Source: Janthinobacterium silvisoli
GTDB lineage: Bacteria > Pseudomonadota > Gammaproteobacteria > Burkholderiales > Burkholderiaceae_D
NCBI RefSeq assembly: GCF_014200725.1
Contig: NZ_JACHCL010000001.1
Location: 1,054,001-1,118,000 of the forward strand
DNA length: 64,000 nt
Direction: 5' to 3'
Both the position numbers and the translations under genes were made by a program. Shown in pieces: positions 1-64,000 of this stretch (position 1 is the first letter of the stretch; the number at the start of each line of letters is the position of its first letter). Below the pieces are notes generated by a model. The model was not told the DNA's origin. It made no database searches and was given only the letters and a program-made list of their open reading frames with translations.

Positions 1-401
1 TGAGTCCAGCCGCGGATCAGGCGCGTGGCCAAATGCTGCAACTGGGCCAGCTCGACCTGCAGCTTGCCCTCATGGCTCTTGGCGCGCTGTGCAAAGATGT
101 CGAGGATCAGGCTGGTACGGTCCAGCACCCGCACATTCAGGCGCTTTTCCAGATTGCGCTGCTGTGCCGGCGAGAGGGCATGATTGAAGATGACGATTTC
201 CAGCTTGTCATTGACGACGGCGTCGCCAATCTCGTCCGCCTTGCCGCTACCGACAAAATAAGCAGAATCGGGACTGGAACGCTTGGCCGTGATGGTGGAA
301 ATCGGATCGGCGCCAGCCGAGCGCGACAACAGCATCAATTCCTCCATGCTGGCGGCAAAGTCGCTGTGACCGAAGTCAACCCCGACTAGTGCCGCGCGCA
401 T
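1..401 (-). CDS. hflX: GTPase HflX, N-terminal part (cut by window edge)
   Basis: This is the first 133 codons of the ribosome-associated GTPase HflX, which splits stalled or heat-damaged 70S ribosomes. The protein begins MRAALVGVDFG. It shows the HflX N-terminal domain, with the glycine-rich YFVGSGKADEI segment near residue 50 and the conserved LSPAQQRNLEKRL and DRTSLILDIFAQRA stretches near residues 75-105. The GTPase domain lies beyond the left edge. The ATG at 399-401 is the only in-frame start before an upstream stop. hfq lies 144 bp upstream on the same strand, the usual hfq-hflX order. The identification is firm although the gene is partial. Confidence 0.93.
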   Translation of the reverse strand, partial: MRAALVGVDFGHSDFAASMEELMLLSRSAGADPISTITAKRSSPDSAYFVGSGKADEIGDAVVNDKLEIVIFNHALSPAQQRNLEKRLNVRVLDRTSLILDIFAQRAKSHEGKLQVELAQLQHLATRLIRGWT

Positions 402-443
402 GATGGAAACAAATGAGTTGAAGCAAACACAGGCGCGATCAGT

Positions 444-500
444 GGCGCCGATGCAAATGCATCAGCGCCGCTGACGCGGACACGCGCGCAATTGCGCGCG
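444..500. other. Two hairpin-forming palindromes between hfq and hflX
   Basis: An 18-bp perfect palindrome, CGCGCGCAATTGCGCGCG, lies at 483-500. A second hairpin lies at 444-469: arms GGCGC plus GATGCA pair with TGCATC plus GCGCC around an AA loop, with one mismatched pair. Neither has a following T-run on the minus strand, so they are not classic terminators. They may shape or process the hfq-hflX transcript; that role is inference. Confidence 0.45.
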
Positions 501-545
501 CGGGCGATGGAGGGTGAGAGGCGCTGGGCCGTCAAGCTCAACGCT

Positions 546-782
546 TTACTCCGCTTCTGATTCAATATTGAGATTGACGGCACGGGCCGGCACCACTGTC
601 GAGATGGCATGCTTGTATACCATCTGAGTAACCGTATTGCGCAGCAATACGACATATTGATCGAACGATTCGATATGGCCTTGTAATTTAATACCATTGA
701 CCAGATAAATCGAGACCGGAACATGCTCTTTGCGTAATGCATTGAGGAATGGGTCTTGTAACAGTTGCCCTTTGTTGCTCAT
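546..782 (-). CDS. hfq: RNA chaperone Hfq
   Basis: This is the Sm-like RNA chaperone Hfq (78 aa), a homohexamer that anneals small RNAs to mRNA targets. The Sm1 region [19 protein letters not shown] and the Sm2 motif YKHAIS are both present. The QxxxLN motif near the N terminus that contacts RNA on the proximal face is intact (QDPFLN). The C-terminal tail is short (about 13 residues), as is common in betaproteobacteria and unlike the long tail of E. coli Hfq. A GGAG Shine-Dalgarno lies just upstream of the ATG. It sits between der and hflX, the conserved order. Confidence 0.98.
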
Positions 783-1058
783 AACAGCTCCGTTGTTTAT
801 GTTGTTGTGTAGAAATTGGAGGCGACTCGCTTGATTTCAAGTGCTCACACAGTATTCTCTTGCAGAGAATGATGCATCGCAGCTACTGTAACCTGTTTTC
901 GCGATCGCTGTCGCGCATGGTGCATAGTTACGGCAATATCACCGTGACTATGTCCAGATTATTTAAAATCGGCACCGCATTTTCCATGCGGCGCCTTAAT
1001 GTAAACTTAATTACAAGCCATTTAAGCAATCAACCGTATTTTACAAATTCAAACCAGT
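783..1058 (-). promoter_or_regulatory. hfq upstream region
   Basis: This 276-bp gap between der and hfq is AT-richer than its surroundings. It contains the inverted repeat ATTCTC-ttgca-GAGAAT near 853-869. It is long enough for an independent hfq promoter, but I cannot assign -35 and -10 boxes with confidence. No open reading frame in it looks real. Confidence 0.3.
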
Positions 1059-2402
1059 TTATTTTGGCGTTCTGGCAAACGGGTTTTTACCGGTACGCAA
1101 TTCAATGCGCAATGGCGTGCCCACCAGCGAGAAAGTATCGCGGAAATGTTTTTCCAGATAACGCTTGTATGGCTCGCCCACGGCGTCGAGTGCATTGCCG
1201 TGTATCACGATCACCGGCGGGTTCATGCCACCCTGGTGAGCATAACGCAGTTTCGGGCGGATCGAACCCTTGCGGCGCGGCTCCTGCTTCTCTACCGCTT
1301 CGATCAGGGCGCGCGTCAGCTTCGGCGTCGACAGGTCGCACATGGCGGCCGCGTAGGCTGCGTTGAGCGATTTCATCAATGGGCCGATGCCGCTGCCTTT
1401 CAGCGCCGAAATAAAGTGCATATTGGCAAACGACAGGAAATCGAGCTTGCGGTCGAGGTCGATCTTGATCTCATCGCGCTCGTGCGATTGCAAGCCGTCC
1501 CATTTATTCACGGCCACCACCAGTGCGCGGCCCGATTCCAGGATAAAGCCGGCGATATGCGCGTCTTGCTCGGAAATATCTTGCTGCGCATCGAGCAGCA
1601 GGATCACCACGTTGGCTTCGGAAATCGATTGCAGCGTCTTCACTACCGAGAATTTCTCGATCGCTTCAAACACCTTGCCACGGCGGCGGATACCGGCCGT
1701 GTCGATCAAGGTGTATTGCTGGCCATCGCGCTCGAACGGAATCTCGATCGAGTCGCGGGTAGTGCCCGGCATGTCGAAGGCGATCACGCGCTCTTCGCCC
1801 AGCAGGGTGTTGACCAGGGTCGACTTGCCCACGTTCGGGCGGCCGACCAGCGCGATACGGATGCCGCGATCAGTCTTTTCCAGCTCTTCAGGCTCGTCCG
1901 GACGCTGCGCAAAGGCGGTGTCCAGCATGACTTCGACCAGGTCGGTCACGCCGTCGCCGTGCGCGGACGAGATCGCATATGGATCGCCCATGCCCAGCTC
2001 GTAGAAGTCCGAGACCACGGCCGTATAGCGCATGCCTTCGCTCTTGTTGACCACCAGCATGACCGGACGGCCACTCTTGCGCAGGAAGTCGGTGATGGTC
2101 TTGTCATGCGGCGTCAGGCCCTGACGGCCATCCACGATAAAGACCACCACGTCGGCTTCCGCCACGGCCTGCTTGGTCTGCAGTGCCATCTGGTGCATGA
2201 TGCCTTCCTTGGCGACGGGTTCGAAACCACCCGTATCGATGACCAGGAAGGGACGTTCGCCGACACGGCCTTCACCATAGTGACGATCGCGCGTCAACCC
2301 AGGCAAATCCGCCACCAGCGCATCGCGCGAGCGGGTCAGACGATTGAATAAAGTCGATTTCCCAACATTGGGTCGACCTACTAGTGCTATTACCGGCTTC
2401 AT
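1059..2402 (-). CDS. der: Ribosome biogenesis GTPase Der (EngA)
   Basis: Der is the double-GTPase factor for 50S subunit maturation (447 aa, normal length). Two complete G domains are visible. The first has GRPNVGKST at about residues 8-16, DTGG and NKSE. The second has GRPNVGKST at about 188, [10 protein letters not shown] and NKWD. A C-terminal KH-like domain follows. The ATG at 2402 lies 4 bp after the bamB stop, so the two genes are surely co-transcribed. The bamB-der-hfq order is the usual betaproteobacterial one. No key residue is missing. Confidence 0.97.
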
Positions 2403-2406
2403 TGTA

Positions 2407-3552
2407 TTACTCGACCGCGAGAGCGATCACTGTCCCTGATTGGGTTTGAAAAATCAAATTCGAACCGGCGACAACGGGGGCCGAAACAATCGGACTACCG
2501 TCGGTGCTGACCCGACCTATAAATGCGCCATCTTCCCGTGACAGGAAGTGGATGTAACCTTGATAATCGCCAACCGCAACGCTGCGGCCAAACGAGGCTG
2601 GCGTCGACACGCGACGGCGTGCCAGTCCGTCATTCTTCCAGGCGCTCTGCCCTGCTTCGCGGCTGAACGCCGTCACGGCACCCTGTTCATCGACGGCAAA
2701 CACGAAGCGCTGGTCGACCGCCACGCCTACGTCGGACGAGTAAGGCTTGGTCCAGCGGGGCACGCCGGTGGCCGCATCGAAGCAGCCGGCCTTGCCCTGG
2801 TAAGTGACGGTGCACACTTCGTTTTCAAACACCACCGGCGCACCGGCGATGTCGGACACGCGTTCCAGTTCCGTGGCGCCGCGCGGTTCGCTGACCACGT
2901 TTTCCCAGCGTACTACGCCGGTTGCCGTGGTCAACGCCATCAGCTTGCCACCCGGCTGTGCCACGTAGAGGTTGGCGCCGCCCACTACCATGCCCGGCGC
3001 ATTGCGCAGGGTCAATGCTGGCGTTGCGCGCTGTACTACCCACTTGCGCTCACCCGTCTTGGCATCGATGCCGACGATGCGGTTATCGACGCTGCGTACG
3101 GCGACGATACCCTGGCTGACGACAGGCGCCGTCAACACTTCGCTCGACGCCTGGTAGGTCCACAATGGTTTGCCATCGGCATCAAAAGCCAGCACGGTGC
3201 CCTTGGCGCCGCCCACGGCGACGATGCTGCCATCGGTGCCGGCGCTGGAAGTGATGTCGCTACCGGCCTTGACGCGCCAGGTTTCACGGCCGGTGGCTGC
3301 ATCGAGGCGCGCCAGCGCGCCATCGGCACTGACCACGTACAGGCTGCTGCCGGACAGCGCCGGGCTGAAGGCATACACGCCTGACTTGCCGATGGAATAT
3401 TTCCATGCATCGCGCACGGCGAGGCTCGATTTTAACTCGACCAGTGGTGCCGGCTCGACTTTCGGATCTTTCTTGGCAAACGGATTCAAGGACGAGCAAC
3501 CCGCCACCAGCACCAACAGGCTTGCAGCTACCAGCTTTTCAGTGACACGCAT
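2407..3552 (-). CDS. bamB: Outer membrane protein assembly factor BamB
   Basis: BamB is the beta-propeller lipoprotein of the BAM complex that inserts beta-barrel proteins in the outer membrane. The N terminus has a lipoprotein signal ending in the lipobox VAGC (Cys at about residue 19). The rest is a PQQ-like eight-bladed propeller, with repeated AxDAxTGxxxW-type turns such as [23 protein letters not shown] and [11 protein letters not shown]. The length of 381 aa matches the family. It lies directly upstream of der and downstream of the YfgM-like gene, as in E. coli and other proteobacteria. Confidence 0.96.
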
Positions 3553-3636
3553 AAGTGTTATCCAACCTTCTTCTTGTACTTGTAAGGGTCGAGCCGCCGG
3601 CAGTAACGCCGCGCAGCAGAACCGGTAGTTTTCCTA

Positions 3637-4305
3637 TCAGGCCGCAGCTTGATCTGCCTTGGCTTTGTCTTCCGGCACCGTGCCGCCGATCGCTTCCAGT
3701 TTCACCTGGATCAATTGACGGCCTGGATTATCCTTGGCGGTAGCAGCCAGCGCTGCCAGGTAGGCGGTGCGGGCGTCGGCCAGCTTGTTTTGCGCGACCA
3801 GGATATCGCCCTTGCGGTCCGCCACGGCGCCGGCAAATTGCGGCAGGTTGGCGGACGCCAGTACTTTCAGCGCTTCATCGTACGACTTCTCATCCATCAG
3901 CACGCCAGCCAGGCGCAGTTGCGCGATGACCTTGTATTCTTCGCTGCCATGGTCCGCTACCCATTGCAACTGGGTCTTGGCGGCTTTCAGATCATTCGCG
4001 TCGAAAGCCGTCTTGGCGGCGGCCAGCGCAGCCATCTGCGCGTAGGCGGTGCCGCTGAAACGCGACTGCATGTCGGACGCCGCGCGCTGCACCTTGACGT
4101 TGTCCTTGGCGACGATGGCGTTTTGCAGTTCATCGTACAACTGGCCAGCTTGCGCCGCCTGGTTGCGCTGATAGTACTGCCAACCGGCCCAGCCGCTGTA
4201 GGCGGCCAGCGCGACGATCAAGACCCAGGAGGTCACGTTGCCGTTGCGTTGCCACCAGGCTTTGAGGGTTGCCAGTTGTTCTTGTTCTTCGTGATCGTAT
4301 GCCAT
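3637..4305 (-). CDS. YfgM-like tetratricopeptide membrane protein
   Basis: This 222-aa protein has a short cytoplasmic N terminus (MAYDHEEQEQLATLKAWW) and one transmembrane helix at about residues 24-46. A periplasmic TPR-like helical domain follows. This is the layout of YfgM (TPR_21 family), which works with the SecYEG-associated chaperone PpiD in periplasmic protein handling. It sits between hisS and bamB, exactly where yfgM lies in E. coli, and this supports the assignment. The alanine-rich C-terminal tail has no recognisable motif. The Shine-Dalgarno is weak, but the ATG at 4305 gives the full conserved N terminus. Confidence 0.88.
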   Translation of the reverse strand: MAYDHEEQEQLATLKAWWQRNGNVTSWVLIVALAAYSGWAGWQYYQRNQAAQAGQLYDELQNAIVAKDNVKVQRAASDMQSRFSGTAYAQMAALAAAKTAFDANDLKAAKTQLQWVADHGSEEYKVIAQLRLAGVLMDEKSYDEALKVLASANLPQFAGAVADRKGDILVAQNKLADARTAYLAALAATAKDNPGRQLIQVKLEAIGGTVPEDKAKADQAAA

Positions 4306-4395
4306 GAGTCGTCAGTTTTAATGAATAGTTAATCGAAGTTAGCGAAGGGTAGAACGGTATTGTTTCAGATTAATAAGACAAATTAATAGCGCAGA

Positions 4396-5757
4396 TTAAT
4401 GATGGTGATGCACGTGGCCATCAGCACCATGGTCATGGCCGCAATCATGGCTGCCGATGATCTGGTCCACCAGGTAATCGACGACGTCGTCGAACGGCAC
4501 CGTGTTTTGCTGCGACCCAGCTTCCGCTTCGCGCATGGCTTTTACGGTGGCAACGTGGTTGGCGATTTCATCGTCGCCCAGGATCACGGCAAACGCCGCG
4601 CCGCTGGCGTCGGCCTTTTTCATCTGGTTCTTGAAGGCGCCGCCGCCATTGCTCGCTGCGCAATGTAGCACAACGTCCAGGCCGGCATCGCGTATCCGCT
4701 CGGCCAGCACGAAGGCCTGCAAGCCCGCTTCTTCGCCTTGATGCACCAGATACACGTCGCACAGGGCTGGCTGTTCTGGCTCGGCCGCATCTTTCATCAG
4801 CAAGACCAGGCGTTCGACGCCCATGCCGAAACCGACCGCCGGCGTGGACTTGCCACCAAACATTTCCACCATGCCGTCATAGCGGCCACCGGCGCAGACC
4901 GTGCCTTGCGCACCCAGCTTGTCGCTGACCCACTCGAACACGGTGCGGTTGTAATAATCCAGGCCGCGCACCAGGCGTGGATTGATGGTAAATGGAATAT
5001 TGTTGTGGTTCAAAATCTTTTGCACGCCAGCAAAGTGCGCCAGCGATTCTTCGCCCAGATAGTCCAGCAGCTTCGGCGCGCCATTGACCAGGTCCTGCAT
5101 GGCAGGATTCTTGGTGTCGAGGATGCGCAGCGGATTGCTGTGCAGGCGGCGCTTGGCTTCTTCGTCGAGCAGCTCGCTATGGCCTTCCAGATAGGCGATC
5201 AGGTCGGCCCGGTGGCGCAGGCGCTCGGCCGCATCGCCGATCGAGTTCAATTCCAGGCGGATGCCTTCCAGGCCCAGGTCATCCCACAGGCGGCGCGTCA
5301 TCATGATCAGCTCGGCATCGATATCGGGACCGGTAAAGCCGATCGCTTCCGCGCCAAACTGGTGGAACTGGCGGTAACGGCCTTTTTGCGGACGCTCGTG
5401 GCGGAACATCTGGCCCTTGTACCACAGGCGTTTCGGCCCTTCGTAGACCAGGTTGTGCTCGACCACGGCGCGCACTACGCCAGCCGTGCCTTCAGGGCGC
5501 AGGGTCAGGTTGTCGCCGTTCATCGAATCGGTGAACGAATACATTTCCTTTTCCACGATATCGGTCACGGCGCCAATCGCGCGCGCGAACAGCTTCGTTT
5601 CTTCGACGATAGGCGTGCGGATTTGCTGGAAGCCATAGCTTTGCAGCACGGATTGCGCCGTGTTTTCAAACAATTCCCATAGGGCCGCGTCGGCCGGCAG
5701 CACGTCATTCATGCCTTTGACGGCGGTGATTTTATCGAATTTCTTATTTTCAGACAT
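4396..5757 (-). CDS. hisS: Histidine--tRNA ligase with histidine-rich tail
   Basis: This is the class II synthetase that charges tRNA-His (453 aa). Motif 2 ([14 protein letters not shown]), the histidine-binding loop [12 protein letters not shown], the SAM-like motif [13 protein letters not shown] and motif 3 ([11 protein letters not shown]) are all present. The anticodon-binding domain follows. The unusual part is the last 18 residues, [18 protein letters not shown], which hold eight histidines plus one cysteine. They lie beyond the normal end of the anticodon domain. They look like a natural metal-binding tail. hisS sits between ispG and the YfgM-like gene in one operon. Confidence 0.97.
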
Positions 5758-5791
5758 AGTGTTCTTCTTTACTGTTTTTACCGGTATATGC

Positions 5792-7057
5792 TCAGGCCGC
5801 TACTTTGCCGTAGTGGCTCTTCACATAATTCAAGACGATGTCCTGGAATTCTTCCACGATGCGCTCGCCGCGCAGGGTGACGACTTTTTCGCCATCGACA
5901 AACACGGGCGCAGCCGGCGATTCGCCAGTGCCGGGCAGGCTGATGCCGATGTTGGCGTGTTTCGATTCGCCGGGGCCGTTGACGATGCAGCCCATCACGG
6001 CCACATTCATCGCTTCCACGCCCGGATAGGATTTTTTCCATTCCGGCATCTGCTCGCGCAGATAGGTCTGGATATTGTCAGCCAGTTCCTGGAACGTGGT
6101 CGAGGTGGTGCGGCCGCAACCGGGGCAGGCAATCACCATCGGCGCGAACTTGCGCAAGCCCATGGTTTGCAGGATTTCCTGGCCCACGATCACTTCGCGC
6201 GTACGGTCGCCGCCCGGCTCGGGCGTGAGCGAAATACGGATGGTGTCGCCGATGCCTTCCTGCAACAGCACCGCCAGCGCCGCCGTCGAGGCCACGATGC
6301 CCTTGCTGCCCATGCCCGCTTCCGTCAAGCCCAGGTGTAGCGGATAATCGCAGCGTTGGGACAATTCGCGGTAGACAGCGATCAGATCCTGCACGCCCGA
6401 CACCTTGCACGACAAAATAATCTTGTCGCGGCCCAGACCCAGCTCTTCGGCACGCACGGCGTTTTCTATCGCCGAGGTTACCAGCGCTTCATACATGACC
6501 GCTTGCGCCGGCCACGGTTCGGCACGGCCCGCGTTCTCATCCATGATGCGGGCGAGCAAGGCTTGATCCAGGCTGCCCCAGTTCACGCCGATGCGCACCG
6601 GCTTGTCATACTTGCAGGCCGCTTCGATCATTTGCGCAAATTGCGTATCGCGCTTGGCGCCCTTGCCCACGTTGCCAGGGTTGATACGGTACTTCGACAG
6701 CGCGCGCGCGCAATCAGGATAGTCGTTCAACAGCGTATGGCCGTTGTAATGGAAATCGCCCACCAGCGGCACGTCGATACCCATCTTGTCGAGCTGGTCG
6801 CGGATGTAGGGCACGGCGGCAGCCGATTCGGGACGGTCCACCGTCAGGCGCACCAGTTCGGATCCGGCACGCGCCAGTTCCTTGATCTGGATCGCCGTAC
6901 CGATCGCATCGGCCGTATCCGTATTGGTCATCGACTGCACCACCACGGGGGCGTCGCCGCCCACCCAGATCTGGCGCTGGCCGTGCGCGATCAGCACTTT
7001 GCGGCTGTCGCGGCGGCCTGAAGGACCGGAACCGATCGCTGTATTCGAGGTAGCCAT
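5792..7057 (-). CDS. ispG: 4-hydroxy-3-methylbut-2-enyl diphosphate synthase IspG
   Basis: IspG catalyses the penultimate step of the MEP isoprenoid pathway, converting MEcPP to HMBPP with a [4Fe-4S] cluster. The N-terminal TIM-barrel part includes [12 protein letters not shown] and VGDFHYNGH. The C-terminal cluster domain has CPGCGRTT and, further on, [11 protein letters not shown], which supply the three cysteine ligands. The length of 421 aa is usual for the betaproteobacterial form. It lies between rodZ and hisS. The alternative name gcpE refers to the same gene. Confidence 0.97.
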
Positions 7058-7097
7058 ATGTTTCGTCTTGTGAGTTGTTTATTGCAATTGTGACTAT

Positions 7098-8087
7098 TTA
7101 TTCGATGCTGACACGTGCAATCGTACCACCAGGTACGGTCGGCAAGTCCAGCTTGGCGCCACGCAAGGTCGCTTGCACGGCGCCTGGCTTGCCGACCACC
7201 AGTGTTGCCGGGCCGGCGATATTAAATGTTTCAGTGCTGCCAGCGCGCATCATGCGCGACACCAGCGGCGTGGTACCGCGACGGCGAATTTCTACCCAGG
7301 AATCTTGCTCAATTTTCAGCACCAGCGCGTTGGCGCTTGCTGCTGCGGCCGGCGGCGTGACAGCGGCCGCTTCAGGTGCAGGAGCGGGGGCTGGCGCGGC
7401 AGGAGCGGCAGCTGCCGGGACCGACGCTGCAGCCGACGCGGCCGTTCCCGTCTGCGTATCATTGGCCGGCGGCGGCACGGAAATGAGCGGCACGGATGGC
7501 GTCTGCACGGGCGTCAGATCCTGGCCCGGCTTGATCAGGGTGGTTTCCACCGGACCGGACATCGCAGGATGATCGGCTTCCTTGTCCTTGTCCACATGGG
7601 CCATCAAGGCTGCCGGAACATAGCCGAGCTTGTAAGCGCCAAAGGCGGCAACTGCCACCACGACCACGGCGCCAACGATCCATACTACGGGCGAACTGGA
7701 CGAGCGATGCGTCATCGATGGAAAGCGCGACTCTGAAAACGTCGCCGAAATTTCCCGCCGCACCGGCGTGGCCGGATCTTGCGTCGGCGCTGCCGCCACT
7801 TCGATCAGGGCCACCAGCGGCGCCGCATCGAGCCTGACTACCTTGGCATAAGCGCGCACAAAACCGCGCACCACCGCCACATTCGGCAAAGCGGCCGTAT
7901 CACCCTGCTCCAGCGCGATCACCTGGCGCGGCGCCAGCTTGAGCTGGTCCGCCACCTGTTCCACCGGCCAGCCCAGCGCTTCGCGCTGCGCCTTCAATTG
8001 CGCCCCTGCCGACGCCAGACCACCCTGGGGCTGCTGCTGAGGCGTCTCTGCCTGCTCTGAATTCATTGGTATCCCTGTCTCACTCAT
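7098..8087 (-). CDS. RodZ-like protein (HTH plus DUF4115)
   Basis: This is a RodZ-family cytoskeletal membrane protein of about 329 aa. It has an N-terminal helix-turn-helix of the Xre/HTH_25 type (GAQLKAQREALGWPVEQVADQLKLAPRQVIALEQGD), which in RodZ binds MreB. One transmembrane helix follows (about VVWIVGAVVVVAVAAFGAYKLG), then a Pro/Ala-rich periplasmic linker and a C-terminal DUF4115 beta domain (SWVEIRRRGTTPLVSRMM). The chosen ATG at 8087 overlaps the pilF stop by 8 bp. A second ATG at 8066, with AGGG six bases upstream, is equally plausible. The pilF-rodZ-ispG neighbourhood is conserved. Confidence 0.85.
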   Translation of the reverse strand: MSETGIPMNSEQAETPQQQPQGGLASAGAQLKAQREALGWPVEQVADQLKLAPRQVIALEQGDTAALPNVAVVRGFVRAYAKVVRLDAAPLVALIEVAAAPTQDPATPVRREISATFSESRFPSMTHRSSSSPVVWIVGAVVVVAVAAFGAYKLGYVPAALMAHVDKDKEADHPAMSGPVETTLIKPGQDLTPVQTPSVPLISVPPPANDTQTGTAASAAASVPAAAAPAAPAPAPAPEAAAVTPPAAAASANALVLKIEQDSWVEIRRRGTTPLVSRMMRAGSTETFNIAGPATLVVGKPGAVQATLRGAKLDLPTVPGGTIARVSIE

Positions 8088-8892
8088 CAAACGCCCCATT
8101 TTGATAAGCAGCATATTCGGGGGAGGCGGAATGGTGGTGACGCAATTGCGCCGCCAGGCCAGCCTCCGCGCCCACATCCCCGAGCTGATGCTGCACCTTG
8201 ATCCCGAGCCACAGCACATCGGCCGTTTGGCTCTCCATAGTCGCTACTTTACCGAGCCGCGCAAGATAAAAAGCCGCTTGCCGGTAGTCTTGCTGTTCGT
8301 AATATACGCGCGCCAGACCGGCATTTGTCGCCGCCACGTCTGGTGCGATCTGCAGCGCCCGTAACCAATACGCGCCAGCGCGCTGATATTGTTTCAAACT
8401 CGCACTGCATGCGCCCGCATTATGCAGCGCCTTTTCCGGTGTTACATAGGAAACATCTTGCAGCGCCGCATCAAAATAAGCCAGCGATTGCGCCGCGCGT
8501 CCCGTCTGGCACAGAAACAGGCCGTAATTATTGCTCAACTCAGGATTGTGGGGCGCAAGGCGCAAGGCGTAAAGGAAATCTTTCTCAGCAGGCAAATTTT
8601 GCTGCCGGCCCGCCTGGATCAGCGCACGCATGCCATAGGCCTGGGCGTCGCCTGGCGCCAGCAACAACGCCTGCGTCACTTCCTCAAACGCCACGTCCAG
8701 CTGGCCTGCGCCGTAGTAGGCGCTGGCCAGCTGCAAACGCAGGCTGGCGCGCTGCTGGGCCGGATTGGTGGCAGTGGCAGCAGTGGCGGCAGTGGCACCC
8801 AAGACCTTGTCATCATGCGCAGCGGAAGCACAGCCGACCAGCAGCACAGCCAGGCTAACAGCAGCCACAGCGAGCAAGCGATGGTAAGCCAT
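8080..8892 (-). CDS. pilF: Type IV pilus biogenesis lipoprotein PilF/PilW
   Basis: This TPR lipoprotein acts as pilotin for the PilQ secretin and helps type IV pilus stability. The signal peptide ends in the lipobox LVGC. TPR units follow (QLASAYYGAGQLDVAFEEVTQALLLAPGD-type, repeated through about residue 240). I chose the ATG at 8892 because GGGGGA lies just upstream and the signal peptide then has a normal length. Another in-frame ATG at 8902-8904 shares a base with the rlmN stop (TGATG). The gene lies between rlmN and rodZ, the standard order. Confidence 0.88.
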   Translation of the reverse strand: MAYHRLLAVAAVSLAVLLVGCASAAHDDKVLGATAATAATATNPAQQRASLRLQLASAYYGAGQLDVAFEEVTQALLLAPGDAQAYGMRALIQAGRQQNLPAEKDFLYALRLAPHNPELSNNYGLFLCQTGRAAQSLAYFDAALQDVSYVTPEKALHNAGACSASLKQYQRAGAYWLRALQIAPDVAATNAGLARVYYEQQDYRQAAFYLARLGKVATMESQTADVLWLGIKVQHQLGDVGAEAGLAAQLRHHHSASPEYAAYQNGAFDE

Positions 8893-8903
8893 GCCTTCCC
8901 CCA

Positions 8904-10079
8904 TCAGGAGCGGATCTCCACGATTTTTCCGAAATTGGCGCCAAACTTCTGCTGGTATTCCGTCATTTTTTCCATGCGCTCCTGCACCCGCGTGCGGTCC
9001 TTGACTTCGCCGGCCAACTGGCCGCAGGCGGCGTCGATATCGTCGCCGCGCGTCTTGCGCACGGTGGTGATGATGCCGCCATCCATCAGCACCTGGGCAA
9101 ACGCCTTGATGCGCGGGTTTTTCGAACGGAACAGGCCCGATTCCGGGAACGGGTTGAACGGGATCAGGTTGAACTTGCAGTTCACGCCGAACTCGCGGTC
9201 TTGCACCAGCGCCAGCAGTTCGCGCGCGTGTTCGTCGCTATCGTTGACGCCATCGAGCATGCAGTATTCGAAGGTAATGAAATCGCGCGGCGCGAATTCC
9301 AGGTAGCGCTTGCAGGCCGCCATCAATTCCTTCAGCGGGTATTTCTTGTTCAGCGGAATCAGCCCATCGCGCAGCTTGTCGTTCGAGGCGTGCAGCGAGA
9401 CGGCCAGGGCCACCGGCACTTCCTGCGACAGCTTGTCCATCATCGGCACCACGCCCGAGGTCGACAAGGTCACGCGGCGGCGCGACAGGCCGTAGGCGTT
9501 ATCGTCGAGCATCAATTTGAGGGCGGTGACGGTCGGCTCAAAGTTAAGCAGGGGCTCGCCCATGCCCATCATCACCACGTTGGTGATCTGGCGCTCGCCT
9601 TTCGGGCCTGGTTCGATACCCTTGGTGCGGCGCAATTCAAATTCTGCCATCCACAACTGGCCGATGATTTCACCGACTGTCAGGTTGCGGTTGAAGCCTT
9701 GCTTGCCAGTCGAGCAGAAACGGCAATTAACGGCGCAGCCGGCCTGGGTCGAGATGCACAGGGTGCCGCGGTTGTCTTCCGGGATGAACACGGTTTCCAC
9801 GGCATTGCCATTGCCCACGTCGACCAGCCACTTGCGCGTGCCATCCGTCGACGTATGGTCGCTGATGATGGCCGGGGCGCGCACTTCGGCGCGCGTCGCC
9901 AGCTTGTCGCGCAGCGACTTGGCCAGGTCCGTCATAGCGTCGAAATCGGAGGCGCCGAACTGGTGTATCCAGCGTTGCAATTGTTTCGCACGAAACGGTT
10001 TCTCTCCCAACTCGGCGCAGTAAGCGATGAGTTGCGCGGGATCGAGGTCCAGCAAGTTGGTGAGTGTCGTCGTAGTCAT
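8904..10079 (-). CDS. rlmN: Dual-specificity RNA methyltransferase RlmN
   Basis: RlmN is the radical-SAM enzyme that methylates C2 of A2503 in 23S rRNA and A37 in some tRNAs. The radical-SAM motif CxxxCxxC is seen as [20 protein letters not shown] (SAM binding) and the N-terminal RNA-binding domain are present. A conserved cysteine lies in the [11 protein letters not shown] stretch, and the catalytic C-terminal cysteine lies in [14 protein letters not shown]. The start at 10079 ([17 protein letters not shown]) matches the usual family N terminus. In-frame upstream codons lack a better Shine-Dalgarno. Confidence 0.96.
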
Positions 10080-10199
10080 GATCATATCTATTCTAAAAAT
10101 CCGTCCCCGCGCGCGCAAAAAAAAACCAGGCGCAGCGGGAACAGGGGGTGATAAAGTTATTTCACAGATAACGCCAGGAAATAACGTTATCTAAGGCAA

Positions 10200-10616
10200 T
10201 TAAGCCTTCAGTTCTGGGAAGAAGTAAGCGATTTCTACTTTGCCAGCTTCGACAGCGTCGGAGCCGTGTACGGCGTTAGCGTCGATCGAATCAGCGAAAT
10301 CGGCGCGGATCGTGCCTTTTTCTGCTTTCTTCGGATCGGTTGCGCCCATCAGATCGCGGTGGGCCAGAACGGCGTTTTCGCCTTCCAGAGCCTGGATCAT
10401 GACTGGGCCGGAAACCATGAAGTCCACCAGGTCTTTGAAGAAGCCGCGCTCTTTGTGCGCTGCGTAGAAGCCTTCAGCTTGTTCGCGCGACAATTGGGTC
10501 ATGCGGGCTGCAACGATTTTCAAGCCAGCGTTTTCGAAACGGCTGTAGATTTGGCCGATTACGTTTTTTGCAACTGCGTCTGGTTTGATGATCGACAGGG
10601 TGCGTTCGATTGCCAT
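10200..10616 (-). CDS. ndk: Nucleoside diphosphate kinase
   Basis: Ndk transfers the gamma phosphate from ATP to other NDPs (138 aa, cytosolic). [18 protein letters not shown], the [13 protein letters not shown] segment and the active-site motif NAVHGSD (phospho-accepting His) are present. The ATG at 10616 has GGAG about 10 bases upstream. The gene is the first of the long minus-strand housekeeping block. A 220-bp gap separates it from the divergent Bax-inhibitor gene, so the block promoter probably lies there. Confidence 0.97.
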
Positions 10617-10768
10617 GTGTGAAAACTCCAATAAAAAGAAAGGTTTAAAACGTAAATTGAGAACTCAATCAACCTTTGATTTTACCATACTAAGCCCCAT
10701 ATCTCCCAGACAAGCAGGGTACATCTTCCAGCCCCAGCTGAGTTTAATGCAATCTTAAGCTGTTTTTT

Positions 10769-10796
10769 TTGCAAAAAGCGGGGTCCATGCTATCCT
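10769..10796 (+). promoter_or_regulatory. Possible sigma-70 promoter for the Bax inhibitor-1 gene
   Basis: TTGCAA at 10769-10774 and TATCCT at 10791-10796 are spaced by 16 bp. They lie 40 bp upstream of the start codon at 10837. The boxes match the consensus only partly. Confidence 0.3.
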
Positions 10797-10836
10797 TGGC
10801 CGCAGTAGCAATTTGAATCGATCACACGGAGGCACT

Positions 10837-11523
10837 ATGAATCAGAACATGCAACGCACTTTTGACCTGTCGGGAGGCATGCAGCAAGTACGCCACCAGG
10901 TCTTGCGCAACACTTACTGGCTGCTGGCGCTGTCCATGATACCGACCGTGATGGGCGCATTCGTCGGCGTGCAGCTGCACCTGCCAATGCTGCATGGCGG
11001 CATGGGCTTCATCATCTTCATGGCGGTCGCCTTCGGCTTCATGTTTGCAATTGAAAAAACCAAGAACTCGGGCCTGGGCGTCGCCGTCCTGCTGGGCTTC
11101 ACCTTCTTCATGGGCCTGATGCTCACGCCTATCCTGACGCGCACGCTCGGCTATTCGAACGGCGGCACCCTGATCATGACGGCGTTCGGCGGCACGGCCA
11201 CCATCCTGGCAGTGATGGCAACCATCGCCACGGTCTCGAAACGCGATTTCTCTGCGATGGGCAAATGGCTGTTCGCTGGTGTGATCGTGCTGATCCTGGC
11301 ATCGGTAGCGAACATCTTCCTGGGCCTGTCGGCACTGTCGATCGTCATCTCGATGGTTGCCATCGCGATCTTCTCGGCCTACATCCTGTATGACGTGCAG
11401 CAAATCATCAACGGCGGCGAGACCAATTACATCTCGGCTACCCTGCGCATCTACCTGGACGTGTACAACATCTTCACCAGCCTGTTGTCCCTCCTGGGCC
11501 TGGCCGGCGGCAGCCGCGACTAA
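10837..11523 (+). CDS. Bax inhibitor-1/YccA family membrane protein
   Basis: This is a 228-aa integral membrane protein of the BI-1/YccA (UPF0005) family with seven predicted transmembrane helices. In E. coli, YccA modulates FtsH; other bacterial members behave as pH-dependent calcium leak channels. Which role applies here is unknown. Family features include the polar N terminus, the ILYDVQQIINGGETNYISATL segment with its aspartate near the last helix, and the short end FTSLLSLLGLAGGSRD. The ATG at 10837 follows GGAGG by six bases. A strong terminator follows the stop. Confidence 0.93.
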   Translation: MNQNMQRTFDLSGGMQQVRHQVLRNTYWLLALSMIPTVMGAFVGVQLHLPMLHGGMGFIIFMAVAFGFMFAIEKTKNSGLGVAVLLGFTFFMGLMLTPILTRTLGYSNGGTLIMTAFGGTATILAVMATIATVSKRDFSAMGKWLFAGVIVLILASVANIFLGLSALSIVISMVAIAIFSAYILYDVQQIINGGETNYISATLRIYLDVYNIFTSLLSLLGLAGGSRD

Positions 11524-11542
11524 TCATCACGCGTCAAAAATC

Positions 11543-11570
11543 AAAAGCCGACCTGCGGGTCGGCTTTTTT
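11543..11570. terminator. Bidirectional rho-independent terminator
   Basis: The stem AAAAGCCGACC/GGTCGGCTTTT has a TGC loop and a following T-run. It lies 20 bp after the Bax inhibitor-1 stop and also faces the end of the LysR gene on the other strand. Confidence 0.9.
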
Positions 11571-11588
11571 ACGCCTGTACCACCAGCT

Positions 11589-12440
11589 TTACATCGTTCG
11601 CCACCGCTCGGCCACCAGACGCAGGCAGGCGCGGGCGCGGTCCAGCGTGGGATTGTCGCGCTGGGCCGCATACACGGCGTAGGCAGAATGCGAGAATTCC
11701 GGCGCGCCGTGGACGCGGAACAGCTGGCCCGCTTCGAGATACGGGCGCGCCATGCCGACGCGGAAATAGCTGGCGCCACCCACTTCGCGCAAATACACCA
11801 GCGCCAGCGGCCCCAGCGAAATCGACACGGGCGGACTGCTCAGCTCGGGAAACGCCGCCTGGTGGTTGGCCGCAAAGCTGGGGCCCCAGTCGACATACAC
11901 ATAGGCGTCCGCATGCATCTGCCCATCGGGACGGGTGGTCAGCATCACCAGCTTTTCCTCGGCCAGCAATTCACTGACCAGGCCAGGGCGCTGCGGCGGG
12001 TTGTACAGCACGGCCAGGTCCAGCGAACCGTCATGCACGGCGTCGAGCAGCCGCGCCGGGTTGTCGACTTCGGCGCGCAAGGCGATCTTTGGACAATCGC
12101 GGTTCATGCCGATCAGCCATTCGCCCAGCATCGGCTGCCACAGGCTCAGCTCACAACCGATGCTGACGCCATCCTCCCTCCCTGGCGGCAAGGCCACCTG
12201 GTGGCGCGCCCGCTCCCACACTTGCACCATGGTTGCCGCGTGGCGCATGAAACGCTCGCCAGCCGGCGTCAGGCGCGCGCCAGCCTTGTTGCGCACGAAT
12301 AGCTGGCGCCCCAGTTGCTGCTCCAGGGTACGGATGCGGGCGCTGACCGCCGTTTGCGTCACATGCATGCGTTCGGCCGCCATAATGAAACTGCCGCAGG
12401 AAGCCACTTCCAGAAAGGTACGCGCTTGATTGATATCCAT
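11589..12440 (-). CDS. LysR-family transcriptional regulator
   Basis: This 283-aa regulator has the LysR winged helix at its N terminus (MDINQARTFLEVASCGSFIMAAERMHVTQTAVSARI, residues 1-36). An LTTR substrate-binding domain follows. The ATG at 12440 gives the canonical LysR N terminus; the longer in-frame extension upstream is not LysR-like. It is transcribed in the same direction as cfa, 40 bp downstream of it, so it may be cotranscribed. The target and inducer cannot be read from the sequence. Confidence 0.9.
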   Translation of the reverse strand: MDINQARTFLEVASCGSFIMAAERMHVTQTAVSARIRTLEQQLGRQLFVRNKAGARLTPAGERFMRHAATMVQVWERARHQVALPPGREDGVSIGCELSLWQPMLGEWLIGMNRDCPKIALRAEVDNPARLLDAVHDGSLDLAVLYNPPQRPGLVSELLAEEKLVMLTTRPDGQMHADAYVYVDWGPSFAANHQAAFPELSSPPVSISLGPLALVYLREVGGASYFRVGMARPYLEAGQLFRVHGAPEFSHSAYAVYAAQRDNPTLDRARACLRLVAERWRTM

Positions 12441-12480
12441 CAGGCGATGATAGCAGTTAGGCCCTGGTTCATGCCGGCCA

Positions 12481-13641
12481 TCAGCTGACCCGCTGGTAGC
12501 CGCCCAGCACGCCCTGCTTGGACAGCACCCACTGCCACAGCTGCAAATCACGCGCGCGGAAAGCCCCGGCGCAGGACAGCAAATAGTAGGACCACATGCG
12601 GCGGAAGCGCTCACCCAGCTGATCGGCAAAACGGGGCCAGGCTTGCTCGAAATTGGCGTGCCAGGCCATCAGGGTCTTGTCATAGTCGGCGCCGAAATTG
12701 TGCAGGTCTTCAGCCACGAACAAATCATCCATGGCGTCGCCGATCTGGCCGATCGACGGCAAGTCGCCATTCGGGAAGATGTATTTGTCTATCCACGGGT
12801 CGCTGGTCGACTGGCGCTTGTTCTTGCCGATGGTATGCAGCAGGAACAGGCCATCGTCTTCCAGGCAGCGGTGCGCCACTTCCATGTAGGTGCGGTGGTT
12901 TTTATGGCCCACATGCTCGAACATGCCGATGCTGACGATACGGTCGAAGCGTTCGTGCATGTCGCGGTAGTCCTGCAGGCGGAAATCGAGGTTTGCACCG
13001 CCCGGCAAGCTGCGCGCATACTCGGCCTGCTCCTTCGAGATCGTCACGCCCACGCATTGCACGCCGTATTTTTCAGCCGCATAACGCATGAAACTGCCCC
13101 AGCCGCAGCCGATATCGAGCACGCGCATGCCGGGCTCCAGGCGCAACTTGCGGCAGACCAGGTCCAGCTTGGCTTCCTGCGCCTCGGCCAGGTTGCTGGC
13201 GTCTTTCCAGTAGCCGCAGGTATAGGTCATGCGCGGATCGAGCATGGCGGCGTAAAACTCATTGCCCAGGTCGTAGTGTTCCTTGCCCACCATCCAGGCG
13301 CGGCGCTCGCTTTGCAGATTGAACAGACGCGCCGTCAGCGCATGAAAAGCCAGCCGCACCGGCTTGACTTCATCGCCCAGCCGCGCGCGCAGCAAGTGGG
13401 CAAAAAATTCGTCGAGCTGGCCCGCGTCCCAGTCGCCATCCATATAGGCTTCGCCCAGCCCCAGGTTGCCGCTGGCGAAAGCCCGCTCGGGCACGCCCGG
13501 CTTGCGCAGCTGCATATCCCAGGCAGCGTCGCCATTCAAATGGATGTCTGCCCTGGCCAGCAAGTCGGCTGCCGCGCGGTACAGCCGCGAGTCCGTATTG
13601 ACTACCGCTTGTAGCTCTTGTGTCGTGTGTTGCATGTTCAT
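12481..13641 (-). CDS. cfa: Cyclopropane-fatty-acyl-phospholipid synthase
   Basis: Cfa methylates cis double bonds of membrane phospholipid acyl chains with SAM, typically at entry into stationary phase. The 386-aa protein has the N-terminal domain (FASGNLGLGEAYMDGDWD). It then has the SAM site VLDIGCGWGSFMRYAAEKYGV at about residue 167, the ITISKEQ-like VTISKEQAEYA and the family segments SIGMFEHVGHKN and YIFPNGDLPS. In E. coli, cfa is RpoS-dependent; rpoS is nearby in this window but the link is not shown here. An inverted repeat lies upstream at 13720-13750. Confidence 0.95.
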   Translation of the reverse strand: MNMQHTTQELQAVVNTDSRLYRAAADLLARADIHLNGDAAWDMQLRKPGVPERAFASGNLGLGEAYMDGDWDAGQLDEFFAHLLRARLGDEVKPVRLAFHALTARLFNLQSERRAWMVGKEHYDLGNEFYAAMLDPRMTYTCGYWKDASNLAEAQEAKLDLVCRKLRLEPGMRVLDIGCGWGSFMRYAAEKYGVQCVGVTISKEQAEYARSLPGGANLDFRLQDYRDMHERFDRIVSIGMFEHVGHKNHRTYMEVAHRCLEDDGLFLLHTIGKNKRQSTSDPWIDKYIFPNGDLPSIGQIGDAMDDLFVAEDLHNFGADYDKTLMAWHANFEQAWPRFADQLGERFRRMWSYYLLSCAGAFRARDLQLWQWVLSKQGVLGGYQRVS

Positions 13642-13719
13642 GCCCTACTGCCTCCACTAGTCATGCCTGCGCCGGCCGGCAAGTCGGGAAAAGGTGCCTG
13701 GCAGCGCAAGAGCAACAAA

Positions 13720-13750
13720 ATTATCCACCCGTCATGCCCATCTGGATAAT
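13720..13750. promoter_or_regulatory. Inverted repeat upstream of cfa
   Basis: ATTATCCA at 13720-13727 and TGGATAAT at 13743-13750 form a perfect 8-bp inverted repeat with a 15-bp spacer. It lies about 80-110 bp upstream of the cfa start in a 264-bp gap. It could be an operator or be part of the promoter. The remainder of the gap is AT-rich with nothing recognisable. Confidence 0.4.
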
Positions 13751-13847
13751 GAAAGATGATGGCAATTCACAGCAAAATAATTGCGCTGAAATGACTTGAA
13801 TCAATTATTTAAAACTAATATTAGCGGCAAGAAGCGTGCTGAAGCAT

Positions 13848-13871
13848 AAAAAAGCCGCCTGTTCGGCGGCT
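13848..13871 (-). terminator. Terminator of the JmjC-like gene
   Basis: Read on the minus strand, the stem AGCCGCC/GGCGGCT with loop GAACA is followed by six T. It lies about 35 bp after the stop of the JmjC-like gene. Confidence 0.85.
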
Positions 13872-13905
13872 GTTGTCAGCGTGTTCGCGTCATACGGGGC
13901 AACGC

Positions 13906-14967
13906 TCAAAAGTCGTGATTCTTGGGATACTTGCTGTAAAAGTCGTTTTCCCATTTGAAGTTGGTGAAAGCGACCGTCAGCGAAATATCGAGCGCTTCGA
14001 CAAAATGCCAGCAGCCGACCGGCAAAAACAGGATCTCGCCAGGCGCCAGGATGCAGTCGCGCACCTGCACGTCGCCCATCAAGGGGTGGCGCTGCAAATC
14101 GATCTCGCGCCCATCGACGGGCGTGAAGCAATGGCGCTGGTTATACACGCGCGCCACTTCGCAGGCGGCCATGATGCGCACGCGCTTGCGCCCCGCCACC
14201 TGGGCCATGAAATTATTCGTCAGGTCGTGATGGAATGGCGTGACTGTGCCCGCCGGGCCAAACCACAGAAAGCCCGTGCGCTCGCCCTGCACCAGGTATT
14301 CAGGCAGTTGGCCGATATCGTCCCACAGCTCGCGCAAGGCTTGCCGGTTTTGCGAACTGTTATTGGCCGTCATGTAGAAATCATTCGTCTGGCCGCTGTT
14401 TTCCACCATGCTGGCGTACTCGCCAAAGGCCATCTTGCGCTTGTGGACCAGGCTATTCATTTCATACTGCGCATCGGCTTCGCGACCGAACTGCACTTCC
14501 ACCACACGCTCGGCAAAATGTTCGCGGAAATAGGCGGGACTCCATTTGCTGCGGGCCGGCCAGTCTTCCATCATGCCAGTGATGATCACGGGCTGGTTCA
14601 AACTATAGAATTCATCGAGGAAGGCTTGCGCCGGCAACTGGTGGCGGCGCGGGATTTCGGGGGCGCGCAATTGGTTCAGACGGCGCTGGATATCGATCAC
14701 CCAGTCGCGCTTGGCCAGCCGGTTCGACAGCCGCACGGCGCCAGCCAGATACGGGCTTTGCAGTGCCAGCTCCACTTCGCGGCGCGCCAGTTTTTCGGCG
14801 ATGCCCGCCTGCTGCAGCACCGGCATCAGGCTGGAAGGATGACTGCCCAGCATCAGGTTTTCCGCGATCCAGCTGCGCCACTCTCGGCTCAGTTCCTGCA
14901 CGCCCTGAGCACCCTGCTGCCCTGTCAATGTCGCTACCGCCGCCATCACCGCCTCCTGTGTTTGCAT
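13906..14967 (-). CDS. JmjC-like cupin protein (cupin_8)
   Basis: This 353-aa protein has an N-terminal helical region of about 120 residues and a C-terminal JmjC/cupin_8 domain. This fold is found in Fe(II)/2-oxoglutarate dioxygenases that hydroxylate protein or small-molecule substrates. The metal-binding set is visible: PFHHDLTNNFM gives HxD and GCWHFVEAL gives the distal histidine. The entry motif QPVIITGMMEDWPA is typical of the family. The substrate is unknown. It is flanked by cfa and the chitinase with no sign of an operon with either, and it has its own terminator. Confidence 0.85.
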   Translation of the reverse strand: MQTQEAVMAAVATLTGQQGAQGVQELSREWRSWIAENLMLGSHPSSLMPVLQQAGIAEKLARREVELALQSPYLAGAVRLSNRLAKRDWVIDIQRRLNQLRAPEIPRRHQLPAQAFLDEFYSLNQPVIITGMMEDWPARSKWSPAYFREHFAERVVEVQFGREADAQYEMNSLVHKRKMAFGEYASMVENSGQTNDFYMTANNSSQNRQALRELWDDIGQLPEYLVQGERTGFLWFGPAGTVTPFHHDLTNNFMAQVAGRKRVRIMAACEVARVYNQRHCFTPVDGREIDLQRHPLMGDVQVRDCILAPGEILFLPVGCWHFVEALDISLTVAFTNFKWENDFYSKYPKNHDF

Positions 14968-15033
14968 GTCTTTAACGTGAACGGCCGGGCAGCAATGCTA
15001 CCCGGCCGCGCCCTACTCTACACTAGCAAGGTT

Positions 15034-16980
15034 TCACCGCACTTTCCATACTTCATTGGCCAGCACGCCATTCGCGTCGCCATCGAGCGACCACGAGAAG
15101 GCGCCGCGCAGGCCCTGGTCCTTGACATATTGCATCTTGGTGCCAATCACGGTCGGATCGTCATAGCTCCACCATTGGCCGCCAGTACCCGTGTACAGAT
15201 ACAGCTGCTTGGTGACCGGATGGTAGTAGCGCGTGCCAGCCTTGGCGACGAGCAAGCGGTAGTCTTCGATGCCTGCCTCATAAGAGCCCGGCGCCGCACC
15301 CGTTGCAGTCTGATACAGGCCATTGCCATTCGGCCCTGGCGCCACGCCGGTCCAGCCACGGCCATAGAACGGAATACCCAGCAGCAGTTTGTTGCGCGGT
15401 ACGCCGGCATTGATCATGTACTGGATCGCCCTGTCTGCCGTGTATTCGCGAATCACGCCGATCGATGGATCGGCCGGGTCGGCATACAGATGGGCATTGA
15501 AGTTGGTACTATTTTCCCAACCACCATGGAAGTCGTACGTCATCAGGTTGATCCAGTCCAGCGACTGCGAATACAGGGCCGGTTCCGTATTGTCGATCTT
15601 GTCCTTGCCGGCACCGACAGCGGCCGTCAGCAGGTAGCGCTTGCCGGTGGTGGCGCCCAGCGCATCGAGCTGGCGGCGGAACTCTGCCAGCAGCAAGGTG
15701 AAGTTCTGCTTGTCGGCCGGGCTGGCCGTGTTGTATGGCTGGCCACCACCCATCGGGTATTCCCAATCGATGTCGATACCATCAAACACGTTCACTGCCG
15801 CAGCTGGCCCGCCACGGCCGCCCTGCACTGGCAAATTGCCCTTGATGTAGATGTCGATGCAGGAACTGACCATCTGTTTGCGCAGCGCATCGGTGGCAGA
15901 ACCGGCCGAGAAGAACTTCGACCAGCTCCAGCCGCCCAGCGAAATGAAGACCTTCAGGTTGGGATTGGCCGCCTTCAGCTTTTTGAGCTGCAGGAAGTTG
16001 CCCGACAACGGCGCATCCCACGGTATGGCCTGGCCATCGACAGTGCGTACCGGCGTGCGGATGTAGTCGGCTTCGGCATCGCCGCCCGTGCCTGCGTCCG
16101 GCGCATTCGGATTGGTCGCACCAGGCTCGGCCTTGGTGATCATGTCGCACACATAGCCGCCGTTCTTGGCGTAGATATTACCGAAGGCGTAGTTAATGAA
16201 GGTCAGCTTGCTGGCAGTGCCGCTGCTCTGGATATTGGCCACTTCATAACCACGCTGATACACGCCCCACTGCGCAAAGTAGGCGCCGACTTCGCGGCCA
16301 TTTGGCGTTGGGGTAGGTGTCGGCGTTGGTGTTGGGGTAGGCGTTGGGGTGGGAGTCGGCGTTGGTGTCGGAGTTGGAGTGGGCGTTGGGGTCGGCGTGG
16401 TGCTGCAGTTGTCGACGATGGTCCATGGTTTGCCGGTGCCGGGGCCGCCGTTGTTGGTGGCCGGGTTGTCGCCCTGGGTCCAGTAATTGGCGCGGTAATT
16501 GACGCCGTTATAGCTGACCGTGGCGCCGCCCGTGTAAGCCGTGCTGGCAACCCACGCCAGGGCGCAGGCGCTGGCCGCCGCCGGGTCAGCCGTTGGGCCA
16601 GGCGCCGCCACTGGTGCAGGCGCCGGGGTAGGCGTTGGCGTCGGTGCCGGCGTTGGCGTCGGAGTAGGCGTGGATTCTGCGCCGCAAATGCCGCCAGCAC
16701 TCCACAGGCTAGGCGAGGCGACAGGATTCCAGCCAGAACCGGCGTAATCGGTCTGCGTTACCAGCGCCGTATAGGTGCCGCCCTGGTACGTGACGACCGA
16801 GCCGGCCGTGTAGGTACCGCCCTCTTGCCAGGCGGTGCAAGCCACCGTGCTGGCCGCCAGCATCTTCGACGCGGCTGGCGCACTGGCCTCGCCACTGCCA
16901 CCACATGCCGCCAGCACACCGCCGCTGGCCACGCATAACATCATGTTCCTGATCGTTTTTCTGAGTATTAAATTTTCCAC
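15034..16980 (-). CDS. Secreted GH18 chitinase lipoprotein with two chitin-binding modules
   Basis: This is a 648-aa family 18 endochitinase. The N terminus has a signal with lipobox LAAC (Cys26). A first CBM5/12-like module follows at about 47-98, then a Thr-Pro linker, a second CBM5/12-like module at about 138-192 and a long Thr-Pro repeat linker. The GH18 barrel starts near 228. The catalytic motif DGIDIDWEYP lies at about residues 400-410 and includes the proton-donor glutamate. The start is GTG at 16980, preceded by AGGAG. The 346-bp upstream gap holds half-sites resembling N-acetylglucosamine-regulon boxes. Lipidation suggests it may stay cell-attached. Confidence 0.93.
   Translation of the reverse strand: MENLILRKTIRNMMLCVASGGVLAACGGSGEASAPAASKMLAASTVACTAWQEGGTYTAGSVVTYQGGTYTALVTQTDYAGSGWNPVASPSLWSAGGICGAESTPTPTPTPAPTPTPTPAPAPVAAPGPTADPAAASACALAWVASTAYTGGATVSYNGVNYRANYWTQGDNPATNNGGPGTGKPWTIVDNCSTTPTPTPTPTPTPTPTPTPTPTPTPTPTPTPTPNGREVGAYFAQWGVYQRGYEVANIQSSGTASKLTFINYAFGNIYAKNGGYVCDMITKAEPGATNPNAPDAGTGGDAEADYIRTPVRTVDGQAIPWDAPLSGNFLQLKKLKAANPNLKVFISLGGWSWSKFFSAGSATDALRKQMVSSCIDIYIKGNLPVQGGRGGPAAAVNVFDGIDIDWEYPMGGGQPYNTASPADKQNFTLLLAEFRRQLDALGATTGKRYLLTAAVGAGKDKIDNTEPALYSQSLDWINLMTYDFHGGWENSTNFNAHLYADPADPSIGVIREYTADRAIQYMINAGVPRNKLLLGIPFYGRGWTGVAPGPNGNGLYQTATGAAPGSYEAGIEDYRLLVAKAGTRYYHPVTKQLYLYTGTGGQWWSYDDPTVIGTKMQYVKDQGLRGAFSWSLDGDANGVLANEVWKVR
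16305..16400 (-). repeat. Thr-Pro linker microsatellite inside the chitinase gene
   Basis: An imperfect 6-bp repeat encodes an uninterrupted (Thr-Pro)n linker between the second carbohydrate-binding module and the catalytic domain. A shorter similar tract lies near 16625-16675. Such tracts are prone to length variation. Confidence 0.85.
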
Positions 16981-17326
16981 GCTATCTCCTGTCTGGGTTT
17001 GCGGAAGACGACTCTTTGTTTTAGATAAATAATGACCCTGTGGATTGTTACAGTTGCGTGACGAGCATGCTGCTGAAGAAATAGGTAGTCAAGTGGTTTT
17101 GCAGTGGCATCAAACAGGTCAATACCACTTGGCTCAAAATTCAACTGAGCTTAGAAAGATGGCGTGTTGTCCTACTGGAGGAAACACAAAATGCAGGGGG
17201 AAGGAGGAAAAAATCGATATTGCCTTGGAGGAACATACCAATTTCGATAATATTGAAAGTGGTATTACACTGGCTTTATGATGACAGGACGGGCGCCTGC
17301 CAGGCCGCCCGCCAGTTCTACAAGAA
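16981..17326. promoter_or_regulatory. Chitinase upstream region with inverted TGGTATT half-sites
   Basis: This 346-bp gap is lower in GC than its neighbours. AATACCACTT at 17121-17130 and its exact complement AAGTGGTATT at 17257-17266 lie 126 bp apart. They contain the TGGTATT/AATACCA half-site known from GntR-type NagQ boxes in N-acetylglucosamine regulons. No complete TGGTATT-N4-AATACCA box is present. The short reading frame 17045-17281 has no plausible product. Confidence 0.35.
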
Positions 17327-18670
17327 TTACTGAGCCAGATCAAACACCGCCATCGACTCGACGTGCGACGTATGCGGGAACATATTCACTACGCCTGCCT
17401 TGCTCAAGGTGTAGCCTGCTTCCAGCGCCAGGATGCCGGCGTCGCGCGCCAGGGTTGACGGGCTGCACGATACATACACGATGCGTTTGGGCAGCATATC
17501 CGGACGCGTCTGCGCCAGGCCCACCAGCGCCTGGCACAGGGCCATGGCGCCATCGCGCGGCGGGTCGATCAGGATGCGGTCAAACTTGCCCAGGGCGATC
17601 AGGTCATCCGTCGTCACTTCAAACAGGTTGCGCGTGGAGAATGAAGTCTTTGCCGACAAGCCATTCGCTAACGCGTTTTCCAGTGCGCGCTCGGTCAAAG
17701 TGGTACTACCTTCGATGCCAACCACTTCGCTGCCCTGAGTGGCCAGCGGCAGGGTGAAGTTACCGAGGCCGCAGAACAGGTCGGCCACGCGGTCTTGCGG
17801 CTGCACTTCCAGCAGGCGCAAGGCCTTCGATACCAGTACCCGGTTGATGTGGTGATTCACCTGGGTAAAGTCGACCGGCTTGAACGGCATCTTGACGCCA
17901 AATTCCGGCAGCAGATAATGCAGCTGCTTGTCCAGCGGGTAGAACGGCACGGCCGTTTCGGGGCCCTTCACCTGCAACCACCATTGCACGCCATATTCGT
18001 CGGCAAACGCCTTGAGCTTGTTTTCATCGTCGCCCGTCAATGGCGCCATGATGCGCAACACCATGGCGGTGACGTCTTCGCCCACGGCCAGCTCGATCTG
18101 CGGCATCTGGTCGAAGATCGACAGCGAGGCGATCAACCCGCGCAGCGGCAGCAGCATGTTCGATACGTGCGGCGGCAGGATCTCGCAGCTATCCATGTCG
18201 GCCACGAAAGCCGATTTCTTTTCATGGAAACCCACCAGTACGGCATCTTTTTTCTTGACGTGGCGCACCGACAGGCGTGCGCGGTAGCGGTAGCCCCAGG
18301 TCGGGCCATACATCGGGCGCATGATGTTAAGCGGACGCACCTTGCCGATATGCCACAGATTATCTTCCAGCACGCGCTGCTTGATGGCGACCTGGGCCGA
18401 CGGCTCCAGGTGCTGCATCGAGCAGCCGCCGCAGTTATCGAAATGCTTGCACTTGGGCGTGATGCGCATGGCCGATTCGCGGTGCAGCGCCGTCATGCGG
18501 GCCATTTCCCAGTTCTTCTTTTTCTTGAACGTGACAAAGCTGACCTTCTCGCCCGGCAAGGCGCCTTCAACAAACACGACTTTGCCCGGCGTGCCGTCTT
18601 CGTTTTCAATATGGCCGACGCCGCGGGCGTCCATGTCGAGCGATTTGATTTCGATGATATTTTCTTGCAT
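17327..18670 (-). CDS. rlmD: 23S rRNA (uracil-1939-C5)-methyltransferase RlmD
   Basis: RlmD is a SAM-dependent methyltransferase that makes m5U1939 in 23S rRNA (447 aa). An N-terminal TRAM domain (IIEIKSLDMDARGVGHIENEDG) comes first. A [4Fe-4S] cluster is coordinated by cysteines in CKHFDNCGGCSMQHL and a later cysteine (CEILPP). The methyltransferase domain has LFCGLGNFTLPLA, IDPPRDGA and the catalytic VYVSCSPSTLARD. The ATG at 18670 is the natural start; upstream in-frame TTG adds only three residues. It lies downstream of rpoS, as is common in betaproteobacteria. Confidence 0.96.
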   Translation of the reverse strand: MQENIIEIKSLDMDARGVGHIENEDGTPGKVVFVEGALPGEKVSFVTFKKKKNWEMARMTALHRESAMRITPKCKHFDNCGGCSMQHLEPSAQVAIKQRVLEDNLWHIGKVRPLNIMRPMYGPTWGYRYRARLSVRHVKKKDAVLVGFHEKKSAFVADMDSCEILPPHVSNMLLPLRGLIASLSIFDQMPQIELAVGEDVTAMVLRIMAPLTGDDENKLKAFADEYGVQWWLQVKGPETAVPFYPLDKQLHYLLPEFGVKMPFKPVDFTQVNHHINRVLVSKALRLLEVQPQDRVADLFCGLGNFTLPLATQGSEVVGIEGSTTLTERALENALANGLSAKTSFSTRNLFEVTTDDLIALGKFDRILIDPPRDGAMALCQALVGLAQTRPDMLPKRIVYVSCSPSTLARDAGILALEAGYTLSKAGVVNMFPHTSHVESMAVFDLAQ

Positions 18671-18803
18671 AGCGATCAATAGATAAGAGTGGGCCGGGAC
18701 GCAGGGCCGCGCTGGAACTTGTAGAAAGGGGGAAAAGGTCAGGCGCCGCGAGCGGGGCGTATGATAGCAGATGCAGACCCCGAGTAGCCGGGGCCTGTTA
18801 TCT

Positions 18804-19835
18804 TCACAATAATGAGTCTCTGACGACGCCGCGTGCCGCCATCGCGCGTTTCAGTTTGATCAAGGCTTCCTGCTGGATCTGGCGCACGCGCTCGCGCGTC
18901 ACGCCCATCTCTTCGGCCAGGGTTTCCAGGGTGGCTGGATCGTCATTATCCAGGCCGAAGCGGCGCATGATGACCACGCGCTGCTTGTCGGGCAGCTTGG
19001 TCAGCCAGTCACGCACCAGCACCGTCATTTCATGGTGTTCGGCGCGCGCATCGGGGCTGTCTTCGGCGGCGCCGGGCAGCATGTCCATCAAGGATGACTG
19101 TGGGTCGTTGTCGAGCGGCGCGTCGAGCGAGGTGGCATGTTCGGACAGGGCCAGGATATCCTGCACCTCTTCCACCGGACGGCCAACCAGGTGGGCGATG
19201 TCTTCGGCGGTGGCGTCCTTGCCGTCATGGTGCTGCGCTTCGAGGTGGTATTTGCCGCGCAGGATCTGGTTCAGCTCGCGCACCATATGCACCGGCAGGC
19301 GCACCGTGCGGGCCTGGTTCATGATGGCGCGTTCGATACTCTGGCGTATCCACCAGGTGGCGTAAGTGGAAAAGCGGAAACCGCGCTCGGGCTCGAACTT
19401 GTCGATCGCCCGCATCAGGCCGATATTGCCTTCTTCTATCATGTCGAGCAAGACCACGCCGCGGTTGATGTAATGCTTGGCGATCGACACGACCAGGCGC
19501 AGGTTATGCTCGATCATGGTTTGCCGGGCTTCGAAATTGCCCTGCTTGGCGAGGGTGGCGTAATGCACTTCTTGCGGCGCCGTCAGCAGGGGCCGCGTGC
19601 CGATCTGGTTCAGATAGTGCTGGGTGGTATCGGTCGACAGTTCGGCCGCCAGCACTTTTTTCAATTCATCGACACTTTCGACCAGCACGCTGACGCTGGC
19701 AGGCTCGGCGCCCTCGCCAGCCTCGACGGCGTCGATGCCGTCGAGTTCGCCAACATCTTCCGTCACGATGTCGTCCGCGCCCTCTTCCGGCGGATCCATG
19801 TCATCGTCCAGCTGGTCATGCGGCGCGTGTGTCAT
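18804..19835 (-). CDS. rpoS: RNA polymerase sigma factor RpoS
   Basis: RpoS is the stationary-phase and general stress sigma factor (343 aa). After an acidic N-terminal extension of about 55 residues come region 1.2 ([17 protein letters not shown]) and region 2 ([61 protein letters not shown]). Region 3 and region 4, with the helix-turn-helix [20 protein letters not shown], complete the protein. The nlpD gene lies 8 bp upstream, and in enterics nlpD contains the main rpoS promoter. A GC-rich hairpin without a T-run lies downstream near 18778-18793. Confidence 0.97.
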
Positions 19836-19843
19836 TGCTTTAC

Positions 19844-20779
19844 CTAACGGTTAGGCAGGAATTTCGAAGGATCGACAGGTTTGCCTTGTTGTCGGATTTC
19901 AAAGTGCAGCTTCACGCGGTCCGCATCGGAATCGCCCATTTCGGCAATCGTCTGGCCCTTCGTGACGTTCTGTCCTTCCTTCACCAGGATGCTGCGGTTA
20001 TGCGCATAAGCCGACAATAAACTATTATTGTGCTTCACGATAACAAGATTACCATAACCACGGATTCCGCTCCCGGCATACATGACTTTTCCTGCGCCAG
20101 CGGCCACCACCGGCTGCCCGGCCTTGCCGGCGATGTCGACGCCCTTGTTCTTGCCTTCGTCAAAAGTAGCGATGACCTTGCCTTCGGTCGGCCAGATCCA
20201 GCCGATCTTGTCGTCACCAGCAGACTGTGCCGCAGACGCCGCTGCGGATGCCGCCGGCGCAGCGGCCACGGCGGCCGGCGCGGTGGCCGCCGCAGGAGCA
20301 GGTTTGGCGGCCGGCGCATCGCCATCGGCGCGCAATTCAGCCAGAGTAGCATCGGAATAGGGACGCTTCTCGCCGCGCGGACCGGTTTTCTTTTGCACGG
20401 CCGGCGTCGATGGACGCGTTTCAATCGGTGGCGCCATCACAACGGCAGAGGTCTGGGCACCGCCCGACTCGCCATTCGGCGGCAGCACGCGCAACACCTG
20501 GTCGACCTTGATGTCGTTCGGATTGCTCAAGTCATTCCAGGTCACCAGATCGCGGTAATTCTGGCCATGTTCGAGCGCGATGCGCAACAGGGTGTCGCCA
20601 CGCTTGACCGTGTACAGGGCGGGATCCTTATCCTTGGCATCGTTTGCCGCCGCGCTGCTGGCCGGGGCCGGCTGGCGCTCCACGACCGGCGCCTGGACAC
20701 CCGTGGTGCCGCAGCCGCTGAGGATGGCAGCCAAGCTGAGGCTGCCTATGAGTAGCTTACTTTTCTTAATCATTCGCAT
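19844..20779 (-). CDS. nlpD: NlpD-like LysM/M23 lipoprotein (degenerate peptidase)
   Basis: This is a 311-aa lipoprotein with the signal motif LSGC. A LysM peptidoglycan-binding domain follows at about 55-100 ([27 protein letters not shown]), then an Ala-rich linker and a C-terminal LytM/M23 domain. The M23 zinc site is incomplete. The first histidine is absent ([12 protein letters not shown]), while AYAHN and LHFEIRQQG remain. This is the pattern of NlpD/EnvC, which activate amidases and do not cleave peptidoglycan themselves. The gene lies between pcm and rpoS, as in E. coli. Two in-frame ATG codons (20779, 20773) are possible. Confidence 0.93.
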
Positions 20780-20816
20780 GTAATTGTATGTCCTGCTTTG
20801 CTATCCGATCCGGGGA

Positions 20817-21668
20817 TCATATGGTGCCCGGGCGCAAAGGTACGAAATGGCAATCTTCCAGGGTCTGGCTGGTCCACTCCATTTTCCCCACCCGGGTAAT
20901 CAGTTGTAAATGCTGCAATTTGGCGCCCACCGGCGCAACCAGACGCCCGCCGATTGTCAGCTGTTCCAACAAGGCATGCGGGACTTCCAGGCCGGCAGCG
21001 GCAAGGATGATGCCGTCAAAGGGCGCCGCCTGCGGCAGGCCAAGCATACCATCTCCGTACTGCAAACGCAGATTCGACACGCGCAAGGGCCGCAAATTGG
21101 CCTTCGCCAGCTCATGCAAAGGCTTGATGCGCTCGATCGAAAACACCTCTTTCGCCACCAGCGACAATACCGCCGCCTGGTAGCCACAGCCAGTACCGAT
21201 CTCGAGCACGCGCTGCAAGGGGCTGCCCTGGCGCATGACTTCGATCATGCGGGCAACGATATACGGCTGGGAAATCGTCTGGTGATGGCCGATCGGCAGC
21301 GAAGCATCGATATACGCTTGCGAGGCCAGCGCCTCGTCCATGAACAGATGGCGCGGCACGGCCAGCATGGCGTCCAGCACCACATGATCCTGCACACCCT
21401 GCTTGGCGATGCGCGCCACCATGGCGCGCCGTACGGCTTCGGACACCAGCGGATGTTGCCGCGATGGCGATGGCGCTAACGCTGACGCCGGCGCCCGCTC
21501 ATGCCCCGGTCCCTGCACACTGCGTCCCGCGCTTTGCGCCGCATTCTGGGTTGCCGTCTGGGGCGTGGCCACGCGCGATTGTGCCAGCGACTGCGCCCCG
21601 CCCTGCCGGGCAGGCTTGCCAGCGAGCGAGTCCAGGGTCAGGGGAAAGTTGCGCGGCTTGTCGCTCAT
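20817..21668 (-). CDS. pcm: Protein-L-isoaspartate O-methyltransferase
   Basis: Pcm repairs isoaspartyl residues in aged proteins using SAM. The methyltransferase core shows [27 protein letters not shown] and [22 protein letters not shown]. The MAxVPRHLF and [15 protein letters not shown] segments are typical. At 283 aa it is about 70 residues longer than E. coli Pcm. The excess is a low-complexity Ala/Gln/Pro-rich N terminus. The start codon overlaps the surE stop (ATGA, 21665-21668), indicating translational coupling. The order surE-pcm-nlpD-rpoS is conserved. Confidence 0.95.
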
Positions 21669-22402
21669 GCCAGACCTTTTGCCAATGCATCGAGTTCAGT
21701 GCGATGGGTCAGGTCGATCTGCAGCGGCGTGATCGATACCTGGCCTTGTGCCACGGCATGGAAATCCGTGCCGGGTCCGCCTTCCCTGGCCACGCCGACG
21801 GGGCCGATCCAAAAGATTTCACGGCCGCGCGGGTCGAGTGCGCGTATCACCGGCTCAGACGAATGGCGCCGGCCCAGGCGCGTGGCGACCGTGCCGCGCA
21901 ATTGTTCGTAGGGGATGGCAGGGATGTTTACGTTCAGCAAATAAGGCTTTTGCAAGTCGTCAAAGCGGCGCTCGACGATTTCCCTGGCCACGCGCGCGGC
22001 GGCATCCAGGTTGGCCCAGCCATATTCGGCCTGTGAAAAGGCGATGGCGGGAATGCCAAACAGATACCCCTCCGTCGCAGCCGCCACGGTGCCCGAATAC
22101 AGGGTGTCGTCGCCCATATTGGGGCCGTTGTTGATGCCGGACACTACCAGGTCGGGCCGTTCCTGCATCAGGCCCGTCAACGCCACGTGTACGCAATCGG
22201 TGGGCGTGCCATTGACATAATAAAAACCATTGGCGGCCTTGTGCAAGGATAAGGGCCGGTCCAGCGAGAGTGAATTGGAAGCGCCGGAGCGGTTGCTGTC
22301 CGGTGCGACCACTACCACCTCGGCGATAACGGCCAGCGCATCGGCCAGTGCCTGCAGGCCGGGCGCGAGGTAACCATCGTCGTTACTGATAAGAATTCTC
22401 AT
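21665..22402 (-). CDS. surE: 5'/3'-nucleotidase SurE
   Basis: SurE is a metal-dependent phosphatase acting on nucleoside monophosphates and short polyphosphate (245 aa). The metal-binding start [16 protein letters not shown] with its two aspartates, [17 protein letters not shown] and [24 protein letters not shown] are all present. It is the first gene of the surE-pcm-nlpD-rpoS group. A 71-bp gap separates it from the ATPase gene of the TIR module upstream, which runs in the same direction, so read-through from that module is possible. Confidence 0.96.
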
Positions 22403-22473
22403 AACGAGATTTTACCTGAAGCAATGCCCCCGCTGCGCGTACGGAACAGCCTTATTTGATGTGCCCGGCTTCC

Positions 22474-24915
22474 CTAGCGTTGCCCAATGCCCGCTTCCGA
22501 CAATGCCCCCTCCAGCGCCAGCACCTCGTCTTCCTGCAAGGCCAGCAAGGCGGCCAGGTCGCCCTGCTGCTTGTACAGTCTTTTTAGCTGGCCCATGCCG
22601 CGCTTGCGCAGCCTGCCCGGCACGCCCGGGCGCAGCAGGCATGGCTTCAAATGCTCGACCAGCTCACCGGCCTGATGGTACTGCTCGCGCTCGATCATGT
22701 CTTGCAGCATGCCGATCATGCTACCCAGCGTATCGGGCTCCGTGGCGCGCTCGGCCAGGATGGTTTGCTGCAAATGGCGCGCACCATCGAGCATGCTTTC
22801 TTCCTGCGGACGCGGCATGCCTCCACTGCGGCCATTGAGCAGCCGGTCGCTGCCGCTGAGCACGGCGTCTTCCAGCAGGCGCGCTGCCTCGCTCTCGCCC
22901 TGCTGCTGCAGGGTGCCGGCCAGCTGCTTCTTGCTATGCAAGGTGTCCAGGTGGTCCTCGCCCAACAGGCGCGCATGCACTTCCAGCACCTGCTCCTGCA
23001 CGCTGCGGGCGGCATCGAGGTCGCCACGGCGCAGCAGCGCCTCGGCCAGCTTGCGCTGACTCATCAAGGTTTCCTGGTGATCCAGGCCCAGCGTGCGCTC
23101 ACGCGCCGCCACCTGGTTTTCGTACAGCTGGCGCGCGCCGGCCCAGTCGCCCTGGCGCGCCAGCACTTCAGCCAGCCGGTCGCGCGTGTCCAGGGTGGCG
23201 CTGTGGTCCATGCCCAAACGCCGCTCCTGCACTTGCAACACGGCCTCCAGCAGCTGCCGCGCCCCCTCGAGTTCACCCTGGCGTACCAGGGCCTGCGCCA
23301 GCGCCAGCTTGCTGTGCAGGGTATCGCCATGTTCGGCGCCGAACAGGCGCGTGCGCGCCGTCACCACGGTATCGAGCAAGGCCTGCGCCTGCGGCAAACG
23401 TTCCATCTGCAACAAGGTAATCGCCCGGCTATCCATCGCCGCCAGGCTCAAGGGATGCTCGGCGCCCAGCAACTGCGTGTAGCTGGCCAGCACCGCATCC
23501 TGCAAGTGCAGCGCCGCAACATGGTCGTGCTGCAGCACCAGCGTTTGCGCCAGGCAAGCCTTGGCCGCCAGCGTATCGGGATGCTCGCCACCCTGCAGGC
23601 GCTCGCGGATCCTGATCACTTCCTCCTCCAGCAGGCGCGCCTCGTCCAGCTTGTCGAGCTGGCGCAGCAACCGCGCCATGCCGCTCTTGGCAGCCAGGGT
23701 ATCGACATGTTCCTCGCCCAGCATGCGCGCGCGGATCTCGACGCTTTGCCGCAGCACGTCGAGCGCCTGCGCCATGCGGCCGTCTTTCCGGTACAACTCG
23801 CCCAAGCGTCCCAGGTCGCGCGCCAGCGGCAAGGCCACGGCCCGCCCCGGCTCGAGCAGCAAGGCATTCTGCGCTTCATTGATGGCCGCCAGCAAATGAA
23901 TTTCGCGGCTGGACTGCCACGGAAAATAGCCGCCCGTCAGCCAGTGCAAAAAGGCTTCGAAGGTGCGCGTCAGTGAAAAGCGGTCGCCGCCCTGGTCGAT
24001 GCGCACGGCCAATTGCTCGCCATAGGCAAAAGTCTTGGTCTGCTGCAATTGCACTTCATCGAAATAGCTGTCGAGGGCAATCTGCGGCAAGCCGTAGGAC
24101 ACCCGCAGCAGGCGCTCGAACATGGGCTGGAAGCCGGCGATGCTTTTTTGCGCATCGCCACGGCGCCATTCGGCACGCTGGGCGCCATCGCCCATTTCGA
24201 TGCGCGACGGCAGCGGGTACACCAGCAGCGGCCGCTGTTCATCTTCATGGCTGCGGCGGTATTCGATCGCCCGCGTGACGAGCGCATCGACGCCTTCCAG
24301 GCTTTGCCGGTTCGGCGTGAACACCACCACCAGCTTTTTGGGCAGCAAGGTGGTGCAGATGCCGGCGCTATCCGTGCGCCCCGTGCGCGAATCGACCAGC
24401 ACATAGCGGAAATGGGCAGCCAGGGTATCGGCAAAGCAGCGGAACAGGGCCGGGCAGGCGTCGAACAATTGATCCCAGCGCATCTGCGCCAGCCGCTCAC
24501 TGTAACTGGTGTCGAAACGCCCCGCCCGCATCAGGTACAAGGGACTGCCCTCGTCCACCCGCACCACGTATTGCTGCCAGTCGATGGCGTCGAGTACGCG
24601 CTGCGCCAGCGCCTCGTCGCTACCATGCCGGCTTGCGGGCTCAAGGCGAAAACGCTCCAGTTGCTGGCGGCAGGCCTCGAAAAACTCCAGCACGCCGGGG
24701 CGTTCCTCGTGCTGCTCGAAATAATGATGCAAGCCGGGCGCTTCCATGTCCCAGTCGAGCATCAGCACCGGCACGCTGGCGTTTTCGCGCCGCGCCAGCA
24801 GCACGGCGATATTTGACAGCGCCATGGTGCGGCCGGTACCCCCTTTGTAGGAGTAAAAGGTGACCACTTCGCCGGGCGCGGTCAGTGGCGGCAGAGAAAG
24901 ACGTTGGCATTCCAT
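22474..24915 (-). CDS. KGGTGR-type P-loop ATPase with kinesin-light-chain-like TPR array
   Basis: This 813-aa protein has an N-terminal SIMIBI/ParA-MinD-like NTPase domain. The deviant Walker A is KGGTGRT at residues 24-30, in place of KGGVGKT, so the usual second lysine is arginine. It is followed by VLMLDWDMEAPGL near 52 and YVLVDSRTGRTDSAG near 165. From about 345 to 730 come at least eight kinesin-light-chain-type TPRs, each with a G-x-x-H-x-x-T-L turn (GEEHVDTL, GGEHPDTL, GAEHGDTL, GLDHQETL, GEDHLDTL). A helical C terminus follows. Its start is 21 bp after the stop of the TIR gene, with AGGGA upstream. This architecture is seen in signalling and conflict systems. The function here is unknown. 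Confidence 0.85.
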   Translation of the reverse strand: MECQRLSLPPLTAPGEVVTFYSYKGGTGRTMALSNIAVLLARRENASVPVLMLDWDMEAPGLHHYFEQHEERPGVLEFFEACRQQLERFRLEPASRHGSDEALAQRVLDAIDWQQYVVRVDEGSPLYLMRAGRFDTSYSERLAQMRWDQLFDACPALFRCFADTLAAHFRYVLVDSRTGRTDSAGICTTLLPKKLVVVFTPNRQSLEGVDALVTRAIEYRRSHEDEQRPLLVYPLPSRIEMGDGAQRAEWRRGDAQKSIAGFQPMFERLLRVSYGLPQIALDSYFDEVQLQQTKTFAYGEQLAVRIDQGGDRFSLTRTFEAFLHWLTGGYFPWQSSREIHLLAAINEAQNALLLEPGRAVALPLARDLGRLGELYRKDGRMAQALDVLRQSVEIRARMLGEEHVDTLAAKSGMARLLRQLDKLDEARLLEEEVIRIRERLQGGEHPDTLAAKACLAQTLVLQHDHVAALHLQDAVLASYTQLLGAEHPLSLAAMDSRAITLLQMERLPQAQALLDTVVTARTRLFGAEHGDTLHSKLALAQALVRQGELEGARQLLEAVLQVQERRLGMDHSATLDTRDRLAEVLARQGDWAGARQLYENQVAARERTLGLDHQETLMSQRKLAEALLRRGDLDAARSVQEQVLEVHARLLGEDHLDTLHSKKQLAGTLQQQGESEAARLLEDAVLSGSDRLLNGRSGGMPRPQEESMLDGARHLQQTILAERATEPDTLGSMIGMLQDMIEREQYHQAGELVEHLKPCLLRPGVPGRLRKRGMGQLKRLYKQQGDLAALLALQEDEVLALEGALSEAGIGQR

Positions 24916-24936
24916 GACAGTTCCCTTTTGCGTGAA

Positions 24937-25542
24937 TTAACGTGGAAAATGCGGCGGCGGAACGGTGCGCCATACCGGCGGAATATCGGGCATCACGAAG
25001 CGGCTGCAATCGTGGCCGGGAGGGGTTGAACGCTTGAGCAAGTGGTAGTGCGTGGCAATACGCTGCACGATCCGTTCGATATCGGGCAAGTATTGGGGAT
25101 TGGACTTCAGGTCGCCGCTGGCCAGCGTATAGCCGGAAAAATCGACATACAGGCCCGGGCCGGTAATTTGCGCGGGCAGCCCGTCGGGGTGGCGCGTCAT
25201 GATGATGGGAATGATCAGATGGCTGGGCAGTTCATACCAGGCGCTGCGCTCCTGTTCGATCAGCTGCATGGCGGCGAACTCGCGCCGCGTATAGCCATGT
25301 GCTTCGTATTTGGGCGTGTAGAGCACGATCATGCACACGCTTTCGCACATGGCGCGCGCCACGCGCCGGTCCAGGTCGTCGCCGCCGCCCAGCTGTTCGC
25401 TATCGATGAACAGGGCGTCTTCGCGGTCCAGGTGCGGTTCCAGATAGCAGGCCAGCGCTTCGATCAAGTCATTCTTGAACTTGTTCATGAAAGCATACTG
25501 GCCGTGCGCATAACTCAAGAAACAGCCGTAGCGGATATTCAT
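24937..25542 (-). CDS. TIR-domain protein
   Basis: This 201-aa protein has a Toll/interleukin-1-receptor fold from residue 1 to about 140. YGCFLSYAHGQ is the beta-A/box 1 motif, ALFIDSEQLGGGDDLDRRVARAM the BB-loop region, and SVCMIVLYTPKYEAHGYTRREFAAM the region that holds the catalytic Glu in TIR NADases (here YTRREF in place of WCxxE). The glutamate is retained. A proline-rich C-terminal tail follows. The start at 25542 is set by AGGAGGGG five bases upstream. It is the first gene of a pair with the KGGTGR-TPR ATPase. NADase activity is possible but not proven by sequence. Confidence 0.82.
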   Translation of the reverse strand: MNIRYGCFLSYAHGQYAFMNKFKNDLIEALACYLEPHLDREDALFIDSEQLGGGDDLDRRVARAMCESVCMIVLYTPKYEAHGYTRREFAAMQLIEQERSAWYELPSHLIIPIIMTRHPDGLPAQITGPGLYVDFSGYTLASGDLKSNPQYLPDIERIVQRIATHYHLLKRSTPPGHDCSRFVMPDIPPVWRTVPPPHFPR

Positions 25543-25659
25543 GGCATCCCCTCCTGTTTCCTGTGCCACTCTTGTCATTGCCAGATGTTGATATGGCAAG
25601 ACATGAGCCCACTCTAAACCGCTGAGCACGCACCCATTTGCGCTGGCGCAAAGATATAT

Positions 25660-25678
25660 CTGGCGCCTTGGGCGCCAG
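25660..25678. other. GC-rich hairpin between the helicase and TIR genes
   Basis: CTGGCGCC-TTG-GGCGCCAG is a perfect 8-bp stem. It lies 52 bp after the helicase stop on the minus strand. No T-run follows directly, so termination would be weak or factor-assisted. It separates the helicase from the TIR/ATPase pair. Confidence 0.4.
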
Positions 25679-25729
25679 TACCGTATGCAAGAGGAAAGAT
25701 GGCTGACGCGGCTGCGCCAGCCGGCAGGG

Positions 25730-27772
25730 TCAAGCCGCCTTGGAAGGCAGGTTGCGGAAGAATTCCACCACTTCGGCCGTGTCGCGCGTGCGCTTGAACG
25801 GTGGCAGGCTTTGCCAGATACGTTTGCCGTAAGGCTTGGAAATAATGCGCGGGTCGCAAATCATCAGCACGCCCCGGTCGCCTTCGTCGCGGATCAGCCG
25901 GCCGGCGCCCTGCTTCAGGTTAATGATCGCTTCCGGCAAAGAATGATGCATGAAGCCATTCTTGCCCTGCTTTTCCATCACTTCGATGCGCGCCGCCAGC
26001 ACCGGGTCGTCGGGCGGCGCGAACGGCAACTTGTCGATGATCACCAGCGACAGCGCATCGCCGCGCACGTCGACGCCTTCCCAGAAACTCTGGCTTCCGA
26101 TCAGCACGCCATTGCCGGCCGCACGGAACTGGTCCAGCAACTCGGTGCGGCCCCGGTCGCCCTGCACGAACAGGGGGAAATTCAGGCCACGCTGCTTGAA
26201 TTCGTCGGCCAGGCGCTCGGCCGCCCGCTTCACGGCGCGCAAGGTCGTGCACAGGAAGAAGGTGCGTCCACCGGCCGCCTCGATAATCGGCAAGGCGCAA
26301 TCGATGACGGCGTCCGTGTAGCCAATGGAATTGGGCTGCGGCAAATTCTGTGGCACGAACAGCAAGCCCTGCTCGCCATAATCGAACGGCGACGGCCAGG
26401 TATGCGACGGTTCGCCCTCCAGACCCATCTGTTCCGAAAAATGCTTGAAGTCGTTTTTCACGGCCAGCGTGGCGGAGGTAAAAATCCAGCTGCGCGGCGA
26501 GCCTTCGCGCTGGTTGTTGAAGATCGGTGCGATCGACAGCGGGGTCTTGTGTAATTGCAGGGAACTGGAAAACGCTTCCACCCAAAACACGGCTTCTTCG
26601 CCGGCAGCCACCTTGGCCTTGGGGTCAAACTTCCAGCTGCTCAGCTGCTGCGCCAGTTCCACGCCGCGCACACGAACCTGTTCCAGCGTTTCGGCCCGCT
26701 CCGCCTGGCTTTCCAGCACGGCCACCATGCCGTCGAGCTCATCCTTGAGCGTTTCGAGCGCGGGGAAGAAATCGCTCGAGGCAGCGATTTGCGGCAGGGA
26801 CAAGCGCACGATATCCTGCGGAAAAGTCAGGCGCAGGTCGCGCGCGGCTTTTTCCACCACCGTCACGGTCTTGGCCCAGTCGATGCCACGTGCGTGCGCC
26901 AGCCCTTCGGCCAGCACATCGCGGCACAATTCCAGGATTTGCGAGGTGGACACCGTGTTGCCAAAGAACAGGGTCGCCGTATCGGGCAGCTGGTGCGCCT
27001 CATCGAAGATGATAGTGTTGGCCGATGGCAGCAGCTCGGCCACGCCCGTATCTTTCAGGGCCACGTCGGCAAAGAACAGATGATGGTTGACTACCACCAC
27101 ATCTGCCTGCTGGGCTTCCTTGCGCGCCTTCATGACAAAACAATCCTGGTAATACTGGCACTCGGCGCCCATGCAGGTGTCGCGCGTGGACGTCACCAGG
27201 TTCCAGATCATGGCGTTCTCGGGCACCTTGGCCAGCTCGGCCTTATCGCCCGTATTGGTCATTTTCAGGAAACGCGAAATCTCGCGCAAATGGCCCACGT
27301 CGTCGCGCGAGGTCATGCGCCCGTTTTGCAAGGTGCGCTCCAGGTGGTAATGGCACAGATAGTTCGAGCGGCCCTTCAGCAGCGCCACCGAGACGGGCGC
27401 CTGCAAGGCCGCGCGCACAGTCGGTATGTCGCGCAGGAACAATTGATCCTGCAAGTTCTTGGTGCCTGTGGAAACGATGGTCTTGCCGCCCCACATCAGG
27501 GCGGGCACCAGATAGGCGAAGGTCTTGCCCGTGCCCGTGCCAGCCTCGGCCATCAGGGTGGTCTGGCTATCGATGGCGTTGGCAATCGCCTTGGCCATTT
27601 CAGTCTGCGAACGGCGCGGCTTGTAGCTGCCCACGGCAGGGCCCAGCGGGCCACCGGCGCCAAACAGACGCTCGATATCGGCATCGTGCTTGCCCGGTAC
27701 CGCGATGGCGTCAGATGGTACGTCGGCAGCGATACCATCTTGGCTAGCAGGCAATAAATTGTGATCGGTCAA
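25730..27772 (-). CDS. ATP-dependent DNA helicase, DinG/YoaA (XPD-like) family
   Basis: This is a 680-aa superfamily 2 helicase with 5'-3' polarity expected from family membership. Walker A is AEAGTGTGKTFAYLVPAL at about residues 75-92. The Fe-S cluster region has cysteines in YLCHYHLE and DTCMGAECQYYQDC. The DEAH box is IIFDEAHQLPD. C-terminal motifs include FWEGVDVRGDAL and QGAGRLIRDEGDRG. Members of the YoaA/DinG group act in repair of damaged forks and R-loops. It is likely cotranscribed with or near the small downstream genes only weakly. It has no visible defect. Confidence 0.92.
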   Translation of the reverse strand: MTDHNLLPASQDGIAADVPSDAIAVPGKHDADIERLFGAGGPLGPAVGSYKPRRSQTEMAKAIANAIDSQTTLMAEAGTGTGKTFAYLVPALMWGGKTIVSTGTKNLQDQLFLRDIPTVRAALQAPVSVALLKGRSNYLCHYHLERTLQNGRMTSRDDVGHLREISRFLKMTNTGDKAELAKVPENAMIWNLVTSTRDTCMGAECQYYQDCFVMKARKEAQQADVVVVNHHLFFADVALKDTGVAELLPSANTIIFDEAHQLPDTATLFFGNTVSTSQILELCRDVLAEGLAHARGIDWAKTVTVVEKAARDLRLTFPQDIVRLSLPQIAASSDFFPALETLKDELDGMVAVLESQAERAETLEQVRVRGVELAQQLSSWKFDPKAKVAAGEEAVFWVEAFSSSLQLHKTPLSIAPIFNNQREGSPRSWIFTSATLAVKNDFKHFSEQMGLEGEPSHTWPSPFDYGEQGLLFVPQNLPQPNSIGYTDAVIDCALPIIEAAGGRTFFLCTTLRAVKRAAERLADEFKQRGLNFPLFVQGDRGRTELLDQFRAAGNGVLIGSQSFWEGVDVRGDALSLVIIDKLPFAPPDDPVLAARIEVMEKQGKNGFMHHSLPEAIINLKQGAGRLIRDEGDRGVLMICDPRIISKPYGKRIWQSLPPFKRTRDTAEVVEFFRNLPSKAA

Positions 27773-27817
27773 AATATACTTTACTCAGTGTCTCAAGCTG
27801 GGCGCGACAAGCGCCCT

Positions 27818-28018
27818 TCAGGCAGGAACATCGGGCACCAATTGCATCTTAAGCAAGGTGATGTGGTCTTTCAATTGCAATTTGCGCTTTTTCAGGCGGC
27901 GCAATTGCAGCTCATCATGATGGCCATCGAGTATCAGCAGCTCGATCACCGCATCGAGGTCACGGTGTTCAACGTCGAGTTCAATCAGGCGCCGCTGTAT
28001 ATGCTGTGCATCACTCAT
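27818..28018 (-). CDS. YdcH family (DUF465) small protein
   Basis: This 66-aa protein begins MSDAQHIQRRLIELDVEHRDLD and has the charged helical hairpin of the YdcH/DUF465 family (RRLKKRKLQLKDHITLLKMQL). The function of the family is unknown; it is predicted to be a cytosolic coiled coil. I chose the ATG at 28018 because it matches the typical short family length. The longer in-frame extension upstream is Arg/Cys-rich and unlike the family. It lies 45 bp upstream of the DinG-type helicase start on the same strand. Confidence 0.85.
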   Translation of the reverse strand: MSDAQHIQRRLIELDVEHRDLDAVIELLILDGHHDELQLRRLKKRKLQLKDHITLLKMQLVPDVPA

Positions 28019-28155
28019 GTATTGCGTTCCAGGCAGTGTTGGGAAACGGGCGCGCGCACCGCTGAGGGTGCGCGCGCAGTCATGGCATAGTTTAACCCGC
28101 CACGCGGACGAGGGCACGCCATTTCAGGCCTGCCCTTGTCCATGCGACGGTGAGG

Positions 28156-28875
28156 TTACTTGCCGGAAGGATCAAAAGGTATCGGTGCGGCCGGTGGTGC
28201 GCTGCTGCTGGCAGCCGCAGCGGCAGCCGCCTTGGCCGCTTCAGCCTGGCGTTCGGCCAGGCGCTGGGCCACGCGCTTCTGGCGTTCGATGGCTTCAGCT
28301 TGCTTGCGGGCAAAATCCGCCTCGCGGGCCGCGCGCAGCGGCGCGTCTGCCGCTTCCTGGGCAGCCTGCTTTTTCACTTTCGCATCATGCTCGGCCTGGC
28401 GTTGTTCCAGGCTCATGCCGGCAGGCTTGGGCGGTGCAGGTTCGGGCGCCACCACTTTGACCGGTTTGGGCGTGGCAGCGTTGCGTTTCTCTGCATCGAT
28501 CCGTGCATCTTCCTGTGTTTTCGCCAGTTCCACGTCGCGCAGGCGCACGGACTCGGCGCGCTTGAAGTGGTTCGCTTCAGCCTCGACGGCCCGTAGCCGC
28601 ACCAGGATCAAACGGCGCTTTTCCTTGGCTTTGTCGAGGCAGTCGGTGACGAAAAACCGGGCGTAGCAGACTTGCTCGCGCTCGGCGAATTCGGTTTCCG
28701 CCGCCGCGCGCTCGCTGCTTGCCTGCTTCAGCTTGGCATCCGCCTCTTCGAGGCTGTGCGTGGCCGCTACCTGCGGCGCGCCGACCACATCGAGGGCGGC
28801 TTCGCCCTGGTGCGCGCAGGCGGACAATAACAGGACCAGTCCCAGCTTGGATATCGACTTTGCCATGATCTTCAT
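28156..28875 (-). CDS. Coiled-coil lipoprotein of unknown function
   Basis: This 239-aa protein has a lipoprotein signal ending in LLSAC (Cys about 18). A long charged helical region follows (SLEEADAKLKQASSERAAAETEFAEREQ), with two cysteines in QVCYARFFVTDCLDKAK, then more Lys/Arg/Glu/Ala-rich helix and a Pro/Ala tail. I do not recognise a named domain. It probably sits on the inner face of the outer membrane. The ATG at 28875 has GAGG about nine bases upstream; another ATG at 28866 is possible. It starts 11 bp after the zapE stop, so it is likely in the same transcript. Confidence 0.75.
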   Translation of the reverse strand: MKIMAKSISKLGLVLLLSACAHQGEAALDVVGAPQVAATHSLEEADAKLKQASSERAAAETEFAEREQVCYARFFVTDCLDKAKEKRRLILVRLRAVEAEANHFKRAESVRLRDVELAKTQEDARIDAEKRNAATPKPVKVVAPEPAPPKPAGMSLEQRQAEHDAKVKKQAAQEAADAPLRAAREADFARKQAEAIERQKRVAQRLAERQAEAAKAAAAAAASSSAPPAAPIPFDPSGK

Positions 28876-28885
28876 TATGTCTGCC

Positions 28886-29983
28886 TCAAACGATCGCATC
28901 GGCCGCGCCGCGCTGTTCTTTTTCCATGTATTCGCGCGATTGCATTTCCACGATGCGCGATACGGTACGGTGAAACTCATTGGCCAGCATGCCGTTGGTG
29001 TACAACTCTTCCGGCGCCACTTCAGCCGACATGATCAGCTTGACTTTCTGATCATAGAATACATCGATCAGCCAGGTAAAGCGGCGCGCCTCGGAAGATT
29101 GTGCCGCCGACATCGCTGGTATCCCGGACAATATCACTGTATGGAAGCGGCTGGCGATTTCCAGGTAATCATTTTGCGAACGGGGACCGCCGCACAGGGT
29201 GGCGAAATCAAACCAGATGATACCGCCGGCGCGGCGCAGGCAGTGGATTTCGCGCGCCTCGATGCGGATGCGCGCCTCTTCGTCGGCCGTCTCGGCAATG
29301 CGCGCGTAAGCGTCGCGCAAGGCCTTGTCGGTGGCCGCGCCCAGCGGGGTGTAGTAACTATCGACCTGCTCGAGCGCGCGGCCACGGTAATCGACGCCGG
29401 CATCGACATTCATCACGTCGAGCTTGTCTTTGAGCAAGGCGATGGTCGGCAGCATGCGGTCACGGTGCAAGCCGTCCGGGTACAGCAGGTCGGGATCATA
29501 ATTGGAGGTCATGATGAAGGACACGCCATTGTCGAACAGGGCCGACAGCAGGTTGTACAGGATCATCGCATCGGCGATGTCCGAGACGTGGAATTCATCG
29601 AAACAGATCAAACGGTATTTCCTGGCGATGCGCTTGGCCACTTCATCGAGCGGATTGGCCACGCCCTTCAATTCATCGAGCTGCTGGTGCACGCCGCGCA
29701 TGAATTCATGAAAGTGCAAACGCGTCTTGCGCACCAGGGGCACCACGGAATAAAAGCTGTCCATCAGGAACGATTTGCCGCGTCCTACTCCACCCCACAT
29801 ATACACGCCCTTGGGCACGGCGGGACGGCTGAGCAGGCGGCGCAAGGTGCTCGAGCGCTGGCTTTTATAGGCCACCCATTCGTCATAGCACAGTTGCAGG
29901 CGGTCGACGGCGCGGCGCTGCGCGGCATCGGCCTTGAAATCGCGCTGCTGCAACGCGTTCTGGTAAAACTCTTCTACATTCAT
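28886..29983 (-). CDS. zapE: Cell division ATPase ZapE (AFG1-like)
   Basis: ZapE is an AFG1/LACE1-like AAA ATPase that influences Z-ring stability under stress (365 aa). The Walker A is MWGGVGRGKSFLMDSFY, with RLHFHEFMRGVHQQL after it. The Walker B is RLICFDEFHVSDIADAMIL. Sensor segments MTSNYDPDLLYPDGLHRDR and FYDQKVKLIMSAEV follow. The ATG at 29983 starts the usual N terminus MNVEEFYQNAL. It lies downstream of lpdA, a linkage common in Burkholderiales, and upstream of the coiled-coil lipoprotein. Confidence 0.94.
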   Translation of the reverse strand: MNVEEFYQNALQQRDFKADAAQRRAVDRLQLCYDEWVAYKSQRSSTLRRLLSRPAVPKGVYMWGGVGRGKSFLMDSFYSVVPLVRKTRLHFHEFMRGVHQQLDELKGVANPLDEVAKRIARKYRLICFDEFHVSDIADAMILYNLLSALFDNGVSFIMTSNYDPDLLYPDGLHRDRMLPTIALLKDKLDVMNVDAGVDYRGRALEQVDSYYTPLGAATDKALRDAYARIAETADEEARIRIEAREIHCLRRAGGIIWFDFATLCGGPRSQNDYLEIASRFHTVILSGIPAMSAAQSSEARRFTWLIDVFYDQKVKLIMSAEVAPEELYTNGMLANEFHRTVSRIVEMQSREYMEKEQRGAADAIV

Positions 29984-30052
29984 GGGCTTCGCTTCAACGC
30001 ACAGGGGCGCTGGCGGCAAAAACCGCGAGCGCCCCTGCAGGACTAACTACAA

Positions 30053-31483
30053 TTAAAAGTTCAAGGTACGCTTGTCAACGGCCAGTGCCGCTTCCTTGGT
30101 CGCTTCCGACAGGGATGGGTGAGCATGGCAGATGCGCGCGATGTCTTCGGCCGAAGCCTTGAATTCCATCGCCACTACGGCTTCGGAAATCAGCTCGGAA
30201 GCCATCGGACCCACGATATGCACGCCCAGGATTTCATCGGTGGTCGCATCGGCCAGGAATTTCACCATGCCCGAAGTGTCGCCCAGTGCGCGCGCACGGC
30301 CATTGGCCAGGAACGGGAACGAGCCTGCCTTGTAAGCGATGCCTTCCGCTTTCAGGGTTTGCTCGGTCTTGCCGACCCACGCGATTTCCGGCGAAGTGTA
30401 GATCACCCAGGGAATCGTGTTGAAGTTGGTGTGGCCATGCTGGCCAGCGATACGCTCGGCCACGGCAACGCCTTCTTCTTCCGCCTTGTGCGCCAGCATC
30501 GGGCCGCGTACCACGTCGCCCACTGCCCAGACGTTCGGCAGGTTGGTCTTGCAATCGCCGTCGACGGCGATGAAGCCGCGCTCGTCCAGTTGCAGGCCGA
30601 CTTTGTCCGCACCCAGGCCATTCGTGTTCGGCGTACGGCCGATCGAAATGATCAGTTTGTCGAACACGGCTTTTTGCGCTTCGCCCTTGGCATCGACAAA
30701 TTCAACGCTGACGTCGTTTTTGCCCGGGGTGATGGCGCCGATCTTGCAACCGAGGTTGATCTTCAGGCCTTGTTTGGTGAACAGTTTCGACGCTTCCTTG
30801 GCGATCTGCTCATCGACCGCGCCCAGGAAGACCGGCAGGCCTTCCAGTACGGTGACGTCGGAACCCAGGCGGCGCCATACGCTGCCCATTTCCAGGCCGA
30901 TCACGCCAGCACCGATCACGCCCAGCTTGACTGGTACTTCGTCGATGGCCAAAGCACCGGTGTTCGACAGGATCAGTTTCTCGTCGAATGGTGCGCCTGG
31001 CAGTTCGCGTGCGTTCGAGCCGGTCGCGATGATGACGTGCTTGGACGTCAACGTTTCGCTGGCGGCGCCCGTTACGCTGATCTCGTAAGTGCCGGCAGCG
31101 GCAGCAGCGAAAGCGGCGCGGCCGTGGAAGAAGGCGATCTTGTTTTTCTTGAACAGGTACAGGATACCGTCGTTGTTTTGCTTGACGACCGTATCTTTAC
31201 GCTTGAGCATCTGGCCCAGGTTCAGTTTCAGGCCGGCGACATCGATGCCGTGCTCGGCGAAGCTGTGGCCCGCGTGTTCAAAATGCTCGGACGATTGCAG
31301 CAGCGCTTTCGACGGGATGCAACCCACGTTGGTGCAGGTACCGCCAGGCGCGGCGCCGCCCTTGGCGTTCGACCATTCGTCGACGCAAGCGACGGAAAAG
31401 CCCAGCTGTGCTGCGCGGATGGCGGCGATGTAGCCGCCAGGGCCCGCACCGATGACAACAACGTCAAATTGTTTAGTACTCAT
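30053..31483 (-). CDS. lpdA: Dihydrolipoyl dehydrogenase (E3)
   Basis: E3 reoxidises the lipoyl arm of 2-oxoacid dehydrogenases with FAD and NAD+ (476 aa). The FAD-binding GAGPGGYIAAIRAAQLG and the redox disulfide GGTCTNVGCIPSKALL are present. The NAD-binding GAGVIGLEMGSVWRRLG, the second FAD motif VWAVGDVVRGPMLAHKAEEEG and the dimer-interface active site HAHPSLSEA follow. It is the third enzyme component of the odhA-odhB-lpdA group. Its start overlaps the end of the PspC-domain gene by 11 bp. Confidence 0.97.
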   Translation of the reverse strand: MSTKQFDVVVIGAGPGGYIAAIRAAQLGFSVACVDEWSNAKGGAAPGGTCTNVGCIPSKALLQSSEHFEHAGHSFAEHGIDVAGLKLNLGQMLKRKDTVVKQNNDGILYLFKKNKIAFFHGRAAFAAAAAGTYEISVTGAASETLTSKHVIIATGSNARELPGAPFDEKLILSNTGALAIDEVPVKLGVIGAGVIGLEMGSVWRRLGSDVTVLEGLPVFLGAVDEQIAKEASKLFTKQGLKINLGCKIGAITPGKNDVSVEFVDAKGEAQKAVFDKLIISIGRTPNTNGLGADKVGLQLDERGFIAVDGDCKTNLPNVWAVGDVVRGPMLAHKAEEEGVAVAERIAGQHGHTNFNTIPWVIYTSPEIAWVGKTEQTLKAEGIAYKAGSFPFLANGRARALGDTSGMVKFLADATTDEILGVHIVGPMASELISEAVVAMEFKASAEDIARICHAHPSLSEATKEAALAVDKRTLNF

Positions 31484-31856
31484 TTTTTGTTATTCCAATC
31501 TCTTCGTCCGGGACGAAAATCCACAATAGAAGGTAAATCACCACGCCGAAGCCGAAGGTCAATGTAAACAGGACAAAGACCAGGCGCCAGATCCACGCTT
31601 CCATGCCGGAAGCGCGGCCCAGGCCACCGCACACGCCGCCTAGCCAGCGGTCGTTGCGCGAGCGGCGCAGGCGGTTAAATTCCTGCACCAGGTCATTCGT
31701 CGGGCTGGACGCCGACTCGGCGCCGGAGCTGGTGCCCGGCTTGTCCAGGTTGATGCCGCCCAGGAGCTTGGCCTTGGCTTGCGCAAATTCAGCATCGCTT
31801 AATGCGCCAGCCAGGTGCAAGTCGTGCAGTCGCTTGATTTCTTCAGAGACGTTCAT
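31473..31856 (-). CDS. SHOCT plus PspC domain membrane protein
   Basis: This 127-aa protein has an N-terminal SHOCT-like helical motif (EEIKRLHDLHLAGALSDAEFAQAKAKLL). A C-terminal PspC domain follows (RSRNDRWLGGVCGGLGRASGMEAWIWRLVFVLFTL) with membrane-spanning helices (FGFGVVIYLLLWIFVP). PspC proteins are inner-membrane components of envelope stress sensing. The ATG at 31856 has GAGG-like GGATTCCC upstream only weakly. It lies between odhB and lpdA and overlaps the lpdA start by 11 bp, so an uncharacterised membrane protein is embedded within the operon for the 2-oxoglutarate dehydrogenase complex. Confidence 0.85.
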   Translation of the reverse strand: MNVSEEIKRLHDLHLAGALSDAEFAQAKAKLLGGINLDKPGTSSGAESASSPTNDLVQEFNRLRRSRNDRWLGGVCGGLGRASGMEAWIWRLVFVLFTLTFGFGVVIYLLLWIFVPDEEIGITKNEY

Positions 31857-31958
31857 GGGAATCCTCTTGTGTGATGAGATCAGCCAGCTGCGTCTTCTGG
31901 CACGGGGTACAACGGTACTGCCTACACTGCCCCGGCGGCTACGCCGGGGCAATCGCTA

Positions 31959-33215
31959 TTACAGGTCCAGCAACAGGCGTGCTGGATCTTCCAGCGCTTC
32001 TTTCATCGCCACCAGGCCCAGCACGGCTTCGCGGCCGTCGATGATGCGGTGGTCGTACGACATGGCCAGGTAGTTCATAGGACGCACCACGATCTGGCCG
32101 TTCTCAACCACGGCACGGTCCTTGGTCGCATGCACGCCCAGGATAGCCGATTGCGGCGGGTTGATGATCGGGGTCGACAGCATGGAGCCGAAGGTGCCGC
32201 CGTTCGAGATCGAGAAGGTACCGCCGGTCAGGTCGTCCAGAGTCAGCTTGCCATCCTTGGCTTTCGCGCCGAATTCACCGATTTTTTTCTCGATGTCGGC
32301 GATCGACAGCTGGTCAGCGTTGCGGATGATAGGCACGACCAGGCCGCGTGGCGAACCAACTGCGATACCGATGTCGAAGTAGCCATGGTACACGATGTCG
32401 TTGCCGTCTACGGAAGCATTGATGATCGGGTATTTTTTCAGGGCAGCGACAGCAGCCTTGACGAAGAAGGACATGAAGCCCAGCTTGACGCCGTGCTCTT
32501 TTTCGAACTTGTCTTTGTATTTGTTGCGCAGATCGATGACCGGCTGCATGTTCACTTCATTGAACGTGGTCAGGATGGCGTTGGTCGATTGCGATTGAAG
32601 CAGGCGCTCGGCGATACGTGCGCGCAGGCGGCTCATCGGCACGCGCTCTTCCGGACGGTCGCCCAGGTTGGCGGCGCTTGGCGTAGCAACTTGTTGCAGT
32701 GCTGGTTTGGCAGCAGCTGGCGCCAAAGGAGCAACGGCAGGCTTGGCGGAAGCGGCCAGGGCGTCGCCCTTGGTCACGCGGCCATCTTTGCCCGAACCGG
32801 CGACGTCGCCAGCGGACAGGCCTTTTTCGGACAGGATCTTGGCAGCAGCAGGCATGGCCACGTCACCTTTGGTCGCAGCAGCTGGAGCCGATGCGGTAGC
32901 GGTGTCTTGTGCAGCGGCAGCCAGGGCTGGCGCAGGAACAGCCGATACTTCCATCGGGCTGACTTTGGCCGTACCGTCGGTATCGATGATGGCGATGACT
33001 TCGCCGGCCACCACGGTGGCGCCGTTGTCCTTGATGATCTGGACGATCACGCCAGCAGCTGGTGCAGGCAGTTCCAGGACCACTTTGTCGGTTTCGATAT
33101 CGATCAGGTTTTCGTCGCGCGCCACTGGCTCGCCGACTTTTTTATGCCATGCCAGCAGGGTTGCTTCTGCAACCGATTCCGACAACTGGGGAACTTTGAC
33201 TTCGATTTGTGCCAT
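31959..33215 (-). CDS. odhB: 2-oxoglutarate dehydrogenase E2 (dihydrolipoyl succinyltransferase)
   Basis: E2 of the 2-oxoglutarate dehydrogenase complex (418 aa; also called sucB). The lipoyl domain at 1-78 has the lipoylated lysine in [14 protein letters not shown]. An Ala/Pro linker and the peripheral subunit-binding domain ([31 protein letters not shown]) follow. The catalytic domain has the family-typical histidine motif [14 protein letters not shown]. Upstream GGAG sets the start. It lies 111 bp downstream of odhA. The sequence [14 protein letters not shown] is characteristic of succinyltransferases. Confidence 0.97.
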
Positions 33216-33326
33216 GTAAAACTCCGTTTATTTTGTTATTGCGGCGCCGCCTCTGCGTAGCAATGGCGGCGCTCCGTGCATAGTGGTCAACAGCCGCGCA
33301 GTGAGCGCGGCGTCTTTGATCCTTGC

Positions 33327-36182
33327 TTATTTCGTAAGGATAAAGCCTTTCAGCTTCGAGAATGCCGTTTCCAGCAGATCTTTTTGCTGAGCGTAGTGCT
33401 TGTCATAGTAACCGACAGCAGGCGACGCCGAAGCAGGACGGCCGGCGTAGGCCAGACGTTGACCCGCTTCCAGGCCTTCAAAGATGTTGTGCTGGATCTG
33501 GAACCATGCGCCCTGATTTTGCGGCTCATCCTGGGTCCACACCACTTCCACCAGATTCGGGAACTTCTTCAGTTCCGCAGCGAACGATTTATGCGGGAAC
33601 GGATACAGCTGTTCCAGGCGCACGATGGCCGTGTCGGTCTGGCCGCGGGTCTTGCGTGCGTTGACCAGGTCGTAATAGACCTTGCCCGAGCAGGCGATAA
33701 CGCGTTTGACTTTCTTGGCGTCGATTTTCTCGTCGACTTCGCCGATCACGGTCTGGAAACCGCCCTTGGCCAGGTCGGTCAGCGGCGAACCGGCATCCTT
33801 GTTGCGCAACAGCGATTTCGGCGTCAGGATGACCAGTGGCTTGCGGAACTGGCGCACCATTTGACGGCGCAGCAAGTGGAAGATCTGCGAAGCCGTGGTC
33901 GGCTGCACGACTTGCATATTGTTGTCTGCGCACAGTTGCAGGAAACGCTCTGGACGTGCGGACGAATGCTCAGGACCCTGGCCTTCGTAGCCGTGCGGCA
34001 GCATCATGACCAGGCCCGAAGCGCGGCCCCATTTCACTTCGCCGGAGCTGATGAATTGGTCGATCACCACTTGCGCGCCATTGGCGAAGTCGCCGAACTG
34101 GGCTTCCCATATTGTCAGGGTGTTCGGTTCAGCGGTCGAGTAGCCGTATTCGAAGGCCAGTACGGCTTCTTCGGACAGCACCGAGTCGATGACGGTGAAC
34201 GGCGCCTGGTTGTCGGACACGTTTTGCAGCGGAATGTAGCTGCCTGCATCCCAGCGCTCGCGGTTTTGATCGTGCAGCACGGCGTGGCGGTGCACGAAGG
34301 TGCCGCGGCCTGCATCCTGGCCGGTCAGGCGGATGGCGTAGCCGGACGATACCAGCGAGGCGTAGGCCAGGTGTTCGCCCATGCCCCAGTCCAGGTTCAT
34401 TTCGCCGCGGCCCATGGTGGCGCGGTCGCCCAGGACTTTCTCGACCAGCGAGTGGACCTTGAACTGTTCCGGCACGGTGGTGATGCGCGACGCCAGGCGT
34501 TTCAGTTCGGTCATCGGCACGGCCGTATCGGCCGAGTCGGTCCATTTCTTGTTCAGGAACGGCAGCCAGTCGACGGCGTACTTGTTCTTGAAGTTCGAGA
34601 TGACTGGATCAACCGTGTGCTTGCCGGCGTCCATGGCGTCGCGGAAGGCCGCGACCATTTTGTCGCCGCCATCGGCAGGAATCACGCCTTGCGCTACCAG
34701 TTTGTCCGCGTACAGCTTGCGGGTGCCTGGATGCTGGCCGATTTTCTTGTACATCAACGGCTGCGTCAGTGCAGGCGTATCTTGCTCGTTGTGACCCAGT
34801 TTGCGGTAGCAAATGATGTCGAGCACGATGTCCTTCTTGAATTCCATGCGGTAGTCGAGCGCGATTTGCGTCGCCAGCACCACGGCTTCAGGATCATCGG
34901 CATTGATGTGCAGTACCGGCGCTTCGATCATCTTGACGACGTCCGAGCAGTACAAGGTCGAACGCGCATCGCGCGGGTCGGAGGTGGTGAAACCGATCTG
35001 GTTGTTGATCACGATATGGACCGTGCCGCCCGTGCCGTAGCCGCGGGTTTGCGCCAGATTCAGCGTTTCCATGACCACGCCCTGGCCTGCGAACGCAGCG
35101 TCGCCGTGCACCAGGATAGGCAGCACTTGCGCGCCGTGCACGTCGTCGCGGCGGTCCATGCGGGCCTTGACGGAACCTTCCACTACCGGGTTGACGATTT
35201 CCAGATGCGACGGGTTGAACGCCAGCGACAGGTGGACCGGGCCGCCTGCGGTGGAGATGTCCGACGAGAAGCCTTGATGGTACTTCACGTCGCCGGCTGG
35301 CAGGTCGTCGCCATGCTTGCCTTCGAATTCTTCGAACAGTTCCTGTGGCGCTTTGCCCAGGGTGTTGACCAGTACGTTCAGGCGGCCGCGGTGGGCCATG
35401 CCGATGACGATTTCCTGCACGCCTTTTTCGCCGGCGCGCTGGATGGTTTCATCCATCGAGGCGATGAAGGTTTCGCCGCCTTCCAGGGAGAAGCGCTTCT
35501 GGCCCACATAACGGGTGTGCAGATAGCGTTCCAGGCCTTCAGCCGCGGTCAGGCGGTCGAGGATGTGGATTTTTTTCTCTGGGGTGAAATTCGGGGTGGA
35601 GCGGATCGCTTCCAGTTTCTCTTGCAGCCAGCGCTTTTCGGCCGGGTCGGAGATGTACATGAATTCGGCGCCGATCGAACGCGTATAGGTATCGCGCAGA
35701 TAGTTCAGCAGATCGCGCAGGGTGGCGGTCTCGGGGCCAAAATAGGTATTGCTGATGTTGAACACGGTGTCCATGTCCGCGTCGGTGAAACCGTAGAAGC
35801 TTGGTTCCAGTTCCGGCAGCGCAGGACGTTCCTGGCGTTGCAGCGGGTCCAGATTGGCCCAGTGCGAACCGAGGTAGCGGTAAGCGGCGATCAGCTGGGT
35901 AGCGGCGACACGTTTGCGGCCCATTTCAGCATCGAAGGAAGCGGTCACTGTACGGATAGGACCTGCTTTTGCGCGCTCGGCGAACGAGGCGATGACCGAG
36001 GCGTGCGCCACGTCAGGCTTGTTGGTGCCATCGACTGCAGGCACGTGCTGCATCGCGTCGAAATAGGCGCGCCAGTTGTCCGGTACCGAACCTGGATTAT
36101 TGAGATACGCTTCGTACAGATCTTCTACGTACGGAGCATTCCCACCAAACAGGTAGGAGTTGGACGTATATTGTTGCATCAT
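33327..36182 (-). CDS. odhA: 2-oxoglutarate dehydrogenase E1
   Basis: E1 is the thiamine-diphosphate enzyme that decarboxylates 2-oxoglutarate (about 951 aa; also called sucA). It begins MMQQYTSNSYLFGGNAPYVEDLY. GMAHRGRLNVLVN, the ThDP motif region GDAAFAGQGVVMETLNLAQ, and VHIVINNQIGFTTSD are visible. MLPHGYEGQGPEHSSARPERFLQL and QDEPQNQGAW lie in the C-terminal half. I chose ATG 36182 because AAGGTGA sits at the right distance; an upstream GTG at 36191 adds three residues. It heads the odhA-odhB-pspC-lpdA group. Confidence 0.97.
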   Translation of the reverse strand: MMQQYTSNSYLFGGNAPYVEDLYEAYLNNPGSVPDNWRAYFDAMQHVPAVDGTNKPDVAHASVIASFAERAKAGPIRTVTASFDAEMGRKRVAATQLIAAYRYLGSHWANLDPLQRQERPALPELEPSFYGFTDADMDTVFNISNTYFGPETATLRDLLNYLRDTYTRSIGAEFMYISDPAEKRWLQEKLEAIRSTPNFTPEKKIHILDRLTAAEGLERYLHTRYVGQKRFSLEGGETFIASMDETIQRAGEKGVQEIVIGMAHRGRLNVLVNTLGKAPQELFEEFEGKHGDDLPAGDVKYHQGFSSDISTAGGPVHLSLAFNPSHLEIVNPVVEGSVKARMDRRDDVHGAQVLPILVHGDAAFAGQGVVMETLNLAQTRGYGTGGTVHIVINNQIGFTTSDPRDARSTLYCSDVVKMIEAPVLHINADDPEAVVLATQIALDYRMEFKKDIVLDIICYRKLGHNEQDTPALTQPLMYKKIGQHPGTRKLYADKLVAQGVIPADGGDKMVAAFRDAMDAGKHTVDPVISNFKNKYAVDWLPFLNKKWTDSADTAVPMTELKRLASRITTVPEQFKVHSLVEKVLGDRATMGRGEMNLDWGMGEHLAYASLVSSGYAIRLTGQDAGRGTFVHRHAVLHDQNRERWDAGSYIPLQNVSDNQAPFTVIDSVLSEEAVLAFEYGYSTAEPNTLTIWEAQFGDFANGAQVVIDQFISSGEVKWGRASGLVMMLPHGYEGQGPEHSSARPERFLQLCADNNMQVVQPTTASQIFHLLRRQMVRQFRKPLVILTPKSLLRNKDAGSPLTDLAKGGFQTVIGEVDEKIDAKKVKRVIACSGKVYYDLVNARKTRGQTDTAIVRLEQLYPFPHKSFAAELKKFPNLVEVVWTQDEPQNQGAWFQIQHNIFEGLEAGQRLAYAGRPASASPAVGYYDKHYAQQKDLLETAFSKLKGFILTK

Positions 36183-36405
36183 ATTGCTCACCTTTCTTCG
36201 CGCTTCGCGAGATTAGCGGGTTAATCTAACCTTCCGCGACACGGCCTGACCGGTTAGCGGATTGCACATCAAGTTGTGGGGGAAGGGCTTTTGTTGCGCC
36301 AGCATTCTTCATACCGTCATTTAGAATAGCACGCGGTATTGTAACGCAACAACGACTCCTTGAATTTTATTTGGCAAGCAAATGTAAGCTTTGCGGGGCT
36401 TGTAC

Positions 36406-37386
36406 TCATGCTTGTGTTGTTCCACTGCCAAGCTTGCTTGTAGGCTTGCGTGAAACTGGTCTTATAGGCAACGTTATGCCGCCCGTCAGTTGCAGCCAGC
36501 GCGGGTCCCGCTCAAACCATTCCAGCAGAAAATCGAGCATGGTGCGCAGCAAGGGCGACATATGCTGGCGCGAGGTATAGATGCCGTAAATCCCCATCGA
36601 CTGCGGCTGCCAGGCGGGCAGCAATTCCACCAGCTGGCCGCTGGCGATCAGCGGCGCGGCCGAAAACCGGGGCTGCAGCGAAATACCCGCCCCTTCCACG
36701 GTCGCCAGCAGCAAGACCAGCGATTCATTGGCCGACAAACGCCCGCTCACCGGAACAGTAAGCGCTTCCCCTTGATGCGTGAACTGCCACAGGCTCTTGC
36801 CGAAATAGGTATACGTCAGGCAATTGTGCATGGCCAGGTCTTCCGCACGGCGCGGCGTGCCGTGCGCCGCCAGATAGGCGGGTGCAGCGACCACCACCGA
36901 GTCGCAACTGGCCAGTTGGCGCGCGATCAGATTCGGTTCCAGCGCATTGGTGATGCGGATCGCCAGGTCGATGCGCTGCTCGACCAGATTGACGGCACGG
37001 TTTTCCATCTGCAGATCGACGGCCGCGCGCGGGTAGCGCTGCAGGTAAGCGGCCACTGCGCTGGCCAGCGCCGTCTGCGCCAGCGATTGCGAACAGGTAA
37101 TGCGTAGCAAGCCATGCGGCGTGTCCGCCCCGTCCAGCGAACTGACGGCCATGGCGCCCGCCACTTCCAGCATCTGGCGGCAACGGGCCAACGTGGCGTC
37201 GCCGGCATCCGTCAAACTCAGGCGGCGCGTGCTGCGATGCAAGAGCCGCGCACCGGCCCACTGCTCCATCTCGGCCAGGTAGCGCGTGACCATGGCGCGC
37301 GACATGTCGAGTGCCTCGCCGGCGGCCACCATGCTGCCCCGTTCGACGATGGCGACAAATACTTGCGCCGCAGTTATGCGGTCCAT
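36406..37386 (-). CDS. LysR-family transcriptional regulator
   Basis: This 326-aa LysR protein has an N-terminal winged helix (MDRITAAQVFVAIVERGSMVAAGEALDMSRAMVTRYLAEMEQ, residues 1-42). A substrate-binding domain of the PBP2_CrgA type follows (HGLLRITCSQSLAQTALASAV). CrgA-type regulators often control oxidoreductase or aromatic efflux genes. It diverges from the GAF-GGDEF gene with a 132-bp gap. Its C terminus is about 20 residues longer than typical. It lies in the group that separates gltA from odhA. Confidence 0.9.
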   Translation of the reverse strand: MDRITAAQVFVAIVERGSMVAAGEALDMSRAMVTRYLAEMEQWAGARLLHRSTRRLSLTDAGDATLARCRQMLEVAGAMAVSSLDGADTPHGLLRITCSQSLAQTALASAVAAYLQRYPRAAVDLQMENRAVNLVEQRIDLAIRITNALEPNLIARQLASCDSVVVAAPAYLAAHGTPRRAEDLAMHNCLTYTYFGKSLWQFTHQGEALTVPVSGRLSANESLVLLLATVEGAGISLQPRFSAAPLIASGQLVELLPAWQPQSMGIYGIYTSRQHMSPLLRTMLDFLLEWFERDPRWLQLTGGITLPIRPVSRKPTSKLGSGTTQA

Positions 37387-37518
37387 GATGCTGCTGGCAT
37401 GACAATCCGATGCGATGGTTGAAAAGTACTAATTTACCGTGTTTTGCCGAAATACCGCTATGCATGATCCATGTCTATCACCGGGGCACCCCGATGCAGG
37501 GGGCAGCGGAGGTAAAAT

Positions 37519-38547
37519 ATGGCATTGAAGGAGAGCATCATGAATGACATTTCAGGCAACACATTAAGGGCAATTATTGCCGCCCAGGTCAGACTGGTCA
37601 GTCTCGGCAACGACTTGAGTGCGGTAATGGATGCGGCCTCAAGCACGGCGGCGGAACTGACGGGCGCCGATGGCGCGGTGGTCGAACTGCTGGAAGGCGA
37701 AGACATCGTCTACCGCTCCGCCTGCGGCCTGGCCGAACCTCAGCTGGGCTTGCACATGCCGGTCGCCAACAGCCTGTCCGGGTTTTGCCTGAGCAACCAA
37801 ACCTCGGCCATCTGCAACGATAGCGAAACCGATACGCGGGTGAACCGCGAAGCGTGCCGCAAGGTGGGACTGCGGGCGATGATCATCGTGCCATTGATTG
37901 CGGACAAGCAAGCCATCGCCGTCATGAAACTGGTCTGGACCACGCCGCGCAGCTTTGAAGACGGTGAAGCCGAAATCGCACAATTGCTGGCCAATATGGC
38001 CGCCGTGCTGATGCACCGGGCGGCCGAGGAAGGCCCGGCAATCCTGCGGCAACGATTGACGCTCGATGAAGAAACCGGCACGCCGAACCGCTCTTTCTTC
38101 CACGAGCAGTTGCAAACGAAAGTAGCGGCGGCCAGCAAGGATGGCGGCCAGATGGCGCTTGCCATGTTCCGCATCGAAGGCCTGGACAGCTTGCGCGAAA
38201 CGGCGGGTAAAAAGATGTCGGCCATCCTGCTGGAAATTTCGCGCAGAATGGAACGCGAATGCCGGGTGGGCGACATCGTGGCGCGCACCGGCGCCTATGA
38301 ATTTTCCGTCATGCTGGGCATGGCGGGCCGGCGCTCGATCGTAACCAGCCAGGCGCACCGCATCAGCCAGGCCATCATTGCCGAGCCCTTGATACTGGAC
38401 CAGGAAAGCAAAAGCCGGCTGATGCTGCGCGCCGGCAGCGCCCTCTTCCCTGACGATGGCAGTTCCGTGTCGGCGCTGGTGCAATCGGCCCGCGTAGTGC
38501 TGGGCAAGGATGGGCCCAGCATGGAGCTGCGGATACGCTCCCATTAA
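37519..38547 (+). CDS. GAF domain protein with degenerate GGDEF domain
   Basis: This 342-aa protein has an N-terminal GAF sensor domain at about 20-170 (MDAASSTAAELTGADGAVVELLEGEDIVYRSACG). A GGDEF-like domain follows at about 180-340. The GGDEF signature is GAYEF (residues in RTGAYEFSVML), and the metal-binding aspartate of FxDxDxFK is missing (FRIEGLDSL). The DxxTGxxNR entry motif survives as DEETGTPNR. It is therefore unlikely to make cyclic di-GMP and may be a receptor or purely regulatory. Start choices: ATG 37519 after GGAGG, or ATG 37540 after GGAG. Confidence 0.82.
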   Translation: MALKESIMNDISGNTLRAIIAAQVRLVSLGNDLSAVMDAASSTAAELTGADGAVVELLEGEDIVYRSACGLAEPQLGLHMPVANSLSGFCLSNQTSAICNDSETDTRVNREACRKVGLRAMIIVPLIADKQAIAVMKLVWTTPRSFEDGEAEIAQLLANMAAVLMHRAAEEGPAILRQRLTLDEETGTPNRSFFHEQLQTKVAAASKDGGQMALAMFRIEGLDSLRETAGKKMSAILLEISRRMERECRVGDIVARTGAYEFSVMLGMAGRRSIVTSQAHRISQAIIAEPLILDQESKSRLMLRAGSALFPDDGSSVSALVQSARVVLGKDGPSMELRIRSH

Positions 38548-38550
38548 GCC

Positions 38551-39090
38551 TTATAGTTCCAACAGGAAGCGCGCGTACTCCACCGCGCTTTGTCCCACAC
38601 GCTCGGTATACGCCGGCTCTGCGTCGCCATGTTCAGCGCCATAGAAGGCAAACAGCTGGCGTCCTTCTGCCTGGATATAGTTGAACGTCACCTCGAATGG
38701 CGCCAGCAGTTGCGCCAGTGTGTACCCCCACTTACCTTCCGGCGCAAAGTCCGGCTCGTTAATGCCTGCCGTCACGCCCAGCGCCACCTTGCGGCCCTTG
38801 AACGCCACACCGCCCGTGCCATAGGCCCAGCCATAAGTAAGTACTTCATCGAGCCACTTCTTCATGAGCGGTGGGCAATTGAACCAGTACATGGGAAATT
38901 GCAGCACCACATTGTCGTGGGCCTCCACCAGCGCCTGCTCCTTCGCCACATCGATATTGCCATCAGGATAAGCCTGATGCAGATTGTGGATGGTGAACTG
39001 CTCGGGGTACAGGCTCAGTTCCTGCAGCCAGCGCTGGTTGACGACCGAGTTTTCAATAGTGGGATGGACAACGATAACCAGTGTTTTCAT
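38551..39090 (-). CDS. NAD(P)H oxidoreductase, flavodoxin-fold (KefF/NQO-like)
   Basis: This 179-aa protein has the flavodoxin-like fold of the NAD(P)H dehydrogenase (quinone) family Flavodoxin_2. MKTLVIVVHPTIENSVVNQRW is the FMN phosphate loop region. QFPMYWFNCPPLMKKWLDEVLTYGWAYG is the typical second flavin-binding segment. These enzymes perform two-electron quinone reduction. It lies 220 bp downstream of hxlR-type gene on the same strand with an inverted-repeat operator candidate between. HxlR regulators often control such reductases. It is convergent with the GAF-GGDEF gene (3 bp apart). Confidence 0.9.
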   Translation of the reverse strand: MKTLVIVVHPTIENSVVNQRWLQELSLYPEQFTIHNLHQAYPDGNIDVAKEQALVEAHDNVVLQFPMYWFNCPPLMKKWLDEVLTYGWAYGTGGVAFKGRKVALGVTAGINEPDFAPEGKWGYTLAQLLAPFEVTFNYIQAEGRQLFAFYGAEHGDAEPAYTERVGQSAVEYARFLLEL

Positions 39091-39211
39091 GCTGCTTCTT
39101 TCACAAGGATGAGATCGATGGAAAGGGCCCTGCGCATGAAAAAACAGGCAAGCGGGCGCCCTTCCTGCAAGTACGTACTCGCACCGATCAGGCAGAAACA
39201 GCATAACTTTA

Positions 39212-39236
39212 GTGAGTACCTTTAACAAGTACGCAC
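39212..39236. promoter_or_regulatory. Inverted repeat, candidate HxlR operator
   Basis: GTGAGTAC at 39212-39219 and GTACGCAC at 39229-39236 form an inverted repeat with one mismatch and a 9-bp spacer. It lies about 125 bp upstream of the quinone reductase start. The spacing and GTAC cores fit HxlR-family sites, but the assignment is inferred from position. A further AAGTACGTACT-like sequence lies near 39169-39180. Confidence 0.45.
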
Positions 39237-39310
39237 ATTTTCTATGCATACCATAATAAAAGTAAGTAACATGATCAAACAGAACCGGGCGACACTCCTT
39301 ATCTGTATTG

Positions 39311-39652
39311 TCAGGCTGGCTGGTGCGCCTCGCCCCACTCGCACAAGGTATTGAGTACAGGGATCAAGGATGCGCCCTTGCCGGAAAGTGAGTACTCAAC
39401 CTTGGGCGGCACTTGCGGATATTCCTTGCGGACGATCAAGCCATCGGCTTCCAACTCCTTCAGCACCACGCTGAGGGTTTTGAACGCGATGCCGCCCAGA
39501 TAGCGCTTGAGCTCATTGTGGCGCAGCAGCTTGTGTTCGGCCAGCACATACAGGATCAGCATCTTGTATTTGCCGCCGATCAGCGACAAGGTGTAGCCGA
39601 ACCCGGTATCGATGAGGGCCACGCCGCTGGGGACGCAGAGATCGTCGTTCAT
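39311..39652 (-). CDS. HxlR-family transcriptional regulator
   Basis: This 113-aa protein has the HxlR winged helix: GKYKMLILYVLAEHKLLRHNELKRYLGGIAFKTLSVVLKELEADGLIVRKEY, followed by the wing VPPKVEYSLSGKG. Members commonly sense electrophiles or redox state through cysteines. Here Cys occurs near the N terminus (MNDDLCVPSG) and near the C terminus (LCEWGEAHQ). The ATG at 39652 gives the family N terminus. It sits directly upstream of the flavodoxin-fold reductase on the same strand. Confidence 0.92.
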   Translation of the reverse strand: MNDDLCVPSGVALIDTGFGYTLSLIGGKYKMLILYVLAEHKLLRHNELKRYLGGIAFKTLSVVLKELEADGLIVRKEYPQVPPKVEYSLSGKGASLIPVLNTLCEWGEAHQPA

Positions 39653-39739
39653 GACTGTGTTTTCTTCTGTAGCTAGGATGGAAGTTGGCAGCGTAGCAGC
39701 TTTGCGCTCTATCGGCCATGGAAAGTGACACACATAAAA

Positions 39740-39763
39740 AAAGCGAGCCCTCAGGCTCGCTTT
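39740..39763 (-). terminator. Terminator of gltA
   Basis: Read on the minus strand, the stem GCGAGCC-TGAG-GGCTCGC is followed by seven T. It lies about 45 bp after the gltA stop. Confidence 0.9.
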
Positions 39764-39807
39764 CTTGCGCCGGGCCACAAGGCACGGCAGGATCAACACG
39801 CCAAAAC

Positions 39808-41112
39808 TTAGGCGCGCTTATCCAGTGGCAATACTTCGCGGGTGGTCGAACCGACGAACAACTGACGTGGACGGCCGATTTTTTGCTCTGGGTCGGCGAT
39901 CATTTCGTTCCATTGGGCGATCCAGCCGATGGTGCGGGCCATGGCAAAGATACCGGTGAACAGCGACACAGGGATGCCCAGTGCCGATTGCACGATGCCC
40001 GAGTAGAAGTCGACGTTAGGATACAGTTTGCGCGAAACGAAGTAGTCGTCGTTCAGTGCAATTTTTTCCAGTTCCATTGCCAGCTTGAACAACGGGTCGT
40101 CTTGCAGGCCCAGTTCGTTCAGCACTTCGTAGCAGGTTTCACGCATCAGTTTGGCGCGTGGGTCGAAGTTTTTGTACACGCGGTGGCCAAAGCCCATCAG
40201 CTTGACGCCGGAGTTCTTGTCCTTGACTTGCTCGATGAACGCTGGAATGTTATCGACGGTGCCGATTTCTTTCAGCATGTTCAAGGCAGCTTCGTTCGCG
40301 CCGCCGTGGGCAGGGCCCCACAGGCAGGCGATACCGGCAGCGATACAGGCGAACGGGTTGGCGCCCGACGAACCGGCCAGACGGACGGTCGAAGTCGAAG
40401 CGTTTTGCTCGTGGTCTGCGTGCAGGATCAGGATACGGTCCAGGGCGCGCACCAGCACGTCGTTGACTTTGTATTCTTCGCATGGATTGCCGAACATCAT
40501 GCGCATGAAGTTGGCGCTGTACGACAGGTCGTTGCGTGGGTACACGAACGGCTGGCCGATCGAGTATTTATAGGCCATCGCCACCAGGGTAGGCATCTTG
40601 GCGATCAGGCGGATAGCCGACACTTCACGGTGCGTGGCGTTGTTGATGTCCAGCGAATCATGGTAGAACGACGCCAGCGCGCCGACGGTGCCCACCAGGA
40701 CCGACATCGGATGCGCGTCGCGGCGGAAGCCACGGAAGAAGAATTGCATTTGCTCGTGCACCATGGTGTGCTTGGTCACGGTTTCAACGAATTCTTCTTT
40801 TTGTGCTGCGTTTGGCAGTTCGCCGTTCAGCAGCAGGTAGCACGATTCCATGAAGTCGGCGTTCACGGCCAACTGTTCGATCGGGTAACCGCGGTACAGC
40901 AGCTCGCCCTTGTCACCGTCGATGTAGGTGATCGACGAATTGCACGAGGCGGTCGACATAAAGCCTGGGTCGTAGGTGAACTTGCCACTACCGGCGTACA
41001 GTTTGCGGATGTCGATGACGTCCGGACCTACCGTACCTTTGTAGATAGGAAATTCAAGCGATGGGCTGCCATCGGAGAACGACAGGGTAGCTTTTGTGTC
41101 AGAGGTATTCAT
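39808..41112 (-). CDS. gltA: Citrate synthase
   Basis: This is the type II hexameric-like citrate synthase of the TCA cycle (434 aa). [27 protein letters not shown] is the N-terminal family segment. The catalytic residues lie in [36 protein letters not shown] and [30 protein letters not shown] follows. The ATG at 41112 has AAGGAAG about seven bases upstream. It follows sdhE by 123 bp on the same strand. In related genomes it is usually followed by odhA, which here lies 3.6 kb away. Confidence 0.97.
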
Positions 41113-41235
41113 GGGCTCTTCCTTCTCGGGAGTGAGTCGAAATTAAAATCAAAAAATTCTGGCTGCAATTCGCACCGCACTTCGGCAGTGCTACAGCGCG
41201 CCACTCGCACCGTTTGCAATATATCGCCCAGGCGT

Positions 41236-41517
41236 CTAGGCAATGCGTAGTCGTTGCAGCAGTGCGCGCACATGCGGCAGATCGACTTCGCCTTCCGGCT
41301 CTTTACGGGCCAGTACCAGATCCATCAACGCATTGTCCGACAAATCGAGCAAACGCGTCAGCGCGTCAACTTCCTCGTCGGTCAATTCGGTTTCATACGC
41401 ATCGAGAAAACGAGTGAGAATGATATCGTTTTCCAGCAGGCCACGCCGTGAGCGCCAGCGCAGGCGGGCGCGGTTGGCCGGGTCGGCCTGATGCGAGGAC
41501 AAAATTGGGTCTGTCAT
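41236..41517 (-). CDS. sdhE: FAD assembly factor SdhE
   Basis: SdhE (93 aa, Sdh5/YgfY family) promotes covalent flavinylation of SdhA. The conserved RLRWRSRRGLLENDIIL segment contains the RGxxE signature (RRGLLE) that contacts the flavoprotein. LTDEEVDALTRLLDLSDNALMDLVL follows. The ATG at 41517 is chosen since TTG upstream adds only four residues. It sits between sdhB and gltA, as is standard in Burkholderiales. Confidence 0.94.
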   Translation of the reverse strand: MTDPILSSHQADPANRARLRWRSRRGLLENDIILTRFLDAYETELTDEEVDALTRLLDLSDNALMDLVLARKEPEGEVDLPHVRALLQRLRIA

Positions 41518-41635
41518 TTTGTTCAACACTTTCGGTGTGCCTTGACGGCACGGTACTACTTTGCAGGCGCCGCCTGCCCGGAAAGCTTATTGCCCTCCTC
41601 TGCTGGCGGCGCCCGGCGGACGCAATACTGAAGAA

Positions 41636-42346
41636 TCAGATCGCGCGGCGAACCATCAATTCCTTGATCTTGCCGATTGCCTTGTTCGGGTTCAAACCTT
41701 TAGGGCAGACATCGACACAGTTCATGATCGAATGGCAGCGGAACAGACGGTACGGATCTTCCAGGTTGTCCAGACGCGCGCCGGTCGCTTCGTCGCGCGA
41801 ATCGGCGATAAAACGGTAGGCTTGCAGCAGGCCAGCCGGACCGACGAACTTGTCCGGATTCCACCAGAACGACGGGCACGAGGTCGAGCAGCAAGCGCAC
41901 AGGATGCACTCGTACAGGCCATCGAGCTCTTCGCGCTGTTCCGGCGATTGCAGACGTTCTTTTTCAGGCGGGATCGAATCGTTGATCAGGAACGGCTTGA
42001 TCGAATCGTACTGCTTGAAGAACTGGGTCATGTCGACGATCAGGTCGCGGATGACTGGCAAACCTGGCAATGGGCGCAGCACGATAGGCTCGCTCAGTTC
42101 GTTCAGGTTGGTGGTGCAAGCCAGGCCGTTCTTGCCGTTGATGTTCATCGCGTCCGAACCGCACACGCCTTCGCGGCACGAGCGGCGCAGGGCCAGCGAG
42201 TCATCGACGTCCGCCTTGATGCGCTGCAGTGCGTCGAGCAGCATCTTGTCGGTGTCTTTCAGTTCGACCGTCAGGTCTTGCATGTACGGCTTGGCATCCT
42301 GGTCAGGATCGTAGCGGTAGATTTTGAATTTAAGAGTGCGTGCCAT
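41636..42346 (-). CDS. sdhB: Succinate dehydrogenase iron-sulfur subunit
   Basis: SdhB carries the [2Fe-2S], [4Fe-4S] and [3Fe-4S] clusters of complex II (236 aa). The cysteine motifs are CREGVCGSDAMNINGKNGLAC (2Fe-2S), CILCACCSTSCPSFWW (4Fe-4S) and CHSIMNCVDVCPKGLNP (3Fe-4S and 4Fe-4S). The start MARTLKFKIYRYDPDQD is the normal N terminus. It is 9 bp downstream of sdhA and 118 bp upstream of sdhE. Confidence 0.97.
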   Translation of the reverse strand: MARTLKFKIYRYDPDQDAKPYMQDLTVELKDTDKMLLDALQRIKADVDDSLALRRSCREGVCGSDAMNINGKNGLACTTNLNELSEPIVLRPLPGLPVIRDLIVDMTQFFKQYDSIKPFLINDSIPPEKERLQSPEQREELDGLYECILCACCSTSCPSFWWNPDKFVGPAGLLQAYRFIADSRDEATGARLDNLEDPYRLFRCHSIMNCVDVCPKGLNPNKAIGKIKELMVRRAI

Positions 42347-42355
42347 GGTATAGCC

Positions 42356-44137
42356 TTAGAAAGTGCGTGGTTTCGGTTTGAAGGTATCTACCGTCAGCGG
42401 CTTGGTCACGACTGGCTTGTATTCCAGTCGGTTGCCTTCCGAGTACCACAGCGTGTGCTTCATCCAGTTGTCATCGTCGCGGTGCGGGTAGTCGTCCTGG
42501 GCGTGGGCGCCGCGCGATTCCTTGCGGGCTGCTGCCGAAACGATGGTCGCTTTTGCCGTTTCGATCAGGTTGTCCAGTTCCAGCGCTTCCACGCGGGCCG
42601 TGTTGAAGACCTTCGATTTATCCTTGAACGAGACGTGCTTGCGGCGCTCGTCAAGCTTCATGATTTCTTCGACGCCCTTGTTCAGCATCTCGTCGGTACG
42701 GAACACGCCACAGTATTTCTGCATGGTGGCGCGAATGTCGTTAGCCACGCCCTGCACGGTTTCCGTGCCGGTCGAGTTTTCCAGGCGTTGCAGACGGCCC
42801 ATGGCGAAGTCGGCAGCGTCGGCTGGCAAAGGTTTGTTTTCCTTGGCTTTCAGGCCGCTGTTGACGATGTGGTTACCAGCTGCGCGGCCGAAGACCACCA
42901 GGTCCAGCAGTGAGTTGGTGCCCAGGCGGTTGGCGCCGTGCACCGATACGCAGGCGCATTCGCCGATTGCGTACAGACCGTTGACCACCTTGGCCGAACC
43001 TTCAGGACCGGTCGGCGTGACGACCTGGCCGTGGATATTGGTTGGAATGCCGCCCATCTGGTAGTGAATCGTCGGCACGACAGGAATCGGTTCCTTGGTC
43101 GCGTCGACGTTGGCGAACTTGTGGCCGATTTCCAGGATCGATGGCAGACGCTTGGCGATGGTGTCGGCGCCGATATGGCGCAGGTCCAGCATCACGTGGT
43201 CCTTGTTCGGACCGCAGCCACGGCCTTCCTTGATTTCCTGGTCCATCGAACGCGACACGAAGTCACGCGGCGCCAGATCCTTCAGGGTAGGCGCATAGCG
43301 CTCCATGAAGCGTTCGCCTTCGCTATTGATCAGGATACCGCCTTCGCCGCGCACGCCTTCGGTAATCAGCACGCCCGCACCGGCCACGCCGGTCGGGTGG
43401 AATTGCCAGAATTCCATGTCTTGCAGTGGCAGGCCGGCACGTGCCGCCATGCCCATGCCGTCGCCGGTGTTAATGAAGGCATTGGTCGAGGCAGCGAAAA
43501 TACGGCCTGCACCGCCGGTTGCCATGATCGTGGTTTTTGCTTCCAGGATCATGCATTCGCCGGTTTCCATTTCCAGCGCAACAACACCGATCACGTCGCC
43601 ATCGGCGTCGCGGATCAGGTCCAGCGCCATCCATTCGACGAAGAAGTGCGTACGTGCGCGCACGTTGCGCTGGTACAAGGTATGCAACAGGGCGTGACCG
43701 GTACGGTCAGCTGCCGCGCAAGCGCGTTGCACCGGCTTTTCGCCGAAATGGGCCGTGTGGCCGCCGAATGGACGCTGATAAATGGTGCCGTCAGGGTTGC
43801 GGTCGAATGGCATGCCGAAGTGTTCCAGTTCGTACACGACCTTCGGTGCTTCACGGCACATGAATTCGATGGCGTCCTGGTCGCCCAGATAGTCGCCACC
43901 CTTGACGGTGTCGAACATATGCCAGAACCAGTTGTCTTCGGCCATGTTGCCGAGCGACGCGCCAATACCGCCCTGCGCCGCAACAGTGTGCGAGCGGGTC
44001 GGGAAAACCTTGGACAAGACAGCGACGTTCAGACCGGCTTCAGCCAGTTGCAAGGACGCGCGCATGCCGGAACCGCCGGCGCCAACGATTACCGCATCAA
44101 AGCGGCGGGTAGGGATTGCAGATTTATATGCTGCCAC
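42356..44137 (-). CDS. sdhA: Succinate dehydrogenase flavoprotein subunit
   Basis: SdhA oxidises succinate with covalent FAD (593 aa). The FAD-binding [20 protein letters not shown] and the flavinylation histidine region [16 protein letters not shown] are visible. The active-site segments [23 protein letters not shown] and [10 protein letters not shown] follow. [21 protein letters not shown] and the C-terminal [18 protein letters not shown] complete it. The start is GTG at 44137, preceded by GGAG and only 2 bp after the sdhD stop. A longer in-frame reading upstream overlaps sdhD and is not credible. Confidence 0.96.
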
Positions 44138-44139
44138 GA

Positions 44140-44505
44140 TTACACACTCCAGAGTATCTGTACCGTCCAGCCGGCACAAGCGATCAACCACAGCATGGTG
44201 GCAATTTGCAGGGTCAAACGGAGGCCAGCGCTTTTCACGTAGTCCATCCAGATGTCGCGTACGCCGACCCATGCGTGGTAAAACAGCGCCAGGAACGTCA
44301 CCAGGCTGATCAATTTAAACCATTGCTGTGCGAACAAACCAGCCCAGCCTTCATAGGTGAAGTTGCTGCCAGTCAAGAAAGCGATGAGCAGGATGGCAAC
44401 GTATGCCACCATGACGATGGCGGTGACGCGTTGCGCCAGCCAGTCGCGCAAGCCGTAGTGGGCACCGACAACGAGGCGTTTCGGTCCGATGTTATTGTCT
44501 GCCAT
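44140..44505 (-). CDS. sdhD: Succinate dehydrogenase membrane anchor subunit SdhD
   Basis: SdhD (121 aa) is one of two membrane anchors of complex II. It has three transmembrane helices (about [41 protein letters not shown], and [19 protein letters not shown]). The heme/quinone-site segment [16 protein letters not shown] contains the conserved His and Asp. The ATG at 44505 follows the sdhC stop by 2 bp, so the subunits are translationally coupled. Confidence 0.95.
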
Positions 44506-44507
44506 GT

Positions 44508-44930
44508 TTAAAATACTCCAAACAGTTTCAAAGCGACCAGGGCGGTCAGCACCAGGCTCACGACCAGCACCGAGGAAGCGGTCTTGCGTGCCGACTGCTT
44601 TTCGATGGCGACGTGCACATCCATGAACAGGTGGCGGATACCGGCGCAGAAGTGGTGCAGGAAGGCCCAGACCAGACCCAGGGTGATCAATTTGACCAGC
44701 CAGTGCGAGGCGATGCCGTGGAAGTAGGCGTAGGACATTTCGGAACGCAAGCTCAGTTCCAGCATGTACAGGATGCAAGGCAGCAGGGCGAACATGATAA
44801 AGCCACTGATACGGTGCAGGATCGAGACGATGGCGCCAACGGCCATGCGGTAGTTAGACAATTCGGTAACATGAATGTTACGGAATTGCGGCCGTTCTTT
44901 TTTTGGTACTTCTCTTACGGCTTCAGACAT
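44508..44930 (-). CDS. sdhC: Succinate dehydrogenase cytochrome b556 subunit SdhC
   Basis: SdhC (140 aa) is the larger anchor of complex II. RPQFRNIHVTELSNYRMAVGAIVSILHRISGFIMF contains the quinone-site SILHRISG motif. HHFCAGIRHLFMDVHVAIEK contains the heme-ligand histidine. Three transmembrane helices are expected. The ATG at 44930 has GGGGAGG eight bases upstream. It is the first gene of sdhCDAB-sdhE and is downstream of gntR on the same strand. Confidence 0.95.
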   Translation of the reverse strand: MSEAVREVPKKERPQFRNIHVTELSNYRMAVGAIVSILHRISGFIMFALLPCILYMLELSLRSEMSYAYFHGIASHWLVKLITLGLVWAFLHHFCAGIRHLFMDVHVAIEKQSARKTASSVLVVSLVLTALVALKLFGVF

Positions 44931-45236
44931 GACAAAAACCTCCCCTTTGAATTTCAACTAAATATTGAAGCCGCGATTTTCGCCGATTTTCGCAACCCAC
45001 ACCAATATCTATTGTTACATATAACCAAAATGGTTTTTTACTACACAACTTCGCGCTACTTTCCGTAGTTCACGTAATTTAATTACAGAAACACCTGCAC
45101 TGCTGTCGCCCGCCTGGGCTGGCAACGCCTTGCCTGCGTCCTGTTGTCTCCAATGCCCGCCTCGCGACTGGCACTTTACAAGCGATGTACTTCAGCCTTG
45201 CCACTTTTTCGGGTGTCCAAAGATGCCCCGCGGCTT
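44931..45236 (-). promoter_or_regulatory. sdhC upstream region
   Basis: This 306-bp gap between gntR and sdhC is AT-rich near sdhC. It contains the small inverted repeat AACCA-aaa-TGGTT at 45023-45035. It most likely carries the sdh promoter. I find no copy of the 16-bp palindrome that lies upstream of gntR, and no gene. Confidence 0.35.
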
Positions 45237-46103
45237 TCAGCTGAGTTCATTCTGGTAATGATGATGGCTGGTCAGGTACAGGCCCCGACGCAATTCGACC
45301 GGCTTGTCGCCATAGGTAAACGACACGCGCTCGGAGCTGAGCAGCGGCGTGCCGGCCTCGATATTTAACAATTGCGCGGCGTCGGCGTCGGCGCACACGG
45401 CGCGGATCTGCTCGGACGCCCGTATCATGCGCGTACCAAATTCTGTTTCAAACAGGCCATACATCGGGCCCTTGTATTCCACCAGGCGCTCGGCCGTCAG
45501 TCCCTTGAAGATCAGGCCCGGCAACCATAGCTCTTCGACAATCGTCGGCACGCCGTCGAAATACTGCACCCGCTTGATGAAGATGACGGCGTCGCCCGAT
45601 TTCAATTCCATCAGGCGCGCCACGTCGGCCGGCGCGCGCACGCGGCGAACCTCCAGGAACTTGCTTTCGGGATAATGCGGCACGCCTTCGTCGGGCACCA
45701 GGCGCAGGAAGCGGAAATGTGCGCGCGCCTCGTGGTGGGTCGACACAAACGTTCCCTTGCCCTGCCGGCGCATGACCAGGTTTTCGGCGGCCAGCTCATC
45801 GATGGCCTTGCGCACCGTGCCCTGGCTGACTTTAAAACGGCCCGCCAGCTCGACTTCGCTGGGGATCAGTTCGCCCGGCTTCCACTCGCCCGATTGCAGG
45901 CTCTGCGTAATGAGCGCCTTGATTTGCTGATACAAAGGACTGAAGGTGGGCGAGGCGCTGGCGACCGGTGCGGTCGCGGCTGGATTGGCCGGATTGGCCG
46001 TTCCTGCAGGAGCAGTGACGCTGGCCGGGCTGCCCGCGGTCGGACTGACCGCCCCGCTTGCAGCAGTGGCATTGGTGGTCAGATTGGACGAGGCGGAATT
46101 CAT
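45237..46103 (-). CDS. GntR-family regulator with UTRA domain
   Basis: This 288-aa regulator has a low-complexity Ala/Pro/Thr N terminus of about 50 residues. A GntR winged helix follows (PLYQQIKALITQSLQSGEWKPGELIPSEVELAGRFKVSQGTVRKAIDELAAENLVMRRQGKGTFV). A UTRA ligand-binding domain completes it (residues about 140-285). It diverges from mdh, with a perfect 16-bp palindrome in between, and lies upstream of sdhCDAB. A GntR gene at this place is typical of Burkholderiales. A role in TCA-cycle control is inferred from context. Confidence 0.92.
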   Translation of the reverse strand: MNSASSNLTTNATAASGAVSPTAGSPASVTAPAGTANPANPAATAPVASASPTFSPLYQQIKALITQSLQSGEWKPGELIPSEVELAGRFKVSQGTVRKAIDELAAENLVMRRQGKGTFVSTHHEARAHFRFLRLVPDEGVPHYPESKFLEVRRVRAPADVARLMELKSGDAVIFIKRVQYFDGVPTIVEELWLPGLIFKGLTAERLVEYKGPMYGLFETEFGTRMIRASEQIRAVCADADAAQLLNIEAGTPLLSSERVSFTYGDKPVELRRGLYLTSHHHYQNELS

Positions 46104-46160
46104 AGTCCGACATTTCAACACAAATCACTGCACACGTCCAGCAAAACACTAGAACTTTGC

Positions 46161-46176
46161 TGTCTTATATAAGACA
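46161..46176. promoter_or_regulatory. Perfect palindrome TGTCTTATATAAGACA, candidate GntR operator
   Basis: The 16-bp sequence is fully self-complementary. It lies 58 bp upstream of the gntR start and 234 bp upstream of the mdh start. It is followed by ATAAGATATG. The likely role is autoregulation of gntR and perhaps control of mdh. Confidence 0.6.
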
Positions 46177-46409
46177 TAAGATATGATTGACAGATGGGAA
46201 TCGGAGGCCTAAACTGCCCTCGATAAAACTTGTGAGCCAGCGTTTTATGCTGCCGGCCAGCCACTCTGGCATTGTGCAGCACAGCCGTTACGGCAGCGTA
46301 CACCGGCAATTCGGTGGCGTCGGCCGGTTTTGGTATCATTACAGTTTTTCCGGACAAGCGTAGGCCCAGCCTCAAGCCCGTTTTCTTATCCCATTTTTGG
46401 AGATTCATC

Positions 46410-47399
46410 ATGGCTAAAACCCCAATGCGTGTTGCAGTGACCGGCGCCGCCGGCCAGATCGGCTACGCCCTGTTGTTCCGCATCGCCAACGGCGACATGC
46501 TCGGTAAAGACCAGCCTGTTATCCTGCAATTGCTTGAAATCCCGGACGAAAAAGCCCAGAAGGCGCTCAAGGGCGTGATGATGGAAATCGACGACTGCGC
46601 GTTCCCGCTGCTGACCGAGATGACCGCTCACTCCGATCCGCTGACCGCATTCAAGGATGTCGACGTTGCCGTACTGGTGGGCGCACGTCCACGCGGCCCA
46701 GGCATGGAACGCAAGGACCTGCTGGAAGCGAATGCACAGATCTTCACGGTACAAGGCAAGGCACTCGATGCCGTCGCTTCGCGCAATGTCAAAGTTCTGG
46801 TGGTCGGCAACCCAGCCAACACCAATGCTTACATCGCCATGAAATCGGCGCCATCGCTGCCAGCGAAAAACTTCACCGCCATGCTGCGCCTGGACCACAA
46901 CCGCGCGCTGTCGCAAGTCGCTGCCAAGACCGGCACCGCCGTGAAAGATATCGAGAAGCTGACCGTCTGGGGCAACCACTCGCCAACGATGTACGCCGAC
47001 TACCGCTTCGCCACCGTCAATGGCAAGGCTGTCAAGGACCTGATCAACGATCAGGAATGGAACGCCAACACCTTCCTGCCGACCGTCGGCAAGCGCGGCG
47101 CGGCCATCATCGATGCACGCGGCCTGTCGTCGGCAGCGTCGGCAGCGAACGCCGCCATCGACCACATCCATGACTGGATCCTGGGTACCGCCGGCAAATG
47201 GACCACCATGGGCGTTCCTTCGGATGGCTCGTATGGCATCCCGGAAGGCACCGTGTTCGGCTTCCCGGTCACCACCGAAAACGGTGAGTACACCATCGTT
47301 CAAGGTCTGGAAATCGATGCATTCTCGCAAGAGCGCATCAACCTGACCCTGAAAGAACTGACCGAAGAGCGCGAAGGCGTGAAACACCTGCTGGCTTAA
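46410..47399 (+). CDS. mdh: Malate dehydrogenase
   Basis: This is an NAD-dependent malate dehydrogenase of the 329-aa, cytosolic-MDH-like group (MDH type 2). [23 protein letters not shown] is the nucleotide-binding motif. Substrate arginines lie in [15 protein letters not shown], and the catalytic pair lies in [14 protein letters not shown] and [14 protein letters not shown]. The ATG at 46410 has GGAG eight bases upstream. It starts the mdh-citE-like-mliC-like-acnA plus-strand group. A hairpin (GCGGCGCA/TGCGCCGC, 47416-47434) lies after the stop without a T-run. Confidence 0.97.
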
Positions 47400-47415
47400 G
47401 TCCAGTTCTGGCGGC

Positions 47416-47434
47416 GCGGCGCAGCTTGCGCCGC
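47416..47434. other. Hairpin between mdh and the CitE-like gene
   Basis: GCGGCGCA-GCT-TGCGCCGC is a perfect 8-bp stem with a 3-base loop. It lies 17 bp after the mdh stop and lacks a T-run. It may protect or attenuate the transcript between mdh and the next gene. Confidence 0.4.
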
Positions 47435-47511
47435 CTGCCACCAAGGCCGCCCGCGACAATCGCGGTGCGGCTGTTTAATCCAGTAGTTTTTATCTGCAGA
47501 TTGCCTTAAGC

Positions 47512-48510
47512 ATGCACCCTTCCGAGGTTTTATTCCAAGGTAAACGCCAGCCGCTGCTGCTCGCCGCTTGCGACCACTACGCCGGCTCTGAAAAGCTGAT
47601 GCGTAAATCGATTGCCTTGCAACAAGAGCTTGGCCCGCTGTTCGACATCACCTTCGACTGCGAAGACGGCGCCAGCGCCGGCAATGAAGAAGCGCACGCA
47701 CAACTGGTGGCCGCGCTGATCGCCAGCGACGACAACCAGTTCAACCGCATCGGCGTGCGCGTGCACGACGTCGACAGCCCGTTCTTTGCGCGCGACGTGG
47801 AAATCGTCTGCGCCGCCGCCAGCCGCCTGGCCTATATCGCCGTACCCAAAGTGGGCGGCCTGCAAGACGCCATGCTGGCGATCGACCTGATCAACCTGCA
47901 CGCGCGCCGCGCCGGCCGCGACGACCTGCCCGTGCATATTCTGATCGAGACGCATGGCGCGCTGCATGACGCTTACGCCATCGCCGCCCTGCCCCAGGTC
48001 GAATGCCTGTCGTTTGGCATCATGGATTTCGTCTCGGCCCATTACGGCGCCATCCCGGCCGCCGCCATGCGCACGCCGGGCCAGTTTACACACCCGCTGG
48101 TGGTACGCGCCAAGCTGGAAGTGGCAGCCGCCTGCCACGCCCACGGCAAGGTAGCCTCGCACAACGTGACGACCGACGTGCGCGATTCGGCCGTGGTGGC
48201 AAACGACGCCCAGCGTGCTACGGCCGAGTTCGGCTACACGCGCATGTGGAGCATCCACCCGGACCAGATCAAGCCGATTATCAAGGCCTTTACGCCGCGC
48301 CTGTCCGAGGTCAATGAGGCCAGCACGATACTCAATGAGGCGCTGCGCGCCAACTGGGGCCCGATTGCGCAGAATGGCCGCTTGCACGACCGTGCCAGCT
48401 ACCGATATTATTGGACCGTTTTACAGCGCGCCAAACTGGCAGGCCTCGGCCTGCCCGAGGCGGCTGCTGCATTACTGAACACGCAAACGACCAGCCCCAC
48501 TGAAAACTGA
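47512..48510 (+). CDS. CitE-like CoA ester lyase (HpcH/HpaI family)
   Basis: This 332-aa protein belongs to the HpcH/HpaI aldolase/citrate lyase beta family. The metal-binding and CoA-ester motifs are FDITFDCEDGASAGNEEAHA, IGVRVHDVDSPFFARDVE, YIAVPKVGGLQDA and HILIETHGALHDAYAIA. SFGIMDFVSAHYGA and MWSIHPDQIKPI follow. Relatives cleave or form L-malyl-CoA, citramalyl-CoA or related esters. The exact substrate cannot be assigned. It lies between mdh and acnA, so a link to malate or citrate metabolism is plausible. No citD/citF partners are present. Confidence 0.88.
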   Translation: MHPSEVLFQGKRQPLLLAACDHYAGSEKLMRKSIALQQELGPLFDITFDCEDGASAGNEEAHAQLVAALIASDDNQFNRIGVRVHDVDSPFFARDVEIVCAAASRLAYIAVPKVGGLQDAMLAIDLINLHARRAGRDDLPVHILIETHGALHDAYAIAALPQVECLSFGIMDFVSAHYGAIPAAAMRTPGQFTHPLVVRAKLEVAAACHAHGKVASHNVTTDVRDSAVVANDAQRATAEFGYTRMWSIHPDQIKPIIKAFTPRLSEVNEASTILNEALRANWGPIAQNGRLHDRASYRYYWTVLQRAKLAGLGLPEAAAALLNTQTTSPTEN

Positions 48511-48523
48511 CAGGAATAACACG

Positions 48524-49051
48524 ATGTCCATCTCCAAATTAGCCATAGCCTGCAGCGTCGCGCTGGGCGCCATGACCCTTGCACTGGCCCCGGCCTACGC
48601 TGCGACCGATACCACGACGCCAGCGAAAAAGACGGCCAAGGCCAAGCACAGCAAAGCCAAGCCAGCGGCCAAAGCGGCGGCCAAGCCGGCTGAACCGAAT
48701 CCAGAAGCTGATGAGCCGGACACCACGGGCGACACCACCACCGAATTCAATTGCGAACTCGGTGACAAGATCACTATCTACACCAACGCCAACGATGACA
48801 AATACATCGCGCTGCGCTGGAAAAAACGCTTGCATCGCCTGAGCCGCGTTGGCACCACCACTGGCGCCAATCGCTTTGAAAACCGCCTGTATGGATTGAT
48901 CTGGATCGGCATCCCGGCCAAAGGCATGCTGCTGGACTCCAAGCAGAACCGCCAACTGGCAAACGAATGCAAGGATGCAGAGCAGCTGAAACCGGCAGTG
49001 GCAGTGGAAGCGCCGCCATCGCTGGGCATGCAGCAGGCAACCGGCGGCTGA
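48524..49051 (+). CDS. Exported MliC-like protein
   Basis: This 175-aa protein has a signal peptide (MSISKLAIACSVALGAMTLALAPAYA). A Lys/Ala/Pro-rich linker of about 35 residues follows. The C-terminal domain of about 80 residues (FNCELGDKITIYTNANDDKY, then RVGTTTGANRFENRLYGLIWIG) ends in a second cysteine (ANEC). The Cys spacing and the TGANRFE motif resemble the MliC/PliC lysozyme-inhibitor fold, but the match is by eye only. It starts 13 bp after the CitE-like stop and probably shares its transcript. The function is uncertain. Confidence 0.6.
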   Translation: MSISKLAIACSVALGAMTLALAPAYAATDTTTPAKKTAKAKHSKAKPAAKAAAKPAEPNPEADEPDTTGDTTTEFNCELGDKITIYTNANDDKYIALRWKKRLHRLSRVGTTTGANRFENRLYGLIWIGIPAKGMLLDSKQNRQLANECKDAEQLKPAVAVEAPPSLGMQQATGG

Positions 49052-49138
49052 TGTGAGTAGCAGGGGCCTCTTTCGGAGGCTCAGTCATATTTTGTAATTT
49101 GAATAATCAATAAAGACGATACCCAACAAGGAGAGGTC

Positions 49139-51859
<2,721 letters not shown>

Positions 51860-51882
51860 TCGATCAGTTGTAAGGCATCGTG

Positions 51883-51913
51883 AAAACGCCGGTCTCTGAC
51901 CGGCGTTTTTTTT
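51883..51913 (+). terminator. Terminator of acnA
   Basis: The stem AAAACGCCGGTC/GACCGGCGTTTT has loop TCT and four more T after it. It lies 23 bp after the acnA stop. Confidence 0.93.
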
Positions 51914-52074
51914 CGTCCACGCTAGCCCTGGCGCTTGAAATTTTCATATTCGCCATGATCTGGTGCTCAGCTTGCGCTGCATGCGTGGCCGAATCCTCTA
52001 CAATAGGGCTCATAAGGGTTTATCATTTATTTGACTGATCCATTTTTTTTACTTTACGAGACTCTTATCCCGCT

Positions 52075-53328
52075 ATGCGTCGTCCTTCCAAAGATTCATC
52101 CCATAAACTGACTGCCGACAGCCAGCGCCTGGTCACCTTTGCCCAGGCGATCGTACAGGCAGCCAGCCGCCTCGAAGAGCGGTCCTGGGAACACAGCCTG
52201 GATACGCAGCTCCAGAAATTACTCAAGACAGGTCACCAGGACACCATCGACAACACCTTGGGCAGCCTGTTCAAGGAAGACCTGAACGCCTACGACGTCC
52301 TGATGGACAGCGTGGAAGCGGTCAGCGAATCGACCGTCATCATTCACGAAGACGCGCGCTACGACGCCCTGCTGGTGGCGGTGCCCATCCTGGCCTGGAC
52401 GCGTTTTTCCATCGCTTCCGGCCCGATGGCCGGCGATGCGCACGGCGTGCTGTCCGCGCATTTTGCGGCGCACCTGCTGGCTGACGGCACCAAGATGGCG
52501 ATGGCCCCCACCTTGTATTCCATCGACCAGCTGCCGCGCAGCCATGTCGAAACCTATGCCAAGACGCAGAAACTGGCGCTGGCTGCACTGAAGGGCACAG
52601 CCGTCAAGCCATCGCCCAAGGAAGCGGAAACGGCGCCCTTCCTGGCCGATACGCGCTACCTGCTGGTGGCCGTGGTGGCGCCTGCCGGTGCGCCGCTGTT
52701 CCGCTGGCAAACGCCAGCCACGCAGCTTGACTTCATCGCCGAGCGCAGCGCGGCCCTGGAGCAATGGCGCACGCAAGCCACGCCGACGATTGCCCGCATG
52801 CTGCCTGGCTGCGGCCTGGAATTGCTGCTGCCGGAAGCGTATTACGTGGCTTGCCGCGAAGCAGACAAGCTGATACGCCCCGTCTCCGTACGCGCGGCTG
52901 TGCATTATTTGACCCACACGCTGGCCATCGAGGCGTCGGAACTGCGCGCCGTGATCGCCGGCTTTGGCGAAGAATCGGCAGAGGGCCAGGTCGATGAGTA
53001 CCGCATCGCCTTCACCCTGCGCCAGGCGCCGGAAGTCATCTACGGCATCGTCTGGCCTTTGTATGGCCAGGAAGATGAAGATGGCACGCCGATCGAAGGT
53101 TTGATCCAGGTTGGCATCGCCGCGCTCGACAAGCAAAAGACGCCGATCGATGAAATCATCGAGCACCTGAACGCCGCCGGCGTGACGCAGATCAAGCGCC
53201 ACACGGAGCGCTATGTGGGTGAATACTGCGACGATTGCGGCGCCCCGCTGTTTGCCGACCCGGTCGGCGAACTGGCGCACGCGGAAATGCCGGAAGATAC
53301 GCCACAAGGAACAGAGCACTTCCATTGA
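52075..53328 (+). CDS. DUF2863 family protein
   Basis: This 417-aa protein matches the betaproteobacterial DUF2863 family by length and by segments such as LFKEDLNAYDVLMDSVEAVSES and RYDALLVAVPILAWTRF. The C-terminal part has a CxxC pair (YVGEYCDDCGAPLFADPVGE) that could bind zinc. No signal peptide or membrane helix is seen, so it is cytosolic. The function of the family is unknown. It has an upstream gap of 160 bp after the acnA terminator, so it is probably a single-gene unit. Confidence 0.82.
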   Translation: MRRPSKDSSHKLTADSQRLVTFAQAIVQAASRLEERSWEHSLDTQLQKLLKTGHQDTIDNTLGSLFKEDLNAYDVLMDSVEAVSESTVIIHEDARYDALLVAVPILAWTRFSIASGPMAGDAHGVLSAHFAAHLLADGTKMAMAPTLYSIDQLPRSHVETYAKTQKLALAALKGTAVKPSPKEAETAPFLADTRYLLVAVVAPAGAPLFRWQTPATQLDFIAERSAALEQWRTQATPTIARMLPGCGLELLLPEAYYVACREADKLIRPVSVRAAVHYLTHTLAIEASELRAVIAGFGEESAEGQVDEYRIAFTLRQAPEVIYGIVWPLYGQEDEDGTPIEGLIQVGIAALDKQKTPIDEIIEHLNAAGVTQIKRHTERYVGEYCDDCGAPLFADPVGELAHAEMPEDTPQGTEHFH

Positions 53329-53334
53329 TGATAT

Positions 53335-53455
53335 GGCACCTCTTCAAACCTACTGCGCAGCCCGCTCTCTGGTCGGCGTTACTCGCTGTACCTTTAGTAC
53401 AGCTGCGTTACTCAACCCGATATCGAGCTTGCTCGCTACGGTTTGAAGAGGTGCC
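53335..53455. repeat. 121-bp inverted-repeat element
   Basis: The ends are perfect 16-bp inverted repeats, GGCACCTCTTCAAACC at 53335-53350 and its complement at 53440-53455. Inside is a stem GCTGTAC-CTTTA-GTACAGC at 53385-53403, flanked by two direct copies of GCGTTACTC (53376-53384 and 53405-53413). The layout is like a short palindromic intergenic repeat or a small MITE. It lies 7 bp after the DUF2863 stop. No coding potential is present. Confidence 0.75.
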
Positions 53456-53484
53456 GATACGCTGATTGAAAAGTACTTTAAAGC

Positions 53485-53515
53485 AAAAAAGGCAGAACCG
53501 GGGTTCTGCCTTTTT
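53485..53515. terminator. Bidirectional terminator
   Basis: GGCAGAACC-GG-GGTTCTGCC is flanked by A-run and T-run, so it works on both strands. It separates the DUF2863 gene and repeat element from the convergent CYTH gene. Confidence 0.9.
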
Positions 53516-53534
53516 CATTACTGCCACTACTGAC

Positions 53535-53999
53535 TTACCACTGTGAATACGGGTGGCGGATCAGGTTAGCGTTGTAATAGCGCGTATCGTCGGACACTTC
53601 GGCGCCGATCCAGTCGGGCTTTTCGAAGGGCTGGTCGACCGAGTGCAGCTCGATCTCGGCCACCACCAGGCCAAAATTGGCGCCCAGGAATTCATCGACC
53701 TCCCACACCATGCCCGCATACATGATGCGGCGCCGGTATTTTTCGATCAGCGGCTGCTCGCACAGGCCGTCGAGCAATTCGTTGGCGTCGGCCAGCGGTA
53801 TCGGATATTCCCATTCACCGCGGCGGGTACCCACGTTCGCGCCCTTGATGGTCAGCATGGCGTGCTGGCCCTCGATGCGCACGCGCACCACGCGTTCGCG
53901 CTGCGACGACAGATAACCCTGGCGCAGCAATACCGGTTCGGCCAGCTCCCGCCAGCCGTCGCCCTGCAACAGGAATTTTCGTTCGATCTCGACGCCCAT
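53535..53999 (-). CDS. CYTH domain protein
   Basis: This 154-aa CYTH-fold protein starts MGVEIERKFLL, with the diagnostic ExExK motif (EIERK). Basic and acidic tunnel residues follow in RVRIEGQHAMLTIKG, EKYRRRIMYAGMVWEVDEF and LVVAEIELHS. The fold binds triphosphates; relatives include inorganic triphosphatases and short versions of class IV adenylate cyclase. The substrate is unknown here. It starts 11 bp after the M14 carboxypeptidase stop, so the two are probably cotranscribed. Confidence 0.9.
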   Translation of the reverse strand: MGVEIERKFLLQGDGWRELAEPVLLRQGYLSSQRERVVRVRIEGQHAMLTIKGANVGTRRGEWEYPIPLADANELLDGLCEQPLIEKYRRRIMYAGMVWEVDEFLGANFGLVVAEIELHSVDQPFEKPDWIGAEVSDDTRYYNANLIRHPYSQW

Positions 54000-54010
54000 G
54001 ATCACGCCTT

Positions 54011-55132
54011 TCAGTCCAGCGACAGCAGGATAGGCTGCAGCATGGCCGCACCCAGCGCCGCGCTGCGCGCGCCATTCCAACCCACCGATGGATCTGGCAA
54101 GTCGGCGTTTTCCTTGAATGGCATTTCCAGGGTCAGCGCCAGGCACTGGAAGTGGTGGCCGATGTATTTCGACGCCAGGGTCAGCATGTCCGATTTGTAC
54201 TTGCTGGCCGCATAGCCGAACTTGTCCTGGAAGTCCGGGCTGGCTTGCTTGTAGCGCTCGATGAAGGCCTTCTGGTGCGCGGCCTGGGCCGGCGTGAAGT
54301 TTTCCAGCATTTCATTACCGGCCACGAAATTGTAGGGCAGCGCTTCATCGCCATGGATGTCGAAGAACATGTCGACGCCTGTTTCATGGATTTTGTTTTT
54401 CACGCACAGTACTTCCGGGCTCGATGCCAGGGATGGCGTCATCCATTCGCGGTTCAAGTTAGCGCCGGCAGCGTTGGTGCGCAGGTTGCCGCGGATCGAG
54501 CCGTCCGGGTTCATGTTCGGCACGATGTGGAACACGGCGCGCTGCAGCAGTTTGCGCGCGATCGGATTGGCGTCGTCCAGCAGCGAGTCGATCAAGCCTT
54601 CGACAAACCATTCAGCCATCGATTCGCCCGGGTGCTGGCGCGCGATGATCCAGATTGTCTTTTCCGCCTGCGGATCACCGATGGTCACCAGGTTCATGTC
54701 GCGGCCATCGACGGTGTTGCCCAGGTCGGACACGCGCACCAATGGGTGTTCCGCCACTTCGCCCAGCAGGCGCAGATGGCGTTCCCACGAATACGGCTCG
54801 AAGTAGGCGTAATACACGCTATCGAGTTCCGGCGTATGCGAGATCGTCATGACCTGGCCATCAAAGCTGGTCGGCACGCGGAACCAGTTTTCGCTGTCGT
54901 AACTGGCGACAGCCTGGTAGCCCTCGTAGCCAGCCGGATAAGTCGCCTGGCCCGCATTCAGGAAGCGCATGGTGCAGTGCTGGCCGCGCGCGCCCTGCAG
55001 GCGGAAGTGGAACCATTGATGGATGTCGGCGTGCGAGTCCTTGCGCAATTTCAGCTCGATGGCGCCGGCGCTTGCGGCGCTGACTACCTCGATGGCGCCC
55101 GAGTCGAAGTTCTGGCTGATTTTAATGGTCAT
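54011..55132 (-). CDS. M14-family zinc carboxypeptidase
   Basis: This 373-aa protein has an N-terminal beta-sandwich domain (about 1-115) and an M14 peptidase domain of the cytosolic carboxypeptidase/AGTPBP-like group. The zinc motif HPGES (HxxE) occurs in IIARQHPGESMAEWF, and the distal histidine in FFDIHGDEALPYNF. The catalytic glutamate is in LTLEMPFKEN. NMNPDGSIRGNLRTNAAGANLNREW gives the substrate-binding Asn-Arg. No signal peptide is present. It diverges from the TetR gene over a 303-bp gap. The substrate is unknown. Confidence 0.93.
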   Translation of the reverse strand: MTIKISQNFDSGAIEVVSAASAGAIELKLRKDSHADIHQWFHFRLQGARGQHCTMRFLNAGQATYPAGYEGYQAVASYDSENWFRVPTSFDGQVMTISHTPELDSVYYAYFEPYSWERHLRLLGEVAEHPLVRVSDLGNTVDGRDMNLVTIGDPQAEKTIWIIARQHPGESMAEWFVEGLIDSLLDDANPIARKLLQRAVFHIVPNMNPDGSIRGNLRTNAAGANLNREWMTPSLASSPEVLCVKNKIHETGVDMFFDIHGDEALPYNFVAGNEMLENFTPAQAAHQKAFIERYKQASPDFQDKFGYAASKYKSDMLTLASKYIGHHFQCLALTLEMPFKENADLPDPSVGWNGARSAALGAAMLQPILLSLD

Positions 55133-55435
55133 GTAATGATCCTATCCCATAAAGTAAATGTTACGGCAGGCCCTGAAGAGCGCTGCCGCAACCATAAAAA
55201 AGCAGTGTAAGCTATCCCTCTATTTTCCGCCCTTTGCCCTCATTCGAAAAGCCTGAAGGGCTATTGATGCACCAATACGGGGCAAAAACTGGAAAAGTTC
55301 GCCGCAAAGACATAAAAAGTCGGCCCGCCACCGTCTCGACCAGACAAAAAACTGCTTTGTAACAAGGCCGGAAACATTGCCTCCATGTACCGCCCCTATA
55401 ATTCCATTTTTTGACCGAGTCGCCAGGAAAGTGTC
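55133..55435. promoter_or_regulatory. Divergent promoter region (M14 peptidase and TetR genes)
   Basis: This 303-bp gap has a good -10 box TATAAT at 55397-55402, 34 bp before the TetR start. A convincing -35 is not apparent. Nothing resembling a gene was found. No clear palindrome for TetR autoregulation stood out. Confidence 0.45.
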
Positions 55436-56098
55436 GTGGACAAGAAGTTAACTAATATCCAGGAAAGAAAGCTGCGTGAAGCCCAGGCCCGGCGCGAGCA
55501 CATCATTGAAGTTGTCAAAGACCTCATCAAGAAAGGCGGCGCGCGGGCCGTGTCGATCCGCAAAGTGGCCGAAGCGGCCGGTTTTTCCACTACCGTCGTG
55601 TATGCCCTGTTCCGCGACAAGGCAACCCTGATCGGCCAGGCCATGGACAAGGACTTGCTGGAACTGGTGCGTTTGATGCGCGCTGCCAGCGTCACCACCA
55701 GCGATCCCTGGGAACGTATCCGCCAGGTGGGTCGTGCTTATGTGCAATACGGCTTCCAGCATCCCGACGAATATTCGCTGCTGTTCATGGAATTGCGTCC
55801 GCATGCAGAGATCGACGCGGTCGAAGTCGAGCATGGCAATATCGAGCAAGATCCATATGCATTTGCCCTGCACCTGTTTGCAGAACTTGCCCAGGCGGGC
55901 AAGGTGCGCGCCGATGAAGCGTCGCTGCATGCGATGACGCAAATCTTTTGGCAATCGCTGCACGGTCTGGTGTCGCTGCGCATCGTGATGGACTCGGGCG
56001 ATCCCTGGACGCCACATCCCGAAATGAATGCGCACCTGGAAGACTTGCTGGCCGTCGTCACGGAAGGCTTGCGGCTGCGCTTCGGGCCAGCCGCCTGA
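55436..56098 (+). CDS. TetR-family transcriptional regulator
   Basis: This 220-aa regulator has a TetR_N helix-turn-helix at about residues 20-66 (ARREHIIEVVKDLIKKGGARAVSIRKVAEAAGFSTTVVYALFRDKATLIGQAM). A WHG/TetR_C_13-type ligand domain follows. The start is GTG at 55436 with AGGAAAG upstream. A very long terminator hairpin follows. It diverges from the M14 peptidase gene, which is its most likely target by position. Its ligand is unknown. Confidence 0.92.
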   Translation: MDKKLTNIQERKLREAQARREHIIEVVKDLIKKGGARAVSIRKVAEAAGFSTTVVYALFRDKATLIGQAMDKDLLELVRLMRAASVTTSDPWERIRQVGRAYVQYGFQHPDEYSLLFMELRPHAEIDAVEVEHGNIEQDPYAFALHLFAELAQAGKVRADEASLHAMTQIFWQSLHGLVSLRIVMDSGDPWTPHPEMNAHLEDLLAVVTEGLRLRFGPAA

Positions 56099-56102
56099 CG
56101 AT

Positions 56103-56138
56103 AAAACAAAGCGGCGCCACACGGCGCCGCTTTGTTTT
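56103..56138. terminator. Strong terminator after the TetR gene
   Basis: AAAACAAAGCGGCGCC-ACAC-GGCGCCGCTTTGTTTT is a perfect 16-bp stem with a 4-base loop. The IS target site begins at its 3' T-tract. Confidence 0.93.
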
Positions 56139-56143
56139 TATTA
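56136..56143. repeat. Target site duplication, left copy
   Basis: TTTTATTA directly abuts the left end of the insertion sequence and is identical to the copy at 57196-57203. An 8-bp duplication is characteristic of the IS1595 family. Confidence 0.9.
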
Positions 56144-57195
56144 GGCTATGTCACCGTCAGATGTGGGAACTCTCCCAGCGTTGCCTTCAATAATGTTTCT
56201 GCCGACAGGATGCGCCTGGCATCGAGTATCCAGCGCCAGCCCAGGTAGTTGGGCAGATAGCGTGTCGCCACGCCGTGAAAGATGCTGAGCCACCCCCGCA
56301 AACGGCTGTGATACGCGTTCACATTTTGTACATGGGCCGCGCCGCGCACGCGGATGCCCGCTCGCAAGTTGACGGCCTGATGGCTGATCCCTGTTTCGCG
56401 GGCAAAGGCGGCGTAGGCTGCATGGCCATCTGTCACCAGCAGAATGTCGCGGTCGATTACAGGCGGCAAGCATTGCAGCAGCTGCTTTTTGGTCAGTTGT
56501 CCCTTGCCGGTGACAAAATCGACAGTTTGCCCCGTGCGGTCACGCGCCACCAGGATGCACACCTGTTCACTGGAAATACCACGTTGCCGGGCAGACCCAC
56601 CGCGCCGGCGCGCCGGACGCAGCAAATGCCGCACGCCTTTTTCCGATTCCAGCAGATACATTTCATCGGCTTCGGTGATGCCATGCAGGCAGCGCGGACG
56701 GTCGGTCTTTGCCAGTATCAGAAAACGATGACGCCAGCGAAAGCTGGTGTTGCGGTGGATGCCAAGCTGCCGGGCAGCCTTGCGCACTGAGTCCGAATTG
56801 AGCAGGCAATCGGCATAGTCCAGCCACAGGGTTTTATGGCGCAAATGGGCCAGGGGCGTGCCCGTCAAGGCATTGAATGTTTTGCCACAAGGCACGCAAC
56901 GATAACGCTGCAAGCCGTTGGCGTGACCGTGCCGGTGAAAGTGCCGGCAGTGGCAGACGGGACAGCAAAGCCGAGCTTGTGCCGTATGCTCGATCAGCGC
57001 GATGCCTGCCTGCCCGGGCGGCGTGCCCTGCAGCAGCGCCAGACTGTCCAGCCGTTGCCGCCGGGACAATGCCACGAACTGCGCGATGAATACCTGCCAT
57101 TGCGTTTGCAGCATGCTGCTCTCCCTGCTTGATTGATCTGATCAGTCAGACCTCCGCTTCGCAGGAAGATTCCCCTATTTATCGAGGACAGAGCC
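56144..57195 (-). mobile_element. Insertion sequence, IS1595 family, complete
   Basis: This 1052-bp element is bounded by imperfect terminal inverted repeats. The outer ends read inward GGCTATGTCACCG (left) and GGCTCTGTCCTCG (right), with further matches (GGGAA and TCC) to about 32 bp. It carries one intact transposase gene on the minus strand. An 8-bp duplication TTTTATTA flanks it exactly. Intact ends, gene and duplication suggest a recent insertion. It lies between the convergent TetR and CoA-transferase genes. Confidence 0.92.
56146..57114 (-). CDS. IS1595-family transposase
   Basis: This 322-aa transposase has an N-terminal zinc-ribbon (CPVCHCRHFHRHGHANGLQRYRCVPCGKTF, about 51-80). A helix-turn-helix region follows (SVRKAARQLGIHRNTSFRWRHRF). 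The DDE-type ISXO2-like catalytic domain comes next. Candidate acidic residues are in ITEADEMYLLESEKG and LLVTDGHAAYAAF. The third position is an asparagine in HVQNVNAYHSRLRGWL, as in DDN members of IS1595. The stop codon (TAG at 56146-56148) overlaps the left terminal repeat. The gene is intact. Confidence 0.92.
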   Translation of the reverse strand: MLQTQWQVFIAQFVALSRRQRLDSLALLQGTPPGQAGIALIEHTAQARLCCPVCHCRHFHRHGHANGLQRYRCVPCGKTFNALTGTPLAHLRHKTLWLDYADCLLNSDSVRKAARQLGIHRNTSFRWRHRFLILAKTDRPRCLHGITEADEMYLLESEKGVRHLLRPARRRGGSARQRGISSEQVCILVARDRTGQTVDFVTGKGQLTKKQLLQCLPPVIDRDILLVTDGHAAYAAFARETGISHQAVNLRAGIRVRGAAHVQNVNAYHSRLRGWLSIFHGVATRYLPNYLGWRWILDARRILSAETLLKATLGEFPHLTVT

Positions 57196-57203
57196 TTTTA
57201 TTA
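57196..57203. repeat. Target site duplication, right copy
   Basis: TTTTATTA follows the right end of the IS. Its last three bases are the TAA stop codon (read on the minus strand) of the CoA-transferase gene. Confidence 0.9.
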
Positions 57204-58691
57204 TGCCAGCATGCTCTGCGTTTCCTGGTAACGCGTATGCCAGGCCAGCGCTTCTTGCAGGATATGCGGCGTATGGCCGCCGCGCAAACACGCTGCATCA
57301 TAATAGGCGCGCAACTGGGCACGGTAATCAGGATGGGTGCAGCGCTCTATGATCAGCGGCGCCCGTTCACGCGGGGCCAGGCCGCGCAAGTCGGCATAAC
57401 CCCACTCCGTCACCAGCACATCGACGTCGTGTTCAGTATGGTCCACATGCGAGACCATCGGCACCACGCTGGAAATGCGTCCGCCCTTGGCCGCCGATTT
57501 CGACACGAACATGGAAATCTGTCCGTTGCGGGCAAAGTCGCCCGAGCCGCCGATGCCGTTCATCATGTGCGTGCCGCACACGTGGGTGGAATTGACGTTG
57601 CCATAGATATCGAATTCCAGCGCCGTGTTCAGCGCGATGATGCCCAGGCGGCGCACGATTTCCGGATGGTTGCTGATCTCTTGCGGGCGCAGCACGATCT
57701 TGGAACGGTAATGATCGATATTGTCCATCAGCTTTTGATGCACGGGCTTTGACAAGGTAATCGACGAGGCCGAAGCGAAGACCAGCTGGCCCGAATCGAG
57801 CAGCTCGATGGCGCTGTCCTGCAGCACTTCCGAATACATCGTCATGTTGCGGAAGGGCGAACCGATCAAGCCGTGCAGCACGGCGTTGGCGATGGTGCCG
57901 ATGCCGGCCTGCAACGGCAGCAATTCCGGCCCCATGCGGCCAGCTTCCACTTCAGCCGTCAAAAAGGCGATCACGTGGTTGGCAATCGCCTGCGTTTCCG
58001 CATCGGGCGGCAAGGCGTTCGACGGGCTGTCCGGGCTATCGGTAATGACGATGGCGGCGATGCGGGCCGGATCGATGCTGATCGCCGTGCTGCCCAGGCG
58101 CTGGTCGACGCGGGTGAGCGGTATCGGTGCACGGCCCGGCAAAGTCTGGGGAATGTAGATGTCGTGCAAGCCTTCCAGCGCCAGCGGCGTGGACAGATTG
58201 ATTTCCACGATGACTTGCGTGGCTTGCTGGGCAAAGGCGGCGGAGTTGCCCACCGACATGGTAGGAATGATGGCGCCGGCAGCCGTAATGGCGGCCGCTT
58301 CGATCACGGCGATATCGACGGCTGCCAGGTTGCCCGAACGCAGCTGCTCGGCCGTTTCCGACAGATGCTGGTCGATGAACATGACTTCACCATCGTTGAT
58401 CTTGCTGCGTAACACAGGATCGACCTGGAACGGCATGCGGCGCGCCAGCACGCCCGCTTCGGCCATCAAGCCATCGCTGCCATTGCCCAGCGACGCGCCG
58501 GTGATCAGGGTCAGACTCAATGGCTCTTGCAGGGCGCGCTCGGCCAGTGCGCGAGGTAAAGCTTTGGCGTCGCCGGCGCGGGTAAAGCCGCTCATGCCGA
58601 CACGCATGCCGTTATTAAACAATGTGGCTGCCTGGTCCGCGCTCATGATTTTATCGAGCAGGCCCGGGTGGCGGATACGATCCTCGTACAT
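57201..58691 (-). CDS. Acetyl-CoA hydrolase/transferase family (likely succinate CoA-transferase)
   Basis: This is a 496-aa class I CoA-transferase of the acetyl-CoA hydrolase/transferase family. The active-site glutamate lies in FRNMTMYSEVLQD. The CoA-binding and oxyanion segments include VGMSGFTRAGDAKALP near the N terminus and NGIGGSGDFARNG near residue 385. Length and sequence fit succinyl-CoA:acetate or propionate CoA-transferases. GGAG lies upstream of the ATG at 58691. It diverges from a LysR regulator. The stop codon lies inside the duplicated target site of the IS. Confidence 0.92.
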   Translation of the reverse strand: MYEDRIRHPGLLDKIMSADQAATLFNNGMRVGMSGFTRAGDAKALPRALAERALQEPLSLTLITGASLGNGSDGLMAEAGVLARRMPFQVDPVLRSKINDGEVMFIDQHLSETAEQLRSGNLAAVDIAVIEAAAITAAGAIIPTMSVGNSAAFAQQATQVIVEINLSTPLALEGLHDIYIPQTLPGRAPIPLTRVDQRLGSTAISIDPARIAAIVITDSPDSPSNALPPDAETQAIANHVIAFLTAEVEAGRMGPELLPLQAGIGTIANAVLHGLIGSPFRNMTMYSEVLQDSAIELLDSGQLVFASASSITLSKPVHQKLMDNIDHYRSKIVLRPQEISNHPEIVRRLGIIALNTALEFDIYGNVNSTHVCGTHMMNGIGGSGDFARNGQISMFVSKSAAKGGRISSVVPMVSHVDHTEHDVDVLVTEWGYADLRGLAPRERAPLIIERCTHPDYRAQLRAYYDAACLRGGHTPHILQEALAWHTRYQETQSMLA

Positions 58692-58817
58692 CTTGATGCT
58701 CCTGATTATTCTTAAAATAGATGGGCGCTATACAGCAGCTCCATAGCGGGTTTCAGTATAAAATCCCGACTACATGCATGGCATGAATTAAATTCGCCAC
58801 ACCCAGTCGGTATTTTC
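58692..58817. promoter_or_regulatory. Divergent CoA-transferase/LysR control region
   Basis: This 126-bp gap holds GAATT-A-AATTC at 58785-58795 and a longer imperfect repeat CGGGTTT...AAATCCCG at 58747-58768. Either could be a LysR site. I cannot locate promoter boxes with confidence. Confidence 0.4.
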
Positions 58818-59753
58818 ATGCCTGACTCATCACACTATTTTCCCTGGCAGAACATCTTGGATATCCGCTCCCTGCGCTACTTCGTTGAAACCGTCCGCCT
58901 GTCCAGCTTTACGCAGGCGGCCGAGTCGCTGCACCTGACCCAGTCCACCATCAGCAAGATGGTGCGCCAGCTGGAAGATGAAGTCGGCGCGCAGCTGCTG
59001 GTGCGTGACGGGCGCAAGCTGACCCTGACCGACACGGGCCGCGTCGTCTACCAGCACGGCCAGGAAATGCTGGCCAATATGCGCCAGCTGACCCTGGAAG
59101 TGCGCGATACCCAAGCCTTGCAGCGGGGCAGCCTGACGGTGGGCATCCCGCCCATGATCAATGTCCTGTTCACGCCCGTGCTGAAAGCGTTTCGCACGCG
59201 CTACCCGAATATCAGCCTGACCCTGCAGGAAGATACGGGCCAGCAGATCGAGCGCAAGGTGGCGGCTGGCGAACTGGAAATCGGCATGACGGTCCTGCCG
59301 GCCGATCCCGAGCTGGATCTGGTGACGGTGACCATCGCCAGCTATCCGATCTGGGCGCTGGCTGAACCAGGCACGTTTCAAAAGAATCGCACCAGCCTGC
59401 CCTTCAAGTCGCTGGCCAACCTGCCGCTGGTGCTATTAAAAGATGAGTTTGCCCTCACGCGCAGCCTGCGCCAGCAATTCGCCCAGGCCGGTTTCACGCC
59501 GCAGATCGCCGCGCAGAGCGGCCAGTGGGACTGGTTAGTCGCCATGGCTTCGGCCGGCCTGGGCGTAGCCCTGCTGCCAGAACCATTCATCCGCCGCCTG
59601 GCCGGTGAACCTTTGGAGGCGGTGCGCATCATCGAACCGGAGCTGGCCTGGCAGGTGGCGCATATCTGGAGCGGGCGCTACCTGTCGCACGCAGCGCGCG
59701 CCTGGCTGGAGGTTTGCCAGGATATATTTGGCACGCGTTTCGAACACGCATGA
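58818..59753 (+). CDS. LysR-family transcriptional regulator
   Basis: This 311-aa LysR protein starts MPDSSHYFPWQNILDIRSLRYFVETVRLSS. The winged helix is SFTQAAESLHLTQSTISKMVRQLEDEVGAQLL. A CynR-type substrate-binding domain follows. The start is uncertain: a TTG at 58857 would give the canonical short N terminus LDIRSLRYF, while ATG at 58818 adds 13 residues. Neither has a good Shine-Dalgarno. The divergent CoA-transferase is the likely target. Confidence 0.9.
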   Translation: MPDSSHYFPWQNILDIRSLRYFVETVRLSSFTQAAESLHLTQSTISKMVRQLEDEVGAQLLVRDGRKLTLTDTGRVVYQHGQEMLANMRQLTLEVRDTQALQRGSLTVGIPPMINVLFTPVLKAFRTRYPNISLTLQEDTGQQIERKVAAGELEIGMTVLPADPELDLVTVTIASYPIWALAEPGTFQKNRTSLPFKSLANLPLVLLKDEFALTRSLRQQFAQAGFTPQIAAQSGQWDWLVAMASAGLGVALLPEPFIRRLAGEPLEAVRIIEPELAWQVAHIWSGRYLSHAARAWLEVCQDIFGTRFEHA

Positions 59754-59755
59754 AA

Positions 59756-59777
59756 AAAGGTGGCCGCAGCCACCTTT
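59756..59777. terminator. Bidirectional terminator
   Basis: AAAGGTGGC-CGCA-GCCACCTTT with A-run and T-run flanks separates the LysR gene from the convergent sugar transporter gene. Confidence 0.88.
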
Positions 59778-59798
59778 CTTTTACTACTAGCCTAGCGC

Positions 59799-61103
59799 TT
59801 ACTTCACGGCTGCATCTTCTTTATACATGCCCGCATATTTCCAGCCGAAATACAGGATGAAGGTGTAGCACAGGGCTGGCACGATAAACGACAGTTGCAA
59901 ATTCATGTGGTCCGCCAGGAAACCCTGGATAAACGGCACGATGGCGCCGCCGACAATCGCCATGCACAGAATGCCCGAGCCTTGGCCCGTTTGCGCACCC
60001 AGCTTGTTCAAAGCCATGCTGAAGATGGTCGGGAACATGATGGAATTGAACAGGCCGACGGCGATCAAGGCCCACATGGCGGTATGGCCGCGCGCGAAAA
60101 TCGCTACCAGGATCAGGGCGATCACCACGGCTGCATTGAAGGCCAGCGTCTTGCCCGGGCTGACATAGCGCATCACGGCAAAGCCGATGAAACGGCCCAG
60201 CATGGCGCCGCCCCAGTAGTAGCTGACGAAATGCGCCGCATCGGCCGCGCTCAGGGCAGCGATCTGGCTTTCGCCCATGAAATTGATCAGGAAGCTGCCG
60301 ATACTGACTTCACCGCCCACGTACAGGAAAATGGCGATGGCGCCCAGCACCAGGTGGCGCTGCGACCAGATCGATACTTGCTGGCCATCCTGCGCCACGG
60401 CGCCATCGTCGGCATGCGAAATCTTTGGCAATTTGGCCAGCGCGAACAGTGCAGCCAGCACCACCAGGGTCGCAGCCAGCGCCAGGTAGGGGCCTTGCAC
60501 GGCGGCCGCTTCCTTGGCGCGGTAAGCCAGTTGCTCGACGGCCGGCAGCAAATCGAATTGCTGTACCGTCAGCACGGTGCCCGACAGAATCAAAATGCCG
60601 CCCAGGGTAGGCGCCACCGTGGTGCCCAGCGAGTTGAACGCTTGCGTCAGGGTCAGCCGGCTCGATGCCGTCTGCGGGTTACCCAGTTCCGTCACGTAAG
60701 GATTGGCGGCCACCTGCAGCACGGTAATGCCAGCTGCCAGGATAAAGAAGGCCAGCAGGAACAGCGCATAGCTGCCCGTCGAGGCAGGATAAAACATGGC
60801 GCAGCCGGCGGCCGCGATCAGCAAGCCCGTCACCACGCCGCTTTGATAGCCGATACGCTTGATCAACATGCCGGCAGGCAAGGAAACGATGGCGTAGGCG
60901 CCAAAGAAACAGAATTGCACCAGCATCGCCTGCACATACGTCAGCGTGTAGATCGAGCGCAGATGGGGAATCAGCACATCATTGAGCGAGGTCAGCAGAC
61001 CCCACATGAAAAACAGCACGGTAACAATAATCAGGGCGCCTGTATTGTTTTGCGTGCCAGCCTGCGCGGGCAGCACGCCCGAACCTTGCTTTACGTATTC
61101 CAT
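59799..61103 (-). CDS. FucP-type sugar MFS transporter
   Basis: This 434-aa transporter of the major facilitator superfamily has about 12 transmembrane helices. It resembles the FucP/GluP/NagP group that imports fucose, glucose/galactose or N-acetylglucosamine by proton symport. Family segments are [68 protein letters not shown] and [17 protein letters not shown] chose ATG 61103, with ACGGAGAAAGT upstream, over ATG 61121. An ACGTAGT-AAA-ACTACGT operator candidate lies 78 bp upstream. The substrate is not determined. Confidence 0.9.
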
Positions 61104-61180
61104 ACTTTCTCCGTTATTCATTCCAAGATAGTTGTGCCCTGCCGTGCGTGTATGAAAGCAACATTCCAGGGTGAGCAATG

Positions 61181-61197
61181 ACGTAGTAAAACTACGT
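61181..61197. promoter_or_regulatory. Palindrome upstream of the sugar transporter
   Basis: ACGTAGT-AAA-ACTACGT has perfect 7-bp arms. It lies 78 bp upstream of the transporter start. It resembles sites of LacI-type sugar repressors. A near-copy lies at 62246-62262. Confidence 0.55.
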
Positions 61198-61247
61198 ATA
61201 TGCGGCCGCATTATGCCCGAAAGCCCCGTATTTCGCAGCTTCCAGAA

Positions 61248-61264
61248 CAATTATTCGATAATTG
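61248..61264. promoter_or_regulatory. Inverted repeat CAATTAT-TCG-ATAATTG
   Basis: Perfect 7-bp arms lie in the gap between the transporter and the DUF3563 gene. A TATAAT box follows at 61312-61317, 47 bp before the DUF3563 start. It may be an operator for that gene. Confidence 0.4.
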
Positions 61265-61363
61265 AATGACTGACATTTGAAATCAAAAGTGTACTTATAA
61301 CTTGAAATCGGTATAATTTGTTGCAGTGCAGCACACGCGGCACACCATCTTTAGGAGCCTGCC

Positions 61364-61597
61364 ATGTCCACCACGTTCAGCTACCACAGCACCCAAAGCA
61401 ACAACATCGTCGCCACTGTTGCGACCGCCCTGAAACGCCTGGGCGCCTACCTGTCGCAAAGCACCGATCACCGCGAACGCGCTTACGAAGAAGCCTATCT
61501 GGCGGAATCAGCCGACCGCTATGACCTGGAATTCCGCATGCGCGAACTGGCGCGCGCCAATCCACAGCCTACATGGATGAGCGGCCTGGGCCGTTAA
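61364..61597 (+). CDS. DUF3563-like small protein
   Basis: This 77-aa protein has a polar N terminus and the C-terminal motif EEAYLAESADRYDLEFRMRELARANPQP. This motif is like the DUF3563 family (AYLAxSxDxxDLExRMRxLE), whose function is unknown. AGGAG precedes the ATG at 61364 by about seven bases, a good ribosome binding site. A -10 box (TATAAT) lies at 61312-61317. Such small proteins are often highly expressed in Burkholderiales. The codon usage looks native. Confidence 0.8.
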   Translation: MSTTFSYHSTQSNNIVATVATALKRLGAYLSQSTDHRERAYEEAYLAESADRYDLEFRMRELARANPQPTWMSGLGR

Positions 61598-61641
61598 TTC
61601 CGGTCATCGACCAACACTGGCGTCCGCCGCTACTGATAGCG

Positions 61642-61676
61642 CCATCCTGCTCGCCTTGTGCTTGAGCACAGGATGG
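61642..61676. other. Hairpin just upstream of the FMN reductase gene
   Basis: CCATCC at 61642-61647 pairs with GGATGG at 61671-61676. The inner stem TGTGCT-TG-AGCACA (61657-61670) stacks on it, with a bulge on one side. It ends 14 bp before the ATG at 61691. It could end transcription of the DUF3563 gene weakly or affect translation of the next gene. Confidence 0.4.
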
Positions 61677-61690
61677 GCTATAACGGCGGC

Positions 61691-62218
61691 ATGCAAACAC
61701 CTGTCACCATCTTCGCCATCGCCGGCAGCCTACGCGCCGCCTCATTGAATCTGGCCTTGCTGCGCGCGATTGCCCAGATCGCCCCACCCACATTTGAGAT
61801 CCGCATCGATACGGGGCTCGGTAATTTACCGCTGTTCAATCCCGACCTTGATGCGGACAGCCTGCCCGCTGTCGCCGCCATGCGCGACGCCATCCTGGCA
61901 GCCGACGTCCTCATGCTGGCCAGTCCGGAATACGCACATGGCGTGAGCGGCCCCATGAAAAATGCGCTCGACTGGATGGTGAGCAATACCTCCTTCATCG
62001 ACAAACCGCTGGTGCTTCTGAACACCTCGCCGCGCGCCACCCATGCACAGGCGGCACTGCGTGAAACGGTGTCCACCATGTCGGCCCGCGTGATCGACGA
62101 CGCCTGCATCAGCCTTCCCCTGCTCGGTTCGGGACTTGATGCCGAAGGCATCGCCAGCGATCCGGTTTTGCGCCAGACCATACTCGATATGCTGCAACGC
62201 ATCAGGGCATTTTTCTGA
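61691..62218 (+). CDS. NADPH-dependent FMN reductase family protein
   Basis: This 175-aa protein has the flavodoxin-like fold of NADPH-dependent FMN reductases and azoreductases. IFAIAGSLRAASLNLALLRAIAQ contains the FMN phosphate-binding GSxRxxSxN motif. ADVLMLASPEYAHGVSGPMKNALDWM is the classic PEYxxxxxGxxKNAxDW segment. Its role is electron transfer to flavin or quinone acceptors. The ATG at 61691 starts the conserved region; an ATG at 61673 is also in frame. A hairpin lies immediately upstream. Confidence 0.92.
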   Translation: MQTPVTIFAIAGSLRAASLNLALLRAIAQIAPPTFEIRIDTGLGNLPLFNPDLDADSLPAVAAMRDAILAADVLMLASPEYAHGVSGPMKNALDWMVSNTSFIDKPLVLLNTSPRATHAQAALRETVSTMSARVIDDACISLPLLGSGLDAEGIASDPVLRQTILDMLQRIRAFF

Positions 62219-62245
62219 CATCTTGCACGTTTCTCTAGGCATATC

Positions 62246-62262
62246 ATCTAGTTTTACTACGC
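62246..62262. promoter_or_regulatory. Second copy of the ACTACGT operator-like sequence
   Basis: ATCTAGTTTTACTACGC matches the reverse complement of the site at 61181-61197 in 14 of 17 positions, with an identical 13-base core. It lies 23 bp before a TATAAT box at 62285-62290, which precedes the gene starting at 62320. Confidence 0.5.
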
Positions 62263-62319
62263 GTTTCTACTTAGTGGCTTCGGGTATAATGGCAGCACTT
62301 GTCATACATCCATCGCTCC

Positions 62320-62727
62320 ATGACCGTCCTTAGTCACACCCATCCACTGGTGATCCAGCTGGAAAACGATTTACTGCCCCTGTTCCGTGCCGCCCTGCCC
62401 GACATCGCCCACACGGCACCGCAGGCGCTGGCTTCCGTTTTTGCGTTTTCCGGTGGCAACGCCAGCGCCTTCCAGGATTATCATTTCGGCATTTCCTGCT
62501 TGCTGGAACAGGTCTCGCCAGACAGCGCCGACGAAGTTGCCCTGCTGGTCAGCGTCACGGGCCTGGAACAAGCGGCGCAGCTGAGCGCCCAGGTCGCCTG
62601 GGGCCCGCCCTCAAGCAAGATCGAAGCGCAGGCACACTTGCCCGCCGCCACGATGGCAGCGCTGCATGCGGCACTGCCGGAACTGATCACCGCCTTGCAG
62701 CAAGCCGCGCAGCGGGGCCAGCCCTAG
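62320..62727 (+). CDS. Hypothetical protein
   Basis: This 135-aa protein is soluble and acidic. It starts MTVLSHTHPLVIQLENDLLPLFRAALPD. It has no signal peptide, membrane helix or motif that I recognise. A TATAAT box lies 30 bp before the ATG at 62285-62290, so the transcript would be almost leaderless, and no Shine-Dalgarno is evident. The operator-like sequence at 62246-62262 links it, by inference, to the regulator that acts on the sugar transporter. The base composition looks like its neighbours. Confidence 0.6.
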   Translation: MTVLSHTHPLVIQLENDLLPLFRAALPDIAHTAPQALASVFAFSGGNASAFQDYHFGISCLLEQVSPDSADEVALLVSVTGLEQAAQLSAQVAWGPPSSKIEAQAHLPAATMAALHAALPELITALQQAAQRGQP

Positions 62728-62811
62728 CCCGTCATCAAGCATTCATCTGCCGCTGGCACAATCACATCACATGGCCACCGCCGCCGTCTTCCATATCCAG
62801 GATCAGCCTTC

Positions 62812-64000
62812 ATGCAACTGTCTTTAAATAGCAAAATCTGCGTCGCCGCCACCGCGCTGGCCATCCTGAGCCTGGGCATCACTGCGGCCGTAATCGGCTA
62901 CCAGAGCAGCGCCCAGGCCGAAGGGGCCGCCATGGACCTGGCCCGCACCTCGGCCCGCGAAGCGTCGGGCGCGCTGCAGGCACGCATCGCCAGCAACCTG
63001 GCCAACATCACCAGCCTGGCCGGCGCCATGCGCAGCAGCAAGAGCGCCGACCTGCCCCTGCAGCGCGAACAGATCTACGAATTGAGCAAGGCCACCCTGG
63101 CCAGTTCCGATGACTTCATCGGCGCCATGGTGGCATGGGAACCAAACGCGCTCGACGGCAAGGATGCGGATTATGCCAACCAGCAACCGTATTACGACGC
63201 CAGCGGCCGTTTCATGCCCTACTGGACGCGCGGCAGCGATGGCAAGCTGCATGCCGAGCCCAATGTCTTTGGCCCCGGCGCGGGCGCCAATGACTGGTAC
63301 GACATCCCCAAGCGCACGGGTAAGGTGTTCTTTACAGAACCATATGTCTATCCAGTCGATGGCAAGAGTGTGCTGATGGCTTCGCTGGTGGCGCCCATCA
63401 TGATCGACGGCAGCTTCAAGGGCACGGCCAGCGCCGATTTCATGCTGACGCGGCTGGCAAAGATCCTGGCCGGCCTGCAAGTATTTGATGGCGGCAAGCT
63501 GGCCCTGATCTCGAATGGCGGCTTGTACGCCAGCAATCCCGTGCCTGAAAAGCTGGGCAAGAAAGCCGACGACTTGCCGCCTGCCGCACTGGACAAGGTG
63601 CGCCAGGGCCAGCCCTATGAATATGAAGACGGCAAGGGCCAGGTACATTTGCTGCAGCCGCTGCACATCCACCCCGACATCGCGCCGTGGAGCATCGAAC
63701 TGAGTTTTCCAAAAAGCGTGGCCACCGCACCCGCGCGCGAGCTGATGCGCTATACCCTGCTGATCGCGCTGCTGTGCGCTGCCGCCACGGCCGGCATCCT
63801 GGTGCTGGTGCTCAACCGCCTGACGCGGCCGCTGCGCACCTTGGGTGCAACCATGACGGACCTGTCCAGCGGCGACGCCGACCTGCGCGTCAAGCTCGAC
63901 GTGCGCGGCACCGACGAGCTGGCCGTCATCGGCAACGGTTTCAATCAATTCGTCGCCAAGATCCACGCCGTGCTGCTGCAGGTGCAGGCCAGCGCCGACA
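62812..64000 (+). CDS. Methyl-accepting chemotaxis protein, N-terminal part (cut by window edge)
   Basis: The first 396 codons of a chemoreceptor are present. The start is MQLSLNSKICVAATALAIL with a transmembrane helix at about 8-28. A periplasmic dCache_1-type double sensor domain follows at about 30-310 (DFIGAMVAWEPNALDGKD, YYDASGRFMPYW, DIPKRTGKVFFTEPYVYPVDG). A second helix lies at about 315-338 (YTLLIALLCAAATAGILVLVL). A HAMP domain follows (RLTRPLRTLGATMTDLSSGDADLRVKL). The signalling domain is beyond the window. dCache receptors usually sense amino or organic acids; the ligand is unknown. Confidence 0.92.
   Translation, partial: MQLSLNSKICVAATALAILSLGITAAVIGYQSSAQAEGAAMDLARTSAREASGALQARIASNLANITSLAGAMRSSKSADLPLQREQIYELSKATLASSDDFIGAMVAWEPNALDGKDADYANQQPYYDASGRFMPYWTRGSDGKLHAEPNVFGPGAGANDWYDIPKRTGKVFFTEPYVYPVDGKSVLMASLVAPIMIDGSFKGTASADFMLTRLAKILAGLQVFDGGKLALISNGGLYASNPVPEKLGKKADDLPPAALDKVRQGQPYEYEDGKGQVHLLQPLHIHPDIAPWSIELSFPKSVATAPARELMRYTLLIALLCAAATAGILVLVLNRLTRPLRTLGATMTDLSSGDADLRVKLDVRGTDELAVIGNGFNQFVAKIHAVLLQVQASAD

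Follow-up and report, generated by a model that had tools for sequence, protein, structure and literature searches.

Bacterial TIR proteins are mostly treated as accessory parts of defense systems, and a gene pair found in a 64,000-nucleotide stretch of Janthinobacterium silvisoli DNA (the window) raises the question of whether a TIR gene lying with an ATPase-like partner between dinG and surE is such an accessory part or a resident of the chromosome. The first-pass annotation had described a TIR gene followed after 21 bp by a gene for an 813-aa protein, with dinG and surE as neighbors, and had read the pair as a mobile or accessory module. Both reading frames and their spacing, with the TIR gene first, were confirmed (Table 1), and the gene order recurs in other species. 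The best explanation for the locus is a resident two-gene operon that is passed on with the chromosome.

Table 1. Features of the TIR/ATPase locus, in positions of the window
Feature	Position	Strand	Basis or remark
surE, downstream neighbor of the pair	21665..22402	-	71-bp gap after the ATPase gene
MinD/ParA-like (KGGTGRT) domain (~residues 14-337) plus kinesin-light-chain-type TPR array, 813 aa	22474..24915	-	ORF, profiles, model
TIR protein, 201 aa	24937..25542	-	Glu88 (YTRREF) at the catalytic-Glu position; ORF, Pfam, fold model, alignment
Shine-Dalgarno AGGAGG of the TIR gene	25550..25555	-	Sequence
-10-like hexamer TAGAGT	25611..25616	-	20 nt past the palindrome
Palindrome TTTGCGCCAGCGCAAA, candidate site for a regulator at the TIR promoter	25637..25652	.	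Starts 110 nt before the ATG
Two terminator-like stem-loops between dinG and the pair	25660..25722	-	Stem-loop scan
dinG-type helicase, upstream neighbor of the pair	25730..27772	-	

A strong Shine-Dalgarno sequence precedes the TIR ATG at 25542, and relatives retain the same start; an alternative longer frame is present from a GTG at 25629. Terminator-like sites numbered 12 on both strands of a 7.2-kb stretch, against 6.1 expected by chance, and none was found on the minus strand in the gap between the ATPase gene and surE. The pair lies just ahead of surE and pcm.

The TIR protein scored above the Pfam TIR_2 cutoff (1.4e-8; 35.7 bits against 28), and its structural model (mean pLDDT, 89.4) has a TIR fold, with TIR folds as the top structural matches. 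The NAD-binding or NAD-cleaving TIRs SPARTA TIR-APAZ (Z, 13.9), AbTir (12.2), SARM1 (11.5), and RUN1 (11.3) were matched alongside the adaptor TIRs of MyD88 (13.3), IL-1RAcPb (12.8), and TRAM (11.2), with Z differences under 1 being counted as ties. Because MyD88 and other adaptor TIRs match too, the fold alone is no proof of an NADase. Foldseek returned modest E values for the model, the best being 7.9e-5, and a single-sequence search of the protein against solved structures found no relative at an E value of 1. A putative catalytic Glu at the alpha-C position, the feature expected of NAD-cleaving TIR enzymes, is present in all 115 distinct loci, as placed by weak alignments to PDB TIRs. The profile aligns Glu88 with the Glu of WTEYE, WPARE, and WCLEE in PDB TIRs; the five matches shown have E values of 0.004 to 0.32. 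This residue is the Glu that was noted as retained in YTRREF at first pass, and as far as the alignment tells, it does not lie away from the NAD pocket, a placement that had been named as counting against an NAD-related function. R86 and R87 are likewise unchanged in all 115 loci. Residue 84, four ahead of the Glu, is Tyr in 112 loci and Phe in 3, at the place where the PDB TIRs shown have Trp.

On fold model and alignment, the protein is probably a putative enzyme that cleaves NAD or makes an NAD-derived messenger. It is rather unlikely that the TIR is instead a nonenzymatic adaptor that forms a stationary-phase or surface-associated signaling scaffold with the MinD-like/TPR protein, the Glu being structural. 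The adaptor TIRs do match about as well as the enzymes, Tyr or Phe replaces the Trp, and the location right ahead of surE and pcm would suit such a role, but the invariance of Glu, Arg, and Arg at the catalytic position argues for an enzyme, as does the first rank of SPARTA TIR-APAZ, within the limits set by the ties.

The partner scored above the cutoff of NCBIfam AAA_KGGVGR (NF047398), with 125.4 bits against 90, and contains seven TPR_10 stretches (Pfam). In its model, the MinD/ParA-like domain is followed by a TPR superhelix. The N-terminal fold is that of the SIMIBI MinD/ParA proteins, with the matches being McdA (Z, 22.2; 252 residues), MinD (21.8; 234), and Soj (21.7; 249), and a profile match to MinD has an E value of 6.5e-5. 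The domains assigned to both proteins at first pass were thus borne out. SIMIBI MinD/ParA ATPases carry a deviant Walker A motif with both lysines, KGGxGK[T/S]. The partner has KGGTGRT at residues 24 to 30, and the second-position lysine occurs in 0 of 109 readable copies (112 of the 115 loci gave a partner, and 3 of these were without a readable motif). The signature Lys of the P-loop is also gone in 39 of the 109, while the TIR is unchanged. In the Massilia/Telluria group, the motif has decayed to ESGTARS, EGGPARN, and DSAPARS, and the three partners from this group that were scanned with NF047398 scored 82.5, 70.8, and 62.2 bits, all under the cutoff. The dN/dS of the TPR part is about three times that of the NTPase part. 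Among the 18 of 22 dN/dS rows with a partner of at least 810 aa, concave TPR positions show no clear excess or deficit of variability relative to the remaining positions (one-sided shuffle, 0.77). The partner is probably a scaffold or sensor that would hold, place, or cluster the TIR protein, rather than an ATP-driven motor.

The TIR gene was found in 36 of 40 genomes of the genus, with identities of 81 to 98%, and in five genera of the family; among 100 genomes searched, 38 of 39 TIR-positive genomes also had a strong ATPase match. For the comparison of loci, 80 of 140 relatives were kept; merging identical loci and excluding one at a contig end (L138) took 132 loci to 115 distinct ones. TIR then ATPase on one strand is seen in 114 of the 115 distinct loci, and the order TIR-ATPase-surE is kept in 107. 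Automatic frame picking gave a failed frame of 18 aa at L208 and began the frame late at L124, L143, and L226, and the partner runs off the contig at L187, L201, L212, L217, and L226. The pair occupies the same dinG-surE site in relatives, as a single copy with ordinary GC, and is absent from some relatives. A tree of 113 rows, from which seven short or distant loci and rows lacking SurE or Pcm were excluded, gave at least four presence changes, which this quick method, with some long branches, does not separate into gain and loss. P-loop states were placed on the tree from 101 rows, and distances were taken from 102 rows, with L234 and strain FT58W excluded. The dN/dS values were 0.049 for TIR, 0.053 for SurE, and 0.042 for DinG (22 rows with a TIR identity of at least 87%, FT58W excluded).

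Within the Oxalobacteraceae, the pair is core to a clade comprising Janthinobacterium and close relatives. The fixed chromosomal place and a TIR conservation close to that of the housekeeping neighbors give it the look of a chromosomal resident, a switch for stress, social, or immune responses, rather than of a mobile defense gene. The first-pass reading of a mobile or accessory module did not survive these results; of the two-part condition named at first pass as refuting it, a pair found at the locus in every relative together with the lack of a phage phenotype, the first part nearly holds inside the genus. A mobile module was rejected on synteny, distribution, and selection.

An accessory anti-phage module that moves horizontally, as first proposed, is improbable. 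In its favor are the absence of the pair from some relatives, the higher dN/dS of the TPR part, and the one distant TIR/ATPase pair found outside the family, in genome G1048. That TIR is 30 to 32% identical, and of 28 genomes of its family, G1048 alone has it; the pair adjoins genes for CHAT/hydrolase and TPR-S/cyclase proteins, a neighborhood of the conflict type. Against such a module stand the fixed place, single copy, housekeeping-like dN/dS, and ordinary GC, and a tblastn search at an E value of 1e-3 found neither plasmid nor phage copies of the TIR. In addition, PADLOC 2.0.0, a library without cutoffs, gave no clear match, the best being PDC-S66 for the TIR (E, 0.007) and PDC-M28B for the ATPase (50.8 bits; 3.3e-14; best stretch, residues 16 to 73).

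Tight adjacency and the combination of a small putative enzyme with a larger partner would also fit a toxin-antitoxin pair, in which the ATPase/TPR protein neutralizes a TIR toxin. This is quite improbable given the core distribution of the TIR and a gene order that puts the putative toxin first. Moreover, strain FT58W (L098/L171) retains a TIR with Glu88, and the ATPase gene is absent at the locus; in this strain, therefore, either the TIR is silent or it does without the partner, a point that also weighs against the favored two-gene switch.

A palindrome lies 20 to 21 nt ahead of a -10-like hexamer at 112 of the 115 distinct loci, a count over related, nonindependent sequences with a hexamer pattern picked after inspection. 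The copy in the window, TTTGCGCCAGCGCAAA, is the sole perfect one in the genome. One-mismatch copies elsewhere in the genome number 19, against 3 for a reversed control pattern; the nine that were viewed all lie within mechanical frames of at least 80 aa. One of these nine (L251) is near the start of a doubtful frame. Within the window, matches with up to two mismatches were no more frequent than chance (1 found against 1.3 expected), and a palindrome regulon is not claimed. The TIR promoter was missing from the output of a standard promoter scan.

In Table 3 of PMC5080296, a core-genome TIR gene, listed without a sequence, has a log-fold change of -2.29 in the jqsA (quorum-sensing) mutant of strain HH01 and is marked as carrying a JAI-1 motif. 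We infer that this gene corresponds to the TIR gene described here. The exact JAI-1 motif, TTGAN6/7TCAA, is absent from the whole window, including the TIR upstream region, and occurs within 400 bp upstream of the TIR in 2 of 115 loci (0.5 expected); with one mismatch, it occurs within 350 bp upstream in 38 of 115 loci (12.7 expected). JAI-1 control of the TIR in the window is not claimed. The available passages of PMC3566124 contain nothing on this TIR gene.

Taken together, the reading we favor, at a confidence just short of even, is a TIR/NAD switch that is resident, under activator control, and accompanied by a pseudo-ATPase/TPR partner. An activator-type promoter of its own would turn the operon on, perhaps when cells are dense or as they enter stationary phase; the MinD/ParA-like partner, without the Walker A lysine, would probably scaffold or sense and so hold, place, or cluster the TIR; and the TIR product could lower or rewire cellular NAD in an immune, stress, or social response. 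A more specific version is tentative: a TIR enzyme may by now belong to the core genes of the whole clade, under growth-phase or quorum control, as a housekeeping-like innate-immune or cell-fate switch with its own activator site, while its partner is becoming a pure scaffold in several lineages. The TIR gene keeps a single chromosomal place, is held by purifying selection at the level of housekeeping genes, and has both a conserved promoter site and an ATPase partner in decay; the pair offers a tractable soil-bacterial case for the role of TIR/NAD signaling beyond mobile defense and for asking whether ATP hydrolysis by such partners matters at all.

Among known systems, the FxSxx-COOH gene sets likewise combine a TIR-like protein (FxsC, NF040588) and a TPR protein (FxSxx_TPR, NF040586). 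The likeness noted at first pass holds in that, among NCBIfam models, FxsC_Nterm scores best for the TIR and FxSxx_TPR for its partner, although both curated cutoffs were missed (39.9 of 130 bits and 167.8 of 300 bits, respectively). The partner of the distant pair in G1048 scores 516.1 bits with FxSxx_TPR, over the cutoff. The FxsB partner, already reported as missing from the sequence shown, is not found above the cutoff in the whole genome (best, 58 bits against 370), and the pair here is a stand-alone chromosomal one at dinG-surE. Membership in an FxSxx-COOH peptide system, with the pair as FxsC and FxsT, is very improbable, and it was rejected after all of the tested features failed. By score, the partner in the window belongs to AAA_KGGVGR, whereas the three scanned Massilia/Telluria-group partners fall outside it.

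SPARTA TIR-APAZ, AbTir, SARM1, and RUN1 share the fold and the Glu position with the TIR in the window, at 11 to 18% identity over the aligned part. In place of Argonaute, STAND, or ARM parts, the stand-alone TIR here, of putative activity, is accompanied by a MinD-like partner. Literature searches on KGGVGR, a Janthinobacterium TIR-domain NADase, and TPR-S conflict systems found no study of the pair, though one may exist elsewhere. A further comparison is with the conflict systems built from MinD/ParA-like, AP-ATPase, TIR, and TPR parts that are described in the available part of eLife 2020;9:e52696 (PMC7159879). As in the window, these contain TIR, TPRs, and predicted-inactive MinD/ParA-like domains, and some are linked to CRP-like regulators. 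In that part of the paper, however, the components belong to larger multigene systems, mainly of multicellular prokaryotes, whereas the locus in the window is a two-gene one that is core to its clade.

Pfam, NCBIfam and predicted structure agree that the pair consists of a TIR protein and a partner that joins a MinD/ParA-like domain to kinesin-light-chain-type TPRs; the first-pass annotation had observed a TIR gene followed by an ATPase/TPR gene, and this is right. Two terminator-like stem-loops lie downstream of dinG, and no terminator-like site was found on the minus strand between the pair and surE, so transcription could read through from the pair into surE.

Features of the window and of compared loci (L-numbers)
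Feature	Locus	Position	Strand	Remark
TIR gene	window	24937-25542	minus	201 aa
MinD/ParA-like plus TPR partner gene	window	22474-24915	minus	813 aa; begins 21 bp past TIR gene
surE, then pcm	window		minus	surE 71 bp downstream of partner gene
Presumed NlpD-like gene	window	19844-20779		beyond surE and pcm
Presumed RpoS gene	window	18804-19835		beyond surE and pcm
Presumed quinone-oxidoreductase-like gene	L097	2807-3784	opposite to TIR	divergent to TIR
Presumed transposase-like frame	L116	6793-7848		between dinG and TIR; pair intact
Presumed transposase-like frame	L118	1818-2777		between dinG and TIR; pair intact
Second kind of KGGVGR ATPase	L235	3708-6125 (with the preceding gene)		618-619 aa
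Second kind of KGGVGR ATPase	L236	1915-4371 (with the preceding gene)		618-619 aa; integrase-like frames nearby
Conflict-type cluster	L234 (Burkholderiales)	1-15001		TIR, KGGTGR-ATPase/TPR, CHAT plus LCAT-like, TPR-S plus nucleotide cyclase, extra TPR frames

The TIR gene is present in 36 of 40 genus genomes, including the window's own, and absent from G001, G014, G022, and G027. Across the family it occurs in 96/294 genomes and 5/44 genera, as a single copy per positive genome except for a split match in G300; genome G173 lacks it though its genus (g18) is positive. Even draws of the order and the phylum yielded 6/399 positive genomes (five of the six from the same family) and 2/398, respectively. 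Carriers in the NCBI set, in which 80 of 140 loci were kept, include Janthinobacterium, Duganella, Rugamonas, Pseudoduganella, Massilia, and Telluria. Strong ATPase matches were found in 38 of 100 genomes searched, every one among the 39 that are TIR positive. The lone exception is Janthinobacterium sp. FT58W (G003; L098/L171), in which the ATPase gene is gone, surE starts 62 bp past the TIR stop, and the C-terminal TIR residues are altered.

Sixty regions were fetched, 50 with TIR and 10 pair negative. The TIR-ATPase order on one strand is kept in 48/50 TIR regions and 114/115 distinct loci, and TIR-ATPase-surE in 47/50 and 107/115, the eight remaining loci being FT58W, the distant pair in G1048, and six draft-contig pieces where no surE was found. 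The full dinG-TIR-ATPase-surE-pcm order is seen in 92/115 loci and in 35/50 regions, the lower count there being due mostly to dinG lying beyond, or being cut by, the fetched stretch. An opposite-strand oxidoreductase gene often separates dinG from TIR, as seen in regions from several genera; dinG and TIR adjoin directly in the window and its close relatives. Among the pair-negative regions, dinG and surE are 82 to 148 bp apart in L102, L103, and L104 and 1.1 to 1.9 kb apart in L106, L107, and L108; no dinG is seen in the remaining four. A tree built from SurE, Pcm, and DinG (113 rows, 9 pair negative) requires at least four changes in pair presence. Over 102 rows, the Spearman correlation of TIR distances is 0.78 with Pcm distances and 0.54 with SurE distances, compared with 0.66 between SurE and Pcm. 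GC and GC3 are 0.592 and 0.757 for the TIR gene and 0.656 and 0.818 for the ATPase gene, and the SurE, Pcm, DinG, and RpoS genes span 0.615 to 0.637 and 0.720 to 0.794. Synteny, tree, distance correlations, and GC therefore indicate that the pair is vertically inherited with some losses and does not behave as a moving module. Median dN/dS over 22 Janthinobacterium-like rows is 0.049 for TIR, 0.053 for SurE, 0.042 for DinG, and 0.137 for Pcm, so that selection on TIR resembles that on its housekeeping neighbors. An accessory or mobile module, as first proposed, fails against the prevalence in the genus, the conserved dinG-TIR-ATPase-surE place, and this selection.

TIR length is 200 to 203 aa in 113/115 loci, and Glu88, R86, and R87 are unchanged in all 115, including G1048. 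Glu88, the putative catalytic residue in YTRREF, aligns with the Glu of PDB TIR chains 7uxr, 4c7m, 4lzp, 4lqc, and Roq1 (7jlv) in weak profile matches (E, 0.004 to 0.32). The top VIA-align match of the TIR model is SPARTA TIR-APAZ (Z, 13.9; 2.7 Å; 135 residues), followed by MyD88 (13.3), AbTir (12.2), SARM1 (11.5), and RUN1 E100A with NAD (11.3). The predicted fold is compatible with both an enzyme and an adaptor; because Glu88 is invariant, an enzyme is favored.

The partner varies more in length, from 346 to 912 aa among complete family rows (974 in G1048), with median dN/dS values of 0.063 for ATPase residues 1 to 340 and 0.183 for the TPR part (22 rows). In predicted structure, McdA, MinD, and Soj are matched by its N-terminal part (Z about 22). 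The Walker A lysine is Arg in the window partner and Lys in 0/109 readable copies; the remaining P-loop signature lysine is retained in 70 and lost in 39, where the motif reads, for example, ESGTARS, EGGPARN, or DSAPARS. The losses, at least four changes over 101 rows, fall mostly on the Massilia/Telluria side of the tree and also elsewhere. With the Walker A lysine absent from all readable partner copies and the second P-loop lysine lost from part of them, the pair is unlikely to require ATP hydrolysis. Some partners have few or no recognizable TPRs. Short partners (346 to 417 aa) stand beside full-length TIR in L113, L114, L115, L117, and L126; the two scanned, L113 (346 aa) and L117 (417 aa), keep the MinD-like match and have no TPR matches. 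Separately, the second kind of KGGVGR ATPase is directly preceded in L235 and L236 by what we take to be an MqsA-type zinc/HTH antitoxin look-alike, possibly forming a mobile module.

A TTG-N8-CAA palindrome (consensus, TTTGCGCnnGCGCAAA) is found in the 200 bp that precede the TIR start codon in 113/115 loci (4.0 expected from mononucleotide shuffles), starting 64 to 127 nt before TIR in 112; the window and near relatives retain it. A TA(G/C/A)A(G/T)T hexamer follows in 112/112, after 20 nt (98 loci) or 21 nt (14 loci), where shuffling expects 3.7, a pattern picked after viewing the sequences and counted over related, hence nonindependent, loci. The intervening stretch has diverged. The 5.9-Mb genome holds one perfect copy, and in the window alone sites with up to two mismatches are no commoner than chance; the case for the palindrome rests on conservation across loci. 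If the hexamer is a -10 box, the palindrome would be centered near -41, where CRP/FNR-type class II activators usually bind; the FNR site is likewise TTG-N8-CAA.

A possible quorum-sensing link comes from PMC5080296, which gives Jab_2c19720, a "TIR domain containing protein," a log-fold change of -2.29 in an HH01 strain mutated in the autoinducer synthase, the class "core genome minus Marseille," and a JAI-1 motif, TTGAN6/7TCAA. The N6 form has the same spacing as the palindrome. HH01 is outside the loci compared; we infer that Jab_2c19720 is the window-type TIR gene, because no further TIR_2 protein is general in the genus, though certain genomes carry others (the window genome holds a single one, that of the pair). 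The exact motif lies upstream of TIR in only 2/115 loci, which argues somewhat against the match.

Taken together, the pair is most likely a resident putative TIR/NAD switch, in which the TIR would be the NAD-linked element, the partner a pseudo-ATPase acting as scaffold, and expression under activator control. Such a switch may serve phage defense, stress survival, or social behavior. G1048, which belongs to a different Burkholderiales family, also carries this gene pair (TIR, 32% identical), adjoining a 2,062-aa CHAT/hydrolase protein and a second protein that combines TPR-S with nucleotide-cyclase domains. Within that family its TIR occurs in 1/28 genomes, the one being G1048. In this setting the pair has an accessory, conflict-like look, so an immune origin stays plausible. 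The decay of the partner fits the MinD/ParA-like domains of related conflict systems, which PMC7159879 describes as predicted to be inactive.
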